From assembly GCA_946699065.1 (NCBI GenBank), contig CAMPDV010000039.1, positions 682,001 to 746,000 of the forward strand: 64,000 nt of DNA, written 5' to 3'. This DNA comes from Loxodes magnus. Lineage: Eukaryota > Ciliophora > Karyorelictea > Loxodida > Loxodidae. The position numbers were made by a program, and so were the translations under genes. This document shows, piece after piece, positions 1 through 64,000 of this stretch (its first letter is position 1; each line of letters begins with the position of its first letter). The notes under the pieces were generated by a model, which had not been told where the DNA came from, did not search any database, and saw nothing but the letters and a program-made list of their open reading frames with translations.

Positions 1-1412
1 TAATTTCTATCTAAAAGTTTATATTAATGTTTATTTTAAATTCATAAATAGTTTTTTTTCACTTCTTTAATGTGCTTTTCTTCGCATTTATGGTTTCTTT
101 TTAATTCCTAAGAGCATTTTTTACAGTTTTTCTTCGAACAATCATGACATAAAGAAAGTTAACCTTATTTGCTTTCAAAATCACCCTATTTTTAGCAAAT
201 AAAACATTTGAAAATGATTTAGAGTTATACTGATTACTGTTCAATTCTTTTTTGCTAAATTTGATTTCATAGTTCTTAATCTATTTTCTTTATATCTTAA
301 TCACTTATAGAATTTTTACATTACTAACAATATATTTAAACCTCAGATACTTCATCTCAGTCAATTCTTTCTTATAAATATATTTTCATACACTATTTAC
401 AGATAAGATGTTAGCATTAAAGTTAACATAATTATTAAAAATCTAGCAAAAGTTCACAAATATAACAGCAAAAAGAAATTCTAAGCTTTTATATTTCAAC
501 TTCTTACAAATTTTAGAAACAGTAAGTACATTTATCTTTTAAATTCTAAGAAGCACACATATTGCAAATTGATTATTAGCATTCACAATCATATTTAAAA
601 ATTTATTCTTCTTTAACTTATCTTTTACACTCTTTGCACTTTACTTACTTTTAATTTTCTAGATTTGTTTTATTTTATTGTTTCTTACTTGAAGTTCTTT
701 GTATTGCCAATTGTTTCGATTCTTCGAATTTCTAATTGCCTATAGCTAGTTTTATTTCTTACTCACTTATTTCTTATGTGCATTGCCCTACTTGATTAAG
801 CTTACAAATTATTTTATAACCTTTTTCATTTTCATTACAAATAAATTTATTATTAGTTTCAAGTGAAATATGGTTAAATAAGCAAGTTTTACACATAACA
901 TGATTACATTATAAGGTAATAAGCTGCTGCTTTTCATTTTTGAAACATTCGAAGCAAAATAATTCTTAAATTTCCTATTTTAGATTGTTTTAATTTACTA
1001 AATTTCTTTATTGGATTTCGTTGATTCGTTGAATGGCCTCTTCATACTTATTTGCTCCTATTATTTACTAAATTTAGGCAAATTAAATTTCTTTTTAGCA
1101 TAAAGGACAAGTTAAATTGAATCCCTTTTCACCTTCAATACTAATAAATCTTCCTTCAGTTTCAGATTCTAAATACGTATATAAGCAGTTCCTACAAAAT
1201 TTATGGCTGCAAGATAATTCAATTTATTAATTTTCTTATAAGCATCTTAGGCATTTATTCTAATTTATTTGCTAGCTTTTGTTAAGTTGCTAATTTTAAT
1301 CTATTTTTTAAGAACTATTTAAATTATTCTTTAAATAGCTTTCACTCTTTTATTATTGAGAAGTCTTTAAGATATCATATTGGTTGCAAACTGTCTGCTG
1401 TTTTTAATTTTG
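1..1412. repeat. Inverted repeat A, left arm (pairs with 18712-20123)
   Basis: Position x here pairs with position 20124-x on the opposite strand. Some blocks, such as the first 60 bases, are identical. Others differ at a few bases per 60, so overall identity is roughly 95%. The arm reaches the window edge, so its true left end is not visible. It covers the RING-array half of gene A and its stop. Similarity fades at about 1412 in the coiled-coil linker. Confidence 0.9.
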
Positions 1413-2108
1413 ATTAAATTTTTTTTTATTTTCTAAATCTTTATTCATATCAAAAACTTATTATTTCTGATTATTTAACTTTTCATTTTTTTTTTAAATC
1501 TCTTCTTCGAGATTTTTATTTGCAAGTGTCAACTTTTCTATCATTTAATATTTTAATTTTATTTCCTATTATGTTTTAATTTCTAAAAGCTAATTTATAT
1601 AATTATTAGGATATTAGAAATTTTATTCAATTCCTTGATGAGAGAGTTGGGGTTAAGCTTATTCATTTTAGACATATTGAGGAATGTTTTATTACTGATT
1701 TTAATTCAAAACTTAATTTCATTACAAGTTTTAACCTTAATTTTATTACTGCTTTGAAATTTAACCACTTTAATTTCCAAAGTTTTAATAGATATCCTAT
1801 TATAAACTTTATTTCTAATTTTATTAGTTAGCTTCGATTCTCTGCATGTTTTCATTAAAAAATTTGCTTAGTCTTTCTTCGGTAATTAGCATTTGCAGAA
1901 TTAAGTACTTTTCTTAATCTATATTCTAGGTTCCTTAACATAATGGACAATAAAACCAATATTGATTACTTGGTAATCCTTATTTAGAGTGTTAGATATT
2001 TAATTTATGACTTTCTCTCAAGTGGATTTTACATAGATTATGATTGCACTAAAGTTTAAGAATCTTGTAGCAATTCTATGCGCACTCTAGAGAGTTGCAC
2101 TTATCCAT
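42..2108 (-). CDS. Gene A: Cys/His finger, coiled coil and multi-RING protein
   Basis: The frame is open for 688 codons with TAA/TAG read as Gln and ends in TGA. The N-terminus has a finger-like pattern: C4, C9, C21, H23, C26, H29, then a CPLC pair at 54-57. A Q/N-rich stretch and a coiled coil follow up to about residue 230. The rest is a row of RING-like modules (CxxC...CxHxxCxxC...CxxC) ending in an IBR/RING2-like Cys cluster with a final HKC. The architecture suggests a RING or RBR-type E3 ubiquitin ligase; this is inference from Cys spacing, not a database match. The part from residue about 233 to the stop is nearly identical to the end of gene K1 at 16879-20082. The start is the ATG directly before the first Cys motif, matching the K1 start. 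There is no kinase domain. One Trp in the motif ELW is TGA here and TGG in K1. Confidence 0.8.
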
Positions 2109-5100
2109 TTTTATTTCAATAGAATAAAGCTGATTTAATAATTTATTTTGGAAGTTTTAATTTAATTTCATATGCTTATGATCTTAAAAATTTATAATCA
2201 TATTCTACCTTATTTCTCAAGTAATTAAAACTAAAGTATTTTCTTTCTTAATTTCAAAGCGAAAGGTAGTTTAAAATGGATAGATCCTATAATTCATTTA
2301 TTGTTTATAATGTCAGAGATGAGCTATTTTTAATAATTGGTATAGAGATAAAAGACTTTAGAATAATAAAGATTAGATAGCTACCATAATAAATTTATTA
2401 ATTACCTAAATCTGAAATTTAAGCAATAATTTTAATTTTTTCCTAGTCATAATGTGCTAATGCTGGAGTATGTATTAATATAAAAATACTTTAATTTTCG
2501 CTTTTGTAAGGATGCTTAATACTTATATCTATTAATTAAAGAATAGCAACATTGCTATAGAAATGAGATAATTAAAGTTGAAAATTTTCAAGGTTAAACT
2601 TGAAATATAAAATTAAGAATAGAAATAATAGTTAATTTGCCTTTAGTTAATAAAAATTGAAAATTCCTTTAGATTTAAAAAAATTATTTTCCTTTTTGGT
2701 TCAACTAATTTAATTTAAACTTTCATTGCATCAAAAAAATTAATATATGCTTTATTATAACTTTATAGTTCTCACTCTTTATAAATATTCATAAATTATC
2801 TTTAACTAATAAATTTTTATCACTTTTATATTAAAAAGCTTTGAAAAAAATTACTAAACATTCTAATAATTAGTGCTATAATATTTGAATAAGTTATGAA
2901 ATTTTAAAATTATTAAGTTTAGTGCTTTGGTCATTTATATTTATAATATAAGAATTGTATATGAAATAAACTACCTATATACATAGGCCTTTTCAAAAAT
3001 TCAAAGGAAATTATCATTTTAATTAAAGAAATAAATAGATTTAACAAGTCTTATTATTATTTAGTTTATTGTATAAATAATAAAGACTTATTAAACTTCA
3101 TAGGTTATCTTATATAGGGTATGCATTCTTAATGTTTTTGAAATAAATTTAAAGACTACCAATTTATTATGTAATAGAGTCTTTACTTATTGTTAGGATA
3201 AATTAAATTAGAATAATCTTAAAGTTAAGAGGTAATTTTAAGTTTAGAGTGATTTAATTCTTTTTAACGGTAAGAATTGGTTTTTTATGTATATATTTGA
3301 AGAAAGTCAGAATATTTCTCTTCTTTGTTTGTTCTGATGGACTTTAAAAAGTCTTTTAATGAAGATTCTATTGATAAGAGCTATAGAATTGTTTAGAATT
3401 AATATTTAGCATATTTTACTCTTTCTAAATTCCTTATAGAGAGTACGATTTATATTTTTAAATCTCTTAAGCTTTAATATTCTTTTTGCGCTTTTATAAA
3501 TAAACTTTATGAAAAGAAGGCTATAATTAATGTATAATATTAAAATTAATAAAATATTTTAGAGTTTAATCATAGTAAATAAACTAAAGTTATACATAAT
3601 GATCTCCTATATAAAAACTATTTATCTATTCCTATCCCTTTTATTAATTTAATCCTCCAGTTTATAAAATCATAATAATTCCCCTTATATAATTATATTA
3701 ATTAAAAATATTTTAAGTGCTACTATAAATAAATAATCTTAATAAACACATGATTGTCTCTTATTTATACTTCGAGATTTCATACAAAAAAAGACGTATT
3801 TAAGAGTAAAATTATTTTAAGTTTTAGTGCCATAAGATTTAAATAAATTAAATATAAGCTATAAAGTACAGGCTTCTCTAATATCACAAAAGCAAGCTTC
3901 ATATTCTCATTTTAAAACTTTCATTTTATTAATATCCTCATTATATCTAACCTAAGTTTCTAGCTTTAAATTTTCCTCGTTTAGTAACTAGAAGATAAAT
4001 ACTTATTATAAAATATTAAATGAATAGATACTGTTATTCTATCATGATCATATCACACTTAAAATTTAAGTTTGAAAAATAATAATGAAATAGAAATACA
4101 ACTAAAGGTAATAGGATATATTTATTTTATTAGTTAAATTTGTATTAAATATTTGATAGTTTGAAATATAGCTTTTATTAAATAAAAGAACAGATAGGAA
4201 TTTAGTACTTTCCTTTTAAATTTAATTAATAAATAAGCATAAGAGAAATATTAGTTCTAGATACCCTATTTAGTTATTCTTTAAAATCATAAGGAGTTAG
4301 CTATTTAGAAATTTCTCTTTTATTATATTTTAGTACATTAAAAATCAGTACTTATAATCGACTGATTCCAGCTTTATAGACACAATTTATGAAAAAAATA
4401 ATAAAATTTATAAAAACTAGATTGGCAAACGAAGTCTTTATAGAATAAAAATTAAAATAAGCAAGAAATGTAAATAAAATAGTAGAAGTTAAAGATTCAA
4501 GCCATTATAAATAATTATATATTTATTATAACTTAAACCAAAATTTTGTTCTGTTTAGTGAAATATTCCTTGGTATAAAAAGATTTAATTGAATATACTT
4601 AAATAATAGAAATTTTTTATCCAAGCATCACTAAAATTTTAAAGTTTTAATACAAAAAGAATAAGGGCTTTAAAAAAGAGTTCACACTTAGTTTTATAAA
4701 ATTTTAGCCAAAAGCATAAATTAAAATTCATAGAAAGATTATAAAAGAATTAAAAAAAATAAATTTGGTTTTATGAATTACTCAGATTAAATAGACTAAA
4801 AGCTTTTAAATAAATCTTCATATATAAAAGTTTGATAATTAAAAAGCGAAAATAATAAATCTAGTAAAATAACAAAAGAATAAAGAAAAAATAAATAAAA
4901 ATACGAAATAAGGAATCATAACTTTATCTTTTATTTATGATATTTTTAATTGAATGCTTTTAATAAGATCAAGCATATAATAACGTTCTTAATAGATCTA
5001 TGTAATTCAGATTTCCCCAAAGTTTAAATTGATTTTATAGATAAAAAATTAAAATTGTATATGTCTTTTAAAGCTATATATTAATAAAACGATTTAGACA

Positions 5101-6481
5101 TTAAATATCTGATTATTTATCTCTTGAATGAGCGATAAAAAAAATTAAATTTATAAAGCTTTATAAAACATTTAACTAACTTAATTTTGAATTCTGAATT
5201 ATAGTTTAAAAAACATTAAGCAATTTTAGTTAAAAGAAAACAATTCTTAGCCTAATAATTTAAATATAAAATAACTTTATTATCTATTTAATAAATAACT
5301 TTCATTTATAAAAAGGAAAATATTTAAAACTATTGAACTTGGTAATTATCTAATATATTAATAATTATAATTAAAGATCTTTAGTTTTATATATTAGATA
5401 AGTTAGAGAAATTTAGTTTAAGAGAAAAATAGCTATAAGAATGTATAAAAGAATTCATTAAAATATAAAAATAAATTATTTTCTAAGCAAATTAAGATAA
5501 AGCTTGCTAAGAAAAATATTTGAGAAATTAATTGGAATAAGCAAGGATTAGATAAAAATCGTTTAAAGTTATAAAATTCTAATTCTGTTATATTAGACTT
5601 TTTAGATTGTTATATTGAAGTTGCTATAATTAAATATGATGAAACATGCTTTTTTAAAATTTTATTTTGCTTTAATTTTAAATAAAAAAGTTTCATTTTT
5701 CCTTGAAATTTAAATGGTAAGCAGTTTGAATAATTTATAAATAGAAGATTATTTTATTTATCTAAACAGATTTAACTCCTTATCCAATAAGACTGAATAA
5801 AAAGCAAATTTCTCTTTTATGGAATGTAGTGCTAATAGTTAAACTTTGAGCTTTATATAAAAATTGTTTAGAAAGCCATGGCTTTATGATTGAACGGTAT
5901 TAATATTTTTTATTTTTCCACTTTAAACTTAAAAATTAAATTTAAAGAAGTGATAAAACATTTCAGAAATATTATAAATTATGAAGGTTTAAAATAAAAT
6001 TATGCTTATATTTTGAGTTTATTCCTTTTTTCTAGTTTGTGTAAATTTGAAAATTAACTACTTTATTTTATATATAATTAAGAATAAAATTAAGCGAAGC
6101 TAATATCATAGAAACTAAAGGATTTTGAGTTTATTTAATCTGATAATTAAAATAAATAAAAAAAAGTTGAGTTAAATACGAATTTTAGCTAGCTAAAAGC
6201 AATCAAATAATTTATACACTAAAGGGAATAGTTATATTGATATATATTAATATTTAAATCAGAAAAAATATTTAGAGTTAATTTCAAGCTTTTAGCGAAA
6301 TTAAATTTAAGACAGAAATTTAAAAAACAATGGATAAGAAGATATAAATGTATTTGGAATATTCTTATTTTATATTATTAAATATTTATAATAAAAGGAT
6401 TGATAAAGTTTTTTTCTTATTAGTTATATTATATTTCAATTTAATTAGATAGAAAGAGTAAAATAAGTTATTTCTCTTTAT
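2109..6481. other. AT-rich spacer between genes A and K2
   Basis: This stretch is about 15-20% G+C and runs between two minus-strand genes. I see no recognisable protein motif, RNA gene or repeat. Most of it is absent from the matching position of the K1 locus, where the two flanking halves are fused. Confidence 0.5.
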
Positions 6482-9427
6482 TCATTTATAAGCGTGCTTC
6501 ACCTCCTCAATATGTTTTTCTTGACATTTATGACCAGGAATAAATGGCTAAGAACATTTTCTACATGCTTTCTTATAACAATTTTGACAAAGTGGAAGTT
6601 AACCTTTTACTTATTTTATTTACTTGTTCGTTTTACAATTAAAGCAATTGAGTTAGTTATTTTGCTCTTTAACTTAACTAGATTTTGATTGGGCTCTTTT
6701 TTGAAGAATTTTATTTCATAAATTCGAATCAAAATTCTCTATTTCTTAATTACTTAAAGGTTCTTTACATAGCAAGCATCTAATTTAGTTTTCTTAAACT
6801 AAATCTTATCTAATCATTTCCCTTATATGGTTTGACAAGCAATCTTTGCATAAATAACCCTAACATTTCAAGTTACACAAAAGATTTAAATCTTTCAACT
6901 TATTACAAGGTATACAATGAAAGTAATTTCTAAGACGTTATTTTTATTTTTCATTGAAAGTATATGAGCAAAAAATACAACTGTCTTTGAAGTTTTCAGA
7001 GGCACATGAAAAGCATACTGGCTATTAACATGAGCATTCATAATCAAATAATACTTCTTTAGAACGAGCTTTTCCACAAATCAAGCAGTTACCTTTTTTT
7101 ATTTTTTACTTGCTATTTTCTTTTTATTGATTACTCTTTTCCAAATTTTAAGCTTCCTATTTTTTGTTTTTTTCTAATTCCACATATCTTATTATTTATT
7201 ATATCTCAGTGTCTTTTATTTAATATTAGCACTATCCTACTTCACTTCTCAAGCATTTTAGTTAATATCCTTTTTCTCCTACACTTATAAATCTTCCTTC
7301 AGTTTCAGATTCTATATATTTAAATAAGCAATTCTAACAAAATTTATGTTTACAAGATAGTTCAATTTAATAATTTTGTTATTAGCATTATAAGCATTTA
7401 TCCTATTTTAAATCTAATTAATTTAATTGGTAGTTATAATTTTAAGATTATTAATTATACTATTATTTTATTTCTTAAAACTAAGGTTATTTATTCTCTT
7501 CTATTTGTTTTCATTATACTTATACTTATCTTTATTAATCTATTTGCTAATTACTTTCTGTTTGGCTTGCTACTTTGTTTACTTGATACATAGAAATATT
7601 TTAAGACTTTTATTAATTTTGAGCGTTTAGCTGATCAAATAATATCTACTACTGATAATCAATTTATGATTTTTGCTCGTTTCTTTACATTTACTTCATC
7701 ATATCTTGCATTTGTTCCATTTTTATTTTAAGTTCTTAATTCTCTCTTCTACTACTTTCAAGTAAAGAACTTAGTTTTTTAATATCTTCTTTTTCTTATT
7801 AAGATTGTAGCTTATAAATTAAAATTTATTCTTTATATTTATTATTTTCTATTTCCTAGTTTTAAATTCCTTACTGTTGCTTATTTATCTCTTCTATATT
7901 AACTTATAATTATAAATCTTTATTCTAATTCTATTGCTTTAATTACTAATTTTCTACTTCTAATACTTAAATTATTTGCTAAAGTTTTAAACATTAGGGA
8001 CAACCTCTTCACTCTCTACTTTAAATAGAAACTTATAATAAATCACACAATACTTAAGTAGTTATCATTTAATACTAAGATTAAAAGCAGACTTATATGA
8101 TCTTTTATAGATCTTAGTCTAAATTTTTATCTACTTATGGAGGAGTTCCATTAGAAATAAGATGGAAAACTTAATTTATATTTTGTAACTCATTGTAAGG
8201 TTATTTTCCTGTAAGTGCTTATAGTATAGTACCTCCTAATTTTCAAATATCACTCTTAGACGTTATTGTTCTCTATTGATACTACTCAGGTGCAAGATAG
8301 TTAGGAGTTGCAACTATCTAAGATTACATAGAGTAACCAACTTATCCCAATTATTCCTTATACTCCATTACTCTAGAAATTCCGAAATCTGATATTTTTG
8401 CTTATCCCCCACTATCAATTAAAACATTCTAAGGTTTTAAATCTCTATGAATTACATTTCTATCATGAAGAAGCTTTAATCCTTAAGCAACTCCATGCAA
8501 GTGCTTTAAGAATCTTAACTGATCACTTTATGTTAATGGATATGAAACTTTATCAATTTCCTTTTATAAATCAGAAGGACAATATTCCAAGATAAATGCA
8601 ACTATATTACTGAAAATTACTCCATGGAGTTAAAGTACATTCTGATTTCCTGTCACTCTTCATTATACTTCTACTTCTGTAATTAAAGCTTAAATTCACT
8701 GTTAAGGATCCTTTATACTTTGTTCTTTTATTATTTTTATAGCATAATTATTTTCCTTTCATTTGCATAAAAACACTTTCGAGAATCCTCCTTCACCCAA
8801 TAGTTAATCTTCTAAAATTTATACTTCTTGTAGAGAAACAAAGGGAAGACCTTATGTCTTTAGGTAATTTAATTTATTTTAAATATCAGGATTTAGAAAA
8901 GCTTATTATACTTTAGGATCTAACTAGAATTTAAAGACCAACTGTTGTTAGAAGCTTTGATATTGGTTCTAAGGGAAATTTTGTTGAGGATGTTCTTAAT
9001 TTATAATCTAATAATTTAGGGGTCAACTATTGCTTTATAAATTTTATTATTAAAGCTAGTTTCCTATCATATCATACTGAGTATTAGGTAAGACTTGATA
9101 ATTAAATTCTTGAGAATAGAAATTTTAAAATTAGTTAATATTCTAAACCTGCTTTTAGCTTATTTATTCAATATTTGGAACCAAATTTTCCACTGGAATA
9201 AAGCTTTATAAAGTTTGTATTTCTTATGCTCCAAGTAGTACTATTTTATTACATTAGATGCAATAAAAATAATTGTTTTAGTTTTGAAATTACTAGAAAT
9301 TATTCCTATAACTCTATCCTTATTTATAAAGTGTATTAAGATGAAGATTACAGTATCCATGTTAGCATCCAATGTTTAAAAGTAGCTACTTTTATCAACA
9401 TTCAGGATAATTACAGTTCTACATCAT
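6482..9427 (-). CDS. Gene K2: Cys/His finger, protein kinase and multi-RING protein
   Basis: The frame runs 981 codons and stops at TGA. Residues 1-575 match gene K1 essentially residue for residue. They include the finger (C5, C10, C21, H23, C26, H29, C56, C59) and a full Ser/Thr-type kinase domain: GEGGFSKV loop near 211, HRDLKPQN near 327, DFG at 347-349 and APE near 380. After a coiled coil the RING array is homologous to, but clearly diverged from, that of K1 and gene A. It keeps the CxxC...CxHxxCxxC spacing and a final IBR-like cluster. The expected role is a kinase coupled to an E3-ligase-like module; substrates are unknown. TGA encodes Trp several times, including the Trp of subdomain IX. 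No intron is needed. The TGA stop sits at the same alignment position as the stop of K1. Confidence 0.82.
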
Positions 9428-9522
9428 AATTATAAAATAGAGCTAAATATTTAGAATAAAAGTTAGTTTATAACTTTTATTTTTCTATTTGTTTCATAAA
9501 TTAATTATTATATAATTAGTTT
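7702..9522. repeat. Inverted repeat B, left arm (pairs with 16784-18604)
   Basis: Position x pairs with 26306-x on the other strand. Every block I compared was identical. The arm covers the finger and kinase half of gene K2 plus about 95 bases of upstream sequence, so the likely promoter was copied as well. Similarity stops abruptly at both ends. Confidence 0.92.
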
Positions 9523-12500
9523 ATTTCTTTTATATTCATCTTAACTAACTTTATATTAGTGCTTATGAATCAATTATTGTTATATTAAAACATAAAATGA
9601 GAAAAATTGATGAATCAACAGTTGCTAATGATAAGTTTATTTGATATTGCCATTGTTAATTGTGAAAATTAAAAAAATTAGATAAATTATAAAGTTAGAA
9701 TTAAAGATTGATTTAGAAAAATTTGAACTGAGTTATTTGAAAATTTCTTTTAAACTTCTTTTATTTTATAATGTATGTTTGAATACTTTGCTAAAAAAGC
9801 TAAATTTCGCTAAAGATTGTATACTTATTTGTTAAATTGTATCTTCTTAAATAAGTTGTAGAGATCTACCTTTTCCTCATTGCTTTTTAGTTAAATAGCA
9901 ATTATGATATTTAACTTGATATAATGGTAATTTAATTTCTACTTTTGATTTGATCTTAATCAGCTGAATCTTTAATAATTTAAAATAGTAAGAATAAATT
10001 GTACTGAAGCTAAAAATAATTTTCAGTTTAATTGAATGAAACTAACTCTGTTAAATAAAATTTATCTTAGCTAGAGTATATTTGTTATTTTTGCGTTTTC
10101 ATTCTTTCATAAATAGACTCTAAAATAAAATAACCTATTTAGTTCCTTTAATAACCATTTTATAGTTATAATATTTATAAAATAGAGCTATATTCGATAT
10201 GGTAATACAAGTAAACTATATCAACTATTTTTATAAATTAATTTGAAAAATAATTAGTTATGATGATAATTTAATTATAGTTGATTGCTTAATAATTATA
10301 AGCCTATAAAGTTTAAAAAACTTATTATAATTTAGTAAGACAACAGCCTTTGTGTATAAAATTAAGGCTTATAAAATTAATTAAAAGCTTTTATCTTAAT
10401 TTTAACTTTTAGTGTTTTTATCTATTTGAAGCATAAAAATAATTTAACTAGTTTTAGCAAGTTTTTTATTCTATTTTCTCTTAAATGTTTAGAATCATTC
10501 AGTTAGATATTTCTCCTTAATTACTATAATTAGCATTAGCAAAGTTTATTATCTTTTTGATACTTCAATTTATTTCTTTATTTTCTATTTTCTCTTAAAT
10601 TTCTATCTATTGTAATCTATAAGCATATAAAATCATTTTTATTATTTAATAAAATACCTAGTAGATTACTCATAGTTGTCTCTTTTATTTCGAGTAAGTT
10701 TGGATGTTGAATAAATTAAAATAATTTTAATTTCTTTATTATATTAATCTAGCTTTAAAAAGGATTTAGCTTAAATATCATAATTTTAAAGTTAGAAATT
10801 ATTTTTAAACTATTCATTTTTTCCTTGTAGTAAGCTTTTTCTAGTGAAATGGTATTTAGCACTTTTTTTCGTTTTATCTGATATTTTTATAAAATTTTGA
10901 ACATTAAATAAATAAATAGCTTTGCTGTATATTAATTATTTTATCTTTTCCAGAATAAAATAAAAATAGTTATTCTCATTTTATTTGTTTATCTATTCCA
11001 TCATAATCACTATATCATGCTAATTATTTTCTTTCTTTCTTTATATCATTATTCTTGCTAATTTAGTATAATTTTGCTTAGATCATTTCATTAAAAGGAC
11101 TTTTAAAACTTTTTATTTAGTAGAGTTATTAAAAGCAAAGCTATTTTATTCTAAGGTTTTCTCTATTCTTCATAATTTTTATTTCTAGTAAACTATCAGG
11201 TTATTTCATAGTATAAATCTTTCTTTTTGCTACTATTTCTTCTCTAAATATTTCCTTCTAAACAATATCTTAGATATTTTATTCTATATACAGATATTAA
11301 ACTAAAAAAAGTATATAAAGCTAAGATGAAATTAAGTATAAAAGGAAAATAATTTAGATATCTTTCTAGTAATTTAAATGGAAGCATAGAAGTAACTTTA
11401 GCTATTAAGACTTATTATTTCTATTAGTATAGCTGAATATAATTTGTTTTTCTCTAATTTAGCTTTTCTATAAATTAAAAATTATGTTCTGAATACCTTA
11501 AACCAGATTGTTAGTTTAATATTTTAGCTCTTTATATACTTAAAATTATTTAGCTTCTCTTCTATTTTATTAATATTTAAGTTAAAGTAGATAGACATAT
11601 CATGTAGGTTTATTACGCTTTTATTATACAAATGTATTTATTTTAATTAAAATTGAAGCTAGAGACTAGTTATTTTCCTCTTTCCTTCTCTTTGTTAATA
11701 TAATATTTTATCATAAAGGTTAAGAGCAATAGAGATATTTAATTGAATGTCTACTTTTATATAAAAGTAATTACAGCATGCTGCATTTATACTTTTACTC
11801 TTAACAATGTACAATTACCTTATATTTGCTTAGCTTCTTCCTTCACTACTCTTTATATCTAATTTCATTTAAAGTAGTTATGCTTATTTTAAATAAAAGC
11901 TATTGTCTAAATAGAAACGATTAAATATAGCAAAATAAGTTGAAATAGCTTTAATTATAATAAGGCAAAATATAGATATTATGATAGAAATAATTAATTA
12001 TAAGTATTAAGCTATCTAATAAAAGCTTTCGTTAACTATTACAAGAACTAACCTAGTGCTTATCTATCTAGAGATAAAGCATAGTTATCAAGAAAATGAT
12101 TTAGACTAAGTTAAAAGTAATAAATTTAAATAATTTATATTTAAGAAGGGACTAAAAGTATTTAATTTAACTTAATTAAATAAGAAAGATTTAATAATAA
12201 ATCTAGCTAGTTAAAAGCTAATAAGGATTATTAATAGAAGTATATGCAAATATTAATGTTTATTATATTATTTTCATTCATTTATCAAAAGCTTTTATGC
12301 TTTATAGAATAAAACTAAATAGTTGATTAACAAGTATTAAATTTAATTTCATTAGCTTTAAGTATTCATCATTCCTTTTAAGATTTTTGCTTATTTAAAG
12401 TATTTTTATTGCTGACTATAATTTTAAGGTTTAAGAAATTTTAATTTTATGGCTTTTTTTGCTTAAAGTTCTGTAAAAGAAATAGAGTAAATGTCGATAC

Positions 12501-15500
12501 TCAGATGTATATGCTTAAATGCTAAGCTTAGAAAAAATTTACGTATTTGTTAATAAAACTTAATTTTAATATCTATTTTATTTATAATTATACAGCTCTA
12601 AAGTCTTATTTCTAAAGTTGTATAAGCTGCATTTAAAAGCATGAATTCAGATTATAAATTTTAGTTAATAAAGAGATTGGAATTAAAAATTACTATGCAA
12701 ATCTTAAAAACAAATTATCTCCTATAAGCTCAAAATTTAATCATAGCAATAGATATCTTTAAGACTTAGCATTTTAAACTAACTATAAAGAGAGTAAAAT
12801 AGATATAACTTTTTATTATAAAAGTTTCTAATAAATTTATAGATTCTTATTTAAAGTCTATTAATTTTGTTTTGTGTATACGATTTTTCTTTTATTAAGT
12901 ATCTTCATTATATACATTTTTAATGTATTAACTATCTCATTTTATTTTGACTTATCTACTATTTAAACTTAAATTCAATTCCTTCACTTCTAATTATAAA
13001 AAAATGTGTTAAAAGCAAAAGAATTCAAATAAATAAAAAAGTGAAAATAATTTAGGTATGCCATAAGTAATTTTATAGAAAGCTCTAAATAAATTATATT
13101 TAACTTAGATTTAATTATTCCATTTCTAGAATTAAGTTTACAACTTTCTAATAAATCTTAGAACATCAATCATGATTAATGGAAATACAAATAAAGCTTT
13201 ATATAGAGAAAGGAAATTAAGGAAGCTAATTTTAATCTATTTGACAAGAAATAGAAGAAATTTATAATAAAAGGTATATTAAAACTTTATATCAATTAAC
13301 ATAATAAATCTGAGCATTTTACTATTTTGCTCTTTTACTAATTTATTAAATTAAAAGATCAAAAATAAATTTAAATTTTAAGCTTATTTTTAGTTAAAAT
13401 TTCTTAAATTCTACTATCCGAGAATTTAAGATTAGATACCTTTTATAAGTTTGCTTCTTTATTCTTAAATTAATTACTAATTTATATAGCAAGCCTAATT
13501 TATCTAACTCAGCATTAAATTCTTAATAGCACAATATTTTATAATTTTAAATGTTTAGAAGAAATCAATTTTTATAATGTTTTATTAGTCTTAGAAAAAA
13601 AACTTTAATTCATTTGACTTTTTACAGTGCTTCGCGCCTTTTAATCAAAAACTTTTTTAGTAAAAATAATCCTAAAAATTGATAAGGATAAGTTTACTTT
13701 AAACTTAATTAAAATAGGAAATTAACTAAGATTTTTCTATTATAATGATTTCTTAAATCTAATTAACTATAAATTAAGAAACTAAATAATATTAATCTTA
13801 TTTAGTTTAAAATAGAAATATAAGTATAAGCTTTTAGTTTATTACATTTAGAGAAGCAAGGAAATTACCTACCTTAATAAATTGTTTAATTTGGTTCTAA
13901 GTAAAATTTAAGACTTATTGCAGATTTAAAGACTTAACTTCATAACTAAGCAAGATATATTATTTTATGGAACTAAAGAAATAAAATAAAAATAGAAAAT
14001 TGAGTTATAATTTAAACTGTAGGCTCTTATATTAGCATTTATTTCTTAATTTAGTTATTTAACTTTTACAAATTTATTAAAAGCTTAGTTAGCTTGATGC
14101 ATTATGAGTAAGACAATATAAAAATTTAAGAATATTAGCTATAGAAATAAAATATAATCCCATAAATAAAAATAAGCTAATTCTAAAATAGCTAATAGCT
14201 TTAATTAATTAGTTATGCTTAATTACAATGTTTAAAGGAAATTCCTTGTAAGCTCTTAGATAATTAATAATAGTTGAAATTATCAAACTTTTTCTAAACT
14301 TTATAATCTAAAATTAGATATTTAAGTTAAAAAGGTTGATGTTGCTTAATGTAATAATTAGATGCTATTTATATAAATTAAAAAATATAAAATTACTTAT
14401 ATAAATTATCCTTTAAAACTATCAAATCTCTATAATCATTTTTAACTTTAAGGATACTTTAAAAAGAAAAAGAAGAGCTTTAGTTAATTTTTATCTTTCA
14501 GCCCATATAAATATCTCACTTTTAAAATTAGATGAAAGTAATCAAACAATAGATAAAATTATTATCAAAAGAGGAAAATTTGCTGGTAAAATTTCTTTAA
14601 ATTATAATAAAAACTGAACCCTTACACTAATTTTAACACTTAAGATAAAAATTGCTTAATTATCATATGAAAGGATAATCCATAGCAAAATCTTTAACTT
14701 TCATAATTCATAATTAAAGATAAAAACATAAATAGCAAAATAAACTACTTAGACATCAATTAATAGAATTTACAATAAATCTATAAAATTATAGCACTAT
14801 TAGCTATTTCACTATGTATTACTACAAAAACTCAATGAATAGTAATAAATCAAATTATAATGCTATTATTTATTAAATACATAAGATTCTTATTAATTAA
14901 GTTATGCTTCTCCTTTTTTATTTAATAAACTTAGAATTTGCTATGAGACTGATTCCTTAATTCTAAGTATAAACTTAAATAAAAGAAAGTCAATCTTAAT
15001 TAATTTTAAGAACAGTAAATTTAATTTTTTTCTTGAGAAACTAGATCTTTCTATAAAGTAAAGCCATCTCAAAATGAGTGCAAATTTGTCAAAATCTTTA
15101 CCACATGAACGAATTTAGTCTTTATTATTATCATTTTGGTTCTAAATGAGTTTATTTTAGAAATGATAAGAGTAAATTCTCAGATTATATATGTAAATAA
15201 ATGATGAATAAGGTATTTATTAATCTTTATAAATAATTATAAGCTTTTACTTTATTACATCTGATATATCTATTATTTTAAGGGATTTAGACACCAAAAT
15301 ATATATCAGAGTCTGGATTTTCTTAGCTGGATCAATTTTAATTTAAATAAAAGCTCATGAACTTTTTTGGTTCATATGCACGAAAGGAAATCAGTTCAAC
15401 CAATAAAAAAGACTCTCAAAGTAACCAAAGTAATTATATCATCATCAAATTTAGATTAGGTAGACTAAAAATTCTACAAAGTGTTCTAAAATTATAAGGA

Positions 15501-16783
15501 ATTATAGCTCAATACTTAGAAAGCATTATAATAACTTTAAAGACGTAAAATCATCTATAAAAGATAACTAGGAAGTTCAAGTATAATAGCTAAGATTAAT
15601 TCCTTAGCAAAAGAATTCATTAATTTGCTTTAAATCTAATATTAAAGTGCAAATCTATTTTAATTATATCTAAATTAGATATTTTTTCCTTCTAAAATAG
15701 AAAAGCACATACTGCAATTGAGTACTGACGTTACAATTGAATAATAATTTTAAAAAATATAAGGCTTTAACTTTTAATTTGGAATATAGAAATAAATATC
15801 TTAGGGAAAATCTTATACTTGTAAATAAAAGAAAGTTTGATAAGTAATTGTTTCTCAAATGAGGAATATATTAATATAAGTACATTGTGATTAATAATAC
15901 TTAGCATTCTAGATATAAGAATAAATAATATTGGCAGAAATACTTAATGAATAGCTTTAATGAATTAAGTTAGGGGAGAATCCTTAAATAATAAATTTAG
16001 AAAATTATAAAAAATAAGCTAAGTATTCATAGTTAAATATTTAATATCTGAATTATTCTTAAATCCTTTTATTTAATGATTAAGAGCTAAAGCATTTATA
16101 TCTGCTTAAATTATAATTATATATTAATTCATTATGCTAAGTAAAAAACTAGTTAAATTTTGAAATAACTTTTATAACAAAAATTAAGATAAGTTTTCAA
16201 TGATTTAATAAGCATTAAAACAAAAAAGCATATAGAAACTTATTTAGATTATAAAATATTAAGATGAGATTAAATATAAAACTTTTATAATTTTAAATTA
16301 ACTTCAAATATAAATTTAAAGTTTTATCTTTAAAAAAAGAATAAATTTTTATAATTGAATATAAATATTACAAAGATAAATGAATATACTTTATAAAATA
16401 ACTATCTTGATAGAGCTTATAATAAAGCTTAAGACTCAGCATTCATAGTAAACTTTCAACTTATTAACAATTATTTAAATCTCTTCTTATCTCTTTTATG
16501 TTTATTAATCTTTATTTTAAAAAGAATCATCATAATAATTTTATTTTGCTAGTCACTTTTTTATGATATGCTTAGTTAAAACTTAATCCAAATAACCTTA
16601 ATTTTTATTGTTTAAGTACTATTTTCTCTTTGCCTTTGAATATAAAAGAAGAGAAACATTTAAAAGAAAGATAATTAATTTAATAATTAGTCATAACTTT
16701 TATTTATTAATCAATTATAATTTTTATTCTAGTTACAATTTTATCTCTTGAGACTGGTATCTATTATAATATAAAAGTATAGT
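9523..16783. other. 7.3 kb AT-rich spacer between inverted repeat B arms
   Basis: The spacer is very AT-rich, with no recognisable conserved domain, RNA gene or repeat unit. With TGA as the only possible stop, chance open frames are common here. I could not separate any of them from background. Confidence 0.5.
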
Positions 16784-18604
16784 AAACTAATTATATAATA
16801 ATTAATTTATGAAACAAATAGAAAAATAAAAGTTATAAACTAACTTTTATTCTAAATATTTAGCTCTATTTTATAATTATGATGTAGAACTGTAATTATC
16901 CTGAATGTTGATAAAAGTAGCTACTTTTAAACATTGGATGCTAACATGGATACTGTAATCTTCATCTTAATACACTTTATAAATAAGGATAGAGTTATAG
17001 GAATAATTTCTAGTAATTTCAAAACTAAAACAATTATTTTTATTGCATCTAATGTAATAAAATAGTACTACTTGGAGCATAAGAAATACAAACTTTATAA
17101 AGCTTTATTCCAGTGGAAAATTTGGTTCCAAATATTGAATAAATAAGCTAAAAGCAGGTTTAGAATATTAACTAATTTTAAAATTTCTATTCTCAAGAAT
17201 TTAATTATCAAGTCTTACCTAATACTCAGTATGATATGATAGGAAACTAGCTTTAATAATAAAATTTATAAAGCAATAGTTGACCCCTAAATTATTAGAT
17301 TATAAATTAAGAACATCCTCAACAAAATTTCCCTTAGAACCAATATCAAAGCTTCTAACAACAGTTGGTCTTTAAATTCTAGTTAGATCCTAAAGTATAA
17401 TAAGCTTTTCTAAATCCTGATATTTAAAATAAATTAAATTACCTAAAGACATAAGGTCTTCCCTTTGTTTCTCTACAAGAAGTATAAATTTTAGAAGATT
17501 AACTATTGGGTGAAGGAGGATTCTCGAAAGTGTTTTTATGCAAATGAAAGGAAAATAATTATGCTATAAAAATAATAAAAGAACAAAGTATAAAGGATCC
17601 TTAACAGTGAATTTAAGCTTTAATTACAGAAGTAGAAGTATAATGAAGAGTGACAGGAAATCAGAATGTACTTTAACTCCATGGAGTAATTTTCAGTAAT
17701 ATAGTTGCATTTATCTTGGAATATTGTCCTTCTGATTTATAAAAGGAAATTGATAAAGTTTCATATCCATTAACATAAAGTGATCAGTTAAGATTCTTAA
17801 AGCACTTGCATGGAGTTGCTTAAGGATTAAAGCTTCTTCATGATAGAAATGTAATTCATAGAGATTTAAAACCTTAGAATGTTTTAATTGATAGTGGGGG
17901 ATAAGCAAAAATATCAGATTTCGGAATTTCTAGAGTAATGGAGTATAAGGAATAATTGGGATAAGTTGGTTACTCTATGTAATCTTAGATAGTTGCAACT
18001 CCTAACTATCTTGCACCTGAGTAGTATCAATAGAGAACAATAACGTCTAAGAGTGATATTTGAAAATTAGGAGGTACTATACTATAAGCACTTACAGGAA
18101 AATAACCTTACAATGAGTTACAAAATATAAATTAAGTTTTCCATCTTATTTCTAATGGAACTCCTCCATAAGTAGATAAAAATTTAGACTAAGATCTATA
18201 AAAGATCATATAAGTCTGCTTTTAATCTTAGTATTAAATGATAACTACTTAAGTATTGTGTGATTTATTATAAGTTTCTATTTAAAGTAGAGAGTGAAGA
18301 GGTTGTCCCTAATGTTTAAAACTTTAGCAAATAATTTAAGTATTAGAAGTAGAAAATTAGTAATTAAAGCAATAGAATTAGAATAAAGATTTATAATTAT
18401 AAGTTAATATAGAAGAGATAAATAAGCAACAGTAAGGAATTTAAAACTAGGAAATAGAAAATAATAAATATAAAGAATAAATTTTAATTTATAAGCTACA
18501 ATCTTAATAAGAAAAAGAAGATATTAAAAAACTAAGTTCTTTACTTGAAAGTAGTAGAAGAGAGAATTAAGAACTTAAAATAAAAATGGAACAAATGCAA
18601 GATT
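16784..18604. repeat. Inverted repeat B, right arm (pairs with 7702-9522)
   Basis: This is the reverse complement of 7702-9522, with no mismatch in the blocks compared. It covers the 5' flank and the first 575 codons of gene K1. About 107 bases (18605-18711) separate it from inverted repeat A. Confidence 0.92.
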
Positions 18605-20082
18605 ACTAAAATTAAAGTTAAAAAAATGATGAATAAAAAGAAATAAATAAAGAGAAACAATAACTTCTAGAAAAAATATAAAATCTATAAAATCAAAAAC
18701 AATTTAGTAACTAAAATTAAAAACAGCAGACAGTTTGCAACCAATATGATATCTTAAAGATTTCTCAATAATAAAAGAGTGAAAGCTATTTAAAGAATAA
18801 TTTAAATAGTTCTTAAAAAATAGATTAAAATTAGCAACTTAACAAAAGCTAGCAAATAAATTAGAATAAATGCCTAAGATGCTTATAACAAAATTAATAA
18901 ATTGAATTATCTTGCAACCATAAATTTTGTAGGAACTGCTTATATACGTATTTAGAATCTGAAACTGAAGGAAGATTTATTAGTATTGAAGATGAAAAGG
19001 GATTCAATTTAACTTGTCCTTTATGCTAAAAATAAATTTAATTGGCCTAAATTTAGTAAATAATAGGAGCAAATAAGTATGAAGAGGCCATTCAACGAAT
19101 CAATGAAATCCAATAAAGAAATTTAGTAAATTAAAACAATCAAAAATAGGAAATTTAAGAATTATTTTGCTTCGAATGTTTTAAAATTGAAAAGCAGCAG
19201 CTTATGACCTTATAATGTAATCATGTTATGTGTAAAGCTTGCTTATTTAACCATATTTAACTTGAAACTAATAATAAATTTATTTGTAATGAAAATGAAA
19301 AAGGTTATAAAATAATTTGTAAGCTTAATCAAGTAGGGCAATGCACATAAGAAATAAGTGAGTAAGAAATAAAACTAGCTATAGGCAATTAGAAATTCGA
19401 AGAATCGAAACAATTGGCAATACAAAGAACTTCAAGTAAGAAACAATAAAATAAAACAAATCTAGAAAATTAAAAGTAAGTAAAATGCATTGTTTGTAAA
19501 AGATAAGTTAAAGAAGAATAAACTTTTAAATATGATTGTGAATGCTAATAATCAATTTGCAATAAGTGTGCTTCTTAGATTTTAAAAGATAAATGTACTT
19601 ACTGTTTCTAAAATTTGTAAGAAGTTGAAATATAAAAGCTTAGAATTTCTTTTTGCTGTTATATTTGTGAACTTTTGCTAGATTTTTAATAATTATGCTA
19701 ACTTTAATGCTAACATCTTATCTGTAAATAGTGTATGATAAGATATTTATAAGCAAGAATTGACTGAGATGAAGTATCTGAGGTTTAAATATAATGTTAG
19801 TAGTGCTTAGAATATTTAAGTGATTAAGAGATAAAGAATATTGATTAAGAACTTTGGAAATAAATTTAGCAAAAAAGAATTTAACAGTAATCAGTATAAC
19901 TCTAAATCATTTTCAAATGTTTTATTTGCTAAAAATAGGGTGATTTTGAAAGCAAATAAGGTTAACTTTCTTTATGTCATGATTGTTCGAAGAAAAACTG
20001 TAAAAAATGCTCTTAGGAATTAAAAAGAAACCATAAATGCGAAGAAAAGCACATTAAAGAAGTGAAAAAAAACTATTTATGA
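16879..20082 (+). CDS. Gene K1: mosaic Cys/His finger, protein kinase and multi-RING protein
   Basis: A single intronless frame of 1067 codons. The finger is at 5-59. A linker rich in Q, N and P follows. The kinase domain spans about 205-470, with Gly loop GEGGFSKV at 211, VAIK-like AIK Lys, HRD at 327-329, DFG at 347-349, APE at 379-381 and the subdomain IX motif SDIW at 392-395, where W is TGA. A long coiled coil rich in E, Q and K spans about 490-660. From C665 there are four RING-like Cys/His modules, then an IBR/RING2-like cluster at about 1014-1060 ending HKC. All catalytic kinase residues are present, so it is probably active; E3 activity is inferred from Cys spacing. The gene joins the 5' half of K2 to the 3' half of gene A, with the join inside the coiled coil and in frame. 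The start is the first ATG before the Cys motif, aligned with genes A and K2. Confidence 0.85.
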
Positions 20083-20123
20083 ATTTAAAATAAACATTAA
20101 TATAAACTTTTAGATAGAAATTA
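18712..20123. repeat. Inverted repeat A, right arm (pairs with 1-1412)
   Basis: This arm covers the last 1.37 kb of gene K1 plus about 40 bases past its TGA stop. It is the reverse complement of 1-1412 with scattered substitutions. Since it holds across the stop codon, the copied unit included a short 3' flank. Confidence 0.9.
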
Positions 20124-22730
20124 ATAATTATTAATTATATTAAGAAATAAATTTACTCATTCTAAAGTCATTCAAATAAATTTAACTTCTCATTTATCTT
20201 TTAGTTAAAGCATTAAAAAATCTTAATTTTCCTTTAAAAGAGGAAAAGACTGCATATTTATAAGTTCAATAAGAGAAATATTTTATTTACTGAAAACAAG
20301 CTTTCTTAAACTGAAGCAATTTATTCCTAAAACTTTAAAGCATTATTTAGATTTAAACTTTTGATTTGTTTTATAAAAAAAAAATTTGTAATACAATATT
20401 TTAAAATTTTCCAACTCATAAACTTACGGAAATTGAACTTATAAAATCATATGAAGATATCTTCACTTAAGCAAATTTTCTTCAATTATAGAATAAAGAA
20501 ACATAGATTGAAATTTAATAAAGCAATTAAATATTTAAGACATTTAATTCAACTTTAGATTCATTACTATGCCTGACTTATTATTTTTGGACAAATCTTC
20601 CTAATGTGATTTTATGATTTTAAACATAAAAAGTTGCAGAATAAATATGATCAGTTAGACAAATAGGTTATTATTAAGTTAAAGATCATGATACTTTAGT
20701 CCAAAAAATGTTGGTCTATCGGAAAACCTGATAGCAATTTTAAATATAATGTAGCAGTCCTCGTCTAATTTAAATGATCTATCAATCAAATTTTGCAAAT
20801 AATATTTTTATATTTTTGTTGATTTACTCCCATAAACTATAAAATAGGAAACGTAATAAAGCCTTTAGAAAGAAGAATCCATAAATGAACTGAAAAGATA
20901 ATGTCCAGATCCATATTTTGCATTTCTTAAACAATATCTCAGCAAATTAGTTAAAATTAGCATTATTAGAGACTTTTGAAAATATACAGTCGAAGATACC
21001 TCTAAATAATAATATAATTTTTCTATTAGCATAAAGAAAATCCAAAAAAATCTCCGTATTGAAATTAGTAGATAAAAAGGGAAATTGTAATTTATGAATC
21101 TGGATTGAAAGGAATCTCTTAATCAAAACCTTTATACTATTAAAAATAAGTTAAAACTATTTACCAAACATTAGATTTGTATATATCATTTTATCCAATA
21201 ACTGTAACAACAATATCCAAAATTTTATTTTCTGGATATTTTTAAGTAATTGATTCTTAAAGTAACTATTAAATTCCAGCCTCTGCATTTTTTAATTTTA
21301 TAGATACTATCATGATATTAGATATAAGGGTAATTAAAACTGAGAAAACTAAAATTTTGCTTATCATATAATTTTTAAAGATGTTGTCTAGTGTATAAAT
21401 AGGATTCCATCAAGAAGATATAAAGATTATCTAGAATTCTTAGAAGTTAAACCAAAATTATATAACTTGTGCTTTAAAATCATTTATTTCGCTTGCTTAA
21501 ACTAAGATTTTGTTGTGATAGTCGTGTAATTTTAGTGGTATTTCTTCTTCTAGTTAGTAAGTATTTTATAATATATTTAAATAGATATATTAGTAATTGA
21601 ATCCATTTAGAATATACTAATTTTCACTATTAAGTTCCTTAACAAATATTTACCAAATTTATATAAAAAGCAGTAAGTATTTAAGAATATATTGCTTTTA
21701 TTATGAAATTATATGATGCTAAGCAAAAATATTATATAAGATGAGATAGAAAAGATGTTTAGATGGTAAAATATAAGGTTTTAATATTCTAATTCTTTCT
21801 AAAGAAAATAAATTCTATTAATATATAAAATATGAATGACTACCTCAACCAGGGAACTTGTAGGAAAACTGATGCAGTTTATAATATATTGTGAGCAATC
21901 TAGCACTAGATTTCAACATTAATAAGGGTGGACAAGATTGGAGAGACGCCTAATTTGTCTGAAGGTTTTTGCAAAGCGGTTCGAAAGCAAAAATGACGGA
22001 GGCTCCTAATAAATGATTCATAATTTCCTTCATCGAATCTTACATAAGCTGCATGGAGGAAATGCTCAATTTACTCAATTTCTAATCCTCATTTCTAATT
22101 TTTTTTTAGAAAACTGATGCATTTGCAACAAGATTCGAGAATAAGCTAATAAGATGAATCCCAACTTATCGAAATCAATTTTTCTCATTTGATAGATATA
22201 TTGAGATAAGTTTATAAATAAGAATATTTATATTAATAATTGATTAGTGGCAATCCTATTAACGGCGATTTCATGCAAATTTAATTATTATACTTTCAGT
22301 GAAATTTAACATCTAGGAAGATATATAACACTATTTTAAACAAAATTTAAGAAATTAGATGTATAATTTAATTTAGAATAATAAAGATAAGTTTTAAGTG
22401 TTTTAATTAAACTTAGATTCTTAAATCTAAATTTTTAAGCATCGAAACATATTTTACAAGTTAAGTTTTTATCTCTTTCTATATTATTAAATATTCTTTA
22501 AAAGGAAAAAGATAAATAGATTAAACTTAATAGGAAAATAAATTTTAGTTCTCTTGATTTAAGTAAATTTCTTATATTTATCTGATTAACTTTTACTTTT
22601 AAATTTTTGGGATATAAAATGCTTTTTCTTATTTTAGCTAAAAAATATTTGAAATAAATAATTTAACATTTATAATTTAGAATTTTATGTATTAAAAATG
22701 TTATCTCAGTTCATTTCTTCTTAAAGCAAT
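20083..22730. other. Spacer after K1, with weak coding signal and a GC-richer island
   Basis: This lies between the stops of K1 and gene D. A plus-strand frame around 20,870-21,520 is fairly rich in charged and hydrophobic residues and could be a gene fragment, but I recognise no motif. The island at 21,861-22,121 is listed separately. The rest is featureless AT-rich DNA. Confidence 0.35.
21861..22121. other. GC-richer island bounded by 13-bp direct repeats; possible structured RNA
   Basis: The 13-mer gaaaactgatgca occurs at 21864-21876 and again at 22109-22121, in the same orientation, 245 bases apart. The DNA between is visibly richer in G+C than its surroundings. It has self-complementary segments, including tttttgc...gcaaaaa around 21966-21995 and gacaa...ttgtc around 21930-21960. 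It could be a non-coding RNA, a small mobile element or an unrecognised exon. I match it to no known RNA family. Confidence 0.3.
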
Positions 22731-24941
22731 TCACTTCCATTTTTTTTTATCTTCAAATTTGCATTTATGATATCCTTTTACAAGTTAAAAGCATTTTCTA
22801 CATCTTTTATTTGCACATTGATTGCACACAATAAGTTCTCCATGCTCTACTTTCTCCACATTATCTTACTAGCAATTGAAACATTATTTCATCTTTTTCT
22901 AATATATTTTTTCACCCGTTTTATTTTAGTTTCAATATTGATATAATTTTTGTAATGGTTTTTTAATTAAATCTTAATTGAATATTCATTTTATATTTTC
23001 TTAAAACTAATTTACTAATACTTTATTGCATAATGGACAACTTATATTCCTTTCTTCTACATTGTCAAATTAAAACTACTAGTTTAAAAAATCTAGCATG
23101 CATTATTAGCATATTAAATGTTGGCATTCTAAATTACAAAATTCTCTTACATCTTTAAAGATTGTGCATTTTTAGCATTTTTCTTGCTTCTTCCTTTTTA
23201 TTTTTTAAAGAAATTGATAATCTTTTTAATTTAAATCTTAAGAGCATAAAGGACAAGCTTTTCCAGTTAAATGTTTAGTTGCACATTCATAACAAGTTAC
23301 TTTTTCGCAATTACAATCATATATAAACGTTTATTTTCACTCAATATTATTTCCACAAAATATGCATTCTCCTTCTTGCTTCTTTTTTTAATTTATAGCT
23401 TAAACTTGGTTTTAATTTTGAAATCTTTCAGCTGCTTCTTAACTACTTTAATCAAATCTCTATTTTCCTATAGCTTCTATAATTTCTTAGTCTTGCAATA
23501 TATATTAGCATATATTTTGTTAACTAAGAATGCATTTAATTTAGTAACCTTTTTCTCCTTCTAGGCAAACCATTTTATTATCAGTTTCTTCAGCTATATA
23601 ATTATATAAGCATTTTTTGCATACGTTATGGTTGCATTATAATGTAATTAACATATTTATTTCTGCTTTTAAACAATTGAAACAAAAATATTCTTGCTTT
23701 TATTGATTTTACTAAGAGCTTGCAAGTTGCTTTTTCTCTTAAATATCTTAAACTCTTTAAATTGCATTCATATATTCAGTAGTTCCAATAATAGATTCAA
23801 GCTCTGTATGGTTAATTATATATTTACACTTTAAACAATTTAAATTATATCCTTATTCTTCTTCAGTGCTTATAAGCAAACCATTAGTGGCCTAATGGAT
23901 GTAGTTATTTAGACACTATTAGCAAAATTAATGTCCGCATTTTAAGGCTATCCAATATTATTATTCCTAGCATTGCTAGCATTATTGATTTGCTACAGTT
24001 TTATTTATTATTTATCATTCTTATTATTAATCAATCTGAGAACCCTTCTAGTTCTATTAATTTTAATTAATTCTTAGGATCTCTTATTTTTATTATAACT
24101 ATAATTCAAGCTGGCTAATTTAAGATTCATTTTTATTTACTAATTCTTATTTTTCTTTTATTTACTTTTTAATATCTTCAGATTTTTTCGTCTATTAGTC
24201 TTTCTCAGAACTTAAAAGCAAATTTTCTTCATTCATTTTCTCTAAATCAGACGCTAACTTTTATTTTTACTTTTCTTTTTAACTAGCTGCTAGCTTGTTA
24301 TCCTCTATTTTGTTTTTTGAGACTTAATTGTTATGGTTTTCTTGCTTAAATTAAGGTAAATGATTAAGCAATTTTAATTTATTTAGTATTTATTATTTCT
24401 TTTCGTTTTACTTTTGCTATTCTTGTTGTTTTATCAAATTTACTTATTATTATTATTATTGCTGCCACTCAGAATTATTATTAGGTTAAGCTTGATTTTA
24501 TAATCCTACTTGATATGGCTGATAGAAATTTTATGCTGGAGAATTTTGGTTTTACTATCCAAAAAGCTAATTTTGATATTAAAAGTTTGATTAATTTGCA
24601 TTATATACTTGTGACTAGGGATTTATAGTGGGTTAGTTGAACTGCTACTAAAATTATTCCTGATTTTGGTGATATAAAATTTTTGTTTAAGGATTTTGTT
24701 AATACTACCCAGTAAACTAGTTTTGCTACTATAAGTTTTACTAATTTTGACCTTACTATTAGAATAGTTACTATTATTAGATATAATAGTTAGAGTTAGG
24801 CTATATATAGCTGTTTTTATTAGTATTTACAGTGTTTTATTGCTGCTGATTATTCACTAAAAAATTTCACTTTTAGAGCACATCCTTATTAGACTCTTAA
24901 GGAACATAGTTGTTTTGTGAAAATAAAAGAGAACTGCTCAT
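22731..24941 (-). CDS. Gene D: Q/N-rich, coiled-coil, multi-RING protein
   Basis: The frame is open for 736 codons and ends in TGA. The N-terminal 190 residues are dominated by Q, N, Y and P. A coiled coil of E, K and Q follows to about residue 310. From C321 (CQQC...CGHQFCQQC) to the end it has the same row of RING-like modules as genes A, K1 and K2. It ends in the IBR/RING2-like cluster (CFNCQ...CNQC...CRKC...HKC). It lacks both the N-terminal finger and the kinase domain. By family resemblance it is probably an E3-ligase-type protein. An in-frame ATG at 24962 is an alternative start. Trp is encoded by both TGG (SEW) and TGA (KIEW region). Confidence 0.78.
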
Positions 24942-24959
24942 TTTGAATTCCGAAATAAG

Positions 24960-25555
24960 CATCTGCAATATATCATACACTTTTGCGTCTATAGTGTGAC
25001 TTGTTCCGCATAGCTAACACAAGAACATTTTGGATTAGCCTTGATTATATTGCTACGGTATTTAAGCATGGGCTGTTTATTAATGCTATTCTCTTAAATG
25101 CTACTTGCAGTACTTATTCAAGCATCCTATGTATAAATCATACGCAACCTCCATGCAATTTTGGAATTTACACTATTCCATTTTATTTCTTCACTAGAAT
25201 AAAAAGGTTTATTTCTTGTCCTTCAAAGTGTTAATATAAATTTCATGGAAATTGGCTGTAAATTTTATATCAATAGACAGAATAATTCCTTATACCTTTT
25301 CTTAGATAATTTATTTTAGAACTATTTAAGCTTTTATATTGCCTTACTACTAAATGCCTCTCACTTCTTATGTAACTAATATAATATAAAGAGTTCGATA
25401 ATAGCCAAGCTACTTTAATAGCTTGCTAATACATATAATTAAAAGCTTTAATTTTACACTAAGATATCTATTAATGGACTTTAAGACTTTATATTACATT
25501 ATAACTTTATACGTGCCCTCTTTACAAGATATTTATCTATCTAGGACCATATGCT
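24960..25555 (-). mobile_element. Possible decayed DDE transposase (Merlin/IS1016-like)
   Basis: A minus-strand TGA-containing frame reads like a worn Merlin/ISXO2-type transposase. A stretch ending WYKI is followed by EIN (where EID with the first catalytic Asp is expected) and a KKQN segment. GGCVW then stands where families have (G/Q)WVFG, followed by a KR motif and a HY...H-like region. The second and third catalytic acidic residues are not clear. If the reading is right the copy is dead. The similarity is judged from memory of the family pattern and could be chance. No terminal inverted repeats or target-site duplication were found. Confidence 0.27.
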
Positions 25556-26959
25556 TATTAAGTATTCAGCTACCATACTCAAATTTTATTATCTTCTATA
25601 CACATTTTTTTATATAATTAAGCAAGGAAGATTAGCTTACATAAGCAGTCTAAAGCTATATGGTGAAAACGTATTGAGTATTTAAGTAATAAATTAGGGT
25701 GATGATTATGTATAATATAGATACTTAGAATTGAATAATCAATTAACTATTTAATTAAATCTACTAGCAGAAGTTAGTTACATTGCAATATTCATCTCAC
25801 CTCCTCTAAACCCTTAGGTATGAACTGCTGTCTTTTTTTGTAATTTTTCCTTTTAAATAAAGTAGGTAATACTGAATTATTTAATAGCTTAGTATGAGAA
25901 TTGAGAAAGTATAAAGAATTATTTCTGAAAGGTAGTATCTAGTTAGTTGAGGCTATATTGGTATTAAACAGGTTAAATATTACTATAAAAATGAGATATT
26001 AAGAGACTAAAATTATTGAGGTAAAGGCCATTAAATTTACCTAAAACTTCTCTAATTTAAATCCTTTAATTTAAATAAAGAGCTATATTATAAGATACTA
26101 CAAGAGGGATAATCAAGGTATCTAATGAAGTTTCTTTCAGGAATGTAAAATATACAGAATTAGAAAATTAAAGATTCTTATATAAAGAACAAAGAAGAGA
26201 TTACAGTAAAATAGAACTTATTAGTCATATGCAACACTTCATCTAGTGTACACTTCATTAAATGATTATTTTAATAAAAGTAATACAGCATTATGCAATT
26301 AATTATCGCTACCTTTTGACTAATGGAAATCTAAGGGAGAGCATTCATAAATATAAGCTTTCTCTTTAATTTTTATTAAGATTCCTTTTACTTATTTAAA
26401 AAATATTTTCTATTTAAATGAAAAGCTCGGAGAAGGATAGGAAAGGAAATAACTAAACGTTACATTTTGCTTTTAGTATATTTCCTTCTAAGTAAGTTAG
26501 ATCAAACTTTAAAGGGAGGATATACATCATAAATACCTAGAAGAGAAAAGGTATTTTTATAACTAAAGCTATATTATTAGCCCTTTTATAGATGCTTATG
26601 TAATATGAAAGCAAATCAATAAGCTGATGTGTTTACTTGATTTTATAATAAGATGAGTATTTTATTATAGCTAGGTAAAATAGATCTACATAAGTATAAG
26701 GAGTGATAATTATAATTGAGGTAGTTATTTAATATTAAATTTGAAACTCAATGGGATATTAAGCTTGAACAAAGTATCACTGTATACCAGCTAATAATAT
26801 TTGAGATTAAATATAAAAAAGTTGAGTTTGTATATACGATCACAGTCCTAGATGTGATGATAATCATAGAAAGGTTTAATGGATAAATGATTCAATTGAG
26901 TAAAAAGCTTCAGTTAAGGTTTTGATAAATTTATTAAATTAAAGGCATTCTTATTAAAA
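24963..26959. other. Region between gene D and the 26.96 kb gene
   Basis: Apart from the possible transposase remnant at 24960-25555, no gene is recognised here. An in-frame upstream extension of the 26960 gene back to about 26830 is open, so an earlier start or exon is possible. Confidence 0.35.
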
Positions 26960-28339
26960 ATGTTTAATGCGTTTATGAAAAACGATCCAAGGAAGAAAGA
27001 TAAAGAAGACTATGGACTTACTGATAGGTAGGAGTATATTAAATAGAAGTAGAAAGAGAAGAGAGACATACTTGCTTAAAAGCATTAAAATAGAGTAACC
27101 TAATGGATTTCTTAGCAGCAAAATAGCAACGCTCAGCTTCTTCTTAGTAACTTTTGTTAACTTTAGCAATGGAACATGGAAGTTTCAAACTAATTCACCC
27201 TTTACATCATAATTTCAGAGAAAAATCACCTGAAAAGCATCTTGATAAGGAGTTCATGAATAGAAATTACATGAAAGATAAGGAAAGAGCAAAGAAGATT
27301 GAGGCTTATCATCAATCAATTTTTGACTGCAGAACCCCTTATAGAGATAAGCCACCATGTAAAGATCCAGAAGCTTTTAGAAAATTTGATAAGAAGAAAG
27401 TTAAAGGGCCTTTATTCAAATTTGCCTGTAAAACTGAAAATGAAAGAGTTAATTGAGATCTTTCAAAGACTAATTACAATACGGAACCTCTTGATATAAA
27501 ATACTTGCTTAAGGCAACTGATAGATTGCTGAAACCTTAAAAATGGATTTCGCAATCTGATTTTTAATAATTTTCAAAAACGATGGTCAAGGCTTCAGTC
27601 TGAACTCCAAGTCAGATTTGGGGGAGTATGAAATTTAAAGATAAAATTCCAGACCATAGAGTCTTTAGATCCCGAGACAAAAAAAGAGAACTGAATGGAG
27701 AATTTAAGTTAAGTACCAATCAAAACTGGGATAAGCATATTCCAAGAGCTAAAACTTTTAGAAGCTTCTACAGTAGTGTAATTACAGACGATTAAGAAGA
27801 GCTAAGTAAATTTTTACCCTAAATTTCTTATCAAAACAAGCACAGTTTGTCATAGTAGCCAAGCTAATCTTTAAGAATGTCTAATAAATCAGTGTAAGTT
27901 ATCATTCAGAGTTTTACCAATAAACTTAAAAAAGTCTATTATATTTGAAGAAGACAGTAACTTCCTGTAGAATGCCTCCAAAAAAATATACAATCAGTCG
28001 GCCAAAAGTTCCATTGAGGAGTTAGTTAAAAGCCATAAGCAATAGTCAACAAATTCGATCAAAAGCTCAGGATATATTTCACACTAACCATCTTCTTAGT
28101 TTTAAATATTCTTATCTTTTATACAATCAAGAGTATGCTCAGCATATGCTATATATAGATAATTATACTAGCATTAACTTATGAAAAAAGGTGTAAATCG
28201 CATTACCAAAATATTTTTCATCTTTAAATATCTTTCTTTCTCTTCAAATTAGCTTCTTTATTTACTAATAAACTACTATATCAAAACTTTAAAGTATGAA
28301 TTCAATTAAAGACTGATTTATATATCTTAAACTAGATGA
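26960..28339 (+). CDS. Hypothetical protein with two mini-introns
   Basis: Three exons, 26960-27146, 27167-27893 and 27910 onward, join in frame over introns of 20 and 16 nt. The protein begins with a K/E-rich helix. A conserved-looking basic core follows, rich in P, K, D and Y (motifs HPLHHNF, KPPCKDPEAF, GPLFKF). The tail is rich in S and Q. Trp is TGA in the motifs VNWDLS and SVWTPS and TGG elsewhere in the same protein. I do not recognise the family; a cytoskeletal or ciliary role is possible but not shown. The 3' end is uncertain. The next in-frame TGA is at 28337-28339, and the last 60 or so codons are AT-rich, so an unseen intron may put the true stop earlier. Confidence 0.7.
27147..27166 (+). 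other. 20-nt mini-intron
   Basis: The GTAAC...TTTAG segment must be removed to join the frame ending QLLL to the frame starting TMEHGSF. Its removal restores one open frame. Confidence 0.8.
27894..27909 (+). other. 16-nt mini-intron
   Basis: GTAAGT...CAG, 16 nt. Without it the frame changes to low-complexity sequence with TGA codons. With it the frame continues as an S/K/E-rich tail. Confidence 0.7.
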
Positions 28340-28977
28340 TTTCTAAGTTTGGCTAATAAAATACATCTTTAAAAAAATAAGCACAAGAGTAAAGTACTTA
28401 TCTTAATCTGGATCACTATAATTATATAATAAGCTAACAAAAAAAGAAGTCTTTTCTTTTTCTCCTTCCTTACCTACTTAAATATAGTAGACTTATTCTA
28501 ATTTCGAGGTATTAGATCTACTTATGGGTTAAAAATTAACTTTTTCGATTTTAGTTTTATTATCTACAATTCTTAGCTCATTCAATTAGTGATTTTCGTT
28601 TTTGATTCTGAAGTGCATGCTTAATTTTACTATATATAATAACAACTAAATTTTTCCTGCATTAGCATATTTTTTAGTATGTAAACTTAAGAAATCAGAT
28701 TTTAACCCTTATAAGTAAAAATTAGAAATTCAGGCTTTAACTAATTCATAAGCTTAATTTATCCTATTATTTACTAAACCAGTTAAACTTATATATCTTA
28801 GTTTTAACTTACTTTTAATGGATGCTAATTAAACTTAATCCCATTTTAAATGTAAAACTAATTACATTTTTAACGCATTTAAAAACTGATAAAATAAAAG
28901 TATAAGAACACTAAACATCCCTAAGTTTAATATAAGAGTTTTCGTATTTTAATTAAACTAAATCCCTTGTATAAAAA
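28340..28977. other. AT-rich spacer
   Basis: No recognisable feature is seen between the two plus-strand genes. Confidence 0.5.
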
Positions 28978-29766
28978 ATGAATGTGTGAATTAGACTGAG
29001 CTTCCCTATAGCCTTTGTTAAATCGATTATATACAACTTGTTCATTATTACTGTTAGAATTGAAATGAGCAAGAATGCTGTTCCGTAAATATCTCAAATA
29101 TCTGACTGATTAATACTTAGTAACTTGCTGTTTTTACTAATCCCTATTGTTACTATCTATTACTTGAAGTTTCAAGAATTAAGGATGCCACATGTACGCC
29201 TCTTTGCTACTATTAACTTGCTTACTTATGTCTATACATTTATACTCTTACTGATCCTTTCAAATTACATTGAAGCCCTAATCACAGGCTTTGTAGTCTG
29301 CTACTGGTTTTTTATTACCAACAAAATCGAAAAATAAAGGAGATGAGACTTCTTGATTTATCAAGAGGAGCCCTTACTGACTTAAAGGAGTAACGACTAA
29401 AACACTTAAGGTTCTGATTCTTCAAACTTTTATGATCAAAGCTAGACTATCTGTTCAATATGCCAATCAGGGGTTAAACATAACTAATAGATGACAGCAT
29501 TGATATGTAGTCATAAATTTCATTCTTTATGTGTTGGAATTTGGCTTCAGAAGAATATTTCATGTCCAAACTGCAGACAAATTTAGAATTAACTCATCTT
29601 GCAAATTTACTGTTATCTTTCTCTTTAGTTACTCCTTATTTTCCCTAATTTTAATCTCTAAGTCTTCATTATCTAAATTAACTAAGTAAAAAGATATAGA
29701 AGACTGAATTCTTAATTCAGTAAAAAATTTTATCTTTAAATAGTTAAGACTTTATCCTAAAATTGA
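28978..29766 (+). CDS. Four-TM RING-H2 protein, probable membrane E3 ubiquitin ligase
   Basis: The frame is 262 codons from ATG to the first TGA not needed as Trp. About four hydrophobic helices lie in the first 120 residues (roughly 6-26, 43-62, 74-94 and 97-113). A short Q/S/D-rich linker follows, then a RING-H2 finger from C159: CSIC, then CSHKFHSLC, then CPNC. This is the layout of membrane-anchored E3 ligases of the RNF/RNFT type. The finger would face the cytosol and recruit an E2 enzyme. Trp is TGA near the N-terminus (MNVW), before TM2 (SDW) and after TM4. The 50 residues after the RING are less convincing, and the true stop could be elsewhere if a mini-intron was missed. Confidence 0.68.
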
Positions 29767-30417
29767 CTTTAGAACGCTACAAGGCTTTTACTAAAAAAGT
29801 GTATGCATAGTTTTACTAGATAGGATTTAATAATATGTATTAATGATTATGCATCAAAGCTATTGGTTTTAGATTAAAATAAATGTAAATATTATAGAAA
29901 ATTAGGAATCTAATCTGTGTACTATTATGGAATTCCATTGTCCCTAGATAGACTATTTAGATCTGCGATATTGTACTCCTTAACTTTTCTTCTTTCTATT
30001 CTCAGAGTTCAAGTATAAATAGTCACTTAATTGATTTTTATTTTAGTTACCACAAGTAAACAGAGAGAAATAAATGATAATGGTAAATTATTTTTTGATT
30101 TAGCTGTATAATATAATTCTATAGCCATAATGTTTACCATGTCTATGATTTACTTCTAAATATACGCTTAAAAGTCTATTATATATCTTTCACGGCTTTC
30201 AAGTAAAAACTGTAAAATTTTAAGATTTTTAACCTTTTATCTTTCACCAGTTTATCTTAAGTTTGTTTTTTTAACCTAGTACTTTTTATATTAATTTCTA
30301 TAAAAGTAAACTATCATGTCACTTCTATCTATTAAGATAATTATTCAGAAAGAGTGTAAACCCTGCGTTCGCTCTCTATTTTTAAGGATTTCTTTTAATA
30401 ACCCTAAATTTCCTTCT
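29767..30417. other. AT-rich convergent intergenic region
   Basis: This is the 3' ends' shared spacer between a plus-strand and a minus-strand gene. No feature is recognised. Confidence 0.5.
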
Positions 30418-32467
30418 TCACTCTTCCTTTAACTCTATAATTCTTAATAGCCTTTTTTAAAGTTTAGAAGGTTAATTAAATCTATTTTAAAAGACCAACT
30501 TGCCTTCAAACACTCTATTTAAATTAGTCTAAAGACTCTTTTATTTTAGATAGTTAAAATAAATAGTAGACATAATATATTAGGAAAATTAAAGCTATTC
30601 CTTTAAGATAAAAGTGCATAGTATTGTTGATATCAACTCAATTCCTAACTATTTGCACTTTGAAGAAATTTGATGTTTTTGATTACTTCTTTTAGTTCTA
30701 GGTATGACTTCTTTCTATTATAAATAGCTTACTTTACTCTAAGGTACCTTCCTTTCTATCTTGGTTCTGTATTTGTTTACTAGTGCTCTTCCTTCTAGGA
30801 GCTTCTAACTGTCGTAAAATACTGTTCCGAATGTAAAACTTTCTAGGCCTGCAAATTTCATTAGTATTGGATATGCGTTAGTTGCGTTAAGGCATACGAA
30901 TATTAAGATGAACATTGGAAGTATTTTTGAAATTTGTCAGCCTAGTATTGGAACATCATCAAGTATACCGTATACATTTTCAAAGGCAGAGGGAATGTCT
31001 TGTCCTGTAGAATGCGTTTTCTTCATAAATAACAGAAAGTTATAAGCTAAGGGAGCGGAAAGTCTGGAAAAACAAGTAGCAGTGAAAGTCAGACTAAAGG
31101 TGTCGGTTTGATGCTTAGGATAAAGACCAAAAAAGCCAAATAGTTTGAGTTTGAAAAAAGGTAACCAAGTACAGCATACGATGTACATTAAAGGAACCAG
31201 ACAGATTAATTAAGTTACAAAATCGTTTTGATAATACTCTAAAAACAAAGGCCAGATGGTGGTTGGATAATTAACGAATAAAGTAAATTCACCTAAAAGT
31301 ACTAAAAGAGAAAAGGCTAAGAAGACAATTGATAAGATCCTGAAGAAAAATTTACGAAAATGAAAGAACCAATAATATTGGAACGAAGCCATAAAATCCC
31401 CAAGGCCGCCTTCATAATATCTCCAATATGCAGATACAATCTTTTTTTAAGGATTATCTCTATTTTTCAAAAGTTCCTCAAGTCTAATAGCTTTAACGAA
31501 GTGCTAATTACATTAAACTGTACCCCTTTCATAGTTATTAATAGTATTCTTGAGATCTTTATGTAATCACACTAGCTATTTCCTGCTTATGCTCTCAAAA
31601 TTTTCCTTTTCCAGCATACCTAAAAGATGATCCTTGTTTCTGTTTTTCTCAATCATGTAAAGAGGGCATTTGCTTAGTAGAATATCAACATATCTTTGCT
31701 TCTTTGTGTTAAGGTTAGTGTTTGTACTTATTAAATAAGCCTAATACACTATTTCTTCAAGTTCGAACTTGCATTCATTTAAAGATTCGTTCATCTGCTA
31801 AGCTTGTAAATAAAGCGTTTGAAGCTTTTTATCGAGATTCGAAGTTCTTCAAAGGCTACGTGGGACAGCAACTAGACCGTATCCCATAAGAACGACTATT
31901 AAAAGTAAGCCTCACATGTTTGAAATAGCTATCATAAAAGCTGGTACTCTATAACTGCATAAAGCCTTACAAAGTAAGCTCTCCTTCAGCTATTAAGTAA
32001 ATCAGAAATAACCCTCCACTGATAGTGTAAGCTATATACCACAATAAGTTCTGCTTAATTGAGTCAAAAATTCTACGTATTTTAGTAAATTCTCCGCTTA
32101 ATTCATACTCTTGCAAGAATGGTAGAATACACCTAACAAAAGTAAAATAGTTACCAGCACATAAAAAATACTCCCCAGTACTCAATCTCTCAAACAACCT
32201 GTAAAAAATCTTAAGTATTATGTGCTAATTAAATATCAGTAAAGTCTCCCTTTTACAGCACATCTTGCAGCAGCATCGTCTATATTAATGCCTTACAACC
32301 CAAATATCATAAGGAATCAGAACTATTATGATCCAACCTGTCATTAAGCCAAAAAACACAGACAGATGTATATACCAATTAGTTTTCTTCTGAGGATAGT
32401 TATATAGCATATAACTTATTAAGCAGAGAACAATAGAAAGTTCAATCAAAAGAATTCAGCTTATCAT
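30418..32467 (-). CDS. LMBR1-family multipass membrane protein
   Basis: Two exons (32467-31971 and 31954-30418) join over a 16-nt intron, giving 677 codons ending in TGA. Family marks are clear. The N-terminus is hydrophobic and includes VLIPYDIW. The core motif LPFLQEYELSGEF has the family pattern LPxLQEYxxSGEF. After the intron come SNMWGLLL and GYGLVAVPRSLW, where both Trp codons are TGA. A coiled-coil cytosolic loop follows, then the C-terminal TM block with RLSAPLAYNFL and FENVYGILDDVP. The family (LMBR1, LMBRD2, lipocalin-receptor-like) has about nine TM helices; roles reported elsewhere include receptor and trafficking functions. The last 60 or so residues past the final TM are not family-like and may include an unrecognised 3' feature. 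The start is the ATG before the first TM helix. Confidence 0.88.
31955..31970 (-). other. 16-nt mini-intron in LMBR1-like gene
   Basis: GTAAGGCTTTATGCAG on the minus strand. Removing it joins GELTF to YRVPAFMIAISN in frame, which restores the family pattern at this point. Confidence 0.88.
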
Positions 32468-34028
32468 TTTAAAGGGCAAATATTTATTTAAGCTATATAA
32501 ACTAAGTTTAATTTTACCCTTAAACATTAAAAGACTCACATCTTCTTTATTAGTATATTAACTTAATAATATTGTAGCATGCTAAAGGAAATTAGAGTAG
32601 GATATATCAAGATTATACTAATACTTTATTATAATTGATTCACTATCTTATAATCTACTATTACCTTTTTATTATATGCTGATATATCTCTCTTAAGTCA
32701 GTTTGATATTCTTTATGTATTTAACTTATAATCAATATACATTTTAGATTATACCCTTAATATCTCTCCTTTTATTTAAGACTTTAGCCTTAGAGATTAC
32801 GCTCTTTTTCCTTTATTTAAACCTGAAAAATTAGAAAAGAAAGAGTTTAAATATACTTAACTATATTCTAGCTGTAAAGAAACAATAAATTGGAAGATTT
32901 AGAATCGCTTAAGAAACTAGTTGCTTTAAAGGCTCAAGGTGGTAAACATAAGTAACTCTTTATAAAGATGAGAGTGATTAGATAAGCAAAGCGTATAATA
33001 GTATCAATACATGGCTATATCTTAATTAACTAAGCAAGAAGTTAAATTAATTGATTTAAAAGCTGGTATAAGAATACCTAGCATTAGCTTTCTTAAGTAT
33101 TAATGCTAATTCTATTATTCTGGAATCTAGAATGAACCTAGTCTCACTTAAAAGGTCTATGCAGTTATTATTTTCTAATACTATAATCAAATTTTTAAGG
33201 ATGCAGAATTACCAAACTATATCCAACATACCGATTGCTAAATGAAGAAGCAAATTTAGCTAAACCTAGTTTATTTCAAATTTTACCTCCAATTTTTCTA
33301 TCAACATTTTAAATAAATACTCTAATCTGTCTGTGAACTTTCCAAAATTCACAATAAAGACCTTAAATCCCACTTTCTCTAAAGCTGGAAAAATTTTAAA
33401 GATATAATAATTTGAATGAATGTATGAAGTTGTCTGTTAAGCATACGAATGATAAGTAGGGTTATATTTTATGCAATAGAACTGCTTAAACTTTCTCTAA
33501 ATACCTTTTTAATCTTTTAACTACTAAGGAAGCTTAGTAAAGTTTAAGAGCTAAGAAATGAAATTGCTTGCTAAAGTTTGTCAGTTAAAGAGAGTTGATT
33601 TGAGTGTGCTGTTTTACCTTAATATGTCTAGAGTTTAATAAGTTGGAAGCAATAAATTATAATATCTTGGATTATAATATGAACCCCACTTTGGGTTTAA
33701 GAGTTTGGCTGTTAAACTATCGAAAATTCTTTTACTCTTTTCTGGTATGAAATTACAAGTTAATTTGGCATATGAAAGTAAATAGCATGATACATCAGAA
33801 CAGCAAAAATAACTAGTATATTGAACAAAATACTGATATAAATATAAAAGGATACAAATAATAAAAAATATAAGAAGCTACTTGAGCAAAGCAAAATGTT
33901 AATTTAGCCATTTAAGAGTAAAGTAGAGAAGAAATAAAGTTGTAAAATATTTTTTAAATAAGAGATTTACTAACTCTAAAATATAGTGAAAAACTTAATT
34001 TTTGAGTATTGAATCTAAGTAATAACTA
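32468..34028. other. Spacer with undecided open frames
   Basis: Around 33,000-33,800 both strands carry TGA-poor frames that read equally well as protein. With no conserved motif I cannot choose between them. The rest is plain AT-rich DNA. Confidence 0.35.
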
Positions 34029-35711
34029 TCATTTTATTTTCTTCCACTTCTATTTGTTACAGTCAAAACTGAATAGTTCAGAATCAGAGTCAAATTAATA
34101 AACCTTCTAACCATCTACAATTGGTTATGTAAATGCTGGATCTTAAGTTTAGAATTGATCTCCATGTTGGATAATCGATTTGAAATCGAACAGCAAAGTT
34201 TCTTTGTAGCCTCCACCGTTATAATAAATTAGAGCAGATGTAGAGAATCAAAGAAAGGCTGATGAGTTCTAAGCAGGTTCTGGTAATTTAGTAATACTTG
34301 GATATCAATTATTGTTAATAACACTATAGACCTGAATTTCCTGTTAATAATTGTTGAAATCTCCTCCCCCTGATACGTATATCTAATTCTCATAGCAAAA
34401 GGCTCCAAAACATCAAGTTTTTTAGCTTATATCTGAAATATTCAAAAATTGATTTTTCTTCATGTCGAAAACTTCAGCTGCGCTTGTTTAATTCCCTGAT
34501 ATAATATAAACTAAAAAATTCTGATCAAAGCAAGTTCGATGAAGTCCTCTCTTTGATATCATTTTATGCTTGAAAATTTACTCGTTATCGAGAATCTCAA
34601 ATCTATCTTAGACTTAACTTCAGCCTCCAGAGACTATCAATTTCTAGTCAGAAAGTTATTCTATTTAAGTCCAGTTAAAATCAGTTTTAATGACTTTTGT
34701 TTATTATGTGCTGAAAGATTTCGACTATATATCGTAATTTTTTTTTGTCTATGATTTCGATTAAATAGTTGATATTTTGTAAAACTACGCATATACTTCC
34801 TGTCCAAACGGATTTATTCTGGCTCATTAGTTAAGTGGACCAACACTAGGTTTTATAGATTTCATTCTCAATTCATCTCTTACAATTTTTTCTTGAAACT
34901 CGAAATCCAAAATTTTCATAAAAGTTTATTCAATTTCATCCATATAAGTTTACTAGTTATTCTTGTACTATATTACTATTTACTTTCCTTCTAAATTAGA
35001 ATATTATTTAGTTATTTCATCTACATCCTTTAACAAATTAAGCTACCGTATAAGGTCATCATCACAATCTAGCGAAATCTCATTTAAAGTTTAAATTCTT
35101 TCTTTCATTTCCTTTATCTACTTATTCATAGATTTTAAAGATGCTAGCGATTATTCCTCCAGAATATTAATTTTCTCATTAGCTTTCTCCTTAATAAATT
35201 CTACTAGTCTTTTAGCGCAATTATTGATCTATTCTATTAAATGTTCAGTTTCTTTCCGTAAGTTTGATTGAGCTTCATCTATGCTATCAAGTATTTCTTC
35301 CATTTATATTTTAAGAGAGTGATGATTTTACTTTGCTTATGCTATTTCCCTGTTTTTCAGACTTTAAGACTTTTCCTAGATGTCTATCACCTGATGATTC
35401 TTATGCTACTCCATGTAGTGGGCACATCCGATGCATAGCGTAATTTTATCATCTCTACAAAATAAAGTTTTATTCATATTATGCTTGGAGCACTAATTGG
35501 GTATTGCCCCTGGAATGAAGATAGTAACTAAAAAGGCAGGATTTTTTTTAGTCACTGCGTTACATGAAGGACAGATAACCTCATTACTTAACTAGAAGAT
35601 CTACAAAGCACAGGTTATACATATAATATGCTCACAATCAAGTTACTTAGGAGCGAATTCTTCGTTATTATAGTTATTACCACACTCCTTGCAACTAATA
35701 ATTGCCTACAT
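34029..35711 (-). CDS. RING/B-box/coiled-coil/Kelch protein (TRIM-like)
   Basis: One frame of 560 codons without introns, ending in TGA. A C3HC4 RING lies at 7-50 (C7, C10, C26, H28, C31, C34, C47, C50). A B-box type 2 zinc finger is at about 73-107 (CSKH...C...CIGC...H..H). A coiled coil fills about 110-290. The C-terminal half has Kelch-type blades with the GG doublet followed by a Trp six or more residues on (SGGW, VSGGGDF, NNNW, YNGGGY). Several Trp codons are TGA, including NNNW and SGGW. RING, B-box and coiled coil form the tripartite E3 ligase core; Kelch blades are the usual substrate-binding domain. The start is the first ATG, six residues before the RING. Confidence 0.87.
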
Positions 35712-36520
35712 TTAAACTATATTTAAACTAAAGAACCTTTTATTTATAAAAACAGCTTATTCTTAGTTAACCTAGAAAGGAAAATAACTATTTTTCAAGA
35801 TAAGCAACACACCTATTCATAGTAGTGACTACCTACCTATTCCTTTTAGTCCATGACTAAAAGGAATAATAAGAACTATTGCTAAGTGCTTTCAATTATA
35901 AGATATCTATGAAAAACTAAGATTTTATTACTAAAACGAAATGGAAATAGTTACTAAAGGTATATAATTAAGCATAATCATAAATAGGAGGACAAGGAAT
36001 AAAATAATCTTATCAAAGTATTCAAATGGTAAGGAAGGATTTTTTTAAGTCTAACTAGCAAGCTAGTAATCAATCGTCTTCTTTTAGAAGTATATTTATA
36101 CAAATAAGAGAGTTTATTTGGCCTAATATCCTAAACTTATTTATTTTTAAAAGTCAAATATTCAAATCTCAAATAGGGTAGATGAGGATTCTTTTAAATC
36201 TAAGTTGATAAGTATAAAACTGATCCTCTAAAGTACATACAAACTCACTTTCCATATTTTCTTACACTCTTCTTTTATTCCTTCTGAATTGATTTATTAA
36301 AGTCAGTATGATCTCTGTTAGCTTAAACGAACTAATGAAGATGCTAATCTATTTTAAATAAATACCTAACTAATTAGGTAGTTTAAAGGGATTTATAATA
36401 TGAATGAATAACCATTAACAACTGTTTATTTACCACTTAATCTAGAGGCTTTTAAGCAATTAAATTAAACTAAAGTTACGTTGAATTCTGTTTAGCATAC
36501 TTTCAGTTATATTTTAAAAA
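35712..36520. other. AT-rich divergent intergenic region
   Basis: This lies between the starts of a minus-strand and a plus-strand gene, so it should hold both promoters. An imperfect palindrome made of cctattccttttagtcat and atgactaaaaggaat lies at about 35834-35867. Nothing else is recognised. Confidence 0.4.
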
Positions 36521-36949
36521 ATGAAAAACCAAGGATACGCTAAGACTACATCGAAGAGATCGGATTTGCTAACAAGCTAGTAGCTTGAAACTTATCGATA
36601 GACTTGTAAAAAGGAAGATCGTATATTGAAGGAATAGAATAAAACTTAACTTGAGAAATTAGAAAACTTTCTTGATCAGAAAAATACTTACTCAGGTATG
36701 TTCGCCACTGACTAGCTTTGGCAACCGAAGGTTCCTTCAAAAAAAGAATAAAAAGAATTCTGCCAAAAATGCGTTTACGAGAGTGTCTACTGCAAGCATC
36801 GTTAGCCAAGGAACGAAATAAAGACTAATTATAGAAAGCCTCTTACAAGTTCTCAAGTAGTAGGATGGATGGAGCCTATTGACAATCCTTTTTATGGATA
36901 TCAAAGAGTAGCAGCAACTAAAGAATTCAAGGATATGACACATATATGA
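36521..36949 (+). CDS. Small conserved-looking protein, possibly ciliary (FAM183/CFAP144-like end)
   Basis: A clean 142-codon frame from ATG to TGA with no Trp coded by TGA and a base composition well above the surrounding AT background. The protein is hydrophilic, with a K/E/Q-rich first half, a Cys cluster (FCQKC...VYCKHR) and a C-terminus with SQVVGW...FYGYQR and FKDMTHI. The end loosely resembles FAM183/CFAP144-type axonemal proteins (Q-x-IGW followed by a D-(I/M)-T motif). This is a weak match made from memory. An axonemal or basal-body role is a guess. An opposite-strand open frame over the same bases is a shadow. Confidence 0.72.
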
Positions 36950-38761
36950 GAAAGTTGACTTATGGATTATTTAGATAATTGATCTGTTCTTATATCTGTA
37001 TTAATAAATCAGCTCCTTTAATTTTTACTTAAAACATCTTAAGGAAAAATTAGGGATTTAACATCAATCTAATCATCACTAAGTTACTTTTAAATTACTT
37101 TCTCATATAGTGTTTGATTATCTCTACATATGCATATTTTATTTACAAGAAGCAATCAATTAAATTTGGTATTATGGAAAAAATTTATGGAATGTATTTC
37201 AATTAGCTTTTATAAAGCACTAGGTACAATACGAGTTCTATCGACTGTGAATAACTTTTCTTTAAATCTATAGTTTCCTATTTCAATTATATAGACTCTT
37301 ATCTCACTTACCATTATCATATGCATTATGTAAATACCTTAATTATAACTATAAAAAGTTTAAGTTAAACATCTATTGATTTTTTAACACTGATTGCTTT
37401 TTTTCAATTGTATTTCATTTTGAAGTAATTGATTTAAACAGAAATTAGAATTTATTTTGATATGCTTCTGTTTTTATTTTTTAACTAGTCAATCTATTTT
37501 ACCTGAAAGATTTTTTTTAAATCTAATAATTATGAAAAAAATTTTAGGAGGTTGAGCTTATTAAGTTTATAAGGCTATTTCTAAGATATTAACAATAATT
37601 AATTTTAACTTATTTCCTTAAGAATAGCGAGCAAACCTAAAAGCTAATAACCCTTTCCTATTAAATTTTGTAACCAGACGTTAGTAAGAAAGCTTAACTT
37701 CTTTACTTATAGCTCTTAACTACTCTATGTGTAATTCCCTCTTTATTCTTCAGAAGCAATCTCTATCAATTCTTAATGAAGCTTCTGGCTTTTGATAAAA
37801 TATAAATGAAAAGATACCTTCTAATAATTTATTGCTAATGAAAAATTAATTACTAAGCAAACTAACTATCTATAGTAATAGATCAAGGCTGCATAAGAGG
37901 AACTAAGTTACACCTTATGACTTTCTTTTTATATATAAATAACATCTTTTATCTTCATGCTTATAATTATCTAGTACTTGTTGCTTCATATTCATAATAA
38001 CAGTTTTAATATCTTCTTTCCTAGATTAATATAAAATAGAGGAAAGGAAAATAAAAACTCAAACTGCGAAAATGTATTGAAAATATAAATAAACAGTGAA
38101 ATAATAAAAACGGAAGGTTGTATAGATTTGAATGTAAAGAAGGAGGTAAAATTAATTACTAGCTTAAAAGAACTTAAGCTGTTTAATTGAAAAGATATAT
38201 CATCTGATAATATTATAGTCTGCTATCGTATTAAGAAAGGATCATTCTACTAATAATAGAAATGCCTCAAGAAAGAAGAGCGAAGCTATTTTTTAAGAGT
38301 GCTAATAATTTAGTTGAACTAGGATATTAAATACTGCTTAAGATAGAGATAAAAGATTTCTTAGATTTAAAATGAAAAATCTTTTTGAAAATTAATTTTT
38401 GTTAAAGAGCTTATCTTTCATATTCAGTATAAAAGAAGCTTCTATAACTGAATAGTTAAGAAATATTATTCAAATTAAAGCAGTCACTATTGCATATGGT
38501 AAGTTAGATTTTGATGATTCTTTTAAAATTTAGCTAATCTTTGTATTTTTTAAACGTTTAGATTATGAATTTAATATTTACTCTTATACATTTAAAGCTT
38601 CTTATGCTTTAGGTTTACTATATTTATTTAATGTTGCTATAGTCACTTAAGCTTTAAACTTTTTATATTATATAAAGCTTAATTAGTCATGTCAGTTTAT
38701 ATACTATAGACCATCTTAATTATTAAATAAATGCTTATTAATTTTAAATTCTGTTTATCGC
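36950..38761. other. AT-rich convergent spacer
   Basis: No gene, RNA or repeat is recognised between the 3' end of the small plus-strand gene and the 3' end of the THOC2 gene. Confidence 0.45.
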
Positions 38762-41700
38762 TCAATTTTTTTTCCATGTTCTATTTTTATAGCTTGAGGA
38801 ACTAGTCGAGTATAACTTTATTGGTAAAGGTCCGATAGTAACTCTTCCTTCTCGCTTTTTTTCTTCCTTTTTATTTTTGTTCTAATTTTCAGGGTTTTCT
38901 TATGTTTCTTAGATTGTTTAATTCTAAATTTCCTTTTCTTGATTTTCTTCTTACCTTCTTTTCTACGGTAATTATATCTCTTCTTGCTATGCTTTCTAGG
39001 TAACATCTGTAGTTTATTATTTATTTTAAATCTCATTTTCAGGTAAAATCTAACCACTACTTTGCTAATTTTCATCTGGTCTAATTTCACTTTAATCATT
39101 AGATTCTTTCTCCTTTACTTCTTTATTTTAGATTTATCATTAAACTAGCTCATTGATCATAGTAATCTAATTATCTCTACCTTGTAAGCTGACAAAATTA
39201 GGCTATTATTATTGCTTCTGCTTCTCTGATTCTTATAGCTTTTAATCAGGATTTTATAGCTCAATACTTCGCTTTTCCTTTTCATATACATTTATTTAAC
39301 TAGAATCTTCTACAAATTACTGAGTATTTTGCTCTTATAAGTTAATATCTGGCGCTTAAATATCCTATTTCTCGCTTTATACAGGTAAATTTGCTGCCTA
39401 CTAGCAACCATTAGATGGCTTATCCCATTTACTTTCGTAACTATACTCAGGAATGCTTTAATTACTTTCAACTAGAGAAAACTAAAGAAATCTGAGAGCA
39501 AGATTATCTTAACATTGTTTAGCTAATTCCTTTATAATTAGACTATGCTCTTCACTTTAAAGCTGCTTCAATTATTATTCCATTTCTTAGTAGAAATGCT
39601 TTGTAGAAGGGAGCTAATCAATTATTCTTCATAATACTCTTAGAGCATTAGCTGGATTTTGACTTATTAGTATGTCACGCAGCATCTAGAGGGAATCATT
39701 CTAGGTTTATTCTATTTGTGCTTTGAACATTTAGTAATTAACCCCTATAAACCCTGGAGTGTTTAGGCAGTCCTAATTAAATTTCTATTCGTTCTCTCAC
39801 TCTTTAACTAAATTGCCATAGCATTATAGAAACACTCCCACACTCAGAGATTCCTTCTCTGTTATGCATTATAAACTTTGGCACATTTTGAATACAAGAC
39901 TCTATAAAATAGGCCAAGTAGGAAAGTTAATTATATGAGATTCTTACATCAGAGTAATAAAGCGAAACACGTAGAGGCAGTCATGTAAAGAGAGGAAAAT
40001 TCGAGGGATAAAGCAAAGCTGTATAGATTAACTTACTTGAATAATGTTTTATATATTAGATTAGCTTTACACCAACAGCTGCTATCCTAAGAACTACATT
40101 ATTACTTCTATTCGCTTCTGCTACTCAGCATCTTCAGCTTAGAGTTCTTCGATAACTTTTTAGATCTTTTTGCTTTACTTTTCATTACTATCCAATTCCT
40201 TTTAAAGCTTCTCTATTTCCTTTTAATATATCCAGCTAGCTGAACTTATATCATATAAATTAAAGCTTCAGAACAGAATGTAAAAGTTATCGATATACTA
40301 TAAATCAGTGCTATCTAATAGATATATTTAGTCCTTTAGTCACTGTAAGTTTACACAAATGTCTGGTAGAACTGGACGTAAAATGGTTCATATTAAAGCA
40401 GGTTTCATACCTAAACTTCATAAATAGGTTAGTGAATTTTCTCCCTTAAATAAGCGCTTATACGATTCATAGCTTGATAGTTAAAATATCTGAATAAAAA
40501 TCTAAATCACTTCCTTTAAAAGATCTGAAAACTAGTTAAGTTGATGTAATAGATTTCCATGTACTGCATTAGGCTTTAGTTCATAAGTAATATAGTTAAC
40601 TCTTGTCCCTAATAGTACGAAAATGTTAGAATCATGTATTGCATTTAATAAAGCTCTTAGAGATCTTTTGGAGTTTTTATATGTGCGAATTAGTCCCAAA
40701 GTTTATAGCTTTAGAACATTACCTCCTGACATGCTTTTTAGCTAGTATAAGCTAAATTGATCCTCATTTATACCCCAGCCTGACATTTATTACAAGATGC
40801 TTTTTAGAATCATCACATCAACAAAATCATTCTCAACTAACTTCTTAGTAATAAATCTGACTATCCCTGTCAAATCAGAGGTGTAATACTTCTTATAAAA
40901 TAATCCCACAAATGTATTCAAGTTACTAAACCAAGGTTATATAGCACCATCCTTTAGTTTGAGTTCCTATTCTTCGCTCAAGCACTTAAAGATATAGAAT
41001 TAAACAGCGTCACATACGAACTAGTTAATAAGGAAAAAGGAATTTAAAATGTTCTAGATCTGGCTTTCTGAGGTCTTTACAACCTCCATTATCTCTTTTA
41101 TCAGTAGAAGAGGATTTGAGTTCGAAAATTTTATTAAAAGCCTCCCTTCTATTTTTGTTTTAACCTTAGAAGTACCTTTTATTCACTCCTTAACTTACTT
41201 TAAAGTCTGTACTTTTTATACTTAAAGATGGGGATTTTGATCGTAACTCTAAAGTCAGTTACTATAGTAATTAAACCTTTCTTGAACATCTAGTTTTTTA
41301 AAGAACTTTCAGAGAACGCAACCTATATTTGTAGGCATTAAAGAAAGATTGTTTAGTAAGATCTGCGTAAACTTCTAGCCAAATTAAGTTTTATCTGAGA
41401 CATACTCGAGAACCTTGCATAATTTGGAGAATATTAGACTGCTTTTGTAGAATCCTATACCTACAATCTCTATCAAAAAATAAATGCAATTTATTCTGTC
41501 GTTCCACATTCTGCAAATAGCTTCGCTTTCCACTTATTTACGATCTTTATAGTAAATCTTTTGGATATGCGGAAGTTGGATGTATATAGGATTTATTAAG
41601 TGGTCTATTTACTCCATAGCTGATTATATTAATTCTTCATTAGTCAAACTGTCTAGTTAGCACTCTTCATTGAGCATATCATAAATGAATTTTGCTAGAA

Positions 41701-42664
41701 TTCAGTTCTGCTATTTTATAACTAAGCTTAGTATTTACAGCTTTTGGTTATGAACCTAGATCTCTTTAAAAGCGCTTATTTCCTTGTCTAAAATCTAACT
41801 ATTTTCAAGGTACTTATCTGGATTAGCTTTCTCTTGCTGAAGATTCTCATACATCAATTAAATGTTTGCAGCTTTTGCTATTAGATTTTCTTAAATTTCT
41901 TGCTGCTTTTCTTTCGAAGGAAATAAATAAGACCAGAAGCTTTCGATGGTTAACACTTCAGACTAAATTAGATTTAAGCTAATTTATATGAGCTACTCAG
42001 GAGTTTTCTTGTTGTGGTATTACTAGAACTAGCTACAAATTACTTAGGAGAAGGTTTCTTTTGAGAATAGCTAAAAGCAGCTTTGTTGGATGTCTTAAGG
42101 AAGAGAAAAGTTTTATTGAAGGTTGATTAATAATGAAAGAACTTTGGATGGTTCCAAATCATATTGGCCTATCTATTCAGCTATTTACAAGTCGTTTTAT
42201 TCAATAAAGTGCTGAAGAACGTAAGCTTATTCTCAGATCTAGCATTAATTTTCCTCTACTATATCCTTCTACTCACTTTTAACCTTTTTATAAGGTGTCT
42301 AGCTAATACTTAAGGACAAGCTATCTAACAGATTATCGTCTAACGACTACTGAAGGACTTGCTTAGTAACAATTTATTTCTTAATCAGTGAATCGACAAT
42401 CTAAATATATCTTTCTTTCTAAGGCTGGTCATAATTTTAGTACTACACTCCTAACAATCACAAGATATCTGCCATAGTTTAATCGTTCAATTTCAAAGCC
42501 TCTATAAACTTAATAGCCTTTCCAGAGTTCATATTCCCTTATAAATAAGCTTCGAGAACCTCAATGATGAAATGTTTTTTCTCATCCCTGTATTTCACCT
42601 TGAAGGTTTAGTTCTGCTAGGAGACTTTTTCAATGATTTAGTTTTTGCTTATTCATTATGCCAT
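38762..42664 (-). CDS. THOC2: THO complex subunit 2 (THOC2) homologue
   Basis: A single 1300-codon frame ending in TGA, with no intron needed. The middle matches the THOC2 core. The segment ENDFVDVMILKSILQQMSG (about residues 600-620) has the family pattern of a helix followed by Q-x-M-(A/S)-G. LKSMSGGNVLKLQ follows, then an LLNAIHDSN region and a block with RPVLPD. FWSFNLYDI is near 796. A coiled coil precedes the block PRIFLSLHDCLYVFRFI. The C-terminal 250 residues are rich in Q, E, K and N, like the charged tail of animal THOC2. The protein scaffolds the THO part of TREX, which couples transcription to mRNA export in the nucleus. Trp is both TGG and TGA. The start ATG at 42664 is the first in this frame; a slightly later start is possible. 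Confidence 0.87.
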
Positions 42665-43379
42665 GGTATGTTGTATTGCCTTTAGAATTTAAATTTAAAC
42701 TTAAAATTCATATTCAAGTATTTTCACCTCAGAATGCCTTTTCATAACCAAGTTAATTACATTAGAATTTTAAAGCTTTATATCCTTTATGAAAGGTCAA
42801 AGCGTGCTAATTGAGAGAGTTTTTAACTAGGATGATTAAATAATAGTATAGGTATCTAGGTATTAGAAATAAGACTATAATGATAAAAGCTTTTGGATAT
42901 AAGCTAAAGACATAAGAAGGAATAAGTTTTAAGTATTCAAATGTATATAAAAGGTAATCTAATTAATATCGTTAAAGCAAACAATTTAGAACAGAAATAA
43001 AAGACACATTCTAACTAAATCTAATCTAAGTTAAATTATATAAGCAGTTCACTTATAGCTAAGACATTTCATTAGATATGAAAAATAAATAAAGCAAAGT
43101 TAATATCAGCCAATTGAGCTAGTCTAATATATTAAAGCTTTAATTTAATATTAAGGGATATGAAGTATTGGAAGCATATATCTGAGAGTTTGGATTTATA
43201 AGTTAGAATATTAACAAGGAAAAAGATAGATATCATGGCAATTAATTTTGATATTACAGATGGCAATTGGTACCAGAACTAAGTTTAGAAAGATCTGATT
43301 TAAAAAGATAAAAGAAGTAAATGGATTGTAATATGAAAATGGTGAGATGATGGCTATAAAGTAATATTAAAATAGAAAG
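42665..43379. other. AT-rich spacer upstream of THOC2
   Basis: It should contain the THOC2 promoter. No motif or gene is recognised. Confidence 0.45.
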
Positions 43380-46164
43380 AAACTATATTTGAGAATTTTA
43401 AAGTAGAAATTGCTTTTTGAAATCGATAGAAGGAAAATTAAAGGAATTAAAACATCTAAAGGATAATTCATACTGTTATTAGATTTAAAGCATTAGTATG
43501 GTTATATAATTTATATATAAATCGAAGAAAAAGAGGGAAAATCTTTGATATATTGATAGGAGTATTAAAGTTAATTTTAAACAATTGAGATATACCAAGA
43601 GGTATAAGAAGTATTTTATCATCGTATATGAAATCTAGGTAAAGCTATATCTAATATATCGTACATTTTAGATACCTTACATTTAAGTTTTGAAGTGATT
43701 ACAGAGCTAATATATAATTAATGAATCTTAATTGTAGATTATAAATTTTAAGAGACTGGAGGACAGAATTAATTGTATGATAGCGAATAAATTTTTTAGT
43801 AAGAAAAGCAGGGAATCAAATAAAGGTAAAACTACCTTAATAAATATAATTTAAGCCATTTGATTCAAGATATTACCTCCTTTTCAGTTGTCATTATAAT
43901 TAGAATCAGCTTTATTCTGAGATTCTATTTAAGAGTAAACTCCCAAAAAAGTGCAAATATTCTATAAATAAAGTTCAAGTTGGCTTCAAAAAAGGAAATT
44001 AGTTAATTCATTATAAAAGTAAGTTGAATACACTCTGAGAGGTCCTGCTATAATATGTAATAATGATGAAAAGATATTAAATTTAAGTGTTTAGAGAGGA
44101 TAAAAAAAGGGATTTATATTTAAGGTGGAAACTCTTAAGCAATATAAATTAAGAATTTCCTAGGTAAATATGTATTTTGGAGTATACTTAACTATACCAT
44201 GCTAAATATACCTGACAAACTATATTAAGATTAAGATGATAAGTATTTAAAAGCTATAAGGAACTAAGGAAAATAATATAAAAGCTATACATAATTTATC
44301 TAAGATCTGCATGTATATATATTATAAGCATGCTATGCTAGCAAATAATTTAAATACAAGCTTCTGAAAATTAAGGTAATTAATAATAATAGTAAGCTAT
44401 TTCAAATATGATTAATAGAGTGATGAAGAGCATTTAAAGATAAAATAAGAAAATTGAACTTAATTTTATTAGCATGCTGAATAAGGCTTTAAGTTAAGTA
44501 ATTAGCCAATTTATATAAAAGAAATTGCTATATTGATGACTAAATTGAATTATGAGTTTCAATAACAGAGAGTTTGCTAATAAACACATATTTGGATTTT
44601 CTAAGTATTTTAGTTAAAGATAGCAAGAATAATATATTTAAAAGAATATGAAAGTTTGAATAGTTATATGATGAAAAGCATGGTTTCTTTCTTAACTTAC
44701 ACTTCCAAGCAAAGCTTTATTTCATACAAATGTTTTAGAATACAAACTTTAGCATCAGTATCTAAAAATTACAAAAAGAGATAACTCAATATCTTCATAA
44801 AATATTGCAGCTTACACAAGATGAATTCCAACAAGCTAAATAAAATCCTAAAGTTTCAAATCTATTTAGTACAATTACTAGAACTATCCATCCTCCTTTA
44901 ATTATAACTTCACTTTCCCTCTAACTTAATTTTATCCAAAATTATTATTATTTTAAAGCTAATAATTACTAAGATAGAAGCCTTCTAGAAGTATATTCCC
45001 TATACTTAATCCTAATTAAAAGGTTTATTTTATATTAGTATACTAAATCTAATATTTTGTTCCTAATTAGCCTTCTAAATCTTCTAGAAGCATAGATATT
45101 GATCATATATTGAAAAGAGTGAAAGATTTTATAACTAGAATGCTAATATTAGTGCATATCCTTCAGATATGTGTAAGCTATTTATGCTAGGTAAGATATT
45201 AAAATACATACTACTAGCTGGTATTTACACTTAAATAGCTAACGGAGATTATATAAATTAGCTATTCTGGCTATTTCACTAATTTTAAAAAGAAAGACAT
45301 TCAGAATGTCAAGAGAGCAGCTAATTAGAAAGATCTTTAAGATAATATTTAGTTAAAGACTCATTGGTCAGAGCATTATCGATTAGCAAAGAAGCTTAAT
45401 ATTTTAAATTAAAGGTAACGATTCTAAAGAAGAACTAGTAATCAATACTTAAGTACCTTTTCTAATCTACTTTAGCAAAAAATAAGTTTTAAGGAGCTAA
45501 TAAGTGGATAAATGAATAGAGAATATATTAAACTAATATGAAATTGGATAAAAATACCTATTTGAAAAAGTTTAAACCTATTTATCAAGTCAGTTTTTTG
45601 CTGAATATTTTTAGAAGTAGCAATTACATTAAAAAAGATATTTGAACAGAAATATATTATAGAGCTTTAGTGAATTTAGCTCCACAATGGTTCTAAGAAG
45701 AATATAAATTAGGAAGTTAAATGACTAATAAATAAGAAATCCTGTTTATATGAAATGAAGACTGCATTCCAGAATATTTATTTATGCAAAGCTATTAAAA
45801 AGGCTTCTAAAGCTGCAATCAATAAGTCAATATAAATTAGTAGATATTCCTTACTTTATTAGATTAGTTTTATATTATTTCAATTCATTTTTAATTAATA
45901 AGAGCAACTATCTTTAATATCTTTCCTTCTTATTATGAAAGTATAAGAAGAGACTAAAGGTAATTAGGTTTCTATTTTTAACAAGTTGCTAAGTTTTTGT
46001 TCAAAGACAAAGCTAAGTTTTGCTTTAATTATGAGGAAAAAGATTTGAATGATTTAATAACTAACCAGTAAATTATCAGAGAGTCAATAGATAATGACAA
46101 CTAAACTTTCAATTTATCATCTGAATAATCCACTATTTTCTACTAACTAAATTGGATTACTTGA
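43380..46164 (+). pseudogene. Possible degenerate large GTPase-like gene
   Basis: Plus-strand frames read as protein over this span. The first part (about 43,400-44,030) has a worn P-loop-like segment (NLGKAIS instead of GxxxxGKS). Then comes SFEVITE, then ILIVDYKFQETGG where a switch II DxAG/DTAG is expected, then a hydrophobic strand. This order resembles a family of ciliate P-loop GTPases, but the key Ser/Thr after GK and the Asp of DxxG are replaced. Two mini-introns, 44376-44392 (17 nt) and 45023-45038 (16 nt), would join later parts in frame up to a TGA at 46162. One further frame change near 44,030 is unexplained. It may be a decayed copy or a chance reading, since AT-rich DNA without TAA/TAG stops easily looks coding. 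Confidence 0.33.
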
Positions 46165-46517
46165 TAAAATATATTTTCCTATAGCATATTAAAGTAAGGT
46201 AGATATAGACTTACCTCTTTACCTTCTATCAATTCTTGCATTTTGTTCCATTTTCATCTTTTCATCTAGTTATACCAACAAACATCAGTCAGTTTAAAAG
46301 CTAAAATAATTTGATTATTTATTGTAGTTTTAAAAGGTACTACTTCAGTATATTTTAAATAAGCTTATGTTTTAGGGTAAATAAAACTGCTTAAACTTCG
46401 TAAATTAATCTCATAAATTAGGGATAAAATAAATTGGTTTAATCACTCAATTAAGGATAAAAATTAAGGGTTTTAAAGGAAAATTTAAATTAGGGATAAT
46501 AATAAAAAGCACTAAGA

Positions 46518-47645
46518 ATGGACTCTAATAAGCTTGAAGAGAGATAGAGGACTAAACAAAAAACCAAAGGTTAGTAAAAGGCACTTTGGACTCAAATAGT
46601 GTCTAAGTGTTGGGGGGTATTAAAAGAGTAAGATATAGAAAATATTCAAAGGTAGTTTAGACTTGGAAAGGCTCTTCAGGATTTCAGCGAATAGTTAAAA
46701 GTGAAATCTAAGAAAAAATGCTGCGACTTAAACTTAAACATGTTTCTGATCCCTAATATAATATCAGGGAACAAGAACCTATTCACTTTGTTCTTATAAT
46801 CACTTCAAAAATTCTTATTTAAAGAGTAAATAGCACTACCAATTAATATCTCTATATCTGCTGAAGAATTCTCAAAGAATACAGAACTAGTTCTACTTCA
46901 GTTTTTCATAGAGAAGAAAATTACTGACTTATGGACTCAGCAAAAGATTGAATCATTCATTTAACTTTCAAAATAGTTTAATAAAAAGAGACTGAGCAAA
47001 GACTAAATTTTGCTAATTTAAGATCTTGAAATTAGAAATTTGTTGGTCATGATTGTAGCCCTTGGAGGGAAGGTAACCAAGTCAGACTTCGAAGTTTAGA
47101 ATAGAAAAATGACTTTTCAAGTTTATTTGAAGTTCTAAAAAGTAGAGGAAACCGTAGACTGGAATGTTAACTTTATTAAGATTCTTCCAAAGGTAAGATT
47201 TTAATTTCAGTCAACCTTAAAGGTTATAACTGAGGAAGATTATAGCTAATCAGAAACTTAATGCTCAGATCTTAACAGTTTAGATTCTTCTGTTCATGGT
47301 CCTCCTGTACAATTCGAGAACTTTATAAAATCTCCTGGTCAGCTTCTTGAATAATCTTACTAGTAAATTTTTAATTTTAGAAAGGCTTTAAATTCAAAAT
47401 TCATCGAAGAGAATAAATTAACTTAGAAGCATAAAAAAGGAAAGCGAAAAACTTATGGATTTGACCATAGCTGTGAATAGGAAAGCATTGAGGAAAAATT
47501 AAGAGAAAGCTAATCAGAAGAAACTATATCTATGAGATAACTTAGAAAGAATAAAAGAAAGGAGAAAACATGTTAAGGTCAGGTAATTAAAAAAGAAAGA
47601 TCTAAAATCGATAAAAATGGTAATTAAAAGTGCTTGTAACATTGA
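46518..47645 (+). CDS. Hypothetical basic protein
   Basis: A 375-codon frame from ATG to TGA, distinctly less AT-rich than its flanks. It has no in-frame TGA before the stop; the Trp codons are all TGG. The first part is rich in K, Q and R. The middle is a mixed alpha/beta-like stretch with Cys pairs and ITEEDYS. A short acidic/Ser segment with PPVQFENF follows. The end is very basic (KHKKGKRK, LRKNKRKEK) and could serve as a nuclear localisation signal. I recognise no family. Codon mix and amino-acid balance argue that it is real; other frames here are worse. Start: first ATG in the frame, with no in-frame alternative close by. Confidence 0.6.
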
Positions 47646-50600
47646 ATCTTTGATTAAACATGTTTATTTACCTCTTTTTATTATTGAGATTACATATAAT
47701 GTAAATCTAAAGACGATTATTATATACAAACTACCCTGTTATCTTCTAAGATATATTATCAATGTTTTCATATCTTTAAATTTGAATTTTCTTTATGGAT
47801 ATACAAAGGGTATTATGAATAATACTTTTTACTATATTGATTAGTTATTATAGCCTTAGATAAAGCATTTAATAACTGTTATATCTTTTGACTCTATTTC
47901 ACCTACTAAAATTTCTTTCTTTTGGTTCTTCTTTACATAAGTTATTGATAAGATCTAAATAAATTTACTCTTACTCTCTTAATGTATGCTTAAAATTAAT
48001 TATATAGGTTGTAATTTATTAGTTCTTAGTTATAAAACCTTCTTCGCTCTTTTCATCATACACTTTTAATTTTACAACTCAAGTCTGATTTATTAATCTG
48101 AACTAAACTATTTTTGTTATCTTTAGTGTATATCTCTCTTTCTTTAAATACCATTATCCGCCTAATGTCCTAACTTAATAATCTCCTTATAGCCAACATT
48201 TCAAAATCCTAATATCTTTTGGAATTAGTAAGGCTGTATTACTAGGATACAACTAAATGGTTATATAAATGTTCTGATATAATTTATAATTAAATTAGCA
48301 ATTATTTTGTAAAGCAATCTTATAGAAGCTTTAGGCATAAAATAATAGAGGGATATCAATAAAAACTAGCTGCTATTCTCCATTTAATCTTAAAATAAAG
48401 ACTTTAAATTACTTTACTATACCCTAGTCTTTAAATCAGACTTCCTTGTGATTAACTTCTGATATAATTTGGATAACTTTATATTATGGAATTTGTAATC
48501 AAACAAGAAATTTTATCTTTTAGACAAATAGAAAAACGACTTAATATGAAATTGGCAGCAAGCTCTTTAAAATTTATGATGTTGGGTAGTTGATAAAAAA
48601 GATGAAATAACCTTATCTAAGCCACTAAGTGAAAGTCTTTAAAGACTATTTAATTATCTTATCTTGATGAAATAAAGCCTCTTGAAATATAAAATCTAGC
48701 AAATTTACCTAAATAAGTTCCTTTGCATTTTGATTTTAGTTATTAGTCTGTTAGGATTATTTTCTTATACTAAGGTTGACTCTTAGAGTCTTTAGACTCA
48801 TTTATATTCTTTTATTCATATTAAACTACACTCAGAACTTTATTTTCACTTGATGCTTCAAATTATTTTAAGAATCAGAACTTTATGAATCTCATAGCTG
48901 TTCTAAATATTAAGATACTACTATAATTAGGAGAATCAATTCTAAGACCCACACTATTTTAGAATATAGAAGCTTAGAGTTACGAAGGAATAATTAGAAA
49001 GATAGGCTTTTAAAGCAAAAGAGTTCCAAGACTCAAATGATATAAATCACATACAAGTTTAATATACTAAATTTCCTTGCTTCAAAAGTGATAATGTAAA
49101 TATATTAAAAACTATGAGTGGAAAGCAAATAATTTTGAACTTATAGTGCAAGAGATTTTATATAAAGCATCAATTATAATCTTAACAATAATCTGGATGA
49201 AGCTTTTACTCTTACTTCAGTGCTAATAGAATACTTCTAATATCTGATTAAGCAAAGTTATGCAAAAGTTATTAAATAAGCATTTATTTAGTAAGCATTT
49301 AAGGCAGTCTTTAAAGTATCTGCCACTAAAGGGGAAAAATAAAATTGGAATCAGAATTACTAGAAATTAACTAAATGAGAGTCATCAAATCCTAGCTAAC
49401 TAAGTAATTTTATTGCATCCAAAATTAAAACTCAAATTTATAGGTACAAATAAGTCTAAAAGAATCATCAAATAGTGAATTCTGAAATTCGATAAGTATT
49501 TAAAAATACCTTGCTAGTTATAAGAGAGGATGATAAAATGCCTTTCTAAATAACTAAAAAGGGAAAATTAATAAATAAAATACTATTTTAAACTATCTAA
49601 GCCTACACCATTAGAAGATAAAATAACCAACTAAAAACAGTTTAGTATATTTGATAATGACATCAGAATATAGGAGCTAGGTATGGATATAAAGAGTATA
49701 TATTCATTATTCTTGCCTATATTTGTTTGATTATAAAAAAGAATTCTTAGCACTAAATAGCATTCTGATTATATTATATGCAGATGCTTCTTTAGTATAC
49801 TGGCTTTCTTCCTATGCCTATACTTTTTGTATATAATAAAGAGAACTAGAATACGAAATAGTTTCATACTACAATAGGCAAGATTTTAGTGATTTTACTA
49901 AATTAAGGGAAATAGCAATAAGAAGCTTATCTAAAAAATGGGCAGTTTATGTATTTTGAGATAAACCTTTATATTGAAGAAGTTAATATGAAAGGCATTT
50001 GATCAACAACAGTGGCTAGTTGATTGTAAATATTATCATAAATATTCTCCAGGTCTGAAATGCTAAAATAAGGGCAGTCAGGTGATTTTAAGTAAAATAA
50101 ATGTGAGATTTAGTAAAGGAATCATTGCTTTAAGTTATTTCATTAAGTACACTCTTTAATATAATAACAAAAAGCTAAGAAATGATAATATGATAGATAA
50201 TAAACTAACTATAGAAGTATAAAGCAAAAGCATAATTATATATATAAAGGAAAATAAATTTATAAGGAGAGCAAGCAATAAATAATTGATTTATTAACTC
50301 TATCTTAGAATTAAAGGACACTATTAAATTTTTGCTATTGTAAGATAAAATCATATGAACTGCTATATGTATAATATGAGTTAAACAAATCTAAATAAAC
50401 TGGAGATATAAATAGAATATTATTAAAGTGAGTGACATCCAAAGCTATCTATTCTGAAAGTGTTTCTTAAATAGTAAAATAAAAAATTGGTGACCAACTA
50501 AATTGAACAAGTTAAGAAATAAAGTTGTCTTTAAATAAAAAGAGACTATCATAGCTGATCATTATTGCATCTAAGGAAATTATAAGGCTAGAAAGTTAAT

Positions 50601-51732
50601 CCACTACTATTAGTTTAATATCTGAGCTCAGTTGATTATTTTAGTAACTGATTGTATCATATTATTGAGATATCTATCTCAATTCCAACTAATCCTTTAT
50701 AGCTAAGTTTAAATATACTCTTAATATACTAAGTAAGTTTATACTCTTCCAAAAGAGTGAATTTTTAGAATTAATTAAGTGATACAAAATAAAAAAATTA
50801 ATGAGAAGAAAAAGAAACTAAATGTAGTTCATTTAGTAATATATAAGCATAAGGTTGGGCAGTTCAACTAAGTTATTTTGCTTTATAATAATTAATGAAG
50901 GATTTCTAACTTCATTTTATAATTGATTGAGCTATAAAAGAAGATTTAAATAAGGTAGATATTTCATTTCCTATATAGGATAAAATAGATAACTGAAATA
51001 TAAGAAAGCCTTGAAATTTATTAAGAGTAAAATGATCCAAATATGTGCTATAAGCATCTATTTAGGTAATAATTTAACTAAAAGTAGTCGAAAATAGAAT
51101 TAAAAGAAATAATATGAAAGACTAATTAAATTGCTTTAATAATCAGATATAAAGCTATAAAACCTACTATTTATAAATATCTCAGTCTAAAAGACCATCA
51201 TTATCAAAAATTACAAGATAAAGATAAATAAGTATATTATGTTTGTTGGGTCATCCAAATTATATTAGAGACAGTTTCTGAAATTGCTTTTATAATTTTT
51301 AAAGCAGGAAATCATTTTTTTTGTCTGTCTGATTGTAAAAATTTAATCTGAAATTAAGAATTTAACTAATAGACTTTTACAAAAAACAAGCTCTAATTTA
51401 CACAAGATCTAAAGGCTTTATTTATCATGGTTCTAAATGAAATAAAATTCGAAAAAAATAAAGTAAAAGGTAAGGTAATATTTACTTGTCTTTAATTAAC
51501 AAAATAAAAGATATCTCATATACAAAAAACATCCAAGAACAGCTACTTATTTCCAAATCTTACTTATATTCTATCCCCATTTTATATTATTTCATTAACC
51601 ATAACTAGATTTAGGATAGTTAAAAGCCTATTAATACATAGTAGAGTGGTTTGAATTGAATGAGATATAATTTTAATTAGATTTTAATTTATTAATATAA
51701 TTATTAAAATTTACAATATTTAGAAAGTTTCC
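47646..51732. other. AT-rich region with an unassigned TGA-poor plus-strand frame
   Basis: A plus-strand frame is open for long runs between about 48,830 and a TGA at 50000-50002, and another around 47,890-48,830. They read as N/Q/K/I-rich protein with occasional Trp. No family motif is visible, and chance frames of this length are expected in such DNA. A gene is possible but not supported. The rest of the span shows nothing. Confidence 0.25.
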
Positions 51733-52773
51733 TCAAAATATTTCCCATAAGACTATATTAATTACTTACGTTGTTTCTACTTGGGTGACAGTGAGCTTGG
51801 AAGCGTCAATTTGAGTGTTACGTACAAATCTCCAAATTCAGAAGGCGTTTTATGCTTAGGCATTCCTTCGTTTGCTATCTTTATCACGTCTCCATGCTAG
51901 CTCACTTTTTCTCTTGCGACTTTTACTTTATGACCATCTAAATGAGTAAGCTCCTTTTAAAAACCAAGTAGAGCTTCTCTTAAATCAATGTTCAAGTTCG
52001 TATGTAAGTCATCATCTTTCCTGGTCATATTATCATGTGGCATAGTCTTTACTATAAAAATGTAATTTTGAGCTATATCATCCAGAGATTCGTCAGATTA
52101 TTCTTTAAGCACTATTTCATATCCTTCAGGCATTCCCTTCTCGACAAGAAATTCATTTTCATCATATCCTCATTGCAGTTTTTATCCTTTGCAAGTTTTG
52201 CATGTACTTTTAACATATCTACCCTTACCTTCGCATTCTGGACAAGTATCCATTGCCTGAGTATAAAACCCTGGCATAACTTGTCTTCTAGTAAAGATAG
52301 TACCTTTTCCCTAGCAGTTTTAGCATAGATAGATGTCTTTAGGAGATTAAGCTCCTGAGCCTCTACAGTTAGGGCAAAACATGAGCTTTTTCATGCTGAA
52401 CTTAAAAATCTTTGAAGAGTATAGATCTTCAAGATTTACCCACAGGTACATTTTTAAATCAGGCTTGGCTTGTCTCTAGAAGTGCCTATATAAAATATTA
52501 CTATTCGATCTTATTGAAATCAGGTCCATATATATCGTATTTCCTTCTTGTATCGCTGTTCTAAAGGACATCATAAGCTTAATTAAGTTCTAAAAATTTC
52601 TACCTAGCTGCTTCATCTCCAGGATGCAGATCAGGGTGATACTTTCTGGACAACTTCCTGAAAGATTTACGTATCTAGTCAGACGTAGCGTTTCGAGGAA
52701 TGTCCAGGATTTCATAATAGTCTTGCTAGCAAAGACAGGCAAGTAATAAAGAGAACAGCAATAGCCAAGTCAT
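51733..52773 (-). CDS. ER-type DnaJ (Hsp40) co-chaperone
   Basis: Three exons join over introns of 16 and 17 nt to give 335 codons ending in TGA. Residues 1-16 form a signal peptide (MTWLLLFSLLLACLC). The J domain follows (about 18-83) with HPD at 46-48. The middle has four CxxCxGxG-type zinc motifs: CPNCRGSG, CQNCQGKG, CPECEGKG and the degenerate CKTCKGQK. The C-terminal substrate-binding domain has DDDLHTNLNIDLREALLGF and the GEVIKI-like VIKIANEGMP. J domain, zinc region and signal peptide together match ER DnaJ proteins of the ERdj3/Scj1 type, which stimulate the ATPase of BiP. The last intron restores the expected short end (SPKQKQLLWEIF). No HDEL-type signal is present. One Trp after the zinc region (LQW) is TGA. 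Confidence 0.92.
51753..51769 (-). other. 17-nt mini-intron near the 3' end of DnaJ gene
   Basis: GTAAGTAATTAATATAG on the minus strand. Without it no TGA appears for over 80 codons. With it the protein ends six codons later in a family-like C-terminus. Confidence 0.82.
52486..52501 (-). other. 16-nt mini-intron in DnaJ gene
   Basis: GTAATATTTTATATAG on the minus strand, just after the J domain. Its removal restores the frame into the zinc-finger region. Confidence 0.9.
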
Positions 52774-55700
52774 TTTATGTAAGTTATTCCTATAAATTTA
52801 AATATATACGTGTATTGTTTAAACAATTTCTTTATTTGTTTATAAACTTATATAATCATCATATTCCTATTCTCTCCTTACTCTTCCTCACTCCTTTTAA
52901 CTTATATCATATACTATTTTCATATCCTACTATCTAGTGGGAAATTACTAGCTTGCTAATTCATATAATGATGGTTTATTAGTGTCTATATAGATTAATG
53001 AAAGAAGTAAGTAGATAAATAAGCTGTATATTTTTGCTTGAGCCTTTCAAAAGTTAAAATGATATATTTATCTTAAACTCTTTCGGCTTTCTATTCTTTT
53101 ATTGTCAACCTTAATCTTAAAAATATCGCTTTAGTTTATATCATAAAAGACTTAAAGAGGATTAGTAAAGCAGCTAAAACTAAAGGGACTTAGTATTTCA
53201 TATCTTACGATCCAATCTTTTTCCAAATTTAATTTTAGCTTTTAATTATCTTATGTAGATAAATAAGCTAAACCCAATTTTTCAAAACTTTAACTTTTTT
53301 ACCTTTATTAATAAAAAATGCTAGCATGCTTTGCTCTCATTAACCAATATTATACCTAGCTTAAAATGATAAGCGATAGCTTGCTTCAGTACTTTAGTTA
53401 GTTTAAAGTATTTAAAGCTAGAGTTTTATGTCTTCTAATACTCTTTTAGATTATATCCTAGATTTAGGAAGAAAAGTACTTAGTAAAATAATATTATTTA
53501 TAAATACTCTAACCCCTAAAATTACCCATGCTTATACTGAAGGTTAGCCTTTTAATTAACTAATTTAGTCCTCATTTCTTATCTTGCTGTCCCATCAGTT
53601 ACAAACCTTACCTTTAAGCTTGTTTAGTTAGTATTTTACAAGTATCATCTTTCATTTTCTTTCTTCCCTTATAAAAGCTACTGAAATAATAATTTATAAG
53701 ATATTAAATAAAAATGAAAAGTTAGTTCTAAAGGAGATTCTGTTTTGTATCTATTGGTAAATATTAGATACAATGGTAAATGATGGCAGTTCAATGTAAT
53801 AGCTGTCCTACCTATGTTAAAGTCCTTATGATTAATAACTAAATAAAGCTAGAAATAGAACCTAAGGTTTATCAGCTTATACCTGCTAAATGTTCTATGT
53901 GTTAGTATCTTAGAAGTAACTGATAAAGAGTACAATATCTACTTGGGTTTTAGTGATAAATATTAGTCTAATATAAATAAAGCAAAGGAAAAGGTTTGTT
54001 TATCTTAATCCTTTGATTGATAAATTAGAGAGATAAAAGTAATTTAAAGCTAAATAATAGCTAAACAGTTAGAATCTGAACAGAACTTAACTTTAATAGC
54101 TAAATTATTTCTATAATTTAAAATAAAGATGGAAAGCTTTAGGCTTTCATTACTAGATCTAAACCAATCTTTTATAATCTTAGGTATGAAATTAAAAAGG
54201 AATTATATTAAATTAAACTAGCTCAATACCTAAAGTTTAAAAAGCGTGAATATTGAGATTCTTCTTAATTCTTAATAAAAAATGATTTATTTTGCTTACT
54301 AGGACATATATTTATTCGCTCTATTCAAGTTATATTTTCTAAGAATTTTATTAGTATATCGAAGATAAAAATCTAACCAAATAGTTTATCTTAATCATTC
54401 AGTCTATTTATTTGATCTTAAAGCTGAATTAATATCCAATAATTATAAAAATAGTCAAATTTCCAAAGATTATAACTCTATATTAAAGGAAATTTTAATT
54501 TTCAAACTTTGGTTTAAGTTTTGCCTGACTTAAACTAAAAATTTCTTACCTTATCTATGCTTATATCTTTAATCTGAGTCTCTAACTTAGTATTAATGAT
54601 ATAAAGTTTAATATATGGTCTATTATAAAAAATTGCTAAGACCACCGTACTTATGCTAAATATAAAAGAATTCCAAGACTTTAAAAAGCGAATCAAAGTA
54701 CTAGGAAAAATTGACCTCATGACTACAAAATCATTCTTAAATATGCAAAAGAAATTGATTATCATAGAATATGTTCCTCTCAGATTACTTTTATATATTC
54801 TATTATAAAGCTGGTACAAACTGCTTAATAGCTTCAAAAAGGAATCTTTATCAAGTTCTTAACCTCTGAAAATTTATCACACTTATAGTTCTAAATAATC
54901 AGAAGAAAGCTTTATTTTCTTTGTTTGCTAAGACTTTAACTTTCTTTATTAACCTCTAAATAATTGCTTCTACTTCATTCATCAACTATATTTAATGGGG
55001 TTTAGCAGACTTTAATTAGAGTTATCTATTAGTCATTTCAAAATAATATTACATAAATCAGTCAATTTACTATATCTCCCTCTTCCAATCTGTTTTTTTC
55101 CTAATACTACACTTAGTCCGCTATTCTATTTGCTTAGTATCATCATTCGATTTAACATTTATATATAAACTCCTTACTTAACTTCTTTTTTGGTAAGAAT
55201 AAATGATTTCAGAAATGAAGCATAGAAGTAATTAGAATTTTCAATTCTATGAGAAATTTTAGCTTCCATTTATATATATTTAGTATTATATCAAATTGCC
55301 TCATTAATAATCAAACTCAGATTGAAGGATTTCAATTCCAAAGTCCTAACTTCACATCATGAGGCATTTGATTTTTTATAAATATATCTATTAATTACCA
55401 TATAGAAGCAAGTAACTCTCTAATAATAATCATATTATTAACTAAACAAACTACATACTCTTTTGAAAAAATCAGATACCACTTATAAACTGGTATGCAT
55501 ATCTTGAAAAATAAACATAAACATTTATAAAGCAAATCTAACGAAATACTATTACTAATATAGTCTGGTAATATGATTTACCATGCTTAAGATATGAATA
55601 AGAAAATAGATTAGATTGCTTTAAGACAATTAAATCTTAGAATTAATTCAAATTGGAAAGCAAAAAAGGCATAAAATGATATCTGGTATATATATGCTTA

Positions 55701-55864
55701 GTATTGCTTAATTTCAGACCTTCATAAAAATTATCTAAATTTCATGCTTTTTGCTATAAAGTATACTTTCAATGAAAGGTGCTGAAAAGAGTAGATAAAG
55801 GTAAAATTCTGAGTATTTTTATCATTTTAAATTTTACCATTATATTGATAAGATAGATACAGCC
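52774..55864. other. AT-rich spacer
   Basis: A 100-codon minus-strand frame at 54535-54837 is open even with the standard code and is rich in hydrophobic residues. It has no motif and may be chance. Nothing else is recognised. Confidence 0.35.
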
Positions 55865-57749
55865 TCAAGCTTGAATTTAGGTACTTTAAAATAAGGAAAA
55901 AATAATACCATTTTAGTATTCTGTTAGCTTATGGATTTCACATTTATATAGCATTTAATTAGTGAATATTAACTAAATATTATTATATTGTTAATGTTAA
56001 TTAGAAGAACTTCTAGAAGACCTAGAAGACTTGGATGATTTAGATGATCTTCGAGATTTAGATTATTTTCTAGAGCTTTTCGACGATCTTCTAGATTTAC
56101 CTGACTAGTATCTAAATAATTAATAATTTTACTAATTCTACTGAGGTTCCTGAGACTTTTGCTTCAAATTTTTTTAATCTTTTTCTTACTATTCCTTTTT
56201 TTCAGGCTAATTAGAAGCAATTTACTTGTTTGGAGCTTATTAAACCTGTTGCTGAGAACTCTACTAACTGTTATAATTCAGATTTTCTTTCTAAAATTTA
56301 TTATCTTAAACATTTTATTTTTAGATATAATCCTTCCCTTACTTTTGGGTTATTTAAACGGTTTCTTTGGAATTAACTTCTTTAAAACTAGAAGTAGGTT
56401 AAATTTAGTTATTGTTACTCTTCTAATCATTATTATCTTGCTTATTTTTCTTGAATTTGGTTAGTTAAGGCTTTGAATTAATGCTCGATTTAACAGATTG
56501 TGGTTAGTTAAGGATTTAATTTTAGGACTGCTACATTTAGCCATTTTATGCTTTCTTCTACAATCCACTATAAGTCTTATTATTTTCTAATCCTAACTTC
56601 GGGCTTGAAACCTAGCTTCTAGACAAATTACTTTCTAGATTTTATAGTTTCTTTTTTTACTTTCTCACAGTCTTAGCTATTTTCTGCAAGTTCTCATATT
56701 CTTCCTTAACACTCTCTAGCTTTTTAATAATATCTTCTTTCTGAGTAAGTACTTCTTTTAAGCTTTTATCCAGGGTTTTCAAATTCCTTTAATTGTTTTT
56801 CTAGCATTCTATCAGGCATTTTTATAAATGCTATTTTTAAGTTTCCAGCTTTTGAGTGTCTTGCTAATTCTCTTCACTTCCCTTTACTTCAATAGGGATA
56901 TTAAACTCTTCACAATTTTCTACCAGTTTTTAATAAATTTCTTCCATTTTCGTCTAGTTTTCATATCTATTCTATTCCTCTTCCTTTCATTTATTAATTT
57001 TTTATGATATTTCGCAGTTTTTTCTTATCTATTGCTAGATCTCTAAGTACATTTTTTCTATTTCTTTTCCTAGTGATCCACTTTCAATACCTTCCGAGTT
57101 GGATACAAGGTGCTTTCCATGTGCTCGATTTTTAAATTTAGTATCCTTTATGTCGCCCCCTAACTTTTAAATTAGCTGCTGCTTTTATATTACTTGTTCC
57201 TATAGCTCTGCTAGTATTTCTGCAGTTCCTACTACACTTAGTCTTTTTTATAATTTAGCGTGTTGCTTTCTATATTTAAAAACTTACTCATATTGCTACA
57301 GTTTTGTTTTGATCGTTTCTAGTTACATATCTAGCTTTGGATCTTATCTTTCACTTCCATTCACTTAAAAGTTAAAAATTACTTGATTATGATTTACCAG
57401 CACTGATTATAAGCTTATCTATCTTAGCATTTACATTAACTAATTATTCTCTAAGGGCTTTGTTTTCCTACCCTAGTTACTCTAGGATAGCTTTATCATT
57501 AGGCGAGAGAAGTATTTTTTACGAAACTGACTTTAAAGGAGTCATCTTCTATACTTCACCACTCATTAAATTCTTACTATTCAGGCTCTGATCTTTACCT
57601 TTCTCTAATTACTAGAACTCATTTTAGTTAGCAGGTTTCACCTAAAAATCTTGCTATCCTTTCTATCAGTTTGCATTCTGATTTTTTCCATTCTATGGTT
57701 ACTTTGTTTTCTCAAAAGCTGTGTCAAAATCATCCTCATAGTCAGACAT
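55865..57749 (-). CDS. Coiled-coil protein with RS-rich tail
   Basis: Three exons (57749-57383, 57363-57288, 57269 onward) join in frame over introns of 19 and 18 nt, up to 615 codons. The N-terminus is acidic (MSDYEDDFDTAFEK). Long heptad-rich coiled coils with many E, K, Q and L follow, beginning with ILEQLGQENKALREQL. After the introns come DPKLDMQLETIKTKLQQYE and a segment with KLGGDIKDTKFKN. The order of these blocks recalls lebercilin (LCA5)-type ciliary coiled-coil proteins, a weak similarity. The C-terminal third is Q/N-rich and closes with about 35 residues of Ser plus Arg/Lys repeats (RS-like, about 56110-55990). The final 25 or so codons before the TGA at 55865 are AT-rich and doubtful, so the true stop may be just after the RS tail. 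Confidence 0.72.
57270..57287 (-). other. 18-nt mini-intron
   Basis: GTAAGTTTTTAAATATAG on the minus strand. Removal joins TKLQQYE to KQHAKLQKRL in frame and keeps the coiled coil going. Confidence 0.78.
57364..57382 (-). other. 19-nt mini-intron
   Basis: GTAAT...TTAAG on the minus strand. Removal joins the Ser/Gln segment (GKSQS) to MNGSERQDPKL in frame. Confidence 0.75.
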
Positions 57750-59952
57750 TTTATCAATAAATTTAGAATTAAAAAATAAAAAAGAAACGGAAATTTAAAT
57801 TTTTCCTTTAATCCTTCTTTAATATATGCGTCTTTTATCTGTTTAAGGTAATTTTCATTCTTTTTTATAGAAATTTTTTCATTCTTGCCATGTTTAATTT
57901 TTAATACTTGGACTTTAAATATTAGCTTTAATTTACGTTTACTTTAGCCTTAAAGATTTGATCAAGAGTTATTATTTTAATCACCCAGCTGCTTTATTAT
58001 TTCACTTATTTAGTTCTGGCGCCTTTTTATTAAAATTGAAGTATCCTTGTATCTTAAGCATGTTTTCACCAAACATTAAAACTGGACTAAGCATATGACT
58101 CTATTCAAATGATTAATTTGCTTAGCATTATTAAATACCATTAAGTATTATCCTACTAATGACTCTTAATATATTAATGCCTTGTTTACACTCTTTCCTA
58201 GTTAGATTTCATAGAGTGTATTAAAAAAAGAATAAGTAGAGATAGAAATAAAGGGGTATAAAGTTAAAGCATTAAAGTATATTAAATGCTTATAGTTATA
58301 ACTTACTTGCTCTATGCTTAACATCCTATGCATATTAAGACATCTACTAGAACTATCATTTCTTTATCCTTTTTGCTTTATAAGAGCAGTCTTTGCTTTT
58401 TGTATGCTTCTTATCCTCCTATTGAAATAGAAGAGCTATTGTGATATGATAAAATTTAAATAATAAGAAGATCTTTCAAAGATGTAATTTTGAGTTTTTT
58501 CTTAGCACTAAGCCACCAGCCATAACCTAGATGTAGATAGTATTATAGATATAGATAAAGAAGTACCATAGCTTACAGTAGTAATACTTAAAGCATATCT
58601 ATCATTATTAAGTATTATCTAATGAAGGTAGAGGTAGTTGCTCTTAAAACAGGCTATTGTATTTAACTAGAAATAACGAAAGTGATTTAGATGATAAAAT
58701 GCTTATTAATTAGGATAATTCTACTAACCATTAAACGGCTAGAAATTATGAGTATTTACTTGCATATTTTACTTATATCGAAGTTTTGATCACACAGTTT
58801 TATATAACTTTTAGTACAAAAACATATTTAGTATTGGAAGGCAATCAACATTCCAGTTAATAACGGATAAGAATAGATTTATCGAAAAGCGGTATATTGT
58901 CCTATAATAAAGGTATTTAGCAAATGCATCTAATAATTTTAAGCTTTATTACTATAAACATGACTTGATAAAGAAATAAAGGAAACTAGATCAGCATGCT
59001 TTTTATATACTATAATCAAGGCTATTAAATTATATGTCTATTAGTTATATTTAAAACCATATTTAAGAAGCTTACTCTTTAAAATTTTAAGGAAAGAAGG
59101 AAATAAGAGGATGAATTTATCAGCTCTGAAATAGAAGCTGATCTAGAATTATAAAACAAGATATCTTGCTTAAGCTTTTTTTACTTCTAATCATATGATT
59201 CAAATAAAGTGAAAGTTATTCCAATTAATACTTACTTGGTCACATCTTTTTTAACGGAAATTAGCAATTTAAATATTCAATAAAAACGGATTGGCTCATA
59301 AGTATCCAGTAACTTTCCAAGAAAAGAGCAAAATAGATATAAAGGTAGTGAGTTACATAAAGATAAAAGAATAATATTATGGAAATTAAGGAAGATAATT
59401 AAAATATCTTAAGTTATGTAAAAGTTGAAAAGAATCGTAAAGAGCTAGATTAAATAATAATTTTATCTTTTAAGTTAAATGAGGAGCCATTAAAATCCTT
59501 GATTAGATTATATGTCTTTTTTCAAATTTCTAAGAGATACATGTAAACTAGTAATTATTTTCCAAGACTGTTTCATACAAAAAAGCTTTAATAGAGATTT
59601 ATTTTAGAGTTAGTATTTAGTTTGACTAACTATTTTACCTCAGAAAAGCATGAAAAAGATAAGAAAAAATGAAAAGTCAGTAGATGTTATAATTTATGTA
59701 TTTAGGATATTATGTAAAGGAAATCGGTTATTAAGAAAAGGACTAAGATCCGTAGAAGCTTGAACTAAGGTCTTAGTATGAATATTTTTGACTATAAAAG
59801 AAAAGCAACACCTTGAGAGTCTTTAAATCTAGCACTAAGTAATTACAACATCAATACAATAATTTTACATTGGTACCGGACTCTAAAACCTTATTGACAT
59901 GTATATTATAAGTAAGAGAATAAATTTTGAAATGGTTTATATAAAAGAACTT
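57750..59952. other. AT-rich spacer
   Basis: No gene, RNA or repeat is recognised. The part nearest 57750 should hold the promoter of the coiled-coil gene. Confidence 0.45.
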
Positions 59953-60780
59953 TCAAATATGACCAATAAAATTGAAAAATAAAGTAAATTATGGAGACAT
60001 TATTATCATTTATTTAATTATTTATTGCCAAACATCAAAAAATTGAGTTGGACTTTATGGTTCATTAAATAAGCCCTCCTACTCTGCAGCTTAACTTTAC
60101 AGTATATTTACCTCTTCCTCAAATATCTTTTTATTTCTCTGAGTAAAGAGTCTTATTTTTGCTATTTAGTCGAGAGAAAATTCCTCTTCTTCTGCCACAG
60201 TACTTATTGATTCTAAGTAAGTAAGACAGCTCAATCGAAGTCCTTATGTGACTGAAATTTATGACTTTTTGACTGTGCTTATACTAGATCTTATGGAAAG
60301 CTTAGATTGCTGAGATTATAAGTTATTTATATTAGCATGCATATCTGGATATATCATCAAAGTTTTTCTATTCGAAGGAGAATCACAATTCAAGGATTTG
60401 TCTTCCTTGCTAACTTCAAAATCAATTTCACTTCCATTTGGCTTATTAATTTCCTCTTCTTCAGCGATATCAAAATTCTCCTCGATATCCTAGAAAAAAT
60501 GGATATTCCTTTCCTAATCCAACCTCTTAGCAGGTGTTTCATACTCATTAATCTCAGTCTCACTTTCAGTTTAGCAAACGACATATTCCTTAACCTAGAC
60601 CATCTCCCACTACAATCTCTTATTTTACAAAGGTTGACCCTTAAAAAAGTCGAAACTATACTCTTCTACCGACTAAGTAGTTCTATTGGTCTATTCTTAT
60701 TGCACCTATTGTATGACAAAAGAAGTAGCTTTATCATCAACATCGTTAAATAGTCTTTAATGCCTTTTGCTTTGGAACAT
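59953..60780 (-). CDS. Hypothetical acidic protein
   Basis: A 275-codon frame from ATG to TGA. It is rich in D, E, S, T and Q and has two obvious acidic clusters (AEEEEINKPNGSEIDFE and VAEEEEFSLDQ). Ser/Arg-rich patches (KLSIRSSIS) look like phosphorylation targets. No TM segment, Cys motif or known domain is visible; it is probably largely disordered apart from a helical C-terminal part. Trp codons are TGG. A 138-codon frame on the plus strand and a 64-codon basic frame on the minus strand over the same bases are shadows: their amino-acid balance is poor, while this frame has the D/E/S/Q balance of the other genes here. The last 10 codons before the stop are AT-rich, so the exact end is uncertain. 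Confidence 0.62.
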
Positions 60781-62886
60781 TTTATTAACTAATTTCATTA
60801 TTTTCTTTAAAAAATAGCTTCTAAGAAAATAAAATGAAAAATTAGCTCTTTTTCATTGATTAACGATTTTATTAGAAAAAAATTAAGAAAATAAAATTAT
60901 TCTTAAGCTAAGTAAGATTGGGTATTTAATAGACTATTACTGCTTTAAGACAGAAGTAGAAATTATATATTGTGTTTGCTTAATTAACTTCAATGTCTTC
61001 CAACTAAGCATAGGATAAGAGAAGCTTCTTTAGATTAATGGTAAGTTTGCTGTATAAGAGAATCACTTGCTTGTATAATCAGCGTTAGATGATGATAGAG
61101 AGGAAAAGTAAATCTACATAACTTTGATAGTTGGATTGGTTTATTTATGCAAAGGAGAAAAGATAACATTTCAAAGTATATTTCATATCTCATTTAGCCA
61201 CCTACAAATATAGCTTATATTATTAAAGCAATACACGTATTTTTACCTCCTACTGTTAAGGTTCATCTTTTTAAAGATAAAGTACTAAAATTATATAAAA
61301 AATACTTTGTTATCAAGGCTTAATAAAAGCTGCTTAATTAAAATAGTTATAATAACCATACTGGCAAACCAGTTGTTTTAGGCATAAGAGTATAACTTAT
61401 GTAAATAACTTTAAAAGGGGCATTATTTAAGCTGTTCTATATCTCATAGAATAGTGAAGCTTAGAGAATGAGGATCATTTATAAGCTGGTTAGTTTCAAG
61501 AATGTTCAATAATGTATAGCATTTAAGGCTAAATGATACAGTATATTTACTTGATAATTCTTGTTTAATAAATTCAGATAGAAGGTTAATCAAAATGTTA
61601 AGGCAAGAAAGGAGGTTAACGGCAGATGTTTATAAAATTACTAGCTAGCTAAGATAGAAGTACTATTCAACGAAAGAAGCTTCTTCGAACTCCCTTAGCT
61701 TTCTACTATTAGAATATCCAGATTAAGTTAAATACTTTCTCTTACTAAATTAACCATTCTAGTCTTTTCTTAGCATCAGCTAAAGCTTTAATTTCATAAT
61801 CCTTCGCTTAAAATTTTAAATACATATGATATATTGAAAGTTATCTCTCTAATAAAGAGAGATAATTGAGTATAAGTTTAGAATATTTTAAGTATAATTA
61901 ATACAATTTACACAAAAAGAGGTAAATAAGCCAAGAGGATTTGGAAGTAAAGGTATAAGCATTGCTTATGAGGCTGTTTTCTAAGCTTTTATTAGTTATA
62001 ATTAACTTGAAAATCATATAAGATATATACCTTAAGTAAAGCAGGTTAAGCTACTTCTTTATCGCTTCTAATAGATAGTAATCAAAGTAAGGGAAAAATT
62101 AAAGACAGTAGTAGATTAATAGAGAAGTTGTATTTAATTGGTACTAATTAGAAAAGCTATATCTGGGTTAGCTAATTCTGAGGGAGTTGCATTCAGCTAA
62201 GATTAAATTAGTCAACAAAGAGAAAATAACAACTAACTCAGGACTTAAAGGAAGCTAAAACTACATATTTAGTAACCTTTTAGATAAATAAAGTATTTAT
62301 TAAGCCTTTTGTTTAGAAATCAATTATTTAGTAACCTTCATCAAAAAGAGATAGCAGTCTAGCAGCTATTCAACTATAATAATACATATTAAGGAAAAAA
62401 GCTTTCAATCAATTAAAGAAAACGAGCTAAAATTGGTTTTTAAGGCTAATATTGAACTTAAATTTAATTAAGGTTACTAGAGAAATTTATAAGGTAAATA
62501 TAGTTAAAGACCTTAGCTTATAATATTCTAATTATTCTCTAATTTCTTACACTTATCAAGCTTCATATCTTTCTATTTGGTTTGTAGTTAAGATGCTTAA
62601 TAAAATAATAAGTTTATTGCATTCTAGATGGGATGCAAGTTTATGAATAAATAAACTTGTTAAGTTTCAAGAAGAGGAAGCATAAAGGCAAAAATATAAG
62701 GAAAAACAACTAAGTAACTTTAAAGACTAAGCAGAGAGTAATGAAGTAGAATTGCTATATAAAGATCTATAGCAGGTTCTAAAGAAGATGACTGAGGTAT
62801 ATATATAGTAGGTTAAGAAGTGAGATGGATAGAAAGATTTGTAAAGCTTAGTAATAATTTAGTATGTTTGAAAGGAAAGTTCAAAA
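60781..62886. other. AT-rich region with a possible coiled-coil coding piece
   Basis: Around 62,655-62,875 a plus-strand frame reads as a strongly charged coiled coil (motifs KFQEEEAQRQK, ESNEVELLYKDLQ) before a TGA. It could be the end of a gene whose upstream exons I cannot trace through 61,600-62,650. The remainder shows nothing recognisable. Confidence 0.3.
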
Positions 62887-63252
62887 TCACTCGATGACTC
62901 CCTTTTCCTTCAAAAGTTTCTCGAATTCTTTGTTATTGTGCATTTCAGAAATAATATCGCATCCTCCAACAAGCTCTCCGTTAATGTAAAGTTGGGGGAA
63001 AGTGGGCCATTGAGACCATTCTTTAGCTTTTTATCTAACTTCATCGCTTTGTAGGATATCCACATGGTTGAACTCTTCAATTCCGTAATACTTGAGGAGC
63101 TAGACAACATAGTTTGAAAAGCCACATTGAGGGAACTGTGGGTTTCCTTTCATGAATAAGCACACCTGGCCGTTTTTTACCTTATCGTCGAAATGGGCGA
63201 ACCAATCTGTAGCAAACCATCTAGAGTTAATTGTCTAACCAACTTTCCACAT
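62887..63252 (-). CDS. GLRX5: Monothiol glutaredoxin, CGFS type (GLRX5/Grx5-like)
   Basis: A 121-codon frame from ATG to TGA without introns. The active-site CGFS is at 43-46, preceded by the conserved [10 protein letters not shown] region (families have xxKGxPxxPxCGFS). The glutathione-binding segments are present: [12 protein letters not shown] with the cis-Pro TxPQ type motif, then GGCDI. Length and layout fit the single-domain monothiol class, which in mitochondria takes part in iron-sulfur cluster transfer. The first 12 residues (MWKVGQTINSRW) have two basic residues and could be a short mitochondrial targeting sequence, though this is weak. All five Trp codons are TGG, unlike the RING and kinase genes of the window, which may reflect stronger selection or expression. 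Confidence 0.94.
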
Positions 63253-64000
63253 TTTTATAAATAAAACTTAGATTCACAAATAAACGCTTCTTTAAAACCT
63301 CAAGTTTAATATTTAGCCCAAAAACTCTTACCTTTTAATCTTTTAATTTCCTTATCTTCCCTTTTATTTTCTCCATCTTATAATTTTCATTTTCATTTCG
63401 TATGCTATGCGTCCTCCTCCTAGTAACCTTCCTTTTAATACATTTGAAGGAAAAAATTTACAAGTTAACTTATTTATATCCATCCTTAGCTTGCCTCTGA
63501 GTATTTTCTTAGAACTTTTATATATTTCTTGGTAATCAAAAATAGATTTAAGTTTTGGTTATATAAGAGTATAAGTATGCTAAAGGCATATCTTCTATTG
63601 GGGAATAAATATAATTAGATATTTAGCGATAAGGTATTTATACTTATACGCTAAAGAGCTTGCAGGTAAGTAAGAAGGGATATAAAGAAAGCATCAAAGT
63701 CCTGAGAGATATATAAGGAAGAATTTCAACCTTAACTGGCTGTATTTAGAAAAGTTGTTTTGTAATAGTTTAAAATTTAGGTTGGAGTACCTTTTCTAAC
63801 TAAGTAGGATTTAAGCTTATATTGATTCTAAGTTTTAGCCTTACTTATAAATAAAAGGTTAAAAGGGTGTCTATACTTATCATCCTATCCTATTACAAAT
63901 AGACCACTACATAATAAAGCTGTGCTTAGCTATATAAACTGCTTATTGTTTCACTAATAAATGTCTTAATTTAGCTTAAAGCTCTTTTTAAGTTTAAACC
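63253..64000. other. AT-rich spacer at the right edge
   Basis: It should contain the promoter of the glutaredoxin gene near 63253. No other feature is seen. Confidence 0.5.

Follow-up and report, generated by a model that had tools for sequence, protein, structure and literature searches.

A functional-looking chimeric kinase–RING gene of the ciliate Loxodes magnus, probably formed by copying between inverted paralogues

How did one gene of the karyorelict ciliate Loxodes magnus come to consist of a 5′ half identical to one neighbouring gene and a 3′ half closely resembling another, with both neighbours on the opposite strand? In order to address this we analysed a 64,000-nt stretch of contig C39 (C39:682001-746000; hereafter the window, numbered from its first base) and searched the genome to which it belongs (705,730,643 bp in 7,843 contigs). 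The gene, K1, looks like a functional chimera of a known kind, made by copying between paralogues. The three genes principally concerned are:

16879..20082, forward strand: K1, the chimeric gene, a single open frame with TAA and TAG read as Gln and TGA as Trp
6482..9427, reverse strand: K2, a kinase–coiled coil–RING gene with one of two tandem RINGs missing; likely donor of the first block of K1
42..2108, reverse strand: gene A, with a Cys/His-rich N-terminal stretch, coiled coil and RING array; closest relative of the K1 3′ half

Using translation table 11, we found no frame of ≥150 aa across the whole window, and long genes emerged once TAA and TAG were read as Gln and TGA as Trp. Read in this way, K1 comprises 1,067 codons plus a TGA stop, and its frame contains 114 TAA and 32 TAG codons, both specifying Gln as in the karyorelict code (NCBI table 27). 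TGA also occurs within the frames as Trp (eight times in K1, nine in K2 and three in A), and a Trp common to K1 and A at codon 993 is written TGG in the former and TGA in the latter. Table 11, and likewise table 6 with TGA as a stop, was rejected because eight in-frame TGAs would break K1, yet the frame is homologous throughout, and because that one Trp is TGG in one gene and TGA in the other. The protein alignment of K1 and K2 terminates at TGA in both genes, and A ends at the same TGA as K1; the final stretches of the three genes (25 codons in K1 and in K2, 24 in A) contain neither TAA nor TGA, and one TAG each. This terminal pattern is the one described for Loxodes magnus, in which TGA encodes Trp within genes and is the sole stop at their ends, and TGA and TAA, not TAG, are depleted in the last ∼20 codons (PMC11441545).

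The K1 product begins with a Cys/His-rich stretch, followed by a protein kinase (residues 207-451), a coiled coil recognized by eye and a RING array. Pfam searches returned Pkinase (PF00069) at 5.1e-45 and zf-C3HC4 at 1.2e-4; against a cut-off of 21, PF00097 scores were above it in K1 (22.3) and A (26.1) and below it in K2 (18.5). The catalytic motifs appear intact by eye (NYAIKII, VIHRDLKPQN and ISDFGISR), and we take them to match the Lys in AIK, HRD and DFG, respectively; no kinase was found in gene A. Searching NCBIfam gave generic kinase matches far under the cut-off and nothing else for K1, and none for A, whilst a PDB sequence search matched K1 to general kinases (best 60 of 2,612) and A to one weak entry (E=0.023). 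Searches of the window for tRNAs and Rfam families gave 0 matches. Classification of K1 as an RBR E3 ligase (RING-IBR-RING2) was rejected, as no IBR family appeared among the Pfam matches up to E=1. As judged from its domains, K1 presumably specifies a Ser/Thr-type kinase and an array of RING-like zinc domains linked by a coiled coil, a putative E3 ubiquitin ligase with its own kinase, which may phosphorylate or ubiquitinate.

The kinase half and its counterpart in K2 are as follows:

16783..18603, forward strand: block 1 of K1, an exact copy of K2 9523-7703 (0 differences in 1,821 bp)
7703..9523, reverse strand: the donor segment in K2, identical to K1 and used for comparison with K3 (below)

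An earlier note on this DNA had described the kinase half as a mismatch-free reverse complement, and we were able to confirm this after shifting its coordinates by one base. Block 1 comprises 96 bp of 5′ flank before the ATG, the N-terminus, the kinase and the first part of the coiled coil, and its match to K2 is beyond chance (BLAST E = 0). The modelled heterozygosity of L. magnus is 0.59-0.60% (PMC11441545), and the probability of 0 differences in 1,821 bp is 1.8e-5 at 0.6% divergence and 0.004 at 0.3%; in block 1, K1 and K2 are nearer each other than two average alleles, consistent with recent copying. Beyond the block edges the similarity to K2 is not significant (P=0.15 and 0.17 from 250 random segments each, the latter for an extension score of 7 rightward from 18604). 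As homology-driven conversion usually leaves older flanking homology, edges at which it is not significant count against conversion of this kind. The RING parts of the two genes are only 42% identical. In K2, and in a further copy of it termed K3, the start of RING 1 is joined to the end of RING 2 (window 6482-7411 in K2), an in-frame loss of one tandem RING. Both RINGs are kept in A, K1, gene B and the other family copies compared, and the A-type RINGs give K1 the full tandem set.

The rest of K1 divides into a joint and a RING half, within which one stretch stands apart:

18604..18712, forward strand: the joint in the coiled coil of K1, with diverged homology to the coiled coil of A from ∼18632
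18713..20246, forward strand: block 3 of K1, an A-type RING array plus ∼164 bp of 3′ flank, with patchy identity to A
19737..19884, forward strand: an island of higher divergence from A within block 3 (20 of the 42 differences; dS 0.26)

Ungapped comparison of K1 18713-20123 with 1411-1 gave 42 differences in 1,411 bp (97.0% identity). The RING half is the reverse complement of the left end of the window, as previously claimed, at a lower divergence than the ∼5% then given; with sequence to the left of the window included, the likeness runs from ∼18632/1492 to 20246/-121 at 95.6% over 1,619 columns. K1 is thus the proposed mosaic of a K2 5′ half (0/1,821) and an A-type 3′ half (42 differences), and the source segments, said to be ∼6.3 kb apart in the left locus, are separated by 6.2-6.3 kb. 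The 107 bases that were thought to join the halves indeed lie inside the coiled coil with the frame open across 18604-18712 (TAA/TAG as Gln, TGA as Trp), but they are not unrelated filler. Leftward from 18712, extension against the coiled coil of A scored 29, with no score above 15.5 among 250 random segments of the window; BLAST extension of the K1/A homology reaches 18632. From 18632 to 18712 the similarity to A falls steeply and is still real; the coiled coil adjoining block 3 is A-like. Older homology is likewise present at the other edge of block 3 (score 23, including 4 identical bases, against a null maximum of 14.5), where the likeness of K1 to A decays into diverged sequence.

Within block 3 the differences between K1 and A are clustered and the tracts of identity exceed chance, as in a chimera formed by gene conversion between paralogues. 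Twenty of the 42 differences lie within the 148 bp of the island, a concentration equalled in none of 20,000 shuffles; the island also holds six of the 11 synonymous differences (P=5e-4, in a window picked post hoc). The longest identical run, 337 bp extending through the stop codon and 3′ flank, has P=0.001, and after neighbouring differences were merged into 32 events, probabilities of 0.0014 and 0.01 remained. Divergence expressed as dS reaches 0.26 in the island, compared with 0.014 over 18713-19484 and 0 over 19885-20079. Not one gap occurs amid the 42 substitutions, where 4.4 non-triplet indels would be expected from K2/K3 non-coding DNA (P=0.012), and none of 47 Cys and His residues is changed amid 28 amino-acid differences (P=0.04); the overall K1/A dN/dS of 0.63 indicates weak to modest constraint. 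Taken with the diverged coiled coil and 3′ edge, block 3 is most readily interpreted as an A-type paralogue of older date that was partly homogenised with A.

Searching the genome for the A family gave at least 69 matches, and 65 of 701 candidates were scored. Among these matches, K1 was the sole one close to A, the others showing ≤45% identity save for a short 58% match in K2, so that none of them was near enough to serve as an outgroup for block 3. A RING tree of 12 rows groups K1 with A (support 100/99); this was the one grouping that we used, as K2, gene B and C397b form long branches. Among the 65 of 701 candidates scored, neither the K1 3′ half nor A has a closer relative than the other.

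We consider it probable that K1 arose by copying between paralogues of opposite orientation on one chromosome, with an A-type RING gene at the site and the 1.8-kb K2 segment copied into it. An A-type gene, or a relative of one, would already have occupied the K1 site, and its RING array would have exchanged tracts with gene A; such exchange, suggested by the pattern of differences, would leave identical stretches alongside islands of older divergence. Later, the K2 segment, carrying the 5′ flank, N-terminus, kinase and start of the coiled coil, would have been copied in, most simply through ectopic gene conversion between the inverted copies or a template switch from one to the other, the repair route being a presumed one. 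The copied segment would have ended inside the coiled coil, so that the K1 frame stayed open.

The earlier note had favoured a deletion following duplication of the entire left locus in inverted orientation. This would entail a single inverted duplication of the K2–A locus (∼-121 to 9523), an internal deletion fusing the K2 copy to the A copy and conversion refreshing the kinase half. The order and orientation of both blocks fit such an event, and their outer edges fall at the two ends that such a unit would have had. We nevertheless find it unlikely, as extra conversion is required in both halves, an even spread of the block 3 differences was rejected and divergence from A is far greater in the coiled coil at 18632-18711 than in the RING tracts. 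The duplication is not needed, and it leaves that coiled coil, the island at 19737-19884 and the decaying 3′ edge unexplained. A second contention of the same note, that the two halves have different histories and call for gene conversion or separate recent copying, held up; an outgroup, K3, shows the K1 junctions with K2 sequence to be derived.

K3 came to light in a search of the genome with K1 DNA, which gave 46 matches. Forty of 58 candidates were scored, and among these the long matches were K1 itself, K2, A and K3 (C39:502460-504579). Located ∼185 kb from K2, K3 is a copy of the K2 region with an identity of 91-92% in coding and 87-88% in non-coding sequence, and it has evidently decayed, with 18 non-triplet indels in its coding-sequence region. 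Collinearity between K2 and K3 extends across either edge of block 1, from which it follows that the K2 arrangement is old and both K1 junctions are new. An older K1 kinase half overwriting K2 would have left the block far more distant from K3 than the remainder of K2. Taken whole, it is not: K2-K3 substitutions number 150/1695 in the coding part of block 1 and 92/1148 in the rest of the coding sequence (Fisher p=0.45), with 642/5186 in the non-coding flanks, so that the K2 block does not look foreign. The most likely course is a transfer of block 1 from K2, the donor, to K1, the recipient. The K2-K3 divergence that supports this is uneven: one tract, window 8400-8799, differs between the two at just 10/399 positions, against ∼8-12% elsewhere, and may have been exchanged between them or have been strongly conserved before K3 decayed. 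It is also possible, alongside the result with K3, that K1 and K2 were kept alike by earlier exchanges. As an 84% match to K3 spans 18604-18712, we considered it as a separate carrier of the K1 junction; this was rejected because the K3 coiled coil follows that of K2.

These comparisons also bear on the reverse direction, in which K1 would be an old full-length source from which both the K2 kinase half and the A RING array were copied. In line with this, K1 has both tandem RINGs, as do the other family members compared, and K2 has lost one. Moreover, with the best-conserved tract (8400-8799) left out, a post hoc cut, block 1 of K2 is 10.8% from K3 (140/1296) against 8.0% for the rest of the coding sequence (92/1148; p=0.02). 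Over the whole block, however, the difference is absent (p=0.45), and even the trimmed block is no more diverged than non-coding DNA (642/5186; p=0.13). In addition, with the RING parts of K1 and K2 at 42% identity, a K1 kinase half of great age should be more conspicuous than it is, and the sequence across both edges is common to K2 and K3, which makes the K1 junctions the derived ones. These points concern the kinase half; between A and K1 the tracts may have passed either way. The probability that K1 was the source of both is very low.

CCS long reads normally span 1.8 kb and would span block 1; the join preserves the frame, block 1 ends mid-gene and no other close copy of the K1 RING half, joint or downstream flank was seen among the matches scored in our genome searches, all of which makes an assembly artefact, a misjoin or over-polishing that set the K2 kinase half before the K1 RING half, hardly credible, even though collapse would yield an exact 1,821-bp identity and the published L. 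magnus assembly is a diploid-collapsed, Racon-polished Falcon assembly with a 96% identity threshold (PMC11441545).

K3 itself is rearranged relative to its source:

3614..13166, reverse strand: the K2 segment copied as K3, as a circular permutation of C39:499945-509273

The K3 copy interrupts a LINE-like repeat, and three other copies of the repeat align unbroken at that place. TATTTC flanks the insert on either side and has a single occurrence within the K2 segment; the three other repeat copies have TATTTT at the site. Most simply, the K2 segment would have formed a circle and integrated at a match of 5-6 bp, although copying out of phase from a tandem array would look the same. Duplication via a circular DNA intermediate has been described for tilapia vasa (PMC3245284) and cattle KIT (PMC3420103). 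K3 resembles these cases and differs in its size (∼9.5 kb), in its ciliate host and in having landed within a LINE-like repeat; the likeness concerns K3, not K1. The repeat of ∼5.3 kb, termed LINE-like on account of its size and a description in PMC11441545, has three copies around the window that are 77-85% alike (C39:644383-650360, 749079-754379 and 760763-766000).

Elsewhere on C39 we observed a tandem array whose units recur every 1,571 bp and are 100% identical (C39:530501-538000, reaching the end of the piece examined), as well as a 924-bp inverted repeat of 99.5% identity (C39:478233-479156 and 482064-482987). Downstream of K1, window 20420-21127 recurs in many contigs at ∼72-85% identity and gave no Pfam family above the cut-off in the one frame scanned. 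No empty K1 site was found in a search with the right flank, which matched mainly dispersed repeats, from ∼150-170 bp past the end of K1.

Is the domain order of K1 new? The earlier note had viewed K1 as a natural experiment in domain shuffling between tandem ubiquitin-signalling genes. The birth of a new kinase–RING architecture via the K1 fusion was rejected, as the kinase–coiled coil–RING order recurs in five copies elsewhere in the genome, on C174, C2406, C2896 and C781 and, in truncated form, on C1987. These are ∼35% identical to K1 over residues 186-1066 (215-1066 for C1987), a figure that rises to 40% for the RING array and, in the four copies compared, to 41-42% for the kinase. Their RING arrays are 99-100% identical to one another, and three of the kinase–RING copies have 6.6-8.9 kb in common with the C174 copy at 98.9-99.6%. 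They share the domain order of K1, but they are not built from K2- and A-like halves. In the C1987 copy (C1987:10001-20000, ∼6587), the sequence upstream of the middle of the kinase N-lobe is unlike that of the others, and the gene is truncated or re-fused. The family of kinase/RING and RING-only genes is large (at least 69 matches to A), with members on C1987, C781, C174, C2406, C2896, C2263, C61, C91, C397 and C39. RING genes like A at two further loci (L011 and L025) had no kinase match within the 9-10 kb examined, and a further RING gene lies beyond K1 in the window:

22743-24242, reverse strand: gene B, another RING-array gene, its array 36-38% identical to those of A and K1

No kinase was detected near gene B in three frames of 22701-25802. 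Literature searches returned no title or abstract opening on chimeric genes formed via gene conversion between ciliate paralogues, and those on ciliate kinomes, zinc fingers and RING architecture showed no such genes in the titles and abstract openings of the matches listed.

K1 finds its nearest parallel in chimeric genes that arise through conversion or copying between paralogues within inverted repeats, for example in the arms of human Y palindromes, inverted copies on one chromosome described as having tracts of perfect identity together with patchy older divergence (PMC6790999). At the K1 locus, in contrast, the arms belong to separate genes, K2 and A, with spacings of 7.3 and 17.3 kb, and the tracts meet within one recipient gene. 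K1 is a clean case of related genes overwriting each other rather than a new kind of gene. It represents a well-resolved domain swap between paralogues in a karyorelict ciliate, with both breakpoints and the likely donor and recipient in hand, and it cautions that whole-gene trees of the kinase/RING family will give misleading results. Alongside K3 with its circular permutation, it points to a single gene having been subject to two distinct modes of copying within 200 kb. The L. magnus k-mer spectrum carries signs of paralogy, and the genome is reported to be without extensive programmed editing (PMC11441545). A wider and improbable reading of the K1 mosaic, the RING loss in K2, the circle-borne K3 copy and the truncated C1987 copy is that Loxodes kinase cassettes and RING arrays have been repeatedly exchanged between inverted and dispersed copies in a large, fast-duplicating family, with recombination serving as a combinatorial generator of ubiquitin-signalling proteins; if true, such exchange would operate in a ciliate whose genome is reportedly free of extensive programmed editing.
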